A program made the position numbers and the translations under genes. Below are positions 1 to 64,000 of a DNA stretch of 64,000 nt, piece after piece (position 1 is the stretch's first letter; each line of letters begins with the position of its first letter). Source of the DNA: Torymus aiolomorphi (lineage: Eukaryota; Arthropoda; Insecta; Hymenoptera; Torymidae); contig CM070877.1 in the NCBI GenBank assembly GCA_036365515.1, positions 54,534,475 through 54,598,474 of the forward strand, read 5' to 3'. Below the pieces are notes generated by a model. The model made no database searches. It was not told the DNA's origin and saw only the letters and a list, made by a program, of their open reading frames with translations.

Positions 1-149
1 GGACCATATAAAAGGCCCATCGGAGAAAGTTTTACGGTAAGGTAAATATACCCACTTTTATATGTAAAAAGTATGAAATAATTAGTTTACATTTATGTAT
101 TAAAATGTGACTTCTTATTTCAGAGAAAAAAGGTGTCTAGCCCCCTTAA
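1..149. mobile_element. Right half of a TTAA-flanked MITE (partial)
   Basis: This stretch closely matches 15595-15742, the right arm of the complete element at 15059-15742. It ends in the same GGTGTCTAGCCCCC followed by TTAA. The left half lies outside the window or was deleted. The TTAA target site suggests a piggyBac-type non-autonomous element. Confidence 0.7.
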
Positions 150-1240
150 TCATCGTCATTCGTACGATGTTAATTTATCGATAATAAAACAAGCAGTATC
201 TTTGTATGAAAAGATTAAATGATATAAAAGTAAAAGGTGAGTTTTATACCATATTTTTATTTTAAAAACTGTTAGAAAAAGCTGTAAAAATGTATTATTT
301 CTAAATATTCCCTAACGGAAATATTTCTGTTGAAAAAAAGTTAATATCTGTTAGTAAGAGTTATAAACTGCTAAAAACTTAAAAAATGTAGGATTTTGGA
401 CGTTACTAACTGTTCACAACTGTTTGTAACATTACTTAACAGTTTTTAACAGTTAAAAAGAGTTATTAAATCATTTAATAACTATTCAATATTTTTTAAT
501 TATTATTATTAATATAATAATAACTACCGATTACTAATTTATAATTCAACAAAAACTGAAAACTAAAAGTATCAACTAATACAATTAATTATTAATTAGT
601 TATTATGCATAAAACAATATGGATATTATAAAATTATTTCTTATTATTATCGTTATTAATAATAATAATTGAATAATTATTAAATTTTTCTTAAATATAA
701 CAAATTCAAAATTATTTGAAACTGTTTAAAACTATTAGAAAATATTTTAAACTGTTACAAACTATTATAATTAGGAAAAATGTGTTCAAAATCCTACATT
801 TTGTAACTTTTATAAACAGTTTTAAACAGTTCTAAATAGTTTAATAAAATAATTTCTAACAATTATTATCTGTTAATAACATTTATAATTTACGACAGGG
901 TTGTACTTAACTTATTTTAGTATCGTTTTAGTATTGTTTTAGTATTGTTGTAGTAATATTTTCGGACTAAATTTAGAACTAATATACATATGTTTATATA
1001 ATAAATATAAGCTTAATAATCATAACTTAATGATTTCGTATCAATTCTGTACAGTATTTAATATTTAATTAGTTCAGTATTACAAAATAATTTAAGGTGG
1101 CATCAGCAACTTCTCTAAAATACTAAATGAACATACAATAATTAGACTATATTTTCGAAGTTACGTATAGTAACTATTATAAAAAAGAAATATTTAAGTC
1201 GCTGAACTAATAATGTTAAAAAATGTTTAAAAATGTTAAA
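150..1240. other. AT-rich stretch without a recognisable gene
   Basis: Very AT-rich DNA with repeated words such as AACTGTT and AACAGTTTTAAACAG, and poly-AAT tracts. No long open frame, RNA gene or inverted repeat with clean ends was seen. Confidence 0.6.
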
Positions 1241-1770
1241 ATATAGTGTCATTTTTATACAGCCGTTATAGAACTGTTGTTCCCTATGTCAACGGTTCAG
1301 CATCTCTTACTCAGTTCTAAAATAATAATTCATAAAAACAAAAATATGAAGTTATAGCTTATTTCATGCAGATGCACATAAAACTGCGAATTGTCGGTGT
1401 TGCCAATAAAAAATCGTGAAAAATATGCTCGAAATTAGTTGATTTTGATGGCCTCGTGCTCAAAGGCGCTTACTGCGCTGCGCGTGGAATCTTACTTGTT
1501 TACATGCTCCGGCGTGCATGTGTAGATATTGCGGCCGGTCAGACCAGGAGCGTATTGAAAATTCGTGTCTTACCTTAGAGAGTCAGAAAAGAGATGAAAT
1601 TATTGTTTGATTAACATTAATGTTTTTATTCCACTGATCATTGTTAAGTAATTTTGCATATTCGTAAGTAAAATTTGTAGAAAATTAGCATCAAAATTTT
1701 ATTAGGACCACCTATTGCCCTGCTTAGTACGATGCGCATTACTGATATCACCTTAATTAAAATAATTTAA
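1241..1770. repeat. Dispersed repeat, copy 1 of 3
   Basis: Shares extended similarity with 61470-62010 (same strand) and 34100-34660 (inverted). Shared blocks include ATTATTGTTTGATTAAC, AGGACCACC and a CG-rich block around TGTAGAT. The other two copies sit in the paired arms of the Polinton-like region, so this is a separate dispersed repeat and not part of that element alone. No coding content was recognised. Confidence 0.6.
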
Positions 1771-2056
1771 ATGTTTCTAAAAATGTATTAAAAATATTGA
1801 TTCCATTTAGTTTAGTGTGAAACTTTGAACCTTCAGTTCGTATAAATAACGTTACACAAATACTTCTTAAAGCATTTAAATATATATAGTTTGCAATTTC
1901 AGAAAATTCATTTTGATCTGTAAATGTTTTATCAAAGTTATAAAATCATAAGTTATACAATTGATAAGTACAATTAATGAGCTTTTTAATACGAAATGTT
2001 ATATCTAAAGTTTACAAAATGTAATATATTGTATCATTTATATTTTAACTATTATA

Positions 2057-3561
2057 CAGGGTGTGTCAAAAGTTCCGGGACGGCCAGTTATCTCAACGGG
2101 AATGCATTTTCGGAAAAAATGTTTCATACAAAAGATGTAGGATTTTTCCCTGGCTATCTGATGGTGATCTTGAATTTGACCTTGGGCTTGACCTTCAAGG
2201 TCATTTGAAGGTCAAGTCGAATTTTTTAAATGGGAAGCCCCCTTTTTTATTGCGGAAACTGAAAGAGGGAAAAATTCTCTTTCCACCGATATAAGATACA
2301 TATGGGGTCAAATGTGATCTAGAGGTCGTTTCAAGGTCAAGTCGGTAAAATGAGGTCAAATTGATCTTTGGCAGTCCATAGCATGGAAACTAAGGGCGTT
2401 GGGAAAAAACTTTCCATACGAAAGTTTCCGCAAATCGAATGGAGCATCTGATGGTGACCTTGAATTTGACCTTGGGCTTCAAGGTCATTTGAATGTCAAG
2501 TCGAATTTTTTGAATGGGAACCCTCTTTTTGTTGCAGAAATGCGGGCCACGGACCCATGGGTTTCCGGGGTCGCTGAACCCGTATCTGGGGTCGGTTTGC
2601 CCCGCTGGATCGACCCAAGGTCGTTCCAAGGTCAAACTAGAAGGAATTGCAGAAGGTGCTTAAAACCACGGACCCATGGGTTTTCGGGGTCGCTGAACCC
2701 GTATCTGGGGTCGGTTTGCCCCGTTGGGTCGACCCAAGGTCGTTCCAAGGTCAAACCAGAAGGAATTGCAGAAGGTGCTTGAAACCACGGACCCATGGGT
2801 TTTCGGGGTCGCTGAACCTGTATCTGGGGTCGGTTTGCCCCGTTGGGTCGACCCAAGATCGTTCCAAGGTCAGCGGTGATTAGCCAGGTCCCAGGTCTGG
2901 GTTTTGATCCAGAAACGTTTGCACAAAAAATGTTTTTTAACGCCCTGATACACGAAATTCGATGGGGTGTCCAGATGATCGGAGTATAAGAACGTTGACC
3001 TTCAAATGACCTTCGGCTCACTTTTAACCCCGTATGTATCTTATACCCCTGGAAAGGTAAGTTTTCCCGCATTTCTGCAACAAAAAGAGGGTTCCCATTC
3101 AAAAAATTCGACTTGACCTTTAAATGACCTTGAAAGTCAAGCCCAAGGTCAAATTCATGGTCACCATCAGATGCTCCATTCGATTTGCGGAAACTTTCGT
3201 ATGGAAAGTTTTTTCCCAACGCCCTTAGTTTCCATGCTTTGGACTGCCCAAGATCAATTTGACCTCATTTTACCGACTTGACCTTGAAACGACCTCTAGA
3301 TCACATTTGACCGCGTATGTGTCTTATATCGTTGGAAAGAGAATTTTTCCCTCTTTCGGTTTGCGCAATAAAAAAAGAGGGTTCCCATTTAAAAAATTCG
3401 ACTTGACCTTCAAATGACCTTGAAGGTCAAGCCCAAGGTCAAATTCAAGGTCACCATCAGATAGCCAGGGAAAAATCCTACATCTTTTGTATGAAACATT
3501 TTTTCCGAAAATGCATTCCCGCTGAGATAACTGGCCGTCCCGGAACTTTTGACACACCCTG
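2057..3561. mobile_element. Non-autonomous TIR element with TA target duplication
   Basis: Long inverted repeats of about 0.5 kb run inward from CAGGGTGTGTCAAAAGTTCC at 2057 and from its complement ending at 3561. Both ends are flanked by TA (2055-2056 and 3562-3563), as in Tc1/mariner-like elements. The arms are full of AAGGTCA/TGACCTT words. The centre holds a 119-bp tandem repeat. Open frames across it are repeat translations and no transposase is present, so it depends on an enzyme encoded elsewhere. Confidence 0.8.
2548..2880. repeat. 119-bp tandem repeat, about 2.8 copies
   Basis: Units start at 2548, 2667 and 2786 with CACGGACCCATGGG and contain CGCTGAACC, GGTCGGTTTGCCCCG and GGTCGTTCCAAGGTCA. 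It is the unpaired centre of the inverted-repeat element around it. Confidence 0.8.
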
Positions 3562-3681
3562 TATATATTTTAATATACACATGTTCTATTTTATAATATT
3601 TTGCAGTAAGTCACATATAGTCAAGTAATTATTACATGAAATGAAATCCTTTTTTTCTTTGGGTAGAATTTGTTAAGTACC

Positions 3682-3886
3682 ATGCGTATGCGTAGTAAGG
3701 CTCAAGGTAGAAGAAGACGTAAAACGGAAAAACAGGATGGTCTACCTCGTAAGAAAGGTGGCAACCGCGTTCATTCAGGAAGAAAACGAATTATAACATT
3801 GCAAAATTCTTCTAATCGAACCATTTATAGACGAGCCCATGAAATTATTAAAAGTTATAAAGATCAAACGTCAGTGATACAATTAG
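3682..3886 (+). pseudogene. RAG1/Transib-like transposase copy 1, N-terminal exon
   Basis: The first recognised exon of the copy-1 gene starts at the ATG at 3682, in frame after an acceptor-like TAG. It encodes a basic Arg/Lys-rich N-terminus (HSGRKRI motif) that matches the start of copy 2 at 19345 (NSGRKRI). The exon appears to end at 3886 before GTAAAC. Joining it to the exon at 8367 restores a reading frame (IQL-AAKLCG) collinear with IEL-AARVGR, which copy 2 encodes without an intron. The basic N-terminus could be a nuclear-localisation or DNA-binding tail. Function is inferred from the downstream exons. Confidence 0.6.
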
Positions 3887-3929
3887 GTAAACTTGAAAAC
3901 ATTTTTTCTAGAAATACTTCATATTGATT

Positions 3930-6540
3930 TTACCTATATAAATATACTTTTAAATACACAAGAACAACGTCTATATTTTATTATTATAAGATTGTTGTTG
4001 AATATATAATGTTATTTCGACTATGATGTTGTTACGTCGGGCCTACCAAAGAAGACCCAACATGTTAGTTTTATAAAAAAACTATTTTGCTCAGTTTAGA
4101 GCCTAGGCTAATGAAAACCTACTAGCTCGGGATTGAGCTAGATACTAGCACTAGACGGATAGGGTAAGTTATGGGCAGCAAAAATGGCGCGACACGGTTG
4201 AAAAATTAAGTTTAAAAATTTGACAACCAGTGGTGTTTCTGGTTATACTTGTCTCATTGTTTTTGTTCACCCCGAATGTGAAATGTTTGATTTGTTTTGA
4301 TCAGGGAATGTACCCACAAGAAAGGCCAAGTTACTGGTGAGTTGCGGAATAGATTCCCTAATATAGTTTTTAGTCTCAGGATATCTAGGGGGTCGGTTTT
4401 AAAAAGATGGATAGTTGGTAGAAAGAAACACTTTGTTTTAGGGAAAAACTTTACGGCAACACGAATTAATACATGAAATAGGATTAATATTTTGGGAAAT
4501 GTTCTGGCTAACTAGTAGAAAAGTTAAGATTGCAGATAAAATTTTACACTTACTTTTATTTTTTCTCGGTCCTTAGCGGCTTTGATGGTCCGTTGTCTCT
4601 GCTGCGTATTTTTATGAAAGGTGTCGGTTGTTTAACGGATTTTAAAATCAATAAATAAATACAACCACGAGAATCTTTAGTTTTATGCAATCAATTTATT
4701 TCATTGGAAAAATATAGGTTACCATTGCACGGTAACTTTGGTTATAAATACAAAATCTTGGTTGGAGGAAACTAAATGGCGCGCACCTTGTAAAATTTTG
4801 CAACGAAAAATGCTTGAGTAAGTATAAGGACCTCTCCGGTTGAGGGTTGTGAAAATGAGTGAGACCTCGTCGGTTTGAGGGTGGTTGAGCCCGTGTTAGT
4901 GAGCGCGTATTGAATACCTTGTTGGAGAGTGAGTGAGCGCGCGTGAGTGAGCGCGTATTGAAGATCTCCTTGGAGGGTGATTGCTGGTCAGTGACTGAGG
5001 CTGAGTAGACGCGCAGCGTTACGAGCTGGCCTAACTGGGAGGACGCTGACACTTATTCCCTTAAACGTGGAAAGATATTATTGGTCGCTCGGGTTTTGAG
5101 ACCGTCCTTGGCATTGTAAGGGGCATACCTAAATCTACTTGATCGGTTGCAATTGGTTCCGGAAATTTCGACCGCTTTCGTTTCTAGGAATTCTGAGTGA
5201 GGATTGGTTAATTAGTTAGAAATATTCATCACGCATTTAAAAATAGTAAATAATAATTACTAATACAAATTTTTACATAACCCTTAATTAAAAAACAACT
5301 AAATTATTCTAAAACTTAAAACTTTCCAAAATATTAATTTCCACTTGGTGAAAGTGTCGAAAAAGGCGGAGCTAGTACAAATTATTAAATATTTCAATAA
5401 ATAATAATTGTTTACATAAACCTTTGTATTGAACTGATAGATAAACCCGTATAAAAACAGTTTCTAATATAATAAACATGAAAATTATTAATTAAAAGGT
5501 AGAAAGGCTTTAATTAACTAATTTTCATGAATTTTAGTTGTTTTACATAGTAAAAATAAAGACTATAGTAATTAGAGTTAGTATAAGTATGGGTAACGCA
5601 TTTGTTAGTAATAATTTTTGTTTACAAGTATATTTTCGTATCTTAAACTTACTGTGAGATATTTTCATTACTTAAGTATCTTAAACGTAATTTCCTAACA
5701 ATAAAACATAGTTTATGCTTAAGTAGCTTATATTTATAAATTATTTAATAGTCAAACATTAACTATTGATAAAGATTTAACTTTAAACATAAATAATGGA
5801 CATAAAAAGAGAAAAGATTCAACATATTTTATACTTGTATATAAAGCGACTGCAAATATCCCTAAGAATATTTGATTTACAAGCTTTATAATATGTTAAA
5901 TTACTTAAATTGTGCATAAACGATGTTTCATTTATCATCATAATTATTATAACAATATTTTAATTATAATATAATTAGTAGTACCGCATACATAAGAAAA
6001 TTCAATTAAACATCAGCAAAAGGTTTCTTATAGAGTTAAAAGCAGAAAAACCTAAAATAAACAAGGTTTTGCGTAAAAACGATAATTAATATTCCTAAGA
6101 GTATTAGATTTACAAAACGTCTTAATTTAGTCGTTAAAATAAAAGAAATAACGTTATTAAGTGAATTTTCTTAATATTCTTACAGTGGAAAAATTTCCAA
6201 ATTTTTGCGAGATGGGTAGTATAAAGATGGACATTCGCCATCAAGCGAAGTTTTCCTGGGTGAAAGTGTCGATAGCTACCCACGCTTCTCCAAAAAGGAC
6301 GCTACGCTTCTTAGAATCATACCTGGGGTACGCTTCCCCGAAAAGGACGCCGACCTTTTCTGCTATGTTGAGCGTCGCTTTCTTCTCAAAAGGACGCCAC
6401 GCGCTCAATGCTAAAATCTGAAAATTTTTTTTCTATTTTTATTGATAAACCTATCTATAGGGCAGGATGTAACAATGTATACAATTTTTTAATATAAAAT
6501 TGAATAAAAATACAAAAAAACCAACACTTTAGTGGAGTAG
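3930..6540. other. Intron-like insertion material, no gene
   Basis: This lies inside the apparent 3887-8366 intron of RAG1-like copy 1. It includes a GC-richer patch (4790-5200) with short tandem repeats of GTGAGCGCGTATTGAA. A minus-strand open frame at 4696-5052 is repetitive because of them. Repeated AAAAGGACGC words lie at 6290-6410. I see no supportable gene; the GC-rich patches may be fragments of old retroelements. Confidence 0.5.
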
Positions 6541-6554
6541 CGGAAATGCATTTC

Positions 6555-6640
6555 GGTCGATGACCGACGTTAAACAACGCTGGGCGTGATTACTACTTAA
6601 GGTAGTTGTCGAGTGGATGATCGGAAGCAAAATTTTCGAC
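6555..6640 (+). pseudogene. 5S rRNA-derived relic
   Basis: The stretch ACCGACGTTAAACAACG followed by TGGGCGTGATTACTACTT closely follows the internal control region of animal 5S rRNA (ACCGAAGTTAAGCAACG, then GGGCGCGGTTAGTACTT). The flanks do not extend to a full 120-nt 5S gene. A SINE3-type or 5S-derived repeat head is more likely than a functional gene. Confidence 0.5.
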
Positions 6641-7391
6641 TCTGTCTTGCCTGCCATGCGTGCTTTGTTTATGCTGGGCAGGACAAGAAATTTGATAGCG
6701 GACGGTACAACCTAACCTGACCTAACCCCGCATTCTCGCTCTATCTCTCTCGCTTACGCGTGATCTTTCTCTCGCCGTCGCAGCGTGTGGTCGTGTGTCA
6801 ACAGAAAGAATGCTACATTGAAGTACAATAACACGAAAACGGTGCCACTAAACTGTCTGATTTTTCACTATAATGTTCTAAATATCTCCCTTAATAACAT
6901 ATTTCTTTTTCGAAGACATTCCCTAGAGATTCTTTAATCGATGAAAATGTAATTTCTAAAACCTACATATTAAAAGTTCAAGCTTTGGAAATTTATATTT
7001 CGGAAACGAGACCGCTGAGGTCGCCCAAATTTGAACCACCGGTAAATAATAACTCTATTAATCTACAGTTTAAATTTCAAAAACATTCCCCAGAGCTCAG
7101 TTTACTCGACAACTATCTTAAATGGATGACCGCGGAAAACCTACGCAACTTTGGCGATTGATAACGTGATATTTCCCTCTTAACAAAGTGTTGGCGGGTA
7201 AATTGAATATGTTTTCAGTGTTTAAGTTTATAGGATCTGACGTAAATACTTGAAACATAATCAGACAGAGGGTGATGTTTGAAGCAAACTGAGCAACCCA
7301 CAGTTTTTCACCATGTCAAAGAAAGCGATTGTGGAAAAAGGTATATATCACTTGCAAAATAAGGCTGCAGGTGTATAATTCCTGATCAGGT

Positions 7392-8201
7392 CATATATGT
7401 TCAATTTTAATCGACCACCAGCGAAAGAAGTCGAAATCTGCGACCAAACCCTAAATGTGCTTTTGAAATTTTTTTTTTTTAGCACACCTACCAGACCAGG
7501 CTTTTCTGGTTGTTTGTAGTATATGTAAGAGAAATTCGCAGTCGTACAACGTCCATCGAATGGTATGCTTTTTCTACAACAACTTATATTTTTTAAGAAA
7601 ATGGTCAAAAAAGTCCTTCTGTTTAAACCTCAGCCATTTAGCCCAGAATCGATCAACTCAAAAGTTCAAAATAGCAATTTAAACTAGGAAAAATAGCTTT
7701 AAATCCCTTTTTTAAAAATTAAAAAAGGCCGATTCCTTCGAAAGTTATAAGGGTTTGAAGTTGAAGTTTAGAAAGGCATAAAAAGGCAAAAATCGCAGGA
7801 ATCGGCAGCGCCGACTTTGAGAGGATTTTTATGCCTTTCTAAGCTTCAATTTCAAACCTTTATAACTTTCAAAGGAATCGGCCTTTTTTAATTTTTAAAA
7901 AAGGGATTTAAAGCTCTTTTTTCCTAGTTTAAATTCCTATTTTGAACTTTTGAGTTGATCGATTATGGGCTAAATGGCTGAGGTTTAAACAGAAGGACTT
8001 TTTTGACCATTTACTTAAGAAGTATAAGTTGTTGTAGAAAAAGTATACCATTCGATAGACCCTGTTCAACACCGAATTTCTATTATTTATACTACAAACA
8101 ACTAGAAAAACCTGGTCTGGTAGGTGTGTCAAGAAAAAGAATTTCAAAACAACATTTAGGGTTTGGTCGCAGATTTCGGTAGAATTGCACATATACATCA
8201 A
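7392..8201. repeat. 0.8-kb palindromic (foldback) repeat
   Basis: The sequence from about 7392 to 7780 is repeated inverted from about 7790 to 8201. Paired blocks include AATCTGCGACCAAACCCTAAATG and the central AGGCATAAAAA/TTTTTATGCCT. The open frames on both arms are mirror images and not independent genes. It is a foldback MITE-like unit within the apparent first intron of RAG1-like copy 1. Confidence 0.75.
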
Positions 8202-8366
8202 ATTAAAAAATTTGAAACAATATCAAGAAAACAAACAGTGTTTGATTAATCATATGATATTAATTTGTATTATTTCATATACAATAAATAATAAATTTCA
8301 TTTTGTAATTTAGGTATTAATTTTGTAATTTCAATAAATAAAAATTTATTTATTTTTTCCAATTAG

Positions 8367-8560
8367 CTGCTAAGTTATGTGGGCAACCTGAATCGTCTGG
8401 TGTTAACAAAGAAAAACTAAAGCATACAAAAGATTCAGCATTAGCTTTTTATTTAGAGTATAATTATAATAAAAATAGTTATTCAGCTTTAGTAAAAGAC
8501 TGTCGGAGTAGGAATTGTGCTATATATCCCTCGTACAGAAAAATATCTGCTGCTATGACC
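8367..8560 (+). pseudogene. RAG1/Transib-like transposase copy 1, second exon (5' part)
   Basis: Begins after a polypyrimidine tract and AATTAG acceptor. It encodes SALAFYLEY and, further on, IYPSYRKI, matching SALAFFLEY and IYPAYNYV of copy 2 (19675-19790). The ALxxxxE...IYPSY pattern is characteristic of this large uncharacterised transposase family. The exon is cut after codon ACC at 8558-8560 by a 5.5-kb element and resumes at 14067. Confidence 0.6.
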
Positions 8561-9380
8561 CACATAGCATGGAAGCTTACTAGAAACTTCCTGGAACCTT
8601 TCATGAAAGTTTCGTATGCTTCAGGAAAGCTTCCAGGAAAACTTCCTGAAAGTACCTAATGTCTGGATCAAATTCATGACAAAAAGCTTCCTCGGAAGAT
8701 TGCAGGAACTGTTTCAGACGCTTTTCAGGAAGCTTTCGGAAACTTTCTAGGAACTTTTCAGGAAGCTTTCAAAAAGTTCCTGGAAGCTTCATGTAGGTTG
8801 TGGGAATCTTCCAGTAGTCTTCCCCGAAAGATTACAGAAAGCTTTAAAAAATACTTCCTACAAGACTTCAGAATCGATTTATGCCAGTTTGAGAATGGAA
8901 GCTTCCAGAAAGGTTCCATGAAAGCTACCCGGCAGTACATAATGTCTAGGTCAAATTCATGACGAGAAGCTTCCTTGGAAGAATTCAGGAACTGTGTAAG
9001 AATCCTTTCAGGAACCTTTCAGGAACTTAAGGGAGCCTCCGAAAAAATTACTGTACGTTTCATGTAGGATGTAGGAATCTTCCAGGAAACTTTCAGGAAT
9101 CTTTCGAAAAAGTTACTGAAAGTTTCAAGTAGACTATCGGAATCTTCCAGTAAGCTTTCAGTTAGCTTTCAGATAAGTTACTGGAAGCTTCAGGTAGTCT
9201 GTGGGAACCTTCCAGGAAACTTTCAGGAATCTTTCGAAAAAGTTACCAAAAGTTTCAAGTAGACTTTATGAACTTTCCAGTAAGCTTTCAGTTAACTTTC
9301 AAATATGGTTCTGGAAGTTTCAGGTAGTCTGTGGGAACCTTCCAGTAAGCTTTTAAGAAGCTTTTTCCAAGTTCTTGAAA
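8561..9380. repeat. Left subterminal GGAAGCTTCC repeat array
   Basis: Imperfect tandem words (GGAAGCTTCC, TTCCAGGAA, CTTTCAGGAA) run with a loose 60-130-bp higher-order period. For example, the block around TTTCAAGTAGAC recurs at 9127 and 9246. Many transposase families bind such subterminal repeats. Confidence 0.7.
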
Positions 9381-9513
9381 GAGTAACTTAAAGCTATAAA
9401 TATTAGAAATTCTCTATAAGTATTAACAATTCGCACATATTCTTTAGAACTTATTTGTACCTATATTAATCGCCATTTTATAATCGCAGAAACAATTTCA
9501 CATAAAATTTTTT

Positions 9514-9586
9514 GACCTGACCGGGAATCGAACCCACGATCCTTGGGTTACTTCGCACGCATGCTATCCGTTACGCTATCGCTCGC
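9514..9586 (-). pseudogene. tRNA-derived sequence with pol III A and B boxes
   Basis: On the minus strand the B box GGTTCGATTCC (9524-9534) and an A box TAGCGTAACGG (9568-9578) are spaced as in a tRNA. The acceptor and T-stem pairing is poor, so this looks like a decayed tRNA or the head of a tRNA-derived SINE. It lies between the terminal arrays of the 5.5-kb element. Confidence 0.5.
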
Positions 9587-9954
9587 TTGAAGGAGTTCGG
9601 ACATTTTCATATAAATAAGTTACACTTTTCATGATTATTTAATTGTTATTATTTTGATTATTTTATTTAAAATATTAATGCATTTCAAAAATTATATATT
9701 TAATGCGGCAAATTAAAAAATTATAGTGTCGGAATTATTACTCTGAATAAACATGTTTTTATATTTGGCATTTAATTATGTTGATTAAATAATTTATAAA
9801 AATTCTAATTGAATGGTTTAGAAAAATTCTTAGTATAGTATTTATATATACGGTGGGCCTAATAATTGTGTTTTTCCAAAAAATTGTTTCGAAATTTTTT
9901 AATTAAAAAAAATTGTAATGTCGATAAGTAGGAATCTGCTTTTTGTCATTTTGA

Positions 9955-10385
9955 TGCAATTTTTCAACGAGTATATCTTATGATAGTACGAACAGAATCG
10001 CTCAAAAAATTCTGAGTATATTATTTATATATAGAAAGGACGTCAAAATTGTGTTTTTCTAAATGAATGTTTGAAAGTTAATTTATCAAATAATGAAATT
10101 GGGTTGATTTTAGACTCCAGGTAGACCATTCAAGTAGAAGATTTGATAAGCTATAATAAAAAAAATGTTACTGTATATTTTTCATGATATTCCTTTTTTG
10201 GCCATGTGGAGTCCAAAATTAACCCAATTTAATTATTTAAAAATTTAACTTTCAAACATTCCTTTCGAAGAACACAATTTTGAAGTCCTCTCTATACATA
10301 AATACTATATTCAGAATTTTCTTAGCAATTCTATTAGTACTATCATGAGATATGGGGATATCTCCAGAACTTTTAATTTTCACGT
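9955..10385. repeat. Palindromic repeat, about 0.43 kb
   Basis: Blocks from 9955-10150 return inverted at 10185-10385. Examples are ATTGGGTTGATTTTAGACTCCA against its complement, and the paired GTGTTTTTC/GAAGAACAC words. The element centre near 10165 is AT-rich. No coding content. Confidence 0.65.
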
Positions 10386-12244
10386 TACGGCAACTTTTTA
10401 GATATTTTTAATAAGAAATATATACTTTCAGCAGAGTAAATCGGTAAAAATAAATGTTTTTTAAATGTTCCATGTATGAAACAATCGTTCCAGTTACGTA
10501 TAAAGCGTAAGTAGAAAAACCTAATTTCAGAGATGTGCCTACAATACATTTGAAATCTAGAATCAAGAAAGTTGTATCAGTCATTTCTTAAAAATAAAAA
10601 TTTTCATAATAATTCTGTTCCATACCTTTTAACATAAAGAATTTTCTTAATATGGCTATCAGATTTCATTCTTTATTAAAAATACAATTATTTGATTTGC
10701 TGCACGTGGGTGGGCCACGCATTGTTTAAAAGTCATGCGTCTTAAAAAAATTACTTCTCAAGCGTTAACTCATTAAGAAAAAAAAAATAGATTTTTGATA
10801 AGCACACGCTGAATTTTGAATTTTATATTCCAAAAGTCATTGTAATCACTAACTTAATATTTTAGAAAAACGTAGTTAAATTATCAAAATGATATATTTA
10901 AAATTTAATACAATTTTGATCGGATTAAGCCAAATAAGTTCGTCATTTATATTATAAAAAAAAATTTTTCCTTATACTCGTAAAATGGAATTATGTTGCT
11001 TTCATTAAAAAAAAAAAAAAAACTAAAAAACGAGTAAAGCAAGCTTTGAATAGATAAATAATTGCTCGAACAAAAAAATTATGTTTTTTTTAAACACTGA
11101 ACATTAAAAGTTCTAGAGATATTCTCATATACTCGGAGAAAAATTGCATGAAAATGACATAAATAAAGATTCCTACTTATCGATATTACAATTCAAGAAA
11201 CGTTTGTGAAACATTTGTGAAATATTCCCAGAATTGATAAGGCGATACATTACGGAAAGATTGCAGAGACATTCCATTTAATTATAATATTTCACTAATA
11301 ATGACGTAATATTCAACATAATATTGAAAAACTATTTTTCCATAATTCTATAAATGTTTTTTAATTATTTCGGAACCATTCCGAGAAATGACAAAAGCGA
11401 TAGATTGCGGAAATCTTAAAGATAAATATTTCATGATATATTTCACTAAAAGCGACGTAAACTTCTCCATCAAATCGAAAAATTATTTATTAGTAAATCA
11501 AGAAACGTTTTTAAAATATTCCAACAATATTACCTGGAACGATAAGGCGATACGCAGAAATATTACGAAGAAACCTTTCATAAAATATTATACCTTCAAA
11601 CTTTAATTGTATATTATAACCTCCAAATTTTTGTATTGTAGCAATAAACAAACAAATACAATCCAACTTTCAATAAATAATATTGAATAAATTTGCGGTT
11701 ATTTATTGTATAGGCATTGTTCGTAAAAGCATTAATAAAGTCAAAGAATAGTGGATAAATATTTATTTGTTATTATTAGTCAACGTAATATAGACAGATT
11801 GAAATACATCCGAACGTACTGAGCTCTTCAATCATAGAATGAATCTTTTTTGTTCTTTTTTTGTTATGTTTAAAGTCAAACGGTTGCTATGGTAACACTT
11901 TAAAAGAATGTCTCAGCCGACCAGAACGTCTGCAAGCGCGCCTCTTCGCGCCTGTCCCGTGGTCTCTCTTCATCAATTTCAAAAATTGGTTAAGAGACAG
12001 CTGTGGCCCCGAATGAAAATTCGTGCACGCGGTCGGTAACTCGTAATTTGAGGCCAAGACAGAGCTTTGAAGAAATTATTTAAAAGAAAATCTCTAATTA
12101 TTTATGTATATATATGTGTGTATAAAAGTGAATTTTAATACGAACGGATTTACAAATTGGTGTCGTAACAGGCATAATATAATAAAGGCAAAGGAAGAGC
12201 GCGCGCAGCGCGCCTGAACTTTCTCGATTTTCAAAATGAGATGA
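10386..12244. other. Interior of the 5.5-kb element, no gene
   Basis: AT-rich, with a small plus-strand open frame (11388-11606) of no recognised family. A GC-richer patch at 11890-12060 reads like an old LTR or leader fragment (TTGGTGTCGTAACAGG at 12157). I cannot support a gene here. Confidence 0.4.
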
Positions 12245-14066
12245 TTATCAGACGATCTATGAATCTATGAAGCTTCCAAGGTGGAACCTTCCGCGAAACT
12301 TCCAGTGCTGATCTTCTGTAAACTTTTATGTAAGCTTGCTAAAAGCTTCCCCGTAAATTTCAAGTTGCATTTTACCGCAGCACTTTTGGAACCTTCTTGT
12401 CAGCCTTCCCTAAAACTTTCTAATAGCTTCTTAGGAATGTTACTTTGGAACCCTTTTGAAAGCTTCCATTATATCCTTAAGTCAGCTATTTTTTATATTT
12501 TGTTAGGAACCCTGCTTCAATACTTCCATGGAAGCTTTCCTCAAGTTTTAATTGGAACTTCCATAGGAAGCTTCCTGGACTGTATTTCAAAAACTTCCCG
12601 CAATCTTTACATGTAATTTAACTTTCGATCTTCCTAGAAGCTTTATGTTAGCTTCCAAGAGCCTTCCGCGAACCTTCCAGTGCCCATTTCAGTAATGGTT
12701 TATGTAAGCTTCGTGGAAACATTCTCCTAAGTATTGCGTAACATTTCACCGTAGCACTTTTGGAACCGTTCTGTTAGTCTTTCCTAACGCTTTCGGCATG
12801 GAAGCTTCCTAAAAAGGTTACTCCTGAATCCACTCGGAAGCTTCCGGTATAACTTTAGACCAGTTGCTTTATTGTATGTCAGGTATCTTGCTTGAATACT
12901 TCCTAGAATTTTCCATGAAAGCTTTCCTCAAGGTAGAATTGGAACTTCCATGGGAAGCTTCCTGGAATGTATTTAAAAAAATTCCCGCAATCTTCATATG
13001 TAATTCAACTTTTGTTCTTACTAGAACCTTTATGTTAGGTTTCAAGCGCCTTTTGCGAAGCTTCCAGTGTTCATTTCAGTAATCGTTTATGTAAGGTTCA
13101 TGGAAACTTTCTCGTAAATTCTGAGTAACATTTCACCCTAGCACCTTTGGAACCTTTCTGTTAGTCTTTCCTAACGTTTTCTGGAAGCTTCCTAAAAAAA
13201 TTACTTCGGGGTCCACTCGGAAGCTTCTGTTATAACTTTAGGCCTGTTACATTATTATATTTCAGGAAACTTCCTTTAATACTTCCTAGAATCTTCCATG
13301 GAAGCTTTTATCAAAGTTTAATTGGATCATCCATAGGAAGCTTCCTGGAATATATTTCAAAAGCTTCCCGTAATATTTATACATAATGTAAGTTTTGTTC
13401 TTCCTAGAAACTTTATGTTAGCTACCAAGAGCCTTCAGCGAAGCTTCCAGTGCTCATTTCAGTAATCGCGTATGTAAGCTTGATAGAAGCTTTCTCGTAA
13501 ATTTTGAGTAACATTTCACCGTAGCACTTTTGGAACCTTTCTATTGGTCTTCCCTAACGGTTTCTGGAAGCTTCCTAAAAAGGTTACTTCGGAATCTAGC
13601 CGGAAGCTTTAGGCCAGTGGCTTTATTTATATGTCAGGAACCTTGCTTGAATACTTCCTAGAATCTTCTATGAAAGCTCTTCTCAAGGTTTAATTGGAAC
13701 TTCTAGAGGAAGCTTCCTGGAATGTATTTAAAAAGCTTCCCGTAATCTTTATATGTAATTTTACTTTTGTTCTTCCTAGAAGCTTTATGTTAGCTTCCAA
13801 GAGCCTTCCGTGAAAGCTTCCAGTACTCATTTTCGATAATCTTCTATGTAAGCTTTTTGGAAGTATCCGTAGAGCTTCCATATAATATTTCATAGTTAAG
13901 TATTTGAAACTTTTTCTGAGTCCTTCCTGGAATCTTTCTGGAAGCTTACTTAGAAATCTTCCAATGTAACCTTCCTGAAAGTTTCAGTTAGCTTCCTGGA
14001 AGGTTCCATTAACCTTCCACTGTAAGCTTTCTTGGAAATTTCTTCCGGAATCTTTCATGCTATGTG
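12245..14066. repeat. Right subterminal GGAAGCTTCC repeat array
   Basis: Three higher-order units of roughly 0.4 kb (near 12660, 13030 and 13420) carry the same sequence of blocks: TTATGTTAGCT, CTTCCAGTGCTCATTTCAGTAAT, CATTTCACC, TAGCACTTTTGGAACC. The array is opposite in orientation to the array at 8561-9380. Confidence 0.7.
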
Positions 14067-15058
14067 GGGATAGAGTGCCAGCCTTAGAATTATCTTGCCA
14101 CAGAAGTTGAAGTTATTGTCTCATTACAAAATATGTTAAATAAGACTTCTGAGAGCTTATGCGATGCTATTACATCAGATTTTGGTACGAGATATTTACA
14201 AAAACTGGAACTTGTGGCAACTCTAGGATTCGACAGTTCTTCAGAGCCCACAAATCCAAACCAAAAATGCAAAAATCCTGAGAATGAATGTACAAGTTCT
14301 CAAAAGTCTCTCTTTGTATCTAAGTTTACTCATCATTTCTCTTCGAATTTCGATCTCAAATAATACTTGGATAAATCCGACACCGCAAAGTGTACGTTTT
14401 TGTCGATCTTTGCGGATAGCATTAGAAAAAGAAACTCAAGAAGCTTCTATGAATGATTGTAATCGTTTAGATAAAGAAATTAGTGATCTCAAATCACATC
14501 AATTTGTCATGTCTGATTCCAGAAACGTGAAAGTTAACTATAGCATTTTTCAAACGCTTTTTGATGGAAAATGTATTAACACCATAGTCGGTAATACTGC
14601 GACTACTAGATGTCCTATGTGTTGACGGAGAACGCATGAATTTAGAAATCTCGAAGATGATCTTGCGCCGTACGAAACCTCTTTGAAATATGGCTTAGAA
14701 CTACTTCATGATGAAATTAAATATTTTGAACATTTATTACATATATCTTATAGAATGATCATAAAAAAGTGAGATATAAAACAAGCTTTTAAAGGTGAGT
14801 CATTAATCATGACCCCATTCTTTCATATAACCTTTTCGTATCCACTAGGACTTATACCCTTGTGGAAATCGATTGCATTATTTACCTAATAAATAGCTAG
14901 TTTCCCTAATAATCCCGAAAAACTAGACACTTTTCTTGGCCATTTCTATCCATCAATAAAACGATTTTTCCGGTCATATTCGCCACGTAATAGGCAGAAT
15001 ATTAGAATAAGTTTTTTCACAAGTTTACATTAGCTTGTTTATGCTTATTTAAAAGTTA

Positions 15059-15742
15059 TTAAGGGGGCTAGACACCTTCTTTCTTTGAAATAAGAAGTCA
15101 CATTTTAATACATAAATGTAAACTAATTATTTCATACTTTTTACATATAAAAGTGGGTATATTTACCTTACCTTAAAACTTTCTCCGATGGGCCTTTTAT
15201 ATGGTCCAGAACCATAGTCATCGATGAAACAAGTTTTTTCACTAACCGTAAGCTTTGAAATTTTCCTGTGGATGGATTGACTCCAGATTTGAACTAAATT
15301 ACTCCTGAATAGTATAATTCTCATATGAGTGTAGGGATTTAGGATTAAATGTCGGAAAAAATTTTACATCAGAAAAATTATTAAAAAATATAAAAAATTT
15401 AAAAAAATTTAAAAAAAACTCTTGAAAAACAGCACAATTTTTTTTTTCTCATTAGATCAAAAATCCCTACACTCAGATGAGAATTATACTATTCAGGAGT
15501 AATTTAGTTCAAATCTGGAGTCAATCCATCCACAGGAAAATTTCAAAGCTTACGGTTAGTGAAAAAACTTGTTTCATCGATGACTATGGTTCTGGACCAT
15601 ATAAAAGGCCCATCGGAGAAAGTTTTAAGGTAAGATAAATAAACCCACTTTTATATGTAAAAAGTATGAAATAATTAGTTTACATTTATGTATTAAAATG
15701 TGACTTCTTATTTCAGAGAAAAAAGGTGTCTAGCCCCCTTAA
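15059..15742. mobile_element. TTAA-flanked palindromic MITE (piggyBac-type site)
   Basis: The element begins TTAA-GGGGGCTAGACACC and ends GGTGTCTAGCCCCC-TTAA. Its two halves are near-complete inverted copies meeting around 15415. It carries no gene. It sits within the intron 14795-15940 of the RAG1-like gene, and the right half of another copy opens the window. TTAA duplication is the hallmark of piggyBac-type insertion. Confidence 0.8.
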
Positions 15743-16444
15743 TGTTGGACAGTTTTTTTAGAGCGTAAATGGCTAATAAGAGGTTTGCTATTATGGCGAG
15801 GAATGAGAGAGACAGAATCAAACGGAAAAATCATTGATTTCCTTTTTATTCTCTGAAACAGTACTATAAACGAATTGAATACCAATAATTCGTATTTACG
15901 TTTAACTGTAATATATAATTATTCATTTATCAATTTTTAGAACAATGTAAGAAAAGACAACTTGAAGTTCAAAAGAAAATATATGAAAGCTTAGGTGCCA
16001 AAGCAGATCAAGTTCTGCAAGGTCACGGAACGACTAACACAGGAAATCTTGCAAGATGATGTTTTGAAAAATCCGATTTATTTGCAGATGCCTTAGAAAT
16101 TGGTGTCCGATTAGTTAGAAATATTGCATTGATTTTATTCGCATTTAAGTGCAAGAAAAAATTAAATCTAAAAGTGTTGAAAGAATTTTGTTTAAATACG
16201 TATAGACTTCATTATGAACTTTTTCCCTGGGCACGAATGAACCCAACGCTTCATAAGCTTCTAATACATGGTTGTGATATAGCCAAAGAATTCCCATTAC
16301 CAATGGCATATTTTTTGAAGATGCGAATGAATCCTGGCATAAATTGTATCGGAAACATTTCATTAGCCACGCGAGACAAAACTTGAGAGAGAATAGACTT
16401 TCAGATGTAAATAGAATTAATTTAAATCTTATTTTTTTATTATA

Positions 16445-16838
16445 CACTGAAAAAAGGCGGTAGTACTGTTAACTATATTGCCTAGCAAAACTCAATACTA
16501 TAGCCATAACTATGTTATTTTGTAAAGTGGACTATAATATGTTAATAATAAACATGATATAATTTAAACGACTAAACAGTAATAGTAACTAAATTATTGT
16601 ACATGTTACTAAATTTTCAGTAAAGCTTACTATGTTTACTTAGTATAATATAATGTTTCCATTTGAATTCCTTTAATATTTCAAATTTTACTATATAATA
16701 TAGCACCCAATAACAAATTTCTAGCTATCGCGACGATAATTTTAAATGTAAACAGTACTATAAAATATGGTCGTAGTCAAATAATACTATATTGTAAAGT
16801 ACTTTTATGTGAAAATATACTATATATTTTTCTCAGTG
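16445..16838. mobile_element. Short TIR element (MITE) in an intron
   Basis: Starts CACTGAAAAA and ends TTTTTCTCAGTG, flanked on both sides by TATA. The interior has repeated TACTAT-like words. It lies within the apparent intron 16407-16903 of RAG1-like copy 1, an intron absent at the same place in copy 2. Confidence 0.6.
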
Positions 16839-17286
16839 TATAAAAAATGTGCATGTATATACATACATAAATATATATATATATTCATTTATTTATTCTA
16901 TAGACGTTTAATAGAGCTGTGCACCTAACAGATCCGAAAATTTAAGTTTCTGAATCATTAAAACAATTTATTGACGAAAGGTAAACATATTTAAATAGTT
17001 TATAACAAATATTTTATTTACTGAATAAAATAATCTATATCTTTCACAGTGATATTGGTGAAGAAAGTGATTCTTTTGATAGTAATTTATCTAGTGATTG
17101 TATTGATAATGAAGTAATAGAAACTTAGTGATAGTCAATCAAAGTGTAAATATTCAGTTGAAATAATTTGACGTATGTTTTTCCTTGTCTGTCTAAGAGA
17201 AAGGATCGTATGTTATCGAATACTTTAGATGTGCTACAATAATGGACATATCCAGAAAACAAAGGATGTGTCCTTGCGCGCGCGCG

Positions 17287-17360
17287 TGTAGGTGCTTGTG
17301 TGTGTGTGTGTGCTGTGTGTGTGTGTGTGTGTGCGCGTGCGTGTGCGTGTGCGCATTTGC

Positions 17361-17437
<77 letters not shown>

Positions 17438-17461
17438 TGTGTGTGTGTGTGTGTGTGTGTG
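17287..17461. repeat. (TG)n microsatellite
   Basis: About 175 bp of nearly pure TG/GT dinucleotide with a few GC interruptions (17331-17360). Cys/Val and His/Thr open frames on both strands are products of the repeat. Confidence 0.95.
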
Positions 17462-17468
17462 TACAGAT

Positions 17469-17831
17469 ATATATCCTAACCTCAAAAAACATGCGTAATT
17501 TGAAAAAAATAATAGAAAATTCGAGCCAAAAAAAAATTGTTTTTATAGTGACAAGACACTTTTCCGATGTATTTTGATCCTCTAAACACGATTATCATGG
17601 TCCCATCAACTAAAAATCAAAACATTTTAGAAAAAAGCGACAATTATCGCTTCTTTCCTAAAATGTTTTCATTTTTGGTTAATAAGACCAGGATAATCGT
17701 GTTCAGCGGATCAAAATACATCGACAAAGTGTCTTGTCACTAAAAAAAAAAATTTTTTTTTTTGGCTCGAATTTTCTGTTTTTTTTTCGAAAGTATGCAT
17801 GTTTAGACAAGTTTTTTGAGGTTAGGATATA
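17469..17831. repeat. Palindromic repeat with TATCCTAACCTC ends
   Basis: Left arm 17469-17640 and right arm 17645-17831 are inverted copies. The ends are TATATCCTAACCTCAAAAAAC and its complement. Inner blocks include GTGACAAGACACTTT and AAACACGATTATCATGG. A foldback MITE, non-coding. Confidence 0.75.
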
Positions 17832-18423
17832 AAAATTCCATATCGGAAATAGTTTTTCCTATTCTACATATCATCACCTTTATTTAAAAAAAAAAGTTGA
17901 AGATATCTCTACCAGATCTGGACATAATTGATTTTGTCACAAAAAAACGATTTGTCCCCACTGTGCGGCGCACTATGTGCCAAAGTAAAAACTTTTTCCA
18001 AAAATCAAATAACTTTTGATAGAATAAAGCAAACTTGATGATTCCAACGACAAATAAAAGCTACTGTAATGTAGTATTAAGAAAAAATACAATCATAACT
18101 AATTTTTTAATACGTGGCCTTGAGATTGTAGGTCAAAGTTGATGAAAAAGAAAAAAAAGTTATATTTCTTACTTCAAAAATAGGCAATTAAATTGTATTT
18201 GTTGTAAACACACTATTTTGTAGATTTTTGCATGACATATACAAAATTCAGTGGTAAAAAAATGTTATCACTTTTAAAGTTTGAAAAAAGAGCCTTTGAA
18301 GATGACTTTGCATTTTCACCATTTTCTGACTTTATTACATATTAGGGTGAAAAATAGTTGAATTATTGATTTATAATTGTTCATTTGCATTATTTATTAC
18401 AAATAAATAATGTAGGAAGTATA

Positions 18424-18479
<56 letters not shown>

Positions 18480-19344
18480 GAATTATAATTATAATAATTA
18501 TAACAAATATAATATTGTTAATAAGTGTTACTTATGTCTTCATGAAAGTCCAAAAAATAATCTTACTATTTCTTCTTTTGGGAATCTATATATATTTTTA
18601 AAAATAGATCAATAATAAAGTCGAACATAAACGTGTAGATGACCAAAATACGAAGAGTTGAAAATAATGTCAAATATGTAGAGCATAAACAGTCAGAAAC
18701 ACAACGAATTTTTTAACAGTAACAAGCTTATGCCAGACAAGTATACATCACTAATAAGAGTGTAGTATAGCATTTTGGAAGTAATTTACTATTATTTAAC
18801 ATTCTTGTGTAATAAATTATTATTAAGATAGATATTCCTGAAATATTAACTAATGCAACCATAAAACACGTTGTTTGCAAGATTTCATTATTATTTAAGT
18901 TCAGTTAAAGTAAGTGTTTCAACTATTACTCAAATATTATTATACTATTTTATGCATTGCAAATGAACACTTCTTAATGGTTTCTTCTTTAGTTTATTAA
19001 GAGATAATAACGCGTTTAGTGTAAAGTAGAGTTTTCCCGTAACTACAATTACATATTATTTCGTTTTTGAATAACATCATTTTTCAGAAATGTAGATATA
19101 AATATAAAGAAATAAAATGCTCTCTTAAAAATAAAATATTATAATACCTTTTTATTATACTAGCAAAATTCAAACGCGCTTTGCACGTACTATTTTGTTT
19201 TTGACGTAATGAGCGCTGTGTTTCACTATAATTTAGTTATTACCAATGGCAATTTCAAAATTAGAAGAATATGTATATGAGTATTTCTTAATAAATGACA
19301 GTCAAAATTCGCAATCATTTTTTTAATTTTATACATTAAATTAG
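17832..19344. other. AT-rich spacer with an (AAT)n microsatellite
   Basis: No gene seen. An (AAT)n run of about 18 units occupies 18425-18478 and generates a poly-Asn open frame. The remainder is AT-rich sequence preceding RAG1-like copy 2. Confidence 0.7.
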
Positions 19345-20589
19345 GATGTCCAAATCAAGAGAAAGACATTCAAATAGAAAAAAGAACCGTGGTCGTCCTT
19401 TAAAAAAAGGTAGAAAAAGTATCAATTCAGGAAGAAAAAGAATTAGTAATAAAAAAGCCTGCATATCAACAAGATAGAATAGAGTAAATGAATTATTGAA
19501 TTCTAATGATCTATCTATAATCGAATTAGCTGCAAGAGTAGGAAGAAAAAGAGAGAATGCTAATCGTAATGTTAGTGATAATTTGGATTCCAATGAGAAC
19601 CATGAACAGAATTTCGATAGAGAAACTAGTGAAAATTCTAATTTAAGTGTCAAAAATTACAGGCATTCTAATGAGTCTGCTTTAGCATTCTTCTTAGAGT
19701 ATGCTTATAGCGTGAACCAGTATAAAGCTTTAGTACATGACAGTCACGTTAGAAAAAGTAATATTTATCCTGCTTACAATTATGTAAAGATGGCAATGGC
19801 TCAATGTAAGCAGTTTCTGTCCCTTTACAAAATATCTTAAACATAACTGCAGAAAGATTGTGCGAAAGTATAGTATCCGATAGGAATGAGTATGAATTGC
19901 TTAATCTAGAATTGATAGTAACTTTAGGTTTTGATAGTTCTTCAGGCCACACAAATCTTCAACAAAGTTATGAGTGTAGTGAAAATGCAAACCTGAACGC
20001 GCCCGAATCACTTTTTGTAAGTAATATGGTAATAATAAAACTGCAAAATTTTATTTCTAGCCAATCTTTTTGGATAAATCCAACACCACAGAGTACCCGT
20101 TTCTGTCGTCCTCTTAAAATTGCAATAGAAAAAGAAGACGAAGAAGTGATAATTCGTGAACGTAATCGTTTAGACAAAAGTATTAAATTTCTTGAATCTC
20201 ATACATTTAAATTAGAAAATGGAAAATCTGTTAAAGTTAAATATAATGTTTCACTAACGCTATTTGATCAAAAATGCGTCAACACAATTGTTGGCAATAA
20301 AGCTACAAGCCGATGCCCAATGTGCCTACGCACTACACATGCTTTTGGAAACTTAAATGACAATTTTGATGTTAAAGAATCGTCTTTAAAGTACGGTTTA
20401 GGACTTTTACATTGCGAGCTAACATCATTTGAACACTTGCTTCACATAGCGTATTGAATGACTATAGAATTGTGGGATGTTCGACCAATTAATGAAGGTT
20501 AGTAGAAAAGGAATGATTATTGTATTAGCTATTGCATTCACTCATTGGCGAATATGCTCACATAAACATATTAAACTAAAAAATCTGAT

Positions 20590-20969
20590 AAAAATGATGT
20601 CTCTTCAATTATAACTGTCACATTGCAAGTATTTAAGATACGAAAACAAATAAAAGAATTATAAAACTAGACAGTAAGAGCTTTGATTTGTTAAAAAATA
20701 TTACTTTTATAAGGAAATTATAAGTAATGAGAGATAGTGTAAGAATATGGTTAAAAATACGATTTATTTATTCGCTAAAATGAAGATAAATTTTTAGCCG
20801 TTTTCTTACGCTATCTTTGATTGGTTATAATTTCCTGAAAATTTAATATTTTTCATTGAATCAGAGTTTTAATTTTAGCTTTTACTGTATACTTTTATTA
20901 TCTTTTTTCCTCGTTTTCGTATCTTAATTACTTGCAATGTGACAGTCAATAGAAGAGATGTCATTTTTT
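20590..20969. repeat. Palindromic MITE in the intron of copy 2
   Basis: Outer arms pair ATGATGTCTCTTC...ACTGTCACATTGCAAG with its inverted copy ending near 20969. GTATCTTAA and CGTTTTC blocks lie inside. No gene content. Confidence 0.7.
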
Positions 20970-22490
20970 AACGACATAGACTATATTTGAGATGAGATTG
21001 ATCATATCTCAAGAAAGGAGCTCATTTGACGGAAATGTAAGTACTGAACTTCATTTGTAGAAACCAGAAATCGACTCTCAAGGTGTGCACTCTCCTTGTT
21101 AGTCACTTTAGGAGAACAGAAGTGTAAAATTGTCACAAGACGGTTTAATTCGATTTTAAATTCCACAAAATAGTTCATTTTATTTTTCTAATAAATCCCT
21201 TATTAATAAATCACGCACAAATTTAATTGTTTCTTTTCATCCTTTTACTAATATGACTGAAATAATACTTTATGATATTTTAAATAACATTTAAGTAAAT
21301 ATTTTTCTATGAGAAGCCTATAAAAAAAGAAAACCTGCGAAAAAATTATTCGTATATATTTATAATACAATCAATAAAAGATTTATATATACAATACGAA
21401 ATCATATATAGTTATACATAATTATATATAAATATACAGGACCATACATATTTATGGACATAAATTATAGATATAAATATACAGGACCATACATATTTAT
21501 GGACATAAATCATAGATATAAATATAGACACATAAATCATATATATTTATATATAGTTGTACATGAGGATATAAATCATAAAAAAAGAAAATCGGATTTT
21601 TTCATTTTAAAGACAGTAAGGTAAATGTTCCAATCATTGGCCATCTTAAGAGCTTAGAGTTATATACTATAAGAATTAGACGTATAAAAAGACTACTATA
21701 TCTTAAATGATCGATATTAATCGAAAAAACATTTAATAACTTATTTTATAATTGTATCATTATGAATTAATCAAATACGACGAGTTTCAATATACAAGTA
21801 ATTGGGCACTATAGGAAAAAGCTGATTCTAGTGTTCCAAAATTTTGTTCCAATGATTGGCACCCTTATTTACAATACAGTACACAATCTTTCTTGATGTA
21901 AAATATTTGATAAATTTTTAATTGTCAACTTACATAAACTGTTATTTGTAATATCTATTTAAACATGCAATGCAACAATGTTACTTAAAATATGCAAAAA
22001 TATATATTACTTCAACATATAGGTGTTAACCTACTTTTGGTGTATATGTGACCACTTTTTGGGCTGGAATCATCATTATATTAATCTTATATGAAAATAC
22101 CAGTATGTTGCCGCCGAAGTACAAATATCATCACAAACTTTAATTTATCTTCATGAAATATAAACCAAACAACGCAACCCGTTAGTTACTAGAACCTATG
22201 TGTAGATTAAATTTTAAAAAGAAAATAATATATTCGTACTAATGTAACTTCAAAAACATACATTTAAATGCATGCGGTCACTTATTGGTACACAATTTTT
22301 AATGGTCAGGTATTGGTACTTTTAGACATATCGTATCAAATTTTTTCAATTTTTGATCCAAATGAATTTTGGTAGGTTCAGAATAACATATATAATAAAA
22401 AAAGAAAACATTAAAATAACATAGTCAATAAAAAAAATTAATTTTATGATATTTATTAGGTGTAAAACCGCCTTAATTCTTAATTTTTAT
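20970..22490. other. Remainder of the copy-2 intron
   Basis: AT-rich, non-coding. It contains two tandem copies of a roughly 55-bp unit (ATACAGGACCATACATATTT, near 21436 and 21480). It ends in the TTTTCAG acceptor at 22492-22498. Confidence 0.6.
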
Positions 22491-23096
22491 GTTTTCAGTA
22501 AAATTTGAGGAACAAAAACGTGTAATCCAAAAAAATATACTTGACAAAATTGGAGTTAGAGTTGACCTAGTGTTACAGGTACATGGCACTACGAACACCG
22601 GCAATGTTGCTAGAAGATGTTTTAAGAATCCAAGGCTCTTTACAGAAGCTTTAGGTATTGATGCAAAATTAGTAGAAAACATCTCAATAGTATTGTTGGC
22701 TTTTAAAAGTAAAAAGCTTCTTAAACTAGATGAGCTTGAAACATTTTGTTCAGATACATACCATATGCTTTGCATTATGAATTATATTCTTGGGCAAGTA
22801 TGAATCCAACGTTACATAAGTTATTGAAACATGGGTGTCAAACAGCGAGGCAATTCCCTGTTCCTATCGCATACTATTCCGAAGACGCAAGTGAATCTTG
22901 GCATAAGCTTTACAGGAAAAATATGAAATTACATGCACGTCAAAATAATCGAAAAAATCGTTTGCTAGATGTCTTTAATAGAGCTATATACCTTTCGGAT
23001 CCTAAAATATCATTAATAGAAATAAAAAATCGATTAAGATTTCAGAAAAAAAAGAAAAGTTCAGTTAATTTCGAACAATTTGTTGAAAGCAAATAA

Positions 23097-23766
23097 GTTT
23101 CAGAAAAGAATCATGTACCTCATAATGCTAGTGATACAAGTGGCCGAATCCATCTCAAATCAGGTGGTCCGCGTATGCCTATATCAATGATCATTTTGGG
23201 ATGAAAGTATTTATGTTCTTTTCCAAAAATTATTTGACCCGTATATCTTTATTTTTTTGTTCCAACAAAATTTCATGCATTTAGCAATGTCGCAAAATTC
23301 CGAGAAAATCCTTACTTAGAAAACAAATTTTTCAATGTAATTTTCAAACAGCTACTACCAATCACATAAGACACAAACAAATTTTTCACGCTTAATGCTT
23401 ATATATAGTCAATGATATAACAGTCAATATAATGGTGTTTATCTTTGTGCGTGATTAATATACACATATACATAAGTATGTATTTTATTTTTTATTTTTG
23501 TCTTTTAGATATCTTATTTTTATAATTACTTTTGTTTTTCCACTTCATTGTTCTTACTTTACTAAGCGGACGATCAGCGGTCTTTGCTGTTAAACAATGT
23601 ACTTTATCATTACATGTTTCTTTAATCCATAAATGAGTTTTTTGAACTTCAGGATACTTAGGAGTAGCAAGCTAATTCAATATTTTTTACTTTTCCAAAC
23701 TTGTTTATCCGACAGAGGCGGGAATTCAAAATTCATGGCGTAACAATTTTTTTATTTTTTTAAATA
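23097..23766. other. AT-rich spacer, no gene
   Basis: Sequence between the RAG1-like pseudogene and the Polinton-like block. No supportable frame, RNA gene or clean repeat. Confidence 0.55.
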
Positions 23767-23825
23767 GTGGGAGCCCCAACCATCGCTCGCACCTGTGAGG
23801 TACAACCACATACAATTACCTCTCC
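23767..23825 (-). promoter_or_regulatory. Two-hairpin 3' element, copy A
   Basis: Read on the minus strand: hairpin I is GAGGTA...TACCTC with a 14-nt loop, followed by ACAG. Hairpin II is an 8-bp stem (one mismatch) closing the 10-nt loop GATGGTTGGG. It lies about 150 nt past the stop of the minus-strand gene at 23972-24463. Four other copies (29574, 30562, 32508, 63687) share the loop and spacing but have different stem bases. Probable role, by inference: RNA 3'-end or stability signal. Confidence 0.65.
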
Positions 23826-23971
23826 GTTATTATATTTGATTAATTATACATTCCATTTAACATAATGTGTAGAGGTTTACATTGACTTAAATCCACGGCG
23901 TTGTCGTCGGCGCTCACGTAGAAACTGTCAATCGATGACTCTGGTCAGCTGCTGCTACCAAGTATCCACTT

Positions 23972-24463
23972 TTACGATGCGAACACGTTCTGGACGGCGC
24001 AATTGCCATATTCCAAGGTATGATGCGTACACTGTATAACTGACTCCTCTCGGTTTAGTGTCTGCAGCGAAGGACAGCCCATCTCCTCGACGTTGCATAT
24101 AGCCCTACAAGGTTATGTTTGATAAAGTAAACAAAAATTATATATGAGGTAAGTATTTACTTACATATTTAATAATATATCCTGCAACCACCTATTCTTT
24201 TCCAATCCCTTGACGTACACCTTCCTCGCGTTTATCAAACCATACTGTACACTTTCCACCAGCTTCGTGTACGGGATTTCTCCAGAGCTCCAGCGTATAC
24301 CGTCATAGTTCAACTCCACTCGGTAAATCGCCCACCGGTGCGGAGATTTGAAGCTGTGAACCCATGGTGTAGCATCATCCTCGATGGCAGCGATGGCCAC
24401 AACCTTGAAGACGAACTCGCTGTCAGCAGCTTTGAAGCCCTAGACGTCCACCACGTACTCCAT
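23972..24463 (-). pseudogene. Two-exon Polinton-associated gene divergent from polymerase
   Basis: Exon 1 is 24165-24463 and exon 2 is 23972-24104, with a 60-nt intron (GTAAGT...TTGTAG, 24105-24164). The exons total 432 nt in one frame and give 143 residues. The ATG at 24463 follows the initiator by 7 nt. Visible motifs: VVDV with GF near the N-terminus, WSSGEIPY, KVYVKG, then GCPSLQTL and a Cys/His-rich end containing CAVQNV. I associate this pattern with an uncharacterised protein that accompanies protein-primed polymerase genes in insect genomes, possibly nuclease-like; that is memory, not proof. A single TAG interrupts codon 8, so this copy is probably dead although the remainder, splice sites included, is clean. 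Confidence 0.6.
24105..24164 (-). other. 60-nt intron in the divergent gene
   Basis: The minus strand reads GTAAGT at the 5' end and CCTTGTAG at the 3' end. Removing it keeps frame and adds a Cys/His-rich C-terminal exon that would otherwise be lost to an immediate TAA. Confidence 0.7.
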
Positions 24464-24785
24464 GACGAATGAGCTCCCCGACTCGATGCGCCGCTTATAT
24501 ACCCTCGCGGTCTTTCCCCCACCACCGCGCGAGAGCGCTCTGTACAGAGCGCTCTACCCCCACTATCGAAAGCTCCGCCCCCATGGAGCTCGCTGATTGG
24601 CTGACATGCATAGGATTCTTGGAAAAACGGTTTCGACAGGTTGAAAACTGCACAGAGCTCTCTGATTGGCTGACGCAATTTCAAACCGCCATAGAATTCT
24701 TGGAAAAACGCCACGGCGCCCTCTGATTGGTTCTGCACATGCGCGGCGATCTCTATAAAAGGCCAGACGCCGGCCGAGGAGCTCA
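24464..24785. promoter_or_regulatory. Bidirectional promoter with mirrored TATA/initiator pairs
   Basis: Plus strand: TATAAAA at 24754-24760 and initiator GAGCTCATTC with predicted +1 at 24785. Minus strand: TATATAA at 24495-24501 and the same GAGCTCATTC with +1 at 24470. In both, the first T of TATA is 31 nt upstream of the A of TCATT. The region between is GC-richer and holds direct repeats built on CTCTGATTGGCTGA and TTCTTGGAAAAACG. It should drive the minus-strand two-exon gene and the plus-strand polymerase. Confidence 0.75.
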
Positions 24786-24974
24786 TTCCAGTTCAGTGTG
24801 CGCAAGCAACAAGAACTAGTACAATTCGTCCAGGTGCATTGAAAGTATCATATCGCTGTATCCAGGATACGAGCTCTCCTGAGAGGATATACTCCAGAAT
24901 ACCTCCTAGACCTCTACTACGAGAGTAGAAACCCGGCCGAGGACGACCGCGACTTCTAGGATCCGTGCTCTCCG

Positions 24975-25106
24975 GTGAGTTTTCTCCAGGATACCCTCAA
25001 GTAGCTCTCCTACACGTCTACTATCACGAGAAAGTGTCAAGTGAATATTCTACAACGTATTCTTTTGCTATAGCTCGATTACTAATACATTTTGCTTTTT
25101 CCTTAG
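24975..25106 (+). other. 5' UTR intron of the polymerase gene
   Basis: GTGAGT donor at 24975 and TTTTTCCTTAG acceptor ending at 25106, directly before A-ATG (start codon 25108). The pyrimidine-rich acceptor and position between the promoter and ATG support a leader intron. Confidence 0.6.
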
Positions 25107-25107
25107 A

Positions 25108-28100
25108 ATGGCATTGGATAGTCGTGAATCCATCGTGCTCATGCAGCAAGCGTTGGAGCTGATGAGAGGTGGTAATGTGAGCAGCGACATGGCTGAAAGA
25201 TCGGCCAACGTCATAATCGTTGACCACATCGAGACGTACGAGAGACTTCTCCACACCCCAGGCACGAAAGTACACGAGAAGCGAAAATGCGAGTCGGCCA
25301 TCGCTGTACTGTACAGCATACGACAGAGCATGCTGAGCTTCTCTGCGATACGTGGTGTAGGTTTGGCAAGAGTCAGCTTGGATGACGTCAACTCGACCTT
25401 TGATAGCCGCATAAAGACCGGAGTCATCAGCAACCACCAACATCTGGATGCAACAGCATTCCTCGAAGACGCTCGATCCATCTTTATTGCGAAAATACAG
25501 ACCGCTCTCGAGGAACACAACGCACTCAAGGTCAACGCAGTGCTCGCTGCAGAATACACCAAGATCACGGGCAACGAGAAACCAGTGGAAATTTTCTACT
25601 TCAACACAAAGAACGCTCCAATCTACACAACCACCGAACTGAGCGAGTGGTTCGCAGCCAACGTCGAGCAGCCCGTCCTCCGCGAAATGGAGGAATTGCA
25701 GAAACGAGACTCCGGCTGGACACTGCGCTCCATCTTGAACTTGGTTGTGAACGTCAACAAGTTCAATCCCATGAGAGAAAACTCCTAAATACCACTGCCT
25801 GACGAAATAACAAAGAAGAAAGCTTGCATCAACGTGCAAAACGAGGACGATAAGTGCTTCCAGTGGGCTGTACTCTCGGCGCTACATCCAGCTAGCAAAA
25901 ATGCTGTCAGAGTGTGCAAGTATAAGGCATTTGAAGGTGAGTAAACTTCAAGGGTATTGAGTTTCCAGTGTCGCCGAGGCAGATCGCCAAATTCGAGCAA
26001 CAAAATGACGTGTCCATCAATCTGTACATATTGAAGAAGAGTGATGGAAAATTCGAAGTATCACCGTACCATGTTTCAAAAGGCAAGAAGGAGCAACACG
26101 TCAATCTTCTCTTCGTGCAAGACCACTACGTGGGTGAGGATGAAGAGGAGGACGACGACGTAGTGCCCAAATTCCACTACATCTGGATAAAGTATCTCTC
26201 CCGACTAGTTGGAAGGCAACTCAGCTTACGCAATGGTAAGAAGTTCATTTGCGACCGCTGCCTCCACTACTTCAGAAACGATGAAAAATTGAACACTCAC
26301 GAGGTAGACTGCGCTCAGATCAACAAGTGCAAGGTCAAGCTGCCCACGGAGAAGGAAAAGATACTTAAGTTCAAGAATGTCAAAAACAAAGAACGCGTAC
26401 ACTTCATTGTATACGCCGTCTTTGAGTGCGTACTCAAGCCTGTGAGGACAATGAGCGAGCAGGAGGCCTTCAGTGTAGGCTTCTACGTAAAGTGCAGCTT
26501 TGACGAGGCTCGCTGCGGCTACACGAGCTACAGGAAGAACGAGGAGGATGGACAGAATCCAGCAGAATGGTTTGTTGACAAGCTACGAGAGCTCGCCGAG
26601 GAATTGGATAACTCACACAGAATCCTCAGCCAATGGATGGTCTTACACAGCGAGAGAAGGACGACGTCAGGAAGGCCATACACTGCTACATGTGCAGAAA
26701 GCCATTTACCAGCCAGGACAAGAAGGTCAGAGACCACTGCCATCTCACGCGAAAGTAAGTATTTACATTTTTCTCCTCCATCTTACAATTTACTCCTTTT
26801 TCTAATATATTTGTTTATTTTCAGATACAGAGCTCGAGCGCACAACAGTTGCAACATGCACTACCAGGACTCGAGAATTGTGCCAGTGGTTTTCCACAAC
26901 TTGAGCCGTTACGTCTCCCACCTCTTCATCATGGAGATTATAACGCAAATCGGTGGTCGAGGGAGCCTCATCCCTCAGACGAAGGGAAAATATATTTCCT
27001 TCACGAAATATGTCGATGGCACTGAGGTTCAACTCCGATTCATCGACTCGCTTAGCTTCATGCCCTCCTCCCTCGAGAAGTTGGCCTCCTACTTGGACAA
27101 CCTGAAGATCGCTGAACCAGAGTTCAAGAAGAGCTATACTACGGAACAGATAGAGCTACTGAGGAGAAAGGGAGTATTCCCCTACGACTACTTCTCCTCC
27201 CTCGACATCCTGGAGTTGGGAGAACTGTCAACTAAGGAGGATTTTCACAGCAGCCTCTACAACAGCGACATCAGCGAGGAAGACTATCAACACGCCCAGA
27301 AGGTATGGCAATCCTTCGGCATCTAGAGCCTCGGTGAGTACTCCGATCTCTACCTCAAGACAGACGTGCTGCTAGTCGCCGACGTCTTTGAGAACTTCCG
27401 GCACAATTGCCTGGAGGCGTACGGTCTCGACCCGGCGCACTACTGCACCACCCCTGGACTCACTTGGGACGCCATGCTCAAGTAGACCAAGGTCGAGCTG
27501 AAACTGCTCACGGACATCGACATGCTTCTGTTCGTGGAGCGAGGCATCCGGGGTGGTATAAGTCAGTGCTCCAACCGCTACGAAAAGGCCAACAACCGCT
27601 ACATGGGCGACATCTACATCCCTGAGGAGGAGTCTAAATATCTCCTCTACTACGATGTGAATAACCTCTACGGACGGGCCATGATGCAACCCCAGCCCTA
27701 TGGGGGCTTGAATTGTGTCCAGGACGTGGAGCAGCCCAACTTCTGGGATGTGCCCGGCAATCATCACGAGGGCTACATTCTTGAGGTAGACCTGGAGTAC
27801 CCGGAGCACCTTCACGACGCTCACAGAGACTTGCCCCGCTGCCCAGATCACATGGCACCACCTGGTAAGAAACAAGGTAAGTTGCTCACGACTCTGTACG
27901 ACAAAGAGCGCTATATCATCCACTATAGCGCTCTCAAGCAGGCCCTGAAGCACGGCTTGCGCTTGACTAAGTTTCACGGCGCGCTGCGCTTCGATCAAAA
28001 GCCATGGCTGAAGCCGTACATCAACGTGAACAGCGAGAAGAGAAAGAACGCGAAGAATGATTCGAGAAACGCCTCTTCAAGCTGTTCAACAACGCGGTGT

Positions 28101-29106
28101 ACGGCAAGACCATGGAGAACGAGCGCAAGCGGGTGGACGTCAAGCTGGTGCGCAAGTGAGAGGGGCGCTATGGGGCCGAGGCCCTCATAGCCAAGCCAAA
28201 CTTCCACAGCACAGCCGTCTTCAGGGAGAACCTGGTGGCCATCCAACTCAGTCGTACGGAGGTCACCGTCAGGAAGCCGGTAACGTGGGCCTCGCAATCT
28301 TGGATCTTTCCAAGACCCTCGTATACCGGTTCCACTACGAATACATGCAGCGCACTGTGGGTGAGTCGTCGAAGCTGATGTATACCGATACGGACATCCT
28401 GATCTACGAGATCCGCGGCTTCGACATGTACGAAACCATGAAACGCGACCTTCATGAGTTCGACACTCCGGACTTCTCCGAGGACAACCAAGTTGGTAAA
28501 CCTCGCGCGAAAAAGAAGGTAGACGGACTCATGAAGGACGAATGCAATGGCAACATCATGTTGGAGTTCGTGGGCCTTCGCTGTAAGATGTACGGTGTCC
28601 GTATCGAAGGCCAGAAAACCACCAAGAAGGCCAAGGGTGTTCAGTCTTCGGTCGTTAAGACCAACATCAGCTTCGAGGACTACGTGCGCTGCCTGCGTGA
28701 GCAGCAGGTGCTGGCAAAGGAGCAGCGCAACATACGCTTCCGCCTGCACATCATCCGCACGGAGAAGGTGCAGAAGATCGCGCTCAGCCCCCACGACGAC
28801 AAGCGCCATCTGGCGCTTGGCGAGACGGATAGTCTCCCGTGGGGGCACTTCATCCGCGAGTGCGAGATGACGCTGCGCAATGGTGGGGCGTGCATGTGCG
28901 GGCAGGTCTCGACGTGCTCCGATCAGTCAGCGAGCTCCAGCCAATTAGCGAACTCCCCCACTCCCACAGCAACGGCTACGGCGGCTCGAGGAGTGGAGGG
29001 GAGGCCGGTTCTTAAGACGCTACAGCCAGCCGGAGTCATCAGTCGCTCGAAGGAGCTCCAGAAGAAGAAGCACTCCGTCACAGTTATCTCCGAACCTCTG
29101 AAGTAG
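25108..29106 (+). pseudogene. Polinton/adintovirus-like DNA polymerase B (broken)
   Basis: Family-B, protein-primed-type polymerase. From N to C: a helical N-terminal region (25108-25788); a CFQWAVLSALHP segment typical of the insect versions (about 25855); a C2H2 finger FICDRC...HEVDC (26250-26315); a CYMC...RDHCH...AHNSCN endonuclease-VII-like zinc motif (26680-26860) split by an intron; pol motif A YYDVNNLYG (27650); motif [14 protein letters not shown] (28080-28115); motif C MYTDTDI (28378-28398), where family members usually have DTDS. Stops lie at 25786, 27324 and 27483 and a TGA near 28156. Frameshifts lie near 25940, 26630 and 28060. Its C-terminal third is repeated inverted at 31122-32129. 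Confidence 0.8.
26755..26824 (+). other. 70-nt spliceosomal intron inside the polymerase gene
   Basis: GTAAGT donor at 26755 and TTATTTTCAG acceptor to 26824. Splicing joins HCHLTRK to YRARAH in phase and completes the zinc motif; unspliced, the frame is broken. Confidence 0.75.
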
Positions 29107-29140
29107 AGGGTTAGGATCCAGGACTAAAGAACAACCTGAG

Positions 29141-29212
29141 GTAAATACTTTACACACACGCTCTCTCTCTCCCTCTGTCCCCCATAATAATTATGTTTTT
29201 TTCATTTTCTAG
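29141..29212 (+). other. Leader intron before the small ORF, copy 1
   Basis: GTAAAT donor at 29141 after CCTGAG; TTCATTTTCTAG acceptor immediately before the ATG at 29213. The inverted copy has the equivalent intron at 30977-31082 with an expanded GAGAGG run. Confidence 0.6.
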
Positions 29213-29470
29213 ATGGATCTATCAGCAATTAATGAAATTGCCCGTGGAGGCTTTCTGCCGACAAAGAAGCTGTCCGACGTGGATCACGATCACAGCTTCA
29301 TGGTAGTGACATTGAGGCGCGTCAAGACCAAATATGGACCGAAGTATGTGGCCAACTTAGAAGACAAGTTCCAGATCTTCCTGCCCAGCCGAGTATGTTC
29401 AGCACTGGAGAAGGACGAAGATATGTTCAACAACATGGCGGAGTCTGCCAACAAACTCAGCTCTTTATAA
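29213..29470 (+). CDS. Small conserved Polinton-associated protein, copy 1
   Basis: An open 85-residue frame beginning MDLSAIN. It contains SFMVVTLRRV, KYVANLEDKFQ and FLPSRV, ending near MFNNMAESAN. It follows the polymerase gene by about 110 nt, after a leader intron, and is followed by a two-hairpin element (29574). A second copy (30683-30976, minus) is also open and differs by single-residue changes and one Gly deletion, so the frame survived while adjacent genes decayed. Family unknown to me; a compact basic, possibly nucleic-acid-binding protein is only a guess. Confidence 0.6.
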   Translation: MDLSAINEIARGGFLPTKKLSDVDHDHSFMVVTLRRVKTKYGPKYVANLEDKFQIFLPSRVCSALEKDEDMFNNMAESANKLSSL

Positions 29471-29573
29471 CATGTAAAAATAGTGGTGTTGAATTTAATA
29501 TTGTATAAAAAAAAATAAATAAAAAAAGAAATAAAAAAATTAAAAAAAAATAATAATAAAAAAGGAAGTTCAT

Positions 29574-29633
29574 GGAGAGGTAGCTGCTTATGGTTGTACT
29601 TCACAGGTGAGAGCGATGGTTGGGGCTCTCATC
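29574..29633 (+). promoter_or_regulatory. Two-hairpin 3' element, copy B
   Basis: Hairpin I: GAGGTA/TACTTC (one G-U). Hairpin II: TGAGAGC/GCTCTCA, extended by G-U and G-C pairs, closing loop GATGGTTGGG (29615-29624). It lies about 100 nt past the stop of the small ORF and between it and the convergent integrase gene. Confidence 0.7.
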
Positions 29634-29657
29634 ACTTCCAAAAAAAAAAAATTTTTT

Positions 29658-30377
29658 TTACAAGTTTGTTTTATCAATCCAACTGTTATGAGAACTATCA
29701 AATCCCAGCCATTTAACGTAAACTTCATTACCACGTTTTTTCACAATTTTTTCCACTAGATACACATCTGAATACTTAACCTTTTGTAATTCCTCTTCGT
29801 AGAAACCTCCACTTATAGACTGTTCACGATAATCCTTCAAATGATAAGTAACAGGGTTTGTAGCGGCTACTTCTGTTATGCTGAATATCTCCGTTGACCA
29901 GCTTGGTGTATATCCTTTTTCGAAAACTCGTTTGACTCTGCTCACACGTACCTTGTCACCAACATGAAATTTAGGCTTCTTTTTATGCTGGACAATATTC
30001 TGTTTCATTCTACTACTGTTCTCCGTCACATCTATAGGCTTCATTCCAGTTGTTCTGTGTTTTCTCTCATTGTAAACTGTCAAAAAATCGGGTAAGATAT
30101 CTAACCACTTGTAGTTTCCACGTAGACTGAATTTTTTCCACATCTCATTCTTCAACGTCCGATTGAAGCGTTCGCATTCGAAGCTTTGAGATTGCTGTAC
30201 GTCGAGTAGATATTTATCTTGTACTTTGTCATGAGGACTTCGAATTTCTTGTTGTAGAATTCCTTTCCTCTGTCGGTATGGAGATTCTTCGGCACTCGAC
30301 CACTTTCGCGCAACACAGACTTCATAGCTGCTGCTACAAACCCTGTTACTTATCATTTGAAGGATTATCGTGAACAA
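29658..30377 (-). pseudogene. Polinton-type integrase with chromodomain (truncated)
   Basis: A retroviral-type (rve) integrase C-terminal half. It has the Asn/Arg-rich ERFNRTLKNEMW helix carrying the catalytic Glu, the YNERKHRTTGMKP segment, an FHVGDKVRV SH3-like strand and a C-terminal chromodomain (VYLVEKIVKKRGNEVYVKWLG). A D-R-G-K-E-F catalytic-Asp motif is visible just upstream in another frame (about 30265), so at least one frameshift is present. It is convergent with the small ORF. The gene is cut at about 30330, where the inverted copy begins. Confidence 0.75.
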
Positions 30378-30563
30378 TCCATAAGTGGAGGTTTCTACGA
30401 AGAGGAATTACAAAAGGTTAAGTATTCTGATGTGTATCTGGTGGAAAAAATTGTGAAAAAACATGGTAATGAAATTTACGTTAAATGGCTGGGATTTGAT
30501 AGTTCTCACAAGAGTTGGATTGATAAATCAAACTTGAAAAAACAATTTTTTTTTTGGAAGTGA
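30328..30563 (+). pseudogene. Integrase C-terminal fragment, inverted copy
   Basis: Repeats the last 68 or so codons of the minus-strand integrase, chiefly the chromodomain (VYLVEKIVKKHGNEIYVKWLG), in opposite orientation. Homology starts abruptly at GCTACAAACCCTG (about 30328), matching about 29870 on the other strand. This marks one breakpoint of the inverted duplication. Confidence 0.75.
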
Positions 30564-30621
30564 TGAGAGCCCCAACCATCGCTCTCACCTGCGAGGTACA
30601 ACCATAAGCAGCTACCTCTCC
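30562..30621 (-). promoter_or_regulatory. Two-hairpin 3' element, copy C
   Basis: On the minus strand: GAGGTA/TACCTC hairpin, then the TGAGAGC/GCTCTCA stem with loop GATGGTTGGG. It is the inverted twin of copy B and lies past the stop of the minus-strand small ORF. Confidence 0.7.
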
Positions 30622-30682
30622 ATGAACTTCCTTTTTTATTATTATTTTTTTATTTTTTTATTTTTATTTTTATTAATTTTTT

Positions 30683-30976
30683 TTATACAATATTAAATTC
30701 AACACCACTATTTTTACATGTTATAAAGAGCTTGAGTGTGTTGGCAGACTCCGCCATGTTGTTGAACATATCTTCGTCCTTCTCCAGTGCTGAACATACT
30801 CGGCTGGGCAGGAAGTTCTGGAACTTGTCTTCCAAGTTGGCCACATACTTCGGTCCATATTTGGTCTTGACGCGCCTCAATGTCATTACCATGAAGCTGT
30901 GATCGTGCTCCACGTCGGACAGTTTCTTTGTCGGCAGAAAGCCACGGGCAATTGCATTAATTGCTGATAGATCCAT
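30683..30976 (-). CDS. Small conserved Polinton-associated protein, copy 2
   Basis: A 97-residue open frame starting MDLSAIN, parallel to the copy at 29213-29470. It has SFMVMTLRRV, KYVANLEDKFQ and FLPSRV. A change near the end extends the C-terminus by about 12 residues. A leader intron (30977-31082) precedes the ATG. Product unknown. Confidence 0.55.
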   Translation of the reverse strand: MDLSAINAIARGFLPTKKLSDVEHDHSFMVMTLRRVKTKYGPKYVANLEDKFQNFLPSRVCSALEKDEDMFNNMAESANTLKLFITCKNSGVEFNIV

Positions 30977-31002
30977 CTAGAAAATGAAATAAACATGATT
31001 AT

Positions 31003-31072
31003 TATGGGAGAGAGAGAGGGAGAGAGGGAGAGAGGGAGAGAGGGAGAGAGGGAGAGAGAGAGAGAGAGAGTA
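31003..31072. repeat. (GAGAGG)n / (GA)n simple repeat
   Basis: Expanded GA-rich run within the leader intron of the small ORF copy 2. The matching region of copy 1 has only a short CTCTCTCT tract. Confidence 0.85.
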
Positions 31073-31121
31073 AAGTATTTACCTCAGGCTGTTCCTTAGT
31101 CCTGGATTCTAACCCGATTCT

Positions 31122-32129
31122 TCAGAGGTTCGGAGATTTGGCGGAGTGCTTCTTCTTCTGAAGCTCCTTCGAGCGACTGATGACACCGGCTGGCTGCAAC
31201 GCCTTAAATACCGGCCACCCCGCCACTCCTCGAGCCGCCGTGGCCGCTACTGCGGGAGTGGGGGAGCTCGCTGATTGGCTGGAGCTCGCTGACTGGTCGG
31301 AGCAAGTCGAGACCTGCCCGTACTTGCACGCCCCACCATTGCGCAGCATCATCTCGCACTCGCGGATGGAGAAGTGCCCCCACGGAAGACTATCCGTCTC
31401 GCTAAGCACCAGATGGCGTTTGTCGTCGTGGGGGCTGAGCGCGATCTTCTGCTCCTTCTCCGTGCGGATGACGTGCAGGCGGGAGCGTATGTTGCGCTGC
31501 TCCTTTTCCAGCACCTGCTGCTCACACAGGCAGCGCACGTAGTCCTCGAAGCTGATGTTGGCCTTAACGACCGAGGACTGGACACCCTTGGCCTTCTTGA
31601 TGGTTTTCTGGCCTTCGATACGGACACCGAACATCTTACTATGAAGGCCCACGAACTCCAACATGACGTTGCCATTGCATTCGTCCTTCATGAGTCCGAC
31701 TACCTTCTTATTCGTGCGAGGTATACCAAATTGGTTGTCCTCGGCGAAGTCCGAAGTGTCGAACTCATGAAGGTCGCGCTTCATGGTTTCGTACACGTCC
31801 AAACCGTGGACCTCGTAGATGAGGCTGTTCGTATCGGTATACATCAGCTTCGACGACTCACCAACAGTGCGCTGTATGTATTCGTAGTGGAACCGGTATA
31901 CGAGGGTCTTGGAAAGATCCAAGACTGCGAGGCCCACGTATACCGGCTTCCTGATGGTGACCTCCGTACGACTGAGTTGGACGGCCACCAGGTCCTTCCT
32001 GAAGACGGCTGTGCTGCGGAAGTTTGGCTTGGCTATGAGGGCCTCGACCTCATAGCGCTCCTCCCACTTGCGCACCAGCTTGACGTCCACCCGCTTGCGC
32101 ACGTTCTCCATGGTCTTGCCGTACACCAC
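31122..32129 (-). pseudogene. DNA polymerase B C-terminal third, inverted copy
   Basis: An uninterrupted frame homologous to the polymerase from motif B (VYGKTMEN, 32129) to the C-terminus. Motif C reads MYTDTNS, so the second catalytic Asp is Asn; the other copy has DTDI instead. Upstream of 32129 the homology ends abruptly in a GC-rich palindrome (32143-32197), so the frame has lost the N-terminal two thirds. The tail (CSDQ...ELQKKKHS) matches copy 1. Confidence 0.75.
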
Positions 32130-32142
32130 GTTAGTAGGTAAA

Positions 32143-32197
32143 CAGTGGCGGTTCTGGGCCACTTCCTGGAATTCCAGGTGGCCCAGAACCACCACTG
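32143..32197. repeat. GC-rich 20-bp-arm palindrome at the polymerase breakpoint
   Basis: Arms 32143-32162 and 32178-32197 pair with one mismatch (GGTTCTGGGCCAC against its complement). An inner CCTGGAATTCCAGG palindrome lies between. It sits exactly where polymerase homology stops. Confidence 0.8.
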
Positions 32198-32500
32198 GGG
32201 TCTCTGGAACATGCGTGTTTCAGAATTGCACGAGGTGCGTTAACCAAGAAGTGGCCCAGAACCCCACAGGGTTTCTAGAGTTGTAGGAGGCTAGTTAATC
32301 CAAGTGGCCCAGAACCCCCACAGGGTTTTGAGGTGGGAGGTTTGGAGTTGTAGGAGGTTAGATAATCCATCGAGCATCCTGCGGCCAGCTGTGGCGCTGC
32401 GAGCGGCCTGCGGTTGGCGCTGCGTGCGGTCAGCTGTCAGTGGCATGGAGGCCACCATGCGCGTCTGAACTCGTTTGATCGACAAATTAATTTGTAAGAG
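32198..32500. repeat. GTGGCCCAGAACCCC repeat region
   Basis: Tandem, imperfect units carry GTGGCCCAGAACCCC, CAGGGTTTCTAGAGTTGTAG and GGAGGCTAGTTAA, followed by a CAGCTGTGGCGCTGCGAG-rich segment. It is the inverted counterpart of 63760-64000. It may be terminal or intergenic DNA of the Polinton-like element. Confidence 0.7.
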
Positions 32501-32507
32501 AGGAGGA

Positions 32508-32566
32508 ATGTAGGCCCCAACCATCGCCTACATCTGTGAGGTACCCCATTTAATTAATACCCCTCC
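32508..32566 (-). promoter_or_regulatory. Two-hairpin 3' element, copy D
   Basis: On the minus strand hairpin I is GGGGTA/TACCTC (one G-U). Hairpin II is ATGTAGGC/GCCTACAT around GATGGTTGGG. Relative to copies B and C, three consecutive stem pairs differ, each compensated on the other side. Confidence 0.75.
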
Positions 32567-32662
32567 AAAGTTAACCTCTCTTACATGTATCTGTTGAAAA
32601 CTAACAGTTTCTGAGACTTCTTCCCAATCCATAAAAATGTCATCAAAGTAGAACATCTTCAT
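32528..32662 (-). CDS. Short ORF upstream of element D (left arm)
   Basis: A 44-codon frame starting MKMFYFDDIF (alternative ATG at 32656) that runs into the conserved hairpin, ending in TAG within it. A GTAAGA donor-like site inside suggests the real gene may be spliced. The right-arm copy (63592) has a one-base deletion. In this copy the TATA promoter present at 63522 is deleted. Product unknown. Confidence 0.35.
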   Translation of the reverse strand: MKMFYFDDIFMDWEEVSETVSFQQIHVREVNFGGVLIKWGTSQM

Positions 32663-32733
32663 TTGTTTTGACCCATTTCACTCTAGACGTGGCAGAAGAA
32701 TGAGCAACGAGTTGTGATTAGTTCCCCACCTCT

Positions 32734-33024
32734 CTAAACAAGCTTCTTCACATCCCCACTCACTGGATTATACTGAACAATACGATCGTGTAAAATCAAG
32801 CAGTAGACTGATGTTCCCTCTGGAAAGTTATCGTGAGCCTCAAATTCAAGACGCACATCTACAGGAGCGCTCTTTATGGACTCATTCTGTTTGGAATAGT
32901 CTATAACTATGAGTGGCATGTGATTGATAAAGGCCGCCTTATTTAGCAAAGGCTCAGGATATTTTTCAAAGTAGAAAGCTTAAAAATTGACGTACATATC
33001 GTAAAGAAGAGCATATTCGAGCAT
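32734..33024 (-). pseudogene. Capsid-like protein C-terminal fragment (left arm)
   Basis: The frame reads MLEYALLYDMY near 33024, has a TAA, then YFEKYPEPLLNKAAF, MPLIVIDYSKQNES, PVDVRLEF and AYCLILHDR-type strands ending VKKLV. I associate this C-terminal signature with a putative structural (capsid) protein in insect Polinton-like elements; this is from memory and only moderately certain. The right-arm copy at 63133-63419 has a stop at the same codon (TGA) plus a 4-nt deletion. Confidence 0.45.
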
Positions 33025-33339
33025 CCTACTGCATGCGATATGTGCTGCGGCGTTGCCACGTGCTGGATGCCGCCATAGTTTGTTTTGTAGGTTAGGTTAT
33101 AAAAAATTTGTAGCTTAAGTTCTATATAAATGTTACTTTAAAGAATAATATTAATACAGATATTCGAATATCTTGAATACTTTTATATTAATACTTATGT
33201 TTTTATTTCAAACGTAACACGTAACCTATAATATTCCCCAACCTATCATTACTTTTATATTTACCATACTTAAAATTTATGCTATTCATTTATATTAATA
33301 ACTTATGGTTCTAAATTTTTTCACTATTTTAAAACTTGT

Positions 33340-34110
33340 TCTACTATAATGAAGCATTAATAATAAAAATTGAAGTCCTCTTGTTTATTTCTTGATTTCT
33401 TAAAATTTTTGGCATAGGGTCTTTGGTGATTTTATTAAAAGCTTTTGATATTATATTTCCAAGTAGCATAATCTCTTCAATTGTAGAATATACACCTACA
33501 CATCAAATTTCAGCTCAATATCTTGGTTACAGCCAGAGTTATGATGTACCACCCATTACAATGAGATGCATACATCGTATGCATTTATATCAATGTTTTA
33601 TTATTCTATATCATTAGTTTAAAGCTTGTTGTACTGTAATTAAGCATTATGAATAAAAATTGAGGTTAAAAAGCTGATTTTTCAGATTTCTTAAAATTTT
33701 TGGCATAAAGTCATAGGTGATTTTTCTAAAACCTTTTATAATCATATTCCTGAGTAGCTTATTCTCTTTAATTATAGAATATATATCTACAGACAAAATT
33801 TCAGCTTGGTATCATGATTACAACCAGAGCTGTGACACTTTATTTAAAAGGGTTTCAACTCCGAACAAATGAAAAATCAGGTTTCATAATACTAAATTTC
33901 ATCGTATACATTTATATCAATATTTTACTGTTCTACATCATTTGTTTTACTATTTTAAAGCTTGCTTTAATTGAATAAAGCATTAGTAAGAAAAGGGAAT
34001 CTCTCATAGTTACTTTAAAGATTTCTCAATTTTCAGACATAGAGTCATTGGCGATTTTGTGAAAACCTTTTACAATCATGTTCCTGAGTAGTTTTTCTTC
34101 TTTAATTATA
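33340..34110. repeat. Imperfect tandem repeat, about 0.3-kb units (left arm)
   Basis: Three diverged units each contain TTGGCATA..GTC, AAAAGCTTTTGATATTATATTCC-like, TCTTCAATTGTAGAATATA and CAAATTTCAGCT blocks. The inverted counterpart is 62020-62800. Non-coding. Confidence 0.65.
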
Positions 34111-34660
34111 GTTCAGTTAAGATAGCATGAGCGGTGGGTATCGTACGAAGCGGGGGCATCTGGTGGTCCTAAAGAAATTTCAATACTAATTTTCTGCAAA
34201 TTTTAGTTATGAATGTGAAAAATCACTTGACAATGATAAGTGAAATAAAAACATTAATGCTAAAGTTAATCAAACAATAATTCCATCTCTTTTCTCTCTC
34301 CGAGTTAAGACACGTATTTTTCATACGCTCCTGATGCGACCTGCCGCGACATCTACACATGTATGTCGGGACCTGGCCGCAGCAAGTAAACAAGCCTGGT
34401 TTCACGCGCATGCGCAGTAAACGCTTTTATACACGAGATTATCAAAAGTAACTAACTATCATTATAATTTTCATGATATTTTGCTCCGCAACGCATATTT
34501 TGTTTGGTTCTACGCTAATCTGCGCGAAATAAGCTACAACCTGTAGTTTTCTCTTTAAGAGTTAATATTTTATGACTGAGCTATTCCTGATGAATCATGT
34601 TTGGGAAAGGGAACTTTCATACATTTACCGTGTAAAACTAACATTTTTCAACATTTGTTT
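34100..34660. repeat. Dispersed repeat, copy 2 of 3 (inverted)
   Basis: Inverted relative to 1241-1770 and 61470-62010, with the same CATGCGCAGTAAACGC, ACATGTATGTCGGGACC and TTAATCAAACAATAAT blocks. Confidence 0.65.
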
Positions 34661-34792
34661 TCTCGATAATTTGGTCGGTAATCCTATTTTTTCTGGGTGG
34701 ATATGATTAGTTAAATACTTCAAGAATATAGTCTAATTTTTGTAGCTACAGCTAGTATTTTACAAAAGTCGCTCATGCTACCTTAAAGCATC

Positions 34793-34912
34793 TTTTCTAC
34801 ATTCTCTTTACCAAATTTTAACAATCTATATTTATGTTTGATGGCGTTTCGTGCTTGCACGACCTGCCTCAATATATTTTTCTATTTCTGGAAATTGAGT
34901 ATCGTTGTGTTA
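34793..34912 (-). pseudogene. Degraded copy of the 39-codon ORF
   Basis: The left-arm equivalent of 61228-61347. The ATG is changed to ATA and an early TAG is present, but the Lys/Arg-rich middle (ARNAIKHKYRLLKF) is still readable. Confidence 0.5.
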
Positions 34913-35000
34913 ATGCTTTCACTAGATAACTGGTTTTATTTTACATTACAGCTATATTTATGAAAAAAACAGACAAAACCCTTTCGATAACTACCATTAT

Positions 35001-35201
35001 CTATGCTTCTGTTAAATAAGTTTTTGTACCTCTTGAATTGATCCACTTAGTCATTATTTTGTCTATATAACATTTTTTATCGACTAATGTATAGCGAACA
35101 ACATTAATATATATTGCTTCCCCAAAGAGGAAGCTTTTTATCTGATCTTTATCTAAATAACTGCAATAAAAAAAGTGTAAATCGTATGCGATATTAGACA
35201 T
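35001..35201 (-). CDS. Unknown small protein, left-arm copy
   Basis: A 66-residue frame MSNIAYDLHF... with FLFGEAIYINVVRY and KCYIDKIMTKW, nearly identical to the right-arm frame at 60929-61189 but ending earlier. A TTTTTATTGCAG acceptor-like site lies inside (GCAG before YLDKDQ), so the true exon may begin there. Family unknown; retention in both arms is its main support. Confidence 0.4.
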   Translation of the reverse strand: MSNIAYDLHFFYCSYLDKDQIKSFLFGEAIYINVVRYTLVDKKCYIDKIMTKWINSRGTKTYLTEA

Positions 35202-35488
35202 TCATATGTACCGTTATTATACTAGAAGCTAATTAGCACTTCAATATACGATTTACCTACCTGAACCTCGGACCTGAATATAGATTTAATCAAAAAATCA
35301 ATCTTGTCGATAGAGTTTGGCGGGAAAATTGTAAATGATGTGCATCAGTTCATGGGATTTCATTATAATTTAAAAATGTTTGTTTACCAATATTTTGTTA
35401 TTGTAAAAATTACATTATAAATATTATTATAGCTTACCGCAAATTGCCATTTTTTTCGATAATATAGTGCAATATAACATTTCAAGCA

Positions 35489-36281
35489 TTAATTTATAAT
35501 TCCAGCATTGCGAAGTTCACTAAGAATAAAACAGATTTCATCATAGTTAGTTCTTATTCCCATGTTTTGTTCATCAATGAGTACTCGTATGCGATCGATT
35601 AATTTATTATGATCATCCCAGACATTGAGTTCGTATGCAGTTGTAACATTTTCCACTTCTTTTCTTCTTCCTCTTCTTCTTCACTACTGATTCACTTTTC
35701 GCGATGGAATCTCCAACTAATGAAGCTATCACGAATTCTTCTAGGTAAATATTCATTGGTTGAGAAACCTGATTCATCTTCACTAGAATGATCAGCTTCG
35801 TAATAATTATCCATCTCATTAGTAGTTAGAAGACAGGAATCAATTCGGGTATCTGGTTCGACAGTTACAAACTTCTGAGGATTGACTATTGGTTCAAATA
35901 TCTTTTTCGCTGCCACTGAATTAGTTTGCTCAACCGTTTTACTTTTCTCTCTTGCGTTTTATACTTCGTTAATATTATTTTCTCGAGATAAAGACGAAAC
36001 ACTTTTTACAGAGGACTTATCGAACATTGGAGCAATAAAATTATAATTTGTTACTCTTTAGTTTTCGAATCGACTCATTCACGCAATAGTGCTTTTTGTG
36101 AGCATTTGAAACTTCAATAATCGTACGATAATTATCCAAATCATCTGAATTAATAAGTCTTTCATCCGGAACTTTTTTGAATAGTAATTGCAGTAATCCT
36201 ATGGACAAACGATAGTTCCGTTCTCTTACCTGGATAAAGTCGCCTTCAAACTTTATTGGAGAATTTCCGATCATAAGTAAA
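35489..36281 (-). pseudogene. Polinton-associated protein, left-arm C-terminal part
   Basis: Continues the gene begun at 52823-52546, from which it is separated by the transposon 36282-52545. Readable blocks: MIGNSPIKFEGDF, LLQLLFKKVPDE, NAHKKHY, an acidic/poly-Glu segment and the WDDPNKLIDRLRVLI...ELRNAGIIN C-terminus. Several small deletions shift frame (near 36060, 35690 and 35620). The intact-order counterpart is 59568-60641. Confidence 0.6.
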
Positions 36282-37018
36282 GGCTATAGCGGGATAAGAT
36301 GGTCAAAATTGCACTTACCTGGATTTTTTTTGGGGATTGACCATTCGAAAGTACATTATTGAAAACCTCTCTAGCCAAATTTTCAGCTCCCTAGGTGATG
36401 ATTTGAGTCTCCTAACCTAAAAAACGTATTTTTTCGAAAAAATTTTTTTCCGCTCGACCCTTTCTTTAAAAAAATCTGAAAAAATTCAGAGACGTGTGGT
36501 TTTGAGCAAGAAAATAGCCTGATTTTTTTCAGATATTTAAAAAAAAATTGAGCTGAGGGAAAATTTTTTAATTTTTCAATGATTTTTTAGGTTATGTAGG
36601 TAATTTTTGGCTAACTTATAAATAATGATTTTTTGTGTATTTTTTCTCGTTCTTTCAAATGGCGATGTCCGAATTTGCGTTTTCGAGCCGGAACATACTC
36701 AAAATTCGAAAAAACCGATTTTTTAAGCATTTTTCCCATGTTTTTGGCACATAACCTCAAACCAATAGCTAAAGAAGTGTTTATGAACATTTTTTTTTCA
36801 ATTTCTTTCTATATCTTCGAATTCCACTGTAAGAACTACCATTTTTGCATCAACTAATGCTATAAAATCAAATTATAAACATTTTTTTCGTGTTTTTACC
36901 ATGTTTTTGGAACATAACCTCAAAGAAGATCATTCAATACGTGTTAGGGCATACAAAAATATTCTAAAAATTTTTAGAATCGAGTATTACTTCGTCGGTA
37001 GCTACAAAGCCTGATATA
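36282..37018. repeat. Left terminal inverted repeat of the DDE_Tnp_4 element
   Basis: 737 bp, AT-rich, matching 51791-52545 inverted. Conserved words include TAGCGGGATAAGATGG, ATTGACCATTCGAAAGTAC and GCTACAAAG..CTGATATA. Confidence 0.85.
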
Positions 37019-37260
37019 ACCTTTTAATTAATTATTTTTATTCAAATTCATTTGTAGATAAATAAAAATGAGTAAATATTTCTAATAGAAATTAATTATT
37101 AAAAATATGTTATGAATATTTTTGTGCTTTTATTAATACAATAAAATAAGTATGTACCATTTCATATTTGACCTTTATTCTTGCGAGAATTGTGTTTAGA
37201 AGTTCTGTTTAACAAAATTACATGAGTAATAATTTTTAATATTGAATTATAATAATATTT

Positions 37261-39355
37261 TTAATCCTCGTCACTATCTTCGTCTATTACAGGACCAATA
37301 TCTGAAGTAGTAAATAATTCGGAAAGAACTTTTGCTGGTCTAATAATTTTTGACTTATATCTTGCATTACTGAGATAATATATGACTGCAGCAATGTGAG
37401 AACAGGATCCTACAGTTCGTAATCCATTGACACAGTCACACGCATGGCGTAGGATACCGCTGTATCCAATTGAGTTAGGTTTGTATTCGATGTAGCATTT
37501 GTAAGTCTTACTGTTAATATGCTTGGACCTTATTAATACTTTAATGATATTTGGTTTGATCTTAATATATTCCAAATTGATATTGTTACTATCATCCATT
37601 AACTCAGCCAAAAAACATACGGCTTGACCTAATTGATAGGTTCCTGAAAAAAATATTTTGAGATCTCTTTCAGTCATCTCCGGAAAGTCAATGATTTCTT
37701 AGGATGTTAGCTTGATCGTAGTAGTGGGCCCTCTAGACCATCTGGTTGTCTCAGCTTCTAATGCTAAGGTATTTTCACTTTGATTAGAATTTAACATTCT
37801 TTCGATGATTATACCTTGTAAGCCACCGTCATCTTTATCGCTATTCAAACGCTTACCATAAGGTTGTTGAGAAAACATGCAATTCTACATATGCACCAGC
37901 TTTTAGTAAAAGTTTATTATCTAATTGCTGGTGAAGAAGCTTATACTTTTTACCAAGAATACCATGAACAGCCTCTACAACCCATCTCAATTTCGTAACG
38001 TAACGAGATTCATTCGATTCAGTCATACTCAAGTTGGGTTTATTTCCCTTTAAGGCAGGCATGAGAATCTTAAAGTCAAGACTTTTTAAATAAGGTATCA
38101 CATCCCTAAAACCTCTATCTACAACGCAAACATCACCTTCTCTCATGATAGTTCTTATACCATCTGGATCATCCATTACTTTCTTCATGATGCTTGCATC
38201 ATTTTCTGTGGCTAAAAACGGACCAGGGACATCAACAACGAATCCGTCTGTAGTGCAAATAGTGAATGGCTTGGCCAAAGGATATTTCTTCTGACCTGAA
38301 TATGACTTTCTTTGGTATTCATTATTTTTACTTTTTCGGTGATGTAAGTAAGATCCATCAAAAACCAAAACAAGCTCGTTCTCTAATTTAAACAGTTTTT
38401 TGCATAAATGGAAGTGTGATTACGTATGAGAGCCTCCCTTTTAATACTTTTTACTCCGAAATATTTCGGTAGGACATCTTTTTCAAATGGATTAATTACT
38501 GATTCACAAAAATCTGAAACTTTTATTTCGTTTTTTATTGCGAAAATAGACGAAATAACATTATTCGACGATCCAGTTCGTAATTTAAATAAACATATAA
38601 CCAGGGCTTGTGTAACGTCTCTAGAATCCGATGATCTCATGGAAACTAATAATTTTCTCAGTTCTTGCAATTGATCAGTCGAAAGACTAGTGAAAGAGAA
38701 TAATTGTTTTTCGCTAAGCTCTGATGATTTTATTTTATCTAAAAATGTTTCCGTGGCTAAATCTGAAATTTTTTTAAAAATAAACATATTTCATCTGCAG
38801 TTAAAAAACTCGTGTTACTGTATATCTGTATTAGTTTCAGGTCATCATCAAAAAATCGTTTTTTTATTAAATACTCGGTACAAACTCGATTGCCATTTGG
38901 AATAAAGATTTGCATTTCTTTGAAACATTGCAGTTTTGCAGTCAATGGTACACATGTCAAGTTATTTTTGTTTCTACAAACGCAACATGCTATATGAGAA
39001 ATCATAGTTCTTTTGAGGGGCAACTCGGTGGAAGGTTTTTTTTCTACAGTTGGTTTTAATACTACCTCAACAACGCTCCCTGAACTCTGAGAGCCGGGTA
39101 TTTCTGAGCTTGACTGCGAACTCATTGGCTGACTTTGATCACTGGTTGAAGGTTCTACTTTTCGTGTCCCAAAAAAACAAGTCTTCTACATTTATCGCAA
39201 AGTTTAAACCCAATGTCAACATTATCTATATTTAGCTACTCACAAACTGCTTCGACTTCACTAGCTGAATTAATAATCTTAATCTGAGCTGATATTTTAC
39301 TGAGATTTCGCTTGAAGCAGTTGCAACATTGATCAGTATCATCAAATTCATCCAT
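37261..39355 (-). pseudogene. DDE_Tnp_4 / SWIM transposase (broken)
   Basis: Reading 39355 down: an N-terminal Cys-rich finger (CCNCFKRN...LCDKCRRL), a second Cys pair (CCVCRNKN), a helical domain (38787-38383), and the DDE domain (38368-37853). The DDE domain has VFDGSYLHH (Asp), VCVVDRGFRD (Asp) and LRWVVEAVHG (Glu). The C-terminal SWIM-type zinc motif is CDCVNGLRTVGSCSH (37677-37261). This order is what I recall of insect ISL2EU/PIF-like transposases. Frameshifts near 38770, 38400 and 37870 and stops near 39240 and 37700 inactivate it. All three catalytic residues remain. Confidence 0.75.
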
Positions 39356-39360
39356 GTTCG

Positions 39361-40440
39361 ATGTAAAAACTAAAATGGAGAATTTTAAGATATATTATGG
39401 GATCATGAATATAATTACAAAAAATATCGGTGATCTTTAAACAGTTACTTGTGTAATAATCAATCTTTTTTAAAGCTAAGCCATTATGTAATTATCACAA
39501 AATTAATGAATTTGATTATTATTTTATATTAAAATGATTTTTTTCACCAAGAAATATAATGCACTTCAAACTATTTTGATAATAATTAATGAATGGTAAA
39601 AAATTAAATATTTCTTGAAATGTGGACTGTATTCTGTTTTTTGTTAGGTATTGTCGGAAATTGAGATGACGATCTATTCTAATTGACTCGAAAGTACAAG
39701 TATAGACATAGATAATTTAAGCAAAACGAAACCTTTATAAAGAGAGGGTCCTCTATTAAGAGAGAGCTTTTAAATACACTTCTTTTAACGCACACCTTTG
39801 TAAGAATGAGATTAACTATATATAAATACTTTTCTGGCAACTTGCTTGGGGAAAGCTAAGCAACATCTAGTGATTAAAATCCCATACAATCACTAAAAAA
39901 AAGATATTTATAATATTGTTTAAAACCTGGACCATCATTATTATCAATTTCCTTTAATATTAACTACTATTAAAATACTATTACAATACTAATAACATGT
40001 TGTGAAATTATATAGTGCAATATTTCATTATATGTAGGCTAGGCTTAAAACTGTGCATGACAATGCTTGATAGCAAGTTCTTATAAATAAAATATATGTT
40101 TTCAATGAAAAGATTTGATCTTTTTTTATTAGTTAATAAAAAATTCATTGGATTTGCAACATATTCCAAGAAACTAAAAGTTAATTAAATCTATACAATA
40201 TTGTACTTAATCATCAATTAAGTTACCAAATATGTTGCACAATGGGCGCATTTCTCAATTTAATAAAAACCTCTACTCATTGGAAAAACCCATTTTATTT
40301 ATGAGAAGATGATATTAAGTATATTGATACGAATTCTTAAATCCAACATCTAATATTTTTAAAAACTTTCCAAACAAAAAAAGCTCGATTTATGACTGCA
40401 TTACACAATGTTATTTCACAACGCATTCAAAAAAATTAGT
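39361..40440. other. Non-coding interior of the DDE_Tnp_4 element
   Basis: AT-rich, no supportable frame. It continues at 50589-51790 on the other side of the nested Gypsy element. A short AT-rich palindrome around TACTAACCCATG/CATGGGTTAGTA lies at 51225-51305. Confidence 0.6.
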
Positions 40441-40444
40441 AAAC

Positions 40445-41516
40445 TGTAACGCGTGTCTAGCCGCGATTCTAATCTACCGCGCGAAGGTAGTGAGCGCGCG
40501 CGCGCAACTCCTGCGCAGCCGAATCGAGGCGCGCCGCGCGTAGCGAATCGGTCTCACGACGCGTAAAATGCCCGTCATCCGTCGCGAAGCTGCTAACTGG
40601 TTCCCGCGAGAAAAGGGAGCCATATTCGTGTCTGCCATCGCGCTAAAAACATCTCCTCCGTGTCTCTCCTGTTTTACTTGTCCGCGCCGTCCTATCGTAC
40701 CTTGTGAGACCCCGCGAGTGTAGTGGAGGCGCCGTATAAAGTGAACGTGCGAAAGAGAGACAGAGAGAGAGAGCTGTCCCGAGCCGCGTGAGCCGCACGA
40801 GACTGTGAGGAACGAGCCGGCAGCCAACCCGCCTGCCGACACGATACAGCGAGCAAGAGAGAGAGAGAAAGAGAGCACAACTGCTGTGCGAGCGACAGGG
40901 AGCGAGAGAGAGTCGAGTGCACCGGCTGCTCCTTCCTAACGTAAGTTTTCTACTCTCCTCTCGCGGGTTTATTGTAAAGGCTCGCACGGAAATCGCCCCG
41001 TGCAAGCCTTCTGTGCCGTGTACGTGGGGGTGTGTGTCAGCCCTCCGTACTTTAACACCGCGCGCGAAATTAGCAGCTTCGCCGCGCGCCGTGTAGTTCG
41101 CGCGTTTGAATATTAACGGTCGCGCGCGAACTAACTCTTTGTACTAATCAGCACTTGCGTCGTGCTTGTAAAGATTAGTGTTTGGGAATATATTGTTATA
41201 TCTAGTTACTCGTCGCGTTGTTCTTTACAACCTGTCCTTCTCCCGGATACCGCCGCCTCCGCGGGAAAACGACTCCGCCGGTCGTTTTCATATCTGAGCA
41301 TAGCGGCCGCGCGCTTTACTCGTCGAGCGCGCGCTTTTCACTCAGCGATCCAATTAGTTGGAAAGCGAAGTTCGTGTGCGATCTTCGCGTTGTTTTCGGA
41401 TTCCAGGAGCAGATCCCCGGGCAAGTCATTTTAGTCTGACACCCGCGGCACCGTGTTCTAGGGCATCGCTGGCCTGTGGCTTGTTGGGATTTTCCCCCAC
41501 TAGCCATCCCGTTACA
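40445..41516 (+). repeat. 5' LTR
   Basis: TGTAAC...GTTACA. TATAAA at 40735-40740 is a likely core promoter, followed by a GA-rich stretch. A strong GTAAGT splice donor at 40941 lies within the LTR downstream of the probable start, so it would be in the transcribed leader. Confidence 0.93.
40941..40946 (+). promoter_or_regulatory. Splice donor in the LTR leader
   Basis: CTAAC|GTAAGT at 40941. It pairs logically with the TTTCAG acceptor at 48350-48355 to make a subgenomic RNA for the third ORF, as retroviruses do for env. Inferred, not proven. Confidence 0.5.
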
Positions 41517-41518
41517 AC

Positions 41519-41540
41519 TGGCGCCACAACGTTTTGGGGG
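41519..41540 (+). promoter_or_regulatory. Primer-binding site (tRNA-Lys-like)
   Basis: TGGCGCCACAACGTTTTGGG begins 2 nt after the LTR. It resembles the TGGCGCCCAACGTGGGGC site complementary to tRNA-Lys, with small differences. Confidence 0.6.
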
Positions 41541-42475
41541 TGGAGAAGGACCTGCGACGCGTACGTGATTCGCGGCGAAGCTTGGCGCGAAGAAGCTCAG
41601 CAGCGTAGCTGAGCGTAAGCTGCAAACAAAGGCTCTTCGTGCCGCAGCTCGTAGGCGCGTGTGTGCGTGTGCGTGACACAGCCGTGCTGTTGCGAGAGTG
41701 CGGTCGAGAGGTTAGGCGTGCGATAGCCAATAACCCTCGACCTAGTGTGCCGACGAGGAGAGATATTGATCGCGGAATTTTTGGAGCGTTGAGGAATTAT
41801 TGTTAACAATTAAAGTTTTTTAATAACAATTAATTTTTTAACGACAAAATTTTTTTTTTAGCGATAATTAATTTTTTTAATTAATTTTTTTTCTCGTCTC
41901 GAAAATTTTTTTTTCTTCTCGTCCTCGTATTTCCGATACGAATTATTTTTTTTTGGGCGAAAAATAAAATTTTTTTTTCTTTTATCGTGCAGTTAGAAGA
42001 AGATCGAGAGAAAGTCGGCAAGCACTCTCGGAACAAAAAGTTGACTGTGCGCCCGAGTAAAAACTCGAGCGCAAAAATCCCCTCGAACTTAAAAATTGTT
42101 TTTATTTTTTTTAGGTGAAAATTGTATTTATTTTTTTTGTGTTTTTGGTGATTTTGTCCGTTTTGACACATATATATATAATTTTTTTTCACATATATTT
42201 ATTTTAAAATTACAAGTGCGAGTAGTGGAGCGTAATTAATTACAAATCGTAATTAATTACAGAAATAGCTTTTATTTTTTTTAGAGCCGCATACGGGAAA
42301 TCCTCGTACATTATCGAGGTTAAGAGCAACCGCCGTAGCTCTTAGAAAATAACCCGGGTTCGCGTTGAAAAAGCTAGCTCACGGGTTGAAAAGGCAAACT
42401 CTCTCTGCCATCAATCAGGATACTACTCGCGCTAGTAAAATAAGTTCGTGGGGAAGCGCACAGCCAATTGACACC
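41541..42475. other. Untranslated leader of the Gypsy element
   Basis: GC-rich then AT/T-rich (41800-42200) leader. No gene. The gag-pol frame is open from 42365 but lacks an ATG until 42476. Confidence 0.7.
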
Positions 42476-45400
42476 ATGGCCCGATCGTCGCAATTTGCGG
42501 AATCTGCGATACTCAATTGGGCGTATACACAGCCCGAAGAGGAAATTATCGAGGCCATGCAAGCCCTTGGTCTGCAGCAGTCAGATCTGCAATCAGTGAA
42601 TATGCTGACAACGATCAAGTGGCTTATGGGCGATTACAGTGCCGCCGATTTTGTGCCAGAGCCGGAGCTGTCGGAGAAGCAAGCGTTTGCTAAACGCGAG
42701 CAGTCCCGAAGGGCGTTCATCGACTTAACGTTGATGAACAAGTCTGGGTCGACTATTGTGGATCCCAATACTGATCCAGACCAACCGCACCCGTTCATTA
42801 CGCTCCTTGATGACCCGATAGTGATGCAAAAACTCTCGGAGTCTCGGAGGATGAACGCTCCACAACAAGCACATAATGCAGTGGTGGAGCCAGCGGATGA
42901 GGCAAACGGCCAGGAGGGTTCCGGGACAGAGATATTGAGCTCTGCAGCACCCACCGGGACATCTCCAGCCGAAGCCGAGGGACAGCTCCAACAGCAACAG
43001 CTTCAACAGCAACAACTGCAGCAGCAGCAAATGCAGCAGCAGCAAATGCAGCAGCAGCAAATGCAGCAGCAGCAACTGCAACAGCAGCAAATGCAGCAGC
43101 AGCAAATGCAGCAGCAACAAATGCAACAGCAGCAGCAGATGGAGCAGCAGCGACGGCAGCAACAGCAACAGCAGCAGGAGCAGCAGCGGCAGCAACAGCG
43201 AAAGCATCAAGAGCAGCAGCGACAGCAGGCGTTGCTAGAAGAGCAGCGCAGGCAACGACAATTCCGGCGGAGTCAAGAACAAGAGTCGTTGTCGGCACAA
43301 AATGGGCAGCACGCGTTCTGGCAGCAAACGCGAAGTCCACCGCAGCCACAGAGTTTTGAGTGGCCAAGGGCGGGGGAACAGCGTACCGCAGGGATTGCTG
43401 TGGGAGATAACGTAGTCTCAGAACAGCTGCTGTCGGTGATCCATAGACTCGTCAAAGAGGTGGAAGAGCTCAAAGAGAGTGTGCGAATACTCCAAGAAGC
43501 TCGACACCCACCCTCAAGCACGCGCTTGGAGGGAGTCCAACTACCGAGTGCGGGCAGGGGACGAGGATCACCACATGTGAACTTTCAGGACACGTTCACA
43601 TATGTGAATTTTGACAGCAGCAGCCCCAATACTGAATCGCCAAGGGACGCTAGGAGGAATAGCGGAAGAAATCCTACACAGCGTCAGGCGAGGGTGAGCG
43701 CTACACTGGACCAGTCTACGAGGCAGACGTACGTGCCTCAACAGACGAACCGTGATGTTGGCCAAATCGTAAGGAAATGGCACATCAAGTTCTCTGGGTC
43801 CTTGAAGGAGCAGAGCGTCGAGTTATTCCTCACGAGAGTAGAGGAATGTCGAGCTCTAGCAAATCTGACGTACGACGAAGTACTCTCGTCATTGTCAGAG
43901 CTCCTGAGTGGAGTAGCGGCCACCTGGTATAGGAGTAACCGTCATACGTGGCGATCTTGGCAAGACTTCCAAGAGGCCATAATACACATGTATGGCGGTG
44001 ACAGGGGCCATCAACAGCGAATCCTAGCGGAGATAAACGCGAGGACTCAAGGCAGAAACGAACTCACGAGAGATTACGTAGTGAATCTGCAAGCCTTGAT
44101 TCTCAAGTTAGTTCCGGTGCCTAGCATGCCCCAACAATTGGACATGTTGCACCGGAACATGCGGCCAGAACTACAAAAAATGGTGATGCGTAATCAAATT
44201 ACGGATTACCGAGGGCTCCTGGATTTAGCCCGGGAGGCCGAATTAGCGCTCGCGGCAGATAAGGTGTATCACTCGCCACCACCGCCAGAGCGCACTTACT
44301 TGCCAGAGTTTGCCTACGTACCTACAGAGCCAACCACGGATCAGCGGAAAAAGCAGAATCCAGGAGTGGCGGCGATGGGGCAACAACAGCAGGAGCCTCG
44401 AGAAAGCCTCGAGGCTATGTTCCGTCGGGTGATGGCCGAGTGTTTGTCAAGCTTGACAAAGAAAGGCACCGACGGAAATAGTGGGCAAACGCCAAACCCA
44501 CAGTCGTTCAAGAAGCCCAAGAAAAAGAATAATTGGGAGAACAGGCAGCGGGAAGGCGGGCAAAGTAATAATCAGCCTAGTGGGGTAGTAGCGCGACCCA
44601 CCAGGCTAGGCCGCCAAGTCCAAGGAGTAATGGACCTCCACAAAGGCCAGAGTACCGAAGGGGTTACGGCAACGAGCAAAGGGGAAGCGACCGCAACCCC
44701 AATGCTGCCGGAAACCAGCAGGGAAACGGCCAAGGGGCAGGTAAACACGGCCACACGCCCGCCCCCAGCTCTCACATCAGCGACCGAGGGTAACTCGGTC
44801 CAATTGCCTGAAGGAGAGAGCGAAGAAGTGCCCGCGACTCAGCAGAACGAAGATAACCAGGAAACATGCTCGCGATGGTGGCTTCAAGTAGGTGTAGCCG
44901 GCTACAGGCTACGGGCACTCTTCGATACTGGAGCTTCCTGGACTGGGATGAATTCTATCGGCTTACAGCTCGCTACAGCCTGTGGAAAAGAATTAATCCC
45001 GGCCAGCGGCCTAACGGCACGGGTAGCTAATGGGCAGAGCATAGCAGTGGTTGGCTATGTGTATCTACCCATGGTCGTGGCAGGCGTGTGCAAGGATGTG
45101 CGCGTCGCAATCATGCCAGACTTAGACACGGAGTGCTACTTGGGGGTGAACTTCATTAAGAAGTTTAGCGCCGTCTTAGACCCCACTGACAATACGCTGC
45201 ATCTCAAAGATGATGAGGCAAGCGTAAAGTTAGAAGTAGCCTCCATAACCGGCAATAATACCGTGTCCGTATCAGCTATAGGGTTGGCGGACCCAACAGA
45301 AGAGCAGCGCAAAGAAGCGGAAGCTTTAGTAGCTGAGCTGATGGGAAACGGCCTGGCACCATTAGGGTGTACTTCGTGGGTTGAGCATGCAGTAGACGTC

Positions 45401-48256
45401 GGCTCCACAAGACCCATAAAACAGAAGTACTACCCAGTATCTCGAAAACTCGAGGAAGAGATGCACAAGCAGGTGGAGGAAATGCTACTCGCGGGTATAA
45501 TAGAACCTTCGACAAGCGGCTGGTCAAGCCCTGTGGTAATGGTACGCAAGTCCAACGGGAAGTTCCGTTTCTGTGTGGACTTCAGAAAAGTGAACGCAGC
45601 GTCAAGGCCAGACGCATACCCGTTACCATACATGGAGAGTATCTTAAGCAAACTGCAGAAAGCGCGATACATATCCACGTTGGATTTAAGTAGTGCGTAC
45701 CACCAAATACCACTAAATCCGGAGTCCAAAGAGACTACGGCCTTCACCGTGCCAGGCAAAGGGTTATTTCAATTTACAAGAATGCCCTACGGTCTTTCGT
45801 ATGCCGGAGCGTCCTTCCAGAGGCTGATTGACAAAGTCATCGGCCCCGAACTCGAACCTTTTGCTTACTCGTATCTCGATGACATAATAATAGTCACAGA
45901 AACATTCGAGGAGCATAAAGAGGTTCTAAAAAGAGTTCTAGATAGGATAAAGGACGCGGGCCTCACAATAAATCGCGAGAAGAGTGTCTTCTGTCGCGAT
46001 GAGGTCCAATATCTCGGGGTCATAGTAAATAGGGATGGTTTTAAACCAGACCCCGAGAAAATAAAGCCCATTATGGAATATCCGGTGCCGAAAAACCTCC
46101 GTCAGCTGAGACGCTTCCTAGGAATGGCCTCGTGGTATAGAAAGTTTTTATCAAACTTCGCCACAATTGCTGAACCACTGACCGAACTAACGAAAAAGGA
46201 TCGGAAATACGAGTGGTCAACGGCACAAGAAGAGGCCTTCCAAAAGCTAAAAGCGCTAGTTGCTTCTGCACCGATTCTCCACAGACCGGTATCTAACGCA
46301 CAGTTCGTGGTGCAAACTGATGCGAGCGATACAGGACTTGGAGCGGTGCTATACCAGATAATAGACGGCAACGAAAGAGTCCTAGAGTTCGCTAGTCGAA
46401 CTCTGAGCGCGGCCGAGAAGAATTATAGCGTGACGGAACGAGAGTGTCTAGCAATTCTCTGGGCAATCAAAAAGTTCCGTCCGTATATAGAGGCCTATGA
46501 CTTCAAGGTCATCACGGATCATAGCAGCTTGAAGTGGCTCCGTGATCTCCGAAACCCATCAGGCAGGTTAGCAAGATGGGCTTTGGAACTACAAAACCAC
46601 AGTTTCACAGTCGAACACCGAAAGGGCTCTTTGAACAATGTCCCAGATGCCCTTTCGCGGATGTTCGAGGAAGAGGAGCCAGCGGTCGCCGCGTTAGAGC
46701 TCGAACGCGATGCAAACGACCAATGGTACCTCGAAATTGTGAAAGAGGTTCAACAGCGGCCGCGAGACTTCCCCACGTTCAAGCTGGCGGGGGGGAGACT
46801 GTACAAGTACGAACCTGATGAAGTCATAGACGAGTCTCTCGGCGACGATGATGCATGGAAGTTAGCAGTCCCTCACGAAAAGCGACGCGAAGTACTGAGA
46901 GAATGCCATGACTTTCCAACTGCTGGGCACTTGGGCCGCGAGAAAACGCTAGAAAGAGTAAAGCGGAAGTATTATTGGCCACACATGTCTCGTGATGTAG
47001 CCAGATACGTGAGCCAGTGCCAAATTTGCCAGCAGTGCAAAGTCGAACAGCGCGCTCCAACAGGATTCATGGGACGCCGAATTACAGAGCGTCCATGGCA
47101 AATCGTGGCCAGCGACATTATGGGGCCCCTCCCAAAAACCACGCACGGCCACGAATACATTCTCATATTCCAGGACTTGTTCACACGCTGGATTGAAGTA
47201 ATTCCGATAAAAAGGGCAGATGGTAAATCGGTAATTAAGGGACTCAACGAGCGAGTATGTCTGCGATTCGGAGTCCCGGAGGTGTTTCTCTCAGACAATG
47301 GGACTGAATTTAAAAATGCACCATTAGAGGCATTCTTAAAGGAGAGAAATGTGCATCACACGTTTACACCTCCGTATCATCCTCAAGCCAACCCTGTCGA
47401 GCGTGTGAATCGAACGGTGAAGACAATGATTATGTCTTACGCAGAGGAAAATCACCGGTCCTGGGATGAGAAACTGAATGAGCTGGCGTTCGCGTACAAT
47501 ACTGCCGAACACAGCTCCACAAAGATAAGTCCTGCCATGCTCATTTACGGCCGACAACCCGACCCACCGAAGACACTAAGACGGGAGGAAGACAGGTTAG
47601 CCGAAGAGCAAGGGCAGCAAGAGGCGATAAACAATTGGGTGGTACGTATGGACAAGCTCCGCGAATTGCACGTTCGGGCGGCGGCCGACGCGCAAGCGGA
47701 GCAGGCGAGACAAGCCAAATATTATGACGCTCATCGTCGACCTCCACAATTCTGTCTAGGCGATCGTGTATGGAGAGAGAATAAGGTACTATCCTCAGCA
47801 GCTGAGGGGATTTCTGCCAAATTAGCCCCGAAGTACGCGGGGCCCTACACGATTGTGAATATTCTAGGCGAAAACACCTATGAGATCCAAGGTGAGGATG
47901 GTCGAACGATACGTCCCGTCCATGCGCAGCAACTCAAGAGATACGTCTCAGCAGAAGTAGCCCAGGCGCTACCAGCGAGGGACTCTTCAGCCGAACGTAA
48001 CACGTCAGAGGGCCACAGAGTTAGCCAGGGGAATGTACAGCCTCGGGCGACGGCTAAGAGGCGCGGTCCACCTCGTAAGACCGCGCTATTAGTTAGGCCA
48101 GGAAAGCGTGCGAGCGATGGCCGGCCTATGCGTGTGGCCGGTCCAACAGAACCCAAGCGAGGCCCAGGGAGGCCAAAGGGTTCGAAGAAGAAGCCCGTAC
48201 CTGCTGATGCCGGACTAATTAGTCCTCGTAGAACCCGAGCGTATAAAAAGCAATAA
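42476..48256 (+). CDS. gag-pol: Gypsy Gag-Pol polyprotein
   Basis: 1926 residues from the ATG at 42476 (ACCATGG context). Gag: a poly-Gln tract (about residues 171-262), a retrotransposon-gag core around 428-585 (FSGSLKEQSVELFL...WYRSNRHTW) and no visible CCHC zinc knuckle. Protease: LFDTGAS near 817. Reverse transcriptase: FCVDFRKVN, then YLDD near 1132. RNase H: QTDASDTG near 1280 and ITDHSSLKWL. Integrase: HHCC zinc finger about 1475-1523, then Asp (ASDIMGP, about 1545), Asp (LSDNGTEF, about 1605) and Glu (NPVERVNR, about 1641). The tail is basic with PKRGPGRPKG, an AT-hook-like motif. Gag and Pol share one frame with no frameshift. All catalytic residues checked are present. Confidence 0.95.
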   Translation: MARSSQFAESAILNWAYTQPEEEIIEAMQALGLQQSDLQSVNMLTTIKWLMGDYSAADFVPEPELSEKQAFAKREQSRRAFIDLTLMNKSGSTIVDPNTDPDQPHPFITLLDDPIVMQKLSESRRMNAPQQAHNAVVEPADEANGQEGSGTEILSSAAPTGTSPAEAEGQLQQQQLQQQQLQQQQMQQQQMQQQQMQQQQLQQQQMQQQQMQQQQMQQQQQMEQQRRQQQQQQQEQQRQQQRKHQEQQRQQALLEEQRRQRQFRRSQEQESLSAQNGQHAFWQQTRSPPQPQSFEWPRAGEQRTAGIAVGDNVVSEQLLSVIHRLVKEVEELKESVRILQEARHPPSSTRLEGVQLPSAGRGRGSPHVNFQDTFTYVNFDSSSPNTESPRDARRNSGRNPTQRQARVSATLDQSTRQTYVPQQTNRDVGQIVRKWHIKFSGSLKEQSVELFLTRVEECRALANLTYDEVLSSLSELLSGVAATWYRSNRHTWRSWQDFQEAIIHMYGGDRGHQQRILAEINARTQGRNELTRDYVVNLQALILKLVPVPSMPQQLDMLHRNMRPELQKMVMRNQITDYRGLLDLAREAELALAADKVYHSPPPPERTYLPEFAYVPTEPTTDQRKKQNPGVAAMGQQQQEPRESLEAMFRRVMAECLSSLTKKGTDGNSGQTPNPQSFKKPKKKNNWENRQREGGQSNNQPSGVVARPTRLGRQVQGVMDLHKGQSTEGVTATSKGEATATPMLPETSRETAKGQVNTATRPPPALTSATEGNSVQLPEGESEEVPATQQNEDNQETCSRWWLQVGVAGYRLRALFDTGASWTGMNSIGLQLATACGKELIPASGLTARVANGQSIAVVGYVYLPMVVAGVCKDVRVAIMPDLDTECYLGVNFIKKFSAVLDPTDNTLHLKDDEASVKLEVASITGNNTVSVSAIGLADPTEEQRKEAEALVAELMGNGLAPLGCTSWVEHAVDVGSTRPIKQKYYPVSRKLEEEMHKQVEEMLLAGIIEPSTSGWSSPVVMVRKSNGKFRFCVDFRKVNAASRPDAYPLPYMESILSKLQKARYISTLDLSSAYHQIPLNPESKETTAFTVPGKGLFQFTRMPYGLSYAGASFQRLIDKVIGPELEPFAYSYLDDIIIVTETFEEHKEVLKRVLDRIKDAGLTINREKSVFCRDEVQYLGVIVNRDGFKPDPEKIKPIMEYPVPKNLRQLRRFLGMASWYRKFLSNFATIAEPLTELTKKDRKYEWSTAQEEAFQKLKALVASAPILHRPVSNAQFVVQTDASDTGLGAVLYQIIDGNERVLEFASRTLSAAEKNYSVTERECLAILWAIKKFRPYIEAYDFKVITDHSSLKWLRDLRNPSGRLARWALELQNHSFTVEHRKGSLNNVPDALSRMFEEEEPAVAALELERDANDQWYLEIVKEVQQRPRDFPTFKLAGGRLYKYEPDEVIDESLGDDDAWKLAVPHEKRREVLRECHDFPTAGHLGREKTLERVKRKYYWPHMSRDVARYVSQCQICQQCKVEQRAPTGFMGRRITERPWQIVASDIMGPLPKTTHGHEYILIFQDLFTRWIEVIPIKRADGKSVIKGLNERVCLRFGVPEVFLSDNGTEFKNAPLEAFLKERNVHHTFTPPYHPQANPVERVNRTVKTMIMSYAEENHRSWDEKLNELAFAYNTAEHSSTKISPAMLIYGRQPDPPKTLRREEDRLAEEQGQQEAINNWVVRMDKLRELHVRAAADAQAEQARQAKYYDAHRRPPQFCLGDRVWRENKVLSSAAEGISAKLAPKYAGPYTIVNILGENTYEIQGEDGRTIRPVHAQQLKRYVSAEVAQALPARDSSAERNTSEGHRVSQGNVQPRATAKRRGPPRKTALLVRPGKRASDGRPMRVAGPTEPKRGPGRPKGSKKKPVPADAGLISPRRTRAYKKQ

Positions 48257-48353
48257 TTGTGCCGTCCAACTTGTGTCGTACGTACTAACCTGTGTTCGTC
48301 TTAATTCTCCAGTCCTCAATCTCACTCCTCCCCGGGATCGATTTACCTGTTTC

Positions 48354-48355
48354 AG
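48354..48355 (+). promoter_or_regulatory. Splice acceptor before ORF3
   Basis: A pyrimidine-rich run ending TGTTTCAG, 3 nt before the ORF3 ATG at 48359. It matches the expectation for an env-like spliced message. Confidence 0.5.
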
Positions 48356-48358
48356 GAC

Positions 48359-49315
48359 ATGCAAGGCCTGACTCCCGAAATAGCGGAGACGGCGAAGAAG
48401 GTGATCGCTGGATTAATCCAGTGCAATCCTGACCCCGCCGTCATCGATTTTTTGGAGCAGGTCGTGGAGGGCATCGACGCTGTGACACTGGCACCCCAGC
48501 CAGTGGAAGAGCCCTCCACCGTTGTGATCGAGGAGATAGAGGCGCCGAAGCCAAGAAAGGGACCTTCGGAGCCGGCCTGGGCAGAGGCCGGTCCCAGTCC
48601 GCTTCGGCGACCTCGTCCCCCGAAGGAGCAGCAGGAAAGCCGGGAAGAACGGCGTTCACAAGAGGCGTCAGTCCGAGCCTCAGAGATGGCGCCGGAAGGA
48701 AACGCCGGCGCGGCTCGGGCCGACGAAGAAAGGAAAGAGAGTTCTCCGACCCAGGCCCCCAAGTGGGCACCGAGTGATGAAGTCGGTGCGGCCTGGGTCC
48801 CAGTGGAGAAGGCCCTCGAGGAAGCGCGGTGCCTCAGCAAGTCCTCGCGCGCTGCGGAGGACGCTGCCCTGGCCGCACTGGAGGTCTTTCTCCAGTGCCA
48901 CGGTAAGGCCGGCGAGCGGCAAGCCGGCAAATGGGTCGGAATGGCCCAAGGCCGGCGCGAAGAGCTCGCGGCCGCCGCAGAGGCCAGGGCCGCCAGGCTG
49001 CGCCGCACCGCCTTCCAAAAGGCGGAGGAGGCTCGCCTGGCTCGTGCGCAGGAGCGCATGGAAGAGGCCAGGCGAGCCAGGGAAAAGGCGGAGGAGACGG
49101 CGCGCCGGGCCAAGGAAGAGGCCCAGCGCCGTCTCCAAAAAGAAGAAGAGCGCCTTAGGAGGGCGCTCGAAGAAGAGCGAGCGGCCCGGGATGCGCTCGG
49201 CAGTAACGCGATCCCCCGGTGCTTCATGTGTGGCGAGCTTGGGGTGAAAAAGTCAAAACATTGCCCCAACCAAGCTCGTCACAAGGGGCGCCGATCGTAT
49301 TCCCGGGCCAGTTGA
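48359..49315 (+). CDS. Gypsy ORF3: coiled-coil protein with C-terminal zinc motif
   Basis: 318 residues in the env position but with no signal peptide, transmembrane segment or fusion-like features. The N-terminal 45 residues are hydrophobic-helical. Pro/Glu-rich low complexity follows, then a long charged Ala/Glu/Arg coiled coil (about residues 150-290). The C-terminus is CFMCGELG...KHCPNQARH, a Cys/His zinc motif (C-x2-C-x9-HC-x5-H), with a basic tail. Gag lacks a zinc knuckle, so this protein could supply a nucleocapsid-like RNA-binding role; that is inference. It is strongly GC-biased. A 305-codon minus-strand frame across it is a shadow. Confidence 0.75.
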   Translation: MQGLTPEIAETAKKVIAGLIQCNPDPAVIDFLEQVVEGIDAVTLAPQPVEEPSTVVIEEIEAPKPRKGPSEPAWAEAGPSPLRRPRPPKEQQESREERRSQEASVRASEMAPEGNAGAARADEERKESSPTQAPKWAPSDEVGAAWVPVEKALEEARCLSKSSRAAEDAALAALEVFLQCHGKAGERQAGKWVGMAQGRREELAAAAEARAARLRRTAFQKAEEARLARAQERMEEARRAREKAEETARRAKEEAQRRLQKEEERLRRALEEERAARDALGSNAIPRCFMCGELGVKKSKHCPNQARHKGRRSYSRAS

Positions 49316-49503
49316 AGAAGGGTGAAGCCCTGAAGTTTTTTTTATATATTTTTTTTTTAATAAAAAGTAAAAAGAAAAACCGGTGACTCCGATTCTGCAA
49401 TGTTCCTTTCCGAACCTCCTTCTCCTAATCATTACTACCATATTAGTAGGTACGACGACGGCCATGATTAGCAGAGCTGCTCTCGGTCCCCTAAGCAGCG
49501 TCT

Positions 49504-49513
49504 GGCGGGGGGG
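49504..49513 (+). promoter_or_regulatory. Polypurine tract
   Basis: GGCGGGGGGG directly before the 3' LTR TGTAAC, the place where plus-strand priming occurs. It is interrupted by one C. Confidence 0.55.
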
Positions 49514-50584
49514 TGTAACGCGTGTCTAGCCGCGATTCTAATCTACCGCGCGAAGGTAGTGAGCGCGCGCGCGCAACTCCTGCGCAGCCGAATCGAGGCG
49601 CGCCGCGCGTAGCGAATCGGTCTCACGACGCGTAAAATGCCCGTCATCCGTCGCGAAGCTGCTAACTGGTTCCCGCGAGAAAAGGGAGCCATATTCGTGT
49701 CTGCCATCGCGCTAAAAACATCTCCTCCGTGTCTCTCCTGTTTTACTTGTCCGCGCCGTCCTATCGTACCTTGTGAGACCCCGCGAGTGTAGTGGAGGCG
49801 CCGTATAAAGTGAACGTGCGAAAGAGAGACAGAGAGAGAGAGCTGTCCCGAGCCGCGTGAGCCGCACGAGACTGTGAGGAACGAGCCGGCAGCCAACCCG
49901 CCTGCCGACACGATACAGCGAGCAAGAGAGAGAGAAAGAGAGCACAACTGCTGTGCGAGCGACAGGGAGCGAGAGAGAGTCGAGTGCACCGGCTGCTCCT
50001 TCCTAACGTAAGTTTTCTACTCTCCTCTCGCGGGTTTATTGTAAAGGCTCGCACGGAAATCGCCCCGTGCAAGCCTTCTGTGCCGTGTACGTGGGGGTGT
50101 GTGTCAGCCCTCCGTACTTTAACACCGCGCGCGAAATTAGCAGCTTCGCCGCGCGCCGTGTAGTTCGCGCGTTTGAATATTAACGGTCGCGCGCGAACTA
50201 ACTCTTTGTACTAATCAGCACTTGCGTCGTGCTTGTAAAGATTAGTGTTTGGGAATATATTGTTATATCTAGTTACTCGTCGCGTTGTTCTTTACAACCT
50301 GTCCTTCTCCCGGATACCGCCGCCTCCGCGGGAAAACGACTCCGCCGGTCGTTTTCATATCTGAGCATAGCGGCCGCGCGCTTTACTCGTCGAGCGCGCG
50401 CTTTTCACTCAGCGATCCAATTAGTTGGAAAGCGAAGTTCGTGTGCGATCTTCGCGTTGTTTTCGGGATTCCAGGAGCAGATCCCCGGGCAAGTCATTTT
50501 AGTCTGACACCCGCGGCACCGTGTTCTAGGGCATCGCTGGCCTGTGGCTTGTTGGGATTTTCCCCCACTAGCCATCCCGTTACA
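49514..50584 (+). repeat. 3' LTR
   Basis: 1071 bp. The differences seen from the 5' LTR are one fewer GA dinucleotide in the GA-rich run near 49930 and one extra G near 50466. Confidence 0.93.
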
Positions 50585-51790
50585 AAACTGTTCAAGATTT
50601 GTTTAGGTTATACAACATGGTAAATGAGATAAAATTAAAAAAAAAATTTTGATCGCTGTACCTAGAAAGCATTAAAAGATTACAGAAATGAAATATTTAA
50701 TAAACTCGATGCTTGTAGATTTCATATATTTTGATAATCACCAATTTCTATCAATAGTATGTTTGTGTACTTATCAAATTCAATTTTGCAATAAACAGTG
50801 GTTTACAGAGTGGTTTTCCAAAACATACTTTAAAAATGTATAACCTGGCAATTAAATATTTAGTTTGTGTAATGGTGCAAAATAACTGATACTTTCCTTT
50901 GATAAAATTAAATAAGAAAAAAAAAAGAATAGTAATATTCTTCATACATATATCCGGAAAAAACTTACAACATACAAAACAGATGCAAAAACTAGCTGGC
51001 TTTGCAACAAAAGTTGTACTTAAATATTTGAGAAAAAATTAATAAGTTTTCGACTATCCTTTTAAATAAACTTGCAACTAGCAAGAAATTGTGATGTACT
51101 TTTTTAGTAGCAAGTATTTAAAAAAGTATTGTTCTTCATTTTAGATAAACACTATACGCACTCAAACTCATTTCAATAGGCCCGTTACACTAAAAAAAAT
51201 ATAAGGACCAGATACAGAAATACCATGGGTTAGTATATCTGTATATATGAGGAACAGTGCTTATTCCCGCTGTTCCTCGTATATATAGATATACTAACCC
51301 ATGTTATTTCTGTTCGTTTCACAAGTAAACAGACCATTCCGGTCGTTGCTCCTGTCTAATTAACAAAATAAATTAGTTAAAATAGACAATTTGAGTTAAA
51401 TAGAATGAAGAAAAGTAACATTTTTTTATTTTATTTTATTATATTTTAACACAATTTGTCTATTTCAACTCTTTTTTTTATAACTGGACAGCAGAATCAA
51501 CCGAAATAGTCGGTTCACTAGCGAAACGACCAATAAAAACGCACCCCACATGTTGATATTCAATTACTGAACTATTTCAATTGTTTGTTACTTTAAAGCA
51601 TATTTTTACCATTATAATTATGCAGATCGGTAGTTGACGTACAGATGAATATATACTCTATGCGGCACTTGACTATCTGCATATCAACACACAATAATTA
51701 ATATTGATGCATAGTTACAAATACCTACATATGTTCATATGTTTCACGAATAATTCTGTAATATGCAGTTTTCCTGCGCCTGAAAAAGGC

Positions 51791-52545
51791 TATATCAGGC
51801 CCTTTGTAGCTACCGGAGAAGTAATACTCAACTCTAAAAAATTTTTTTCATCAAAAAAATTTTTATAATATTTTTGTATGTCCTAACACGTATTGAACGA
51901 TCTTCTTTGAGGTTGTGTTCCAAAAACATGGTAAAAAACACGAAAAAAATGTTTATAATTTAATTTTACAGCATTATTTGATGCAAAAATGGTAGTTCTG
52001 ACAGTGGAATTTGAAGATATAGAAAGAAATTGAAAAGAAATTGTTCATAAACACTTATTTAGCTATTGGTTTTGAGGTTATGTGCCAAAAACATGGGAAA
52101 AATGCTTAAAAAATCGGTTTTTTCGAATTTTAAATATGATCCGGCTCGAAAACGCATATTCAGACACTGCCATTTGAAAGAACGGGAAAAAATATACTAA
52201 AAATCATTATTTAAAAGTTAGCCAAAAATTACCTACATAACCTAAAAAATCATTGAAAAATTAAAAATTTTTATCTCAGCTCAATTTTTTTTTTAAATCT
52301 GAAAAAAATCAGGCTGTTTTCTTACTCAAAAACACATGTCTGTGAATTTTTTCAGATTTTTTTAAAGAAAGGGTCGAGCAGAATTTTTTTCGAAAAAATG
52401 CGTTTTTTAGGTCAGGAGACTCAAATCATCACCTAGGGAGCTGAAAATTTGGCTAGAGAGGTTTTTCATAATGTACTTTCGAATGGTCAATCCCAAAAAA
52501 AAATCCAGGTGAGTGCAATTTTGACCATCTTATCCCGCTATAGCC
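51791..52545. repeat. Right terminal inverted repeat of the DDE_Tnp_4 element
   Basis: 755 bp, inverted match to 36282-37018, ending CTTATCCCGCTATAGCC. Confidence 0.85.
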
Positions 52546-52823
52546 TTTCCTCGTTTGTAAACGCCATAAATATTATCGAGATATCTCCTAGAATTTCCGT
52601 TTAATTTCGTTACATATTTCTTGACTAGTTTTGCAAATTTATGATTATTGGAGCTAGCTATTTTATTGTGGTCAGGGCTCATGTTAGATAGTTTTATTTC
52701 ATAAGTTTCCATGTCATCAGCTGTATCGGAAGATTTAACACTTTTTCTCAAATCTAATAAAGACTGGGATTTTTGTACTATGGCATCCTGAAATTTGCTA
52801 ATAACATCCTGTGCGATTGCCAT
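52546..52823 (-). pseudogene. Polinton-associated protein, left-arm N-terminal part
   Basis: Starts MAIAQDVISKFQDAIVQ, contains KLSNMSPDHNKIASS and ends RRYLDNIYGVYKRG where the DDE_Tnp_4 element begins. The gene resumes at 36281. The N-terminal section is uninterrupted here, whereas the right-arm copy has a stop after RRYL. Confidence 0.6.
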
Positions 52824-52859
52824 GTTTATGCTTCAATAGTTAAGCATCAGCTGAATAAA

Positions 52860-53310
52860 TATACAGGTAACATCCTTTTTATACTTTTATGCCATAGAGC
52901 AACCCCGTTAACACATTTATTTCATAGAGTACACCGTTTCTACGTTATAGAATCACACCTACTTCATGTTATAAAGTAGCACCTTTTTATGTCATAGTGT
53001 CACACCTTCTTTATGTTCTAGAGTCACACCTTCTTTATGTTATAGAGTCACGTCTTTTTTATGTTACAGAGAAGCATATTCTTCATTTCATAGAGTGACC
53101 CCTTTATTATGTTATAGAGTAACACCTTTTCTATGTTATAGAGTAACACTTTTTTATGTCATATAGTCACACCTTTTATGTCTCAGAGTGACATGTTTTT
53201 TATGTCATAGAGTTACACCTTTTATGTAGTAGAGTAACACGTTTTTTATGTCATAGAGTAGCACCTTTTTCATATCATAGAGTAACACTTTTTATATGTC
53301 ATAGAGTAAA
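52860..53310 (-). repeat. Minisatellite array, minus orientation
   Basis: Tandem 22-24-bp units read on the minus strand as GTTACTCTATGACATAAAAAGGTG with many variants. A few more units lie at 53757-53835 on the other side of a small TIR element. Confidence 0.85.
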
Positions 53311-53311
53311 A

Positions 53312-53757
53312 CCTTATATCTCCGGTGTCTGTGAAAAAAAAATTGGTGCTCAAACACTATGAAAAAAAAACACGGAGTCCTAAAAGGCTATGAAAAAAAA
53401 AATTTTTTATGTAACGCCGTAAAAACAAACACATGCACATAAAACACCGTGAAGAAGAACACCCATGCGTAAGACGCCGTGAAAAAAAACACACGTGCGT
53501 AAGACGCCGTGAAGAAAAACACCCGTGCGTAATACATAGCGTTAATTTACATAGTATTTTTTTTCATAGCATTGCTACGGTATGTGTTTTTTTTCACGGC
53601 ATCTCGAGAGCAAGGGTTTTCTTTTACAGCGTTAGTCCATACAATACTTTTTTTCATGGCGTTCTCATCAAACTGTTTTTTTTCACCGCACTTAAAGAGA
53701 GGGGTTTTTTTTCACACCACTTTTGGGCGTGTTTTTTTTCACAGACACCGGCGATAT
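53312..53757. mobile_element. Small palindromic TIR element inside the minisatellite
   Basis: Ends are CCGGTGTCTGTGAAAAAAAA and its complement, with TATAT on both sides. The inner arms carry repeats of GCCGTGAAGAAAAACACCCG type that invert near 53545. Open frames here are repeat-derived. Confidence 0.65.
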
Positions 53758-53854
53758 ATGCCATAGAATAACACCTTTCTTATGTTATAGAGTAACACCT
53801 TCTTTATGTTATAGAGTTACACCTTTTATGTCATACATCAACACCCCTCGAATA

Positions 53855-53894
53855 CCCCTTATACAACACATACGCGTATGCGTTGTGAAAGGGG
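53855..53894. repeat. 40-bp palindrome at the array inversion centre
   Basis: The arms 53855-53874 and 53875-53894 pair at 17 of 20 positions, with a perfect core around TACGCGTA. It lies exactly where the minisatellite changes strand. Confidence 0.8.
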
Positions 53895-53974
53895 CTGTCA
53901 GAGCTTCTAAACTTTGTCGGTCATTGCTTGCTGAGACGGCGTTCGTGAATTACTGTAGCGAATATGACATCAAG

Positions 53975-54767
53975 TAGCGTTACTCTATAACATGAAAAAG
54001 GTCTTACTCTATGACTTGAGAAAATGTTACTCCAAGACATAAAAAAGTGCTACTGTATGACATAAAAGTTGTCACTCTACGAGAAAAAGTTCAAAAACGT
54101 GTTACTCGACTACATAAACGGTGTAACTCTATGACATAAAAAACATGTCACTCTAAGACATAAAAAGGTGTTACTCTATAATATAAAAAGGTGTCACTCT
54201 ATGACATAAAAAGGTGCTACTATATAACATAAAAAAGGTGTTACGCTACGACATAAAAAAGGTGCTACTCTATGACAAAGAGTTTCAAAATGTGTTACTG
54301 TATGACATAAAAGGTGTCACTCTATGAGAAAAAGTTCAAAAGCGTGTTACTCTGCTACATAAAAGGTGAACTCTATGACATGAAACATATCACTCTAAAA
54401 CATAAAAAATTTTATGACTATGACATAAAAGGTGTACTCTATAATATAAAAAGGTGTTACTCTATGACATAAAAAGGTGCTATACTATAACATAAAAAGT
54501 GTGACGTTACGTCATAAAAAGGTGCCACTGTATGACAACAAGTTCCAAAATGTGTTACTGTATGACATAAAAAGTGTCACTCTATGACAACAAGTTCAAA
54601 AACGTGTTACTCTGCTACATTAATAGGTGCTACTTTATAACATAAAAAAGGTGTGATTCTATAACATAAAAAGGCATTACTCTATGAAATAAATGTGTTA
54701 ACAGGGTTGCTCTATGGCATGAAGAAGGTGTTACTCTATAACATAAAAAAGGTGTTATTCTATGACA
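53975..54767 (+). repeat. Minisatellite array, plus orientation (part 1)
   Basis: 22-24-bp units GTTACTCTATGACATAAAAAGGTG and variants (TATAACATAAAAAAGGTG). It is interrupted at a TA by the mariner-like element at 54770 and continues at 57751. Confidence 0.9.
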
Positions 54768-54769
54768 TA

Positions 54770-57748
54770 CAAGGTGTCCCATTTTAATCGCCCCAGGCAA
54801 ATATCTTGAAAAGTATGAGAGATGGAAAAAAACTTTAAAAACAAAAGTTGGTAATGGTAACAACGACTTTGACCTTGAACTCTATTTTCATGGTTATTTC
54901 AAGGTCAAAGTGATTTTTTTAAATGAGAATCCCTACTTTCGACCCCGGAAATGGAAAGAGCAGAAAATTTTACATTCAGGAAGGTCTGATATGTTGGGGT
55001 TTCAAGGTCAACCAGCTAATTTAATGAGGTCGACCTGGGAATACCTCCAGGAAGGACAAAATTGACCTTGACGTTCAAGGTCATTTTAAGGTAAGTTGAT
55101 TTTATAAAATGGAACCCCTTATTTTTGACCCTGGAAATGGAAAGAGCGGAAGAATTTACGTCCGAATATGACCTTGACCTCGACCTTGACTTTAACCGTG
55201 ATCTGGAAGGTTAATTTAAGGTCAAGTCGATTTTTTTAAAATCCCCTTATTTTTAACCTCGGAAATGGAAAGAGAAGAAAATTTTACGTTCAGATATGTA
55301 CCGTCATATGGTGTCAAAGTTGGCCCTCTGGGGTCAATTAAGGGTCAAATCGTGCTTGAGGTCAATTGGGGTCATATTAATTTTTTTAATCTGATGTGTT
55401 CTTACTTTTGTCAGCGTAACTCTGAAGGATTTTTGGGATTAATTTTCGGTATGAAAAGGTACTTTTCTTCTTGTTCTTTCTTGGTTAGGTTGGCACCATT
55501 GAAATGTACGGCTACGTCAAATGATATTTTTTAAGTACGAGTGACCGATTACTTTAAGGTAGTTATGAGGCGATGATTTAATGGTTTTGTTATGAGTCAA
55601 TTATAAATATTCGAATTCTTTAGTTTGGTCAATTTGGGAATATTTTCATTTTTTTTAAAGAGTAATAACAATACTGCACTCGAAAATAGGTAGAGTTAGT
55701 TATTTTTAGTGGTGTCACTGTGCACAGTACAAATAAAGAAAACCTTTTCATTTCTTATTATTGAATAGCATACGGTAATGATTTCATGTGTTTATTAGAA
55801 TAAATAACTTTTTCGCTCATTTCCGAAAATTGCCTTCTTAATTTCTTTTGTGGTACCATATTCCTTTTTGAGATGGCTGATTACACGCCCCAGGAGATTG
55901 TGAATATGATAAAAGTTGTTGGTGAATGTCATGATACTTATAGGGCTGCAGAAAGACGCTATGCCGAGAAATATCCCAATGCCCGTCACCCAGATAGCAA
56001 AGCCATCAAAAGATTATTAACGCGAGCTGCACAAGGCTCCATCGTTCGTAAGAGGCGCAAAATTGGAACGAAACAGCACATTGCGCTGGGTGTGCGAGCT
56101 ATTATTGCTGAAAATCCCCACATTTCAACACGAGATTTGCAACGAATGCATGGTGTTCCCAAATCAACAGTAAATCGCCTGTTGGAAACATCTAAATTTC
56201 ACCCCTACCACGTTCGCCTTACACCAACACTAGAGGATGGAGATTATGCACGGCGTTTAAATTTTTGTCAATGGGCAAATAATCAGATACGCAGGGACCC
56301 TTTCTTTTTTGATCGAGTGCTATTCTCAGATGAAGCAAAATTTGATAATATGGGTGGTGTCAATCTTCATAATGCCCGCTATTACGCTGAACAAAATCCT
56401 CATTGGCAACAAGATCATCGAATCCAGAGACGTTGGTCAATAAACGTGTGGGCAGGTATAATTGGAGATCATGTGCTGGGACCTATCTTTTACAATCAAA
56501 ATTTGAATGGACAATTGTATTTGGATATTTTGCAAAACCAGCTACCTCCTCTATTAGAAGATATCCCACTTATCTTACGGCGGGATATGTGGTTTCATCA
56601 AGATGGAGCTCCTGCACATCGCGTTCGATCAGTCAAGAATTTTCTCAATGATATGTATCGTAATCGTTGGATTGGCATCGGCAGCCAAGTACACGAGTGG
56701 CCGCCTAGATCCCCAGTCGTCACACCTCTTGACTTTTTTTTGTGGGGAGTAGTTAAAGGCAAAGTTTTTGCACATGCTCCAACCACCTTAGAGAACATGA
56801 GAGGAAGAATTATGGAAGCTTTCCAATCCATTTCAGTGGAAACATTGAGGAATGTTCAAGCAAGCTTCCGAAGAAGGATGCAAATGTGTTTCAGAGAGAA
56901 CGGACACTTGATCGAGCATTTGCTGCCTTAGATCTTCAAATGACAGTCCGTTAATCAATCGGCCCTTTTCAGGGCCAATGATGTGCGAAATCCTTTCGGG
57001 AACCTCCACGCTGTGCACATTGGGTAATGCTAATGTCGAGGGTAGTCTTTCTAATTTTCGATTCATTTGAGGGAGAAAAAATACTTTTAGATTCCTAAGT
57101 AACTCATAAAAACAGTGAAATCCACTTCAAAAAAATTAATTTATTTATTATTACCCTTAATTGACCCCAGAGGGCCAACTTTGACACCATATGACGGTAC
57201 ATATCTGAACGTAAAATTTTCTTCTCTTTCCATTTCCGAGGTCAAAAATAAGGGGATTTTTAAAAAATCGACTTGACCTTAAAATAACCTTCCAGATCAC
57301 AGTTAAAGTCAAGGTCGAGGTCAAGGTCATATTCGGACGTAAATTCTTCCGCTCTTTCCGTTTCCGGGGTCAAAAATAAGGGGTTCCATTTTATAAAATC
57401 AACTGACCTTAAAATGACCTTGAACGTCAAGGTCAATTTTGTCCTTCCTAGAGGTATTCCCAGGTCGACCTCATTAAATTAGCTGGTTGACCTTGAAACC
57501 CCAACATATCAGACCTTTCTGAACGTAAAATTTTCTGCTCTTTCCATTTCCGGGGTCGAAAATAGGGGTCCTTATTCAAAAAAATCACTTTGACCTTGAA
57601 ATAACCTTGGAAATGGAGCTCAAGGTCAAAGTCGTTGTTACCATTAGTTGACCCCCTTTGCACCCTACAACTTTTGTATTTAAAGTTTTTTTCCATCTCC
57701 CATACTTTTCAAGATATTTGCCTGGGGCGATTAAAATGGGACACCTTG
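54770..57748 (+). mobile_element. Tc1/mariner-like transposon with long TIRs
   Basis: 2979 bp between TA duplications (54768-54769 and 57749-57750). Inverted repeats 54770-55345 and 57153-57748 begin CAAGGTGTCCCATTTTAATC. The arms carry many AAGGTCA/TGACCTT words. It encodes one intact transposase. It is inserted in the minisatellite. Confidence 0.9.
55873..56931 (+). CDS. Tc1/mariner-superfamily transposase
   Basis: 352 residues, intact. The N-terminus (residues 4-35, YTPQEIVNMIKV...) is the HTH/DUF4817-type domain. A second HTH around 85-105 includes GVPKSTVNRLL. The DDE domain has FSDEAKF (D153), FHQDGAPAH (D244) and WPPRSP then TPLDFFLW (D287). The last two acids are 42 residues apart, longer than the classical 34. 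Val replaces the common Asp in SPDLTP. The downstream 220 nt to the TIR is non-coding. Confidence 0.88.
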   Translation: MADYTPQEIVNMIKVVGECHDTYRAAERRYAEKYPNARHPDSKAIKRLLTRAAQGSIVRKRRKIGTKQHIALGVRAIIAENPHISTRDLQRMHGVPKSTVNRLLETSKFHPYHVRLTPTLEDGDYARRLNFCQWANNQIRRDPFFFDRVLFSDEAKFDNMGGVNLHNARYYAEQNPHWQQDHRIQRRWSINVWAGIIGDHVLGPIFYNQNLNGQLYLDILQNQLPPLLEDIPLILRRDMWFHQDGAPAHRVRSVKNFLNDMYRNRWIGIGSQVHEWPPRSPVVTPLDFFLWGVVKGKVFAHAPTTLENMRGRIMEAFQSISVETLRNVQASFRRRMQMCFRENGHLIEHLLP

Positions 57749-57750
57749 TA

Positions 57751-59500
57751 TATAAGGTGTTACTCTATGACATAAAAAAGGTGTTATTCTATGACATATA
57801 TAAGGTGTTACTCTATGACATATAAAAAGTGTTACTCTACTACATAAAAGTGTAACTCTATGACATAAAAAGGTGCTACGCTATAACATAAAAGGTGTTA
57901 CGCTACGTCATAAAAAAGGTGCCACTGTATGACAACAAGTTCCAAAATGTGTTACTGTATGACATAAAAAAACATGTCATTCTAAGACATAAAAGTTTAA
58001 GAAAGTGTTACGGTATGAGTTAAAAGGTGTGACTCTATAACATAAAGGAGGTGCTACTCTATCACATAAAAAGGTGCTACTCTATGACGAAAAGTTTAAT
58101 AAAGTGTTACTCTATGACATAAAAAAGGTGTGACTATATGACATAAAAAAGGTGCGATTCTATGACATAAAAAAAGTGTGACTCTATAACATAAAGAAGG
58201 TGTTACTCTATAACATATAAAAGATGTTACTGTCTGACATAAAAATGGTGTAACTATATGACATAAAAAAGGTATTACTCTATAATATAAAAAGGTGTTA
58301 CTCTGTGACATAAAAAGGGTGCTACTCCATGACATAAAACAGGTGCTACTCTATGAAATAAATGTGTTAACGGCGTTGCTCTATGGCATGAAGAAGGTGT
58401 TACTATATAACATAAAAAAGGTGTTATTCTATGACATATATAAGGTCTTACTCTATGACATAAATAAGGTGCTACTCTATGACATGAAAAAGGTGTTACT
58501 GTATGACATATGACATTAACGTTTATAAAATGTGTTGCTGTATGACATAAAAGGTGTAACTCTATGACATAAAAAAAATGTCACTCTAAGAAATAAAAGG
58601 TGTCACTGTATGACATAAAAAGATGTTACTCCATAACATAAAGAAGGTGTTACTCTATAACATAAAAAACGTGTTACTCTACTACATAAAAGGTGTAACT
58701 CTATGAAATAAAAAACATGTGACTCTAAGACATAAAAGGTGTGACTATATGACATAAAAAAGGTGTTACTCTATAACATAAAAAATGTGTTACTTTATAA
58801 CATAATAAAGGGGTCACTATGAAATGAAGAAGATGCTTCTCCGTAACATAAAAAAATGTGTGACTCTATAACATAAAGAAAGTGTGACTCTATAACATAA
58901 AAATGGTGTTACTCTATGCCATTAAAAGGTTCTACTTTATAACATAAAGAAGATGTGATTCTATCACATAAAAAAGGTGTTACTCTATGAAATAAATGTG
59001 TTAACGGAGTTGCTCTATGGCATGAAGAAGGTGTTACTCTATAACATAAAAAAGCTGTTATTCTATGACATATATAAGGTGTTACTCTAAGACATATAAA
59101 ACGTGTTACTCTATGATATGAAAAAGGTGCTACTCTATGACATAAAAAACGTGTTACTCTAGTACATAAAAGGTGTAACTCTATGACATAAAAAACATGT
59201 GACTCTGAGACATAAAAGGTGTGGCTATATGACATAAAAAAGTGTTACTCTATAACATAGAAAAGGTGTTACTCTATAGCATAATAAAGGGATCACTCTA
59301 TGAAATGAAGAATATGCTTCTCTGTAACATAAAAAAGGTGTAACTCTATAAAATAAGGAAGATGTGACTCTATAACATAAAGAAGGTGTGACTCTATGAC
59401 ATAAAAAGCTGCTACTTTATGACATGAAGTAGGTGTGATTCTATAACGTAGAAAAGGTGTACTCTATGAAATAAATGTGTTAACGGAGTTGCTCTATGGC
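57751..59500 (+). repeat. Minisatellite array, plus orientation (part 2)
   Basis: About 1.7 kb of the same 22-24-bp units. Higher-order blocks recur, for example AAATGTGTTAACGGNGTTGCTC near 58360, 58995 and 59475. Leu/Tyr/Lys-rich open frames here are translations of the repeat. Confidence 0.9.
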
Positions 59501-59567
59501 ATAAAAGTATAAAAAGGATGTTGCCTGTATATTTATTCAGCTGATGCTTAACTATTGGAGCATAAAT

Positions 59568-60641
59568 ATGGCAATCGCACAGGATGTTATTAGCAAATTT
59601 CAGGATGCCATAGTACAACAATCCCAGGCTTTATTAGATTTGAGAAAAAGTGCTAAATCTTCCGATACAGCTGATGATATGGAAACTTATGAAATAAAAC
59701 TATCTAACGTGAGCCCTGACCACAATAAAATAGCTAGCTCCAATAATCATAAATTTGCAAAACTAGTCAAGAAATATGTAACGAAATTAAACGGAAATTC
59801 TAGGAGATATCTCTAAAATATTTATGGCGTTTACAAACGAGGAAATTTACTTATGATCGGAAATTCTCCAATAAAGTTTGATGGCGACTTTGTCCAGGTA
59901 AGACAACGGAACTATCGTTTGTCCATAGGATTACTGCAATTACTATTCAAAAAAGTTCCGGATGAAAAACTTATTAATTCAGACGATTTGGATAATTATC
60001 GTACGATTATTGAAGTTTCAAACGCTCACAAAAAGCACTATTGCGTGAATGAATCGATTCGAAAACTAAAGAGTAACAAATTTTATAATTTTATTGCTCC
60101 AATGTTCGTTAAGTCGTCTGTAAAAAGTGTTTCGTCATTATCTCGAGAAGATAATGTTAACGAAGTAGAAAACGCAAGAGAGAAAAGTAAAACAGTTGAG
60201 CAAACTAATTCAGTGGCAGCGAAAAAGATATTTGAACCAACAGTCAATCCTCAGAAGTTTGTAACTGTCGAACCAGATACCCGAATTGATTCCTGTCTTC
60301 TAACTACTAATGAGACGGATAATTATTACGAAGCTGATTATTCTAGTGAAGATGAATCAGGTTTCTCAACCAATGAATATTTACCTAGAAGAATTCGTGA
60401 TAGCTTCATTAGTTGGAGATTCCAACGTGAAAAGTGGATCAGTAGTGAAGAAGAAGAGGAAGAAGAAGAAGAAGTGGAAAATGTTACAACTGCATACGAA
60501 ATCAATGTCTGGGATGATCCTAATAAATTAATCGATCGCTTACGAGTACTCATTGATGAGCAAAACATGGGAATAAGAACTAACTATGATGAAATCTGTT
60601 TTATTCTTAGTGAACTTCGCAATGCTGGAATTATAAATTAA
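59568..60641 (+). pseudogene. Polinton-associated protein, right-arm copy
   Basis: 357 codons with one in-frame TAA (59814-59816, after RRYL; the left copy has Asp there). Order: helical N-terminus MAIAQDVISKFQ; KLSNVSPDHNKIASS; YGVYKRG; MIGNSPIKFDGDF; LLQLLFKKVPDE; NAHKKHY; an acidic region with poly-Glu (60450-60475); and a C-terminal WDDPNKLIDRLRVLI...ELRNAGIIN. I associate the MIGxSPI and WDDPNxLxDRLRLL motifs with a family in insect Polinton-like elements, perhaps virion-related; function unknown. The stop could be read as a very recent mutation because the rest is open. Confidence 0.6.
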
Positions 60642-60928
60642 TGCTTGAAATGTTATATTGCACTATATTATCGAAAAAAATGGCAATTTGCGGTAAGCTA
60701 TAATAATATTTATAATGTAATTTTTACAATAACAAAATATTGGTAAACAAACATTTTTAAATTATAATGAAATCCCATGAACTGATGCACATCATTTACA
60801 ATTTTCCCGCCAAACTCTATCGACAAGATTGATTTTTTGATTAAATCTATATTCAGGTCCGAGGTTCAGGAAGGTAAATCGTATGTTGAAGTGCTAATTA
60901 GCTTCTAGTATAATAACGGTACATATGA

Positions 60929-61189
60929 ATGTCTAATATCGCATACGTTTTACACTTTTTTTATTGCAGTTATTTAGATAAAGATCAGATAAAAAGCTTC
61001 CTCTTTGGGGAAGCAATATATATTAATGTTGTTCGCTATACATTAGTCGATAAAAAATGTTATATAGACAAAATCATGACTAAATGGATCAATTCAATAG
61101 GTACAAATACTTATTTAACAGAAGCATTGATAATGGTAGTTATCGAAAGGGTTTTGACTATTTTTTTCATAAATATAGCTGTAATGTAA
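60929..61189 (+). CDS. Unknown small protein, right-arm copy
   Basis: 86-residue frame MSNIAYVLHF...; the same GEAIYINVVRY and CYIDKIMTKW blocks as the left-arm copy (35001-35201) but extended by a hydrophobic C-terminus (IFFINIAVM). A TTTATTGCAG acceptor-like site precedes YLDKDQ. No family recognised. Confidence 0.4.
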   Translation: MSNIAYVLHFFYCSYLDKDQIKSFLFGEAIYINVVRYTLVDKKCYIDKIMTKWINSIGTNTYLTEALIMVVIERVLTIFFINIAVM

Positions 61190-61227
61190 AATAAAACCAG
61201 TTATCTAGTTAAAGCATTAACACAACG

Positions 61228-61347
61228 ATGTCCAATTTCCAGAGAGAGAAAAATGTATTGAGGCAGCTCGTGCAAGCACGAAACGCCAGCAAACATAAAT
61301 ATAGATTGTTAAAATTTGATAAAGAGAATGTAGAAAAGATGCTTTAA
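61228..61347 (+). CDS. 39-codon basic ORF
   Basis: Starts MSNFQREKNVLRQL and ends NVEKML. It is Lys/Arg-rich and predicted helical. It resembles the N-terminal part of a longer coiled-coil protein I associate with insect Polinton-like elements, so it may be a truncated gene. The left-arm copy (34793-34912) has lost its start. Confidence 0.35.
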   Translation: MSNFQREKNVLRQLVQARNASKHKYRLLKFDKENVEKML

Positions 61348-61469
61348 GGTAGCATGGGCGACTTTTGTAAATTACTAGCTGTAGCTACAAAAATTAGACT
61401 ATATTCTTGATGTATTTAACTAATCATATCCACCCAGAAAAAATAGGATTACCGACCAAATTATCGAGA

Positions 61470-62010
61470 AAACAAATGTTGAAAAATGTTAGTTTTATAC
61501 GGGCCTTATGAAAGTTCCCTTTCCCAAACATGATTCATCAGGAATAGCTCAGTCATAAAATATTAACTCTCGAAGAGAAAACTACAGGTTGTAGGTTATT
61601 TCGCACAGATTATCGTAGAACCAAACAAAATATGCATTGCTGAGCAAAATATCATGAAAATTATGATGAAAGTTAGCTACTTTCGATAATCTCGTGTATA
61701 AAAGCGTTTACTGCGCATGCGCGTGAAACCAGGCTTGTTACATGCTGCGGCCAGGTCCCGACATACATGTGTAGATGTCGCGGCAGGTCGCGTCAGGAGC
61801 GTATGAAAAATACGTGTCTTACTCGGAGAGAGAAAAGAGATGGAATTATTGTTTGATTAACTTTAGCATTAATGTTTTTATTTCACTTATCATTGTCAAG
61901 TGATTTTGCACATTCATAACTAAAATTTGCAGAAAATTAGTATTGAAATTTCTTTAGGACCACCAGATGCCCCCGCTTCATACGATACCCACCGCTCATG
62001 CTATCTCAAC
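61470..62010. repeat. Dispersed repeat, copy 3 of 3
   Basis: Same-strand match to 1241-1770 and inverted match to 34100-34660. Confidence 0.65.
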
Positions 62011-62019
62011 TGAACTATA

Positions 62020-62800
62020 ATTAAAGAAGAAAAACTACTCAGGAACATGATTGTAAGAGGTTTTCACAAAATCACCAATGACTCTATGACTGAAAGTTGA
62101 GAAATCTTTAAAGTAACTACGAGAGATTCCCTTTTCTTACTAATGCTTTATTCAATTAAAGCAAGCTTTAAAATAGTAAAACAAATGATGTAGAACTGTA
62201 AAATATTGATATAAATGTATACGATGAACTTTAGTATTATGAAACCTGATTTTTCATTTGTTCGGAGTTGAAACCCTTTTAAATAAAGTGTCACAGCTCT
62301 GGTTGTAATCATGATATCAAGCTGAAATTTTGTCTGTAGATACATATTCTATAATTAAAGAGAATAAGCTACTTAGGAATATGATTATAAAAGGTTTTAG
62401 AAAAATCACCTAGGACTTTATGCCAAAAATTAAGAAATCTGAAAAATCAGCTTTTTAACCTCAATTTTTATTAATAATGCATAATTACAGTACAACAAGC
62501 TTTAAACTAATGATATAGAATAATAAAATATTGATATAAATGTATACGATGAACTATGAAACAAATTCTTCGAAAAATTTACTTATCGGTCCTCATTGTA
62601 ATGGGTGGTACATCATAACTCTGGCTGTAACCAAGATACTGAGCTGAAATTTGATGTGTAGGTGTATATTCTACAATTGAAGAGATTATGCTACTTGGAA
62701 ATATAATATCAAAAGCTTTTAATAAAATCACCAAAGACCCTATGCCAAAAATTTTAAGAAATCAAGAAATAAACATGAGGACTTCAATTTTTATTATTAA
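62020..62800. repeat. Imperfect tandem repeat, about 0.3-kb units (right arm)
   Basis: The inverted counterpart of 33340-34110 with the same three units. Short frames here are not supported as genes. Confidence 0.65.
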
Positions 62801-63132
62801 TGCTTCATTATAGTAGAACAAGTTTTAAAATAGTAAAAGAATTTAGAACCATAAGTTATTAACATAAATGTATAGCATAAATTTTAAGTATGGTAAATAT
62901 AAAGGTAATTATAGGTTGAGGAACATTATAGGTTATGTGTTACGTTTGAAATAAAAACATAAGAATTAATATAAAAGTATACAAGATATTCGAATATCTG
63001 TATTAATATTATTCTTTAAAGTAACATTTATATAGAACCTAACTTACAAATTTTTTATAACCTAACCTACAAAACAAACTATGGCGGCCTCCAGCACGTG
63101 GCAACGCCGCAGCACATATCGCATGCAGTAGG

Positions 63133-63419
63133 ATGCTCGAATATGCTCTACTTTACGATATGTACGTCAATTTTTGAGCTTCCTACTTTGAAAAATATCC
63201 TGAGCCTTTGCTCAATAAGGCGGCCTTTATCAATCACATGCCACTCATAGTTATAGACTATTCCAAACAGAATGAGTCCATAAAGATCCTGTAGATGTGC
63301 GTTTTGAATTTGAGGCTCACGATAACTTTCCAGAGGGAACATCAGTCTACTGCTTGATTTTACACGATCGTATTGTTCAGTATAATCCAGTTAGTGGGGA
63401 TGTGAAGAAGCTTGTTTAA
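63133..63419 (+). pseudogene. Capsid-like protein C-terminal fragment (right arm)
   Basis: Matches 32734-33024 inverted. A TGA after MYVNF and a 4-nt deletion near 63285 break the frame. The downstream VYCLILHDRIVQYNP block is readable in the shifted frame. Confidence 0.45.
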
Positions 63420-63521
63420 AGAGGTGGGGAACTAATCACATCTCGTTGCGGCTGCTCGAGCAGCCAATCAGAGTTGGTCGTGGGCGTGGTATTTGGAGGG
63501 GGTATAGTGGTGGAGGAACGG

Positions 63522-63556
63522 TATAAAACGAGGTCTCGGGCATGGAGAGTTCATTC
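63522..63556 (+). promoter_or_regulatory. TATA/initiator promoter
   Basis: TATAAAA at 63522-63528 and initiator GAGTTCATTC with +1 A at 63553, 31 nt apart, as in the divergent promoter at 24.5-24.8 kb. The left-arm copy has lost this segment by deletion between CTCGTTGC and CATTCTTC (near 32715). Confidence 0.65.
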
Positions 63557-63591
63557 TTCTGCCACGTCTAGAGTAAAATGGGTCAAAACAA

Positions 63592-63672
63592 ATGAAGACG
63601 TTCTACTTTGATGACATTTTTATGGATTGGAAGAAGTCTCAGAGACTGTTAGTTTTCAACAGATACATGTAA
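63592..63672 (+). pseudogene. Short ORF downstream of the promoter (right arm)
   Basis: MKTFYFDDIFMDW... frameshifted by one base relative to the left copy and ending after 26 codons. A 5-codon upstream ATG overlaps it. Product unknown. Confidence 0.35.
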
Positions 63673-63686
63673 GAGAGGTTGACTTT

Positions 63687-63745
63687 GGAGGGGTATTAAT
63701 TAAATGGGGTACCTCACAGATGTAGGCGATTGTTGGGGCCTACAT
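63687..63745 (+). promoter_or_regulatory. Two-hairpin 3' element, copy E
   Basis: GGGGTA/TACCTC hairpin, ACAG linker, ATGTAGGC/GCCTACAT stem with loop GATTGTTGGG (one change from the other copies). Confidence 0.7.
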
Positions 63746-63759
63746 CCCCCCTCTCTTAC

Positions 63760-64000
63760 AAATTAATTTGTCGATCAAACGAGTTCAGACGCGCATGGTG
63801 GCCTCAATGCCGCTGACAGCTGACCGCTCGCAGCGCCACAGCTGTCCGCCAACCGAAGGCCGCTCGCAGCGCCACAGCTGGCCGCAGGATGCTCGATGGT
63901 TTATCTAACCCCCTACAACTCTAGACCTCCCACCTCAAAACTATGTGGGCATGCTGGGCCACTTGGGTTAACTAGCCTCCTACAACTCTAGAAACCCTGT
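63760..64000. repeat. GTGGCCCAG repeat region (right arm, cut by window end)
   Basis: The inverted counterpart of 32270-32500, including the CGCTCGCAGCGCCACAGCTG duplication and CTACAACTCTAG repeats. Confidence 0.7.

Follow-up and report, generated by a model that had tools for sequence, protein, structure and literature searches.

Why does one short, two-hairpin motif recur behind genes in this stretch of a wasp genome, and what might it do there? The stretch, referred to below as the window, comprises 64,000 nucleotides of Torymus aiolomorphi. A sequence-only reading had placed five copies of an RNA-like element in it, and all five are found in the 64-kb window at the coordinates and strands it gave, with stems, linker and loop as it described:

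23767..23825, minus strand: element copy of class A, with hairpins P2 and P3 and one C/C mismatch in P3; covariance-model score 85.5 bits; downstream of the two-exon gene A
29564..29639 (core 29574-29633), plus strand: element copy of class B, with closing stem P1 GGAAGT/ACTTCC; covariance-model score 94.7 bits
30556..30631 (core 30562-30621), minus strand: element copy of class B, in the second arm of an inverted duplication; 95.8 bits
32493..32585 (core 32508-32566), minus strand: element copy of class C, with an 11-bp closing stem TGTAAGAGAGG/CCTCTCTTACA; 92.9 bits
63668..63760 (core 63687-63745), plus strand: element copy of class C, in the other arm of a large inverted repeat; 90.2 bits

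The first hairpin (P2) is pairable in five of five window copies when G-U pairs are included, as had been claimed. The ACAG linker was described as general and is present in four copies, but the copy at 30562 reads GCAG. Likewise, the proposed three-pair, two-sided change between classes B and C in the second hairpin (P3) is real, although the C/C mismatch in copy A (arms GTGCGAGC/GCTCCCAC) had been left unmentioned. The five sites were right, but their non-independence and the optional closing stem had been overlooked. Repeat analysis of the window revealed that 29574(+) and 30562(-) are the two arms of one inverted duplication and that 32508(-) and 63687(+) are the two arms of a further one, and the window thus contains three independent copies: A (23767), B and C. 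Among the window copies, 98.6% of 70 stem cells are paired (1 of 500 shuffles was equally high) and four pairs show a two-sided change. Because 87 of 500 shuffles matched the latter value, the window copies alone are insufficient to settle covariation. The loop 10-mer, with one mismatch allowed, occurs 9 times in the window against a shuffle mean of 5.2, which is not clearly above the shuffles (7 of 100 equally high).

The window also contains a protein-primed-type PolB, a retrovirus-like integrase and a double jelly-roll capsid, all in pieces, with the capsid pieces in a separate inverted repeat from PolB and the integrase. Judged by these sequences, the carrier can be assigned to the animal Polinton/Maverick (adintovirus) type. 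The genes that bear on the element are as follows:

23958..24439, minus strand: gene A in two ORF pieces (24164-24439 and 23958-24104) that, judged by eye, are probably separated by an intron; homologues lie upstream of class A elements elsewhere
27486..29103, plus strand: PolB ORF pieces, kept apart here; PF03175 on 27522-28190 (E = 2e-9)
29236..29529, plus strand: remnant of a small ORF that separates PolB from copy B; approximate position, taken from locus L008 (L008:1133-1426)
29661..30407, minus strand: ORF of an integrase with chromodomain (PF00385); convergent with copy B and with no element in its own sense
31125..32219, minus strand: inverted duplicate of the PolB 3′ region, identified through the inverted repeats; upstream of the copy at 30562
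32737..32979, minus strand: capsid C-terminal piece (PF21738, 76.1 bits); upstream of a class C copy
63276..63416, plus strand: capsid C-terminal piece (PF21738, 35.2 bits); upstream of the copy at 63687

The small ORF behind PolB is an open frame of 98 aa in L008 and is not open in the window. The integrase has 2728 protein relatives; among the matches listed, the named ones come mostly from wasps (Nasonia, Leptopilina, Microplitis, Trichogramma and a Megastigmus wasp adintovirus), and a bee is also represented.

Genome counts covered 1.08 Gb in 21 contigs, and their totals are lower bounds for repeats. The core pattern CAGNTGNNNGCGATKGTTGGGGCNNNCA has at least 348 exact matches genome-wide, while the reversed-pattern control has 0. 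A loop-free pattern, which fixes the P2 3′ arm, the linker and the P3 ends and leaves the 10-nt loop open, has at least 444 genome matches, again with 0 for its reversed control. These counts rule out a chance origin of the element. A covariance model (R1) built from the five window copies detected 47 matches when run on the window and 30 loci. Twenty 10-kb pieces yielded 42 more, reduced to 40 by excluding the two weakest (E 0.07 and 0.4); of the resulting 87 matches, 71 are distinct in the element or its 110-nt flanks. Because the pattern loci were selected through the match, the similarity of their cores is a product of that selection; classes E-H and most copies of class I came from the covariance model and not from the pattern. 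The earlier reading had named two outcomes that would speak against it. For the first, a lack of further copies, this genome instead holds hundreds, and most of those examined follow Polinton genes. For the second, stem changes that break pairing, the copies aligned from this genome favor RNA structure, although single decayed copies do have broken pairs.

The flanks sort the 71 rows into nine classes (A, 16; B, 12; C, 13; D, 9; E, 5; F, 10; G, 1; H, 1; I, 4), and locus L054 adds one further D-like and one further F-like copy. These flanks are class-specific and common to many loci, which suggests that the copies have long occupied fixed sites. Many copies sit inside broken Polintons, where decay is evident: the 5′ half is missing from three C copies, 8 of 10 F copies have no intact P3, and mismatches are present in singleton copies. 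Class F (L013-L017, L042, L043, L045 and L054) has mostly a 3-nt P2 loop and often no intact P3, which is retained in L047 and L054; it looks like piecewise loss of the element.

The predicted element is ~60-95 nt long and consists of hairpins P2 and P3 and, in some classes, the closing stem P1. P2 has six pairs and a loop of mostly 14 nt; P3 has eight pairs, to which a ninth may be added, and its loop usually measures 10 nt. Of 60 full elements, 56 have ACAG as the linker. Covariation was assessed in two alignments that were fitted to the model's own structure, which favors it, and whose related rows inflate shuffle tests: in the larger (A6; all 52 genome sources, 66 distinct rows among 89 covariance-model matches), pairing is kept in 95.4% of 886 stem cells, two-sided changes occur at 11 of 14 pairs and in both stems (those in P2 frequently resting on few rows), and none of five measures was reached by any of 500 shuffles. 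Sliding the A6 structure by 1-3 columns left 39-56% paired. The smaller alignment (A5; 34 of 51 sources, E up to 1e-10) gave 95.5% paired and two-sided changes at 10 of 14 pairs, with the count of further pair types reached by 17 of 500 shuffles. The 17 loci omitted from A5 are mostly overlapping or twin loci and include L010, L011 and L029 with half-deleted copies; the A6 picture is the same. RNAalifold on A5 drew P3 and not P2. The proposed selection on RNA structure is thus upheld by many more copies, by compensated stems and by 0 of 500 shuffles, and the covariance-model search that had been suggested as a check, started from the five copies, found many further copies in this genome and covariation beyond shuffles.

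The kinds of pairs also indicate which strand is constrained. Parsing of the 60 full elements (the 71 rows minus eight F copies and three C copies with a deleted 5′ half), in the best-pairing register of each, assigned 735 Watson-Crick, 64 G-U, 17 A-C and 25 other cells out of 841. Class F copies that have no P3, as well as L049 2420, are misread by this automatic parse, and G and H probably are too. In the 59 elements left when L049 2420 is removed, G-U exceeds A-C both in cells (61 vs 17) and in distinct events (25 vs 12). This excess would be reversed if the elements were read on the opposite strand, which argues that the constrained strand is the gene-sense strand.

Support for the closing stem differs among classes. 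Flank pairing in one representative per class, compared with 1000 dinucleotide shuffles, placed P1 beyond the shuffles in class B (6 bp; 5/1000, L008), class I (7 bp; 5/1000), class C (11 bp; 0/1000, L021) and class G (10 bp; 1/1000). Class D was borderline (82/1000), and P1 was unsupported in classes A, E, F and H (584, 609, 787 and 593 of 1000 shuffles, respectively). Because P1 is supported in some classes only, a three-way junction is probably limited to those classes and not universal. Single-strand folding of five stretches predicted this junction in four, with the class A copy folding differently. Two hairpins, conserved unpaired letters and a three-way junction in some classes are what a self-cleaving ribozyme or a ligand-sensing RNA in the 3′ UTR might offer. 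However, several classes have no P1 or no support for it, and the P2 loop is down to 3 nt in class F. Furthermore, Rfam 15 (4227 families) gave 0 matches at the curated gathering score in the whole window, and below-threshold matches in two of three copy regions were weak, chance-like and not credible. The ribozyme role listed earlier therefore has no support from Rfam in the window, and we regard this explanation as highly improbable.

Conservation extends from the stems to the P3 loop. Among the matches listed for the loop-free pattern, the loop reads GATNGTTGGG in 74 of 100 and carries at most two changes in the remainder; T occupies positions 6 and 7 in all 100, and position 4 varies freely. 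The conserved loop of the second hairpin that had been reported is thus near-invariant in these matches even when the pattern leaves it open. Outside the elements, the loop motif showed no clear excess for 9- and 10-mers, and the count of the 8-mer GGTTGGGG there is unreliable because element copies were misfiled among them. In classes A, B, C, D and I, copies resemble one another more in the core than in either 100-nt flank; in class E the core is not more alike than the upstream flank, whose similarity equals or exceeds that of the core. The class C profile stays at 0.27-0.54 in the outer flanks; it is 0.61-0.91 across the element together with the sequence close to it on the 5′ side, with a fall from 0.87 to 0.44 where the element ends. 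In most classes GGNNG ends the P2 loop ahead of the 3′ arm, while the rest of that loop varies; this motif could possibly make a tertiary contact.

The placement just behind genes in the same sense, noted for five copies, extends to the pattern loci. When the ORF pieces of the window served as queries, 26 of 30 loci had a recognised same-sense gene upstream; that of L024 is more than 1 kb distant. Two of the remaining four have only a convergent integrase and two have nothing; an opposite-sense recognised gene upstream was found in 0 of 30. At least six unrelated kinds of ORF are followed by the element. Class A copies lie behind gene A. The other distances, given only where the ORF itself was read, place class B 35 nt past the stop of the 98-aa ORF behind PolB (L008), class C a few nt past the stop of gC (L021), a gene A paralogue behind the capsid gene that is only a remnant in the window, class E ~13 nt past the stop of a small ORF in most copies, and class F, again in most copies, ~18 nt past the stop of gF, which is likewise paralogous to gene A. 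In class D, the stop codon of an acidic ORF falls within the 5′ flank that may form P1. Class H lies 66 nt behind an ORF, class I lies behind a likely ORF convergent with E, and the class G copy has no clear ORF upstream. L054 has two genes in succession, and an element copy closes each of them. The integrase has no element in its own sense in the loci read, and behind PolB and the capsid the first copy comes only after the next ORF.

Gene A, gC and gF form a two-exon paralogue family (window 23958-24439(-), L021:901-1443 and L043:6389-6894) that gave no Pfam match and has 36 protein relatives, all unnamed. A deposited protein, P0121 (172 aa), is 91% identical to gC, crosses the gC frame change of L021 and has the same end residues just before the class C element. 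That P0121 reads across the frame change suggests that gC is a spliced gene. Because the three genes are paralogous, classes A, C and F may have been inherited together.

Copies behind unrelated genes could also be left by a small mobile or copy-pasted DNA repeat, similar to the double-hairpin elements found in organelle genomes, that moves among Polinton intergenic sites and keeps its pairing for its own spread. Classes B and I, which have nearly the same core and P1, would fit such a repeat, and palindromic elements are described as movers elsewhere in the portions of that literature available. However, a mobile repeat does not predict 26 of 30 loci behind genes in sense with no opposite case, class-specific flanks at many loci point to old residents of fixed sites, and an excess of G-U over A-C is unneeded in a double-stranded DNA repeat. 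We therefore consider this explanation improbable.

Taken together, gene sense, nearness to the stop codon, the unrelated genes, the near-invariant loop and the compensated stems fit a common RNA domain of mRNA 3′ regions. We hypothesize, with confidence evenly divided for and against, that the element is a shared 3′-UTR RNA tag of Polinton mRNAs that acts at the mRNA 3′ end, in its formation or protection. The element would be transcribed within the mRNAs of many Polinton/adintovirus genes as a common 3′ tag, and one trans-acting factor would bind its loop and junction. The bound factor would then set or protect the mRNA 3′ end, with an effect on formation or stability and not on export or translation.

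Poly(A) signals bear on how such a tag might work. AWTAAA lies within 60 nt upstream in six of nine class representatives and within 40 nt downstream in two, and is in neither place near the representatives of classes C, E and I. The signal thus has no fixed place relative to the element, which weakens the reading as a simple terminator. RNA folding in HTLV-1 reportedly brings the poly(A) signal to the cleavage site; we rejected an HTLV-1-like arrangement here because AWTAAA is missing near C, E and I. The main rival is control of translation or nuclear export, in which a host or viral protein binds the finished mRNA and virus genes are switched together, the ends being made by host signals. 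Conservation of loop and linker suggests a specific binder, and A-rich DNA with an ordinary AATAAA lies near several classes, as export or translation control would allow; however, wherever a stop codon is readable the element is very close to it, as would be expected of a short 3′ UTR. We regard this rival as possible, although rather unlikely.

A tag acting at mRNA 3′ ends would have parallels. Histone mRNAs end in a 3′ stem-loop, one conserved structure behind a whole co-regulated gene set. The element resembles it in being one structure behind a gene set, whereas the histone signal is a single short stem-loop of other sequence. In Mimiviridae, according to the available part of the source, palindromic hairpins at mRNA 3′ ends are cut and the mRNAs polyadenylated by viral enzymes (PMC4402537). 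Shared with that system, as far as this part describes it, are a predicted RNA structure at gene 3′ ends, a large-DNA-virus relative and probably one structure per transcript; in contrast, the present element has two hairpins with a conserved loop and linker, lies in an animal nuclear genome and is conserved in sequence as well as structure (PMC4402537). Regarding Mimivirus-type placement, 26 of 30 loci are in sense, while the integrase has no copy and PolB and the capsid have one only after a further ORF. By analogy with what the available text describes, the element may work most like these per-gene hairpins (PMC4402537). The Y-shaped element of chikungunya virus is, in the accessible part of its description, also a covariation-supported branched RNA in a viral 3′ UTR; such RNA-virus structures end an RNA genome, whereas here many separate genes of an integrated DNA element are followed (PMC10174580). 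Mitochondrial double-hairpin or repetitive hairpin elements, as partly available accounts present them, are likewise short hairpins in many intergenic copies; they are seen as mobile repeats, whereas the present element stays in the sense of its genes, tolerates G-U pairs and has a linker and loop that are fixed.

A scan of the IMG/VR collection with the element patterns and the integrase yielded no relative. L001, L002 and L053 were rejected as relatives because their matches are chance matches and their ORFs are phage-like by eye; L053 reached only 13.6 bits (E 0.0045), with P3 deleted. Among the papers listed in a literature search, none dealt with RNA elements behind Polinton genes, and the word Polinton occurs in none of 12 papers listed out of 1,569 in a further search; this does not prove that no such paper exists. 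To our knowledge, little is known of Polinton and adintovirus gene expression, and a covarying RNA domain behind their genes offers a handle on it through transcript ends and a binder. The element could also serve to flag Polintons in insect genomes. Should it prove to set mRNA ends, it would extend to an animal element the giant-virus idea that RNA structure punctuates a viral genome. We tentatively suggest, while doubting that it reaches so far, that a Polinton lineage stamps nearly every transcription unit with one RNA domain and that a dedicated factor removes viral mRNA 3′ ends from host processing, as a virus-wide punctuation code.

Many Polinton copies appear palindromic, with minus/plus pairs of elements 6-18 kb apart and mirrored gene order (window 32266-36761/59846-64000; C1:76838897(-)/76851204(+); C1:86150839(-)/86161663(+)). 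These copies look like fold-back derivatives of a linear replicating genome. The window additionally contains an LTR retrotransposon with terminal repeats at 40445-41517 and 49514-50585 and an ORF of 1963 aa at 42365-48256(+) (RT, RNase H and integrase). The terminal repeats are identical over two 300-nt stretches and 98% identical over a third, which suggests a recent insertion. An open transposase-like ORF of 352 aa lies at 55873-56931(+), with DUF4817 above cut-off and HTH_Tnp_Tc3_2 just below, and an ORF with a DDE_Tnp_4 transposase domain lies at 37856-38419(-). Finally, 52961-59460 holds arrays of a 24-bp repeat in two inverted blocks.
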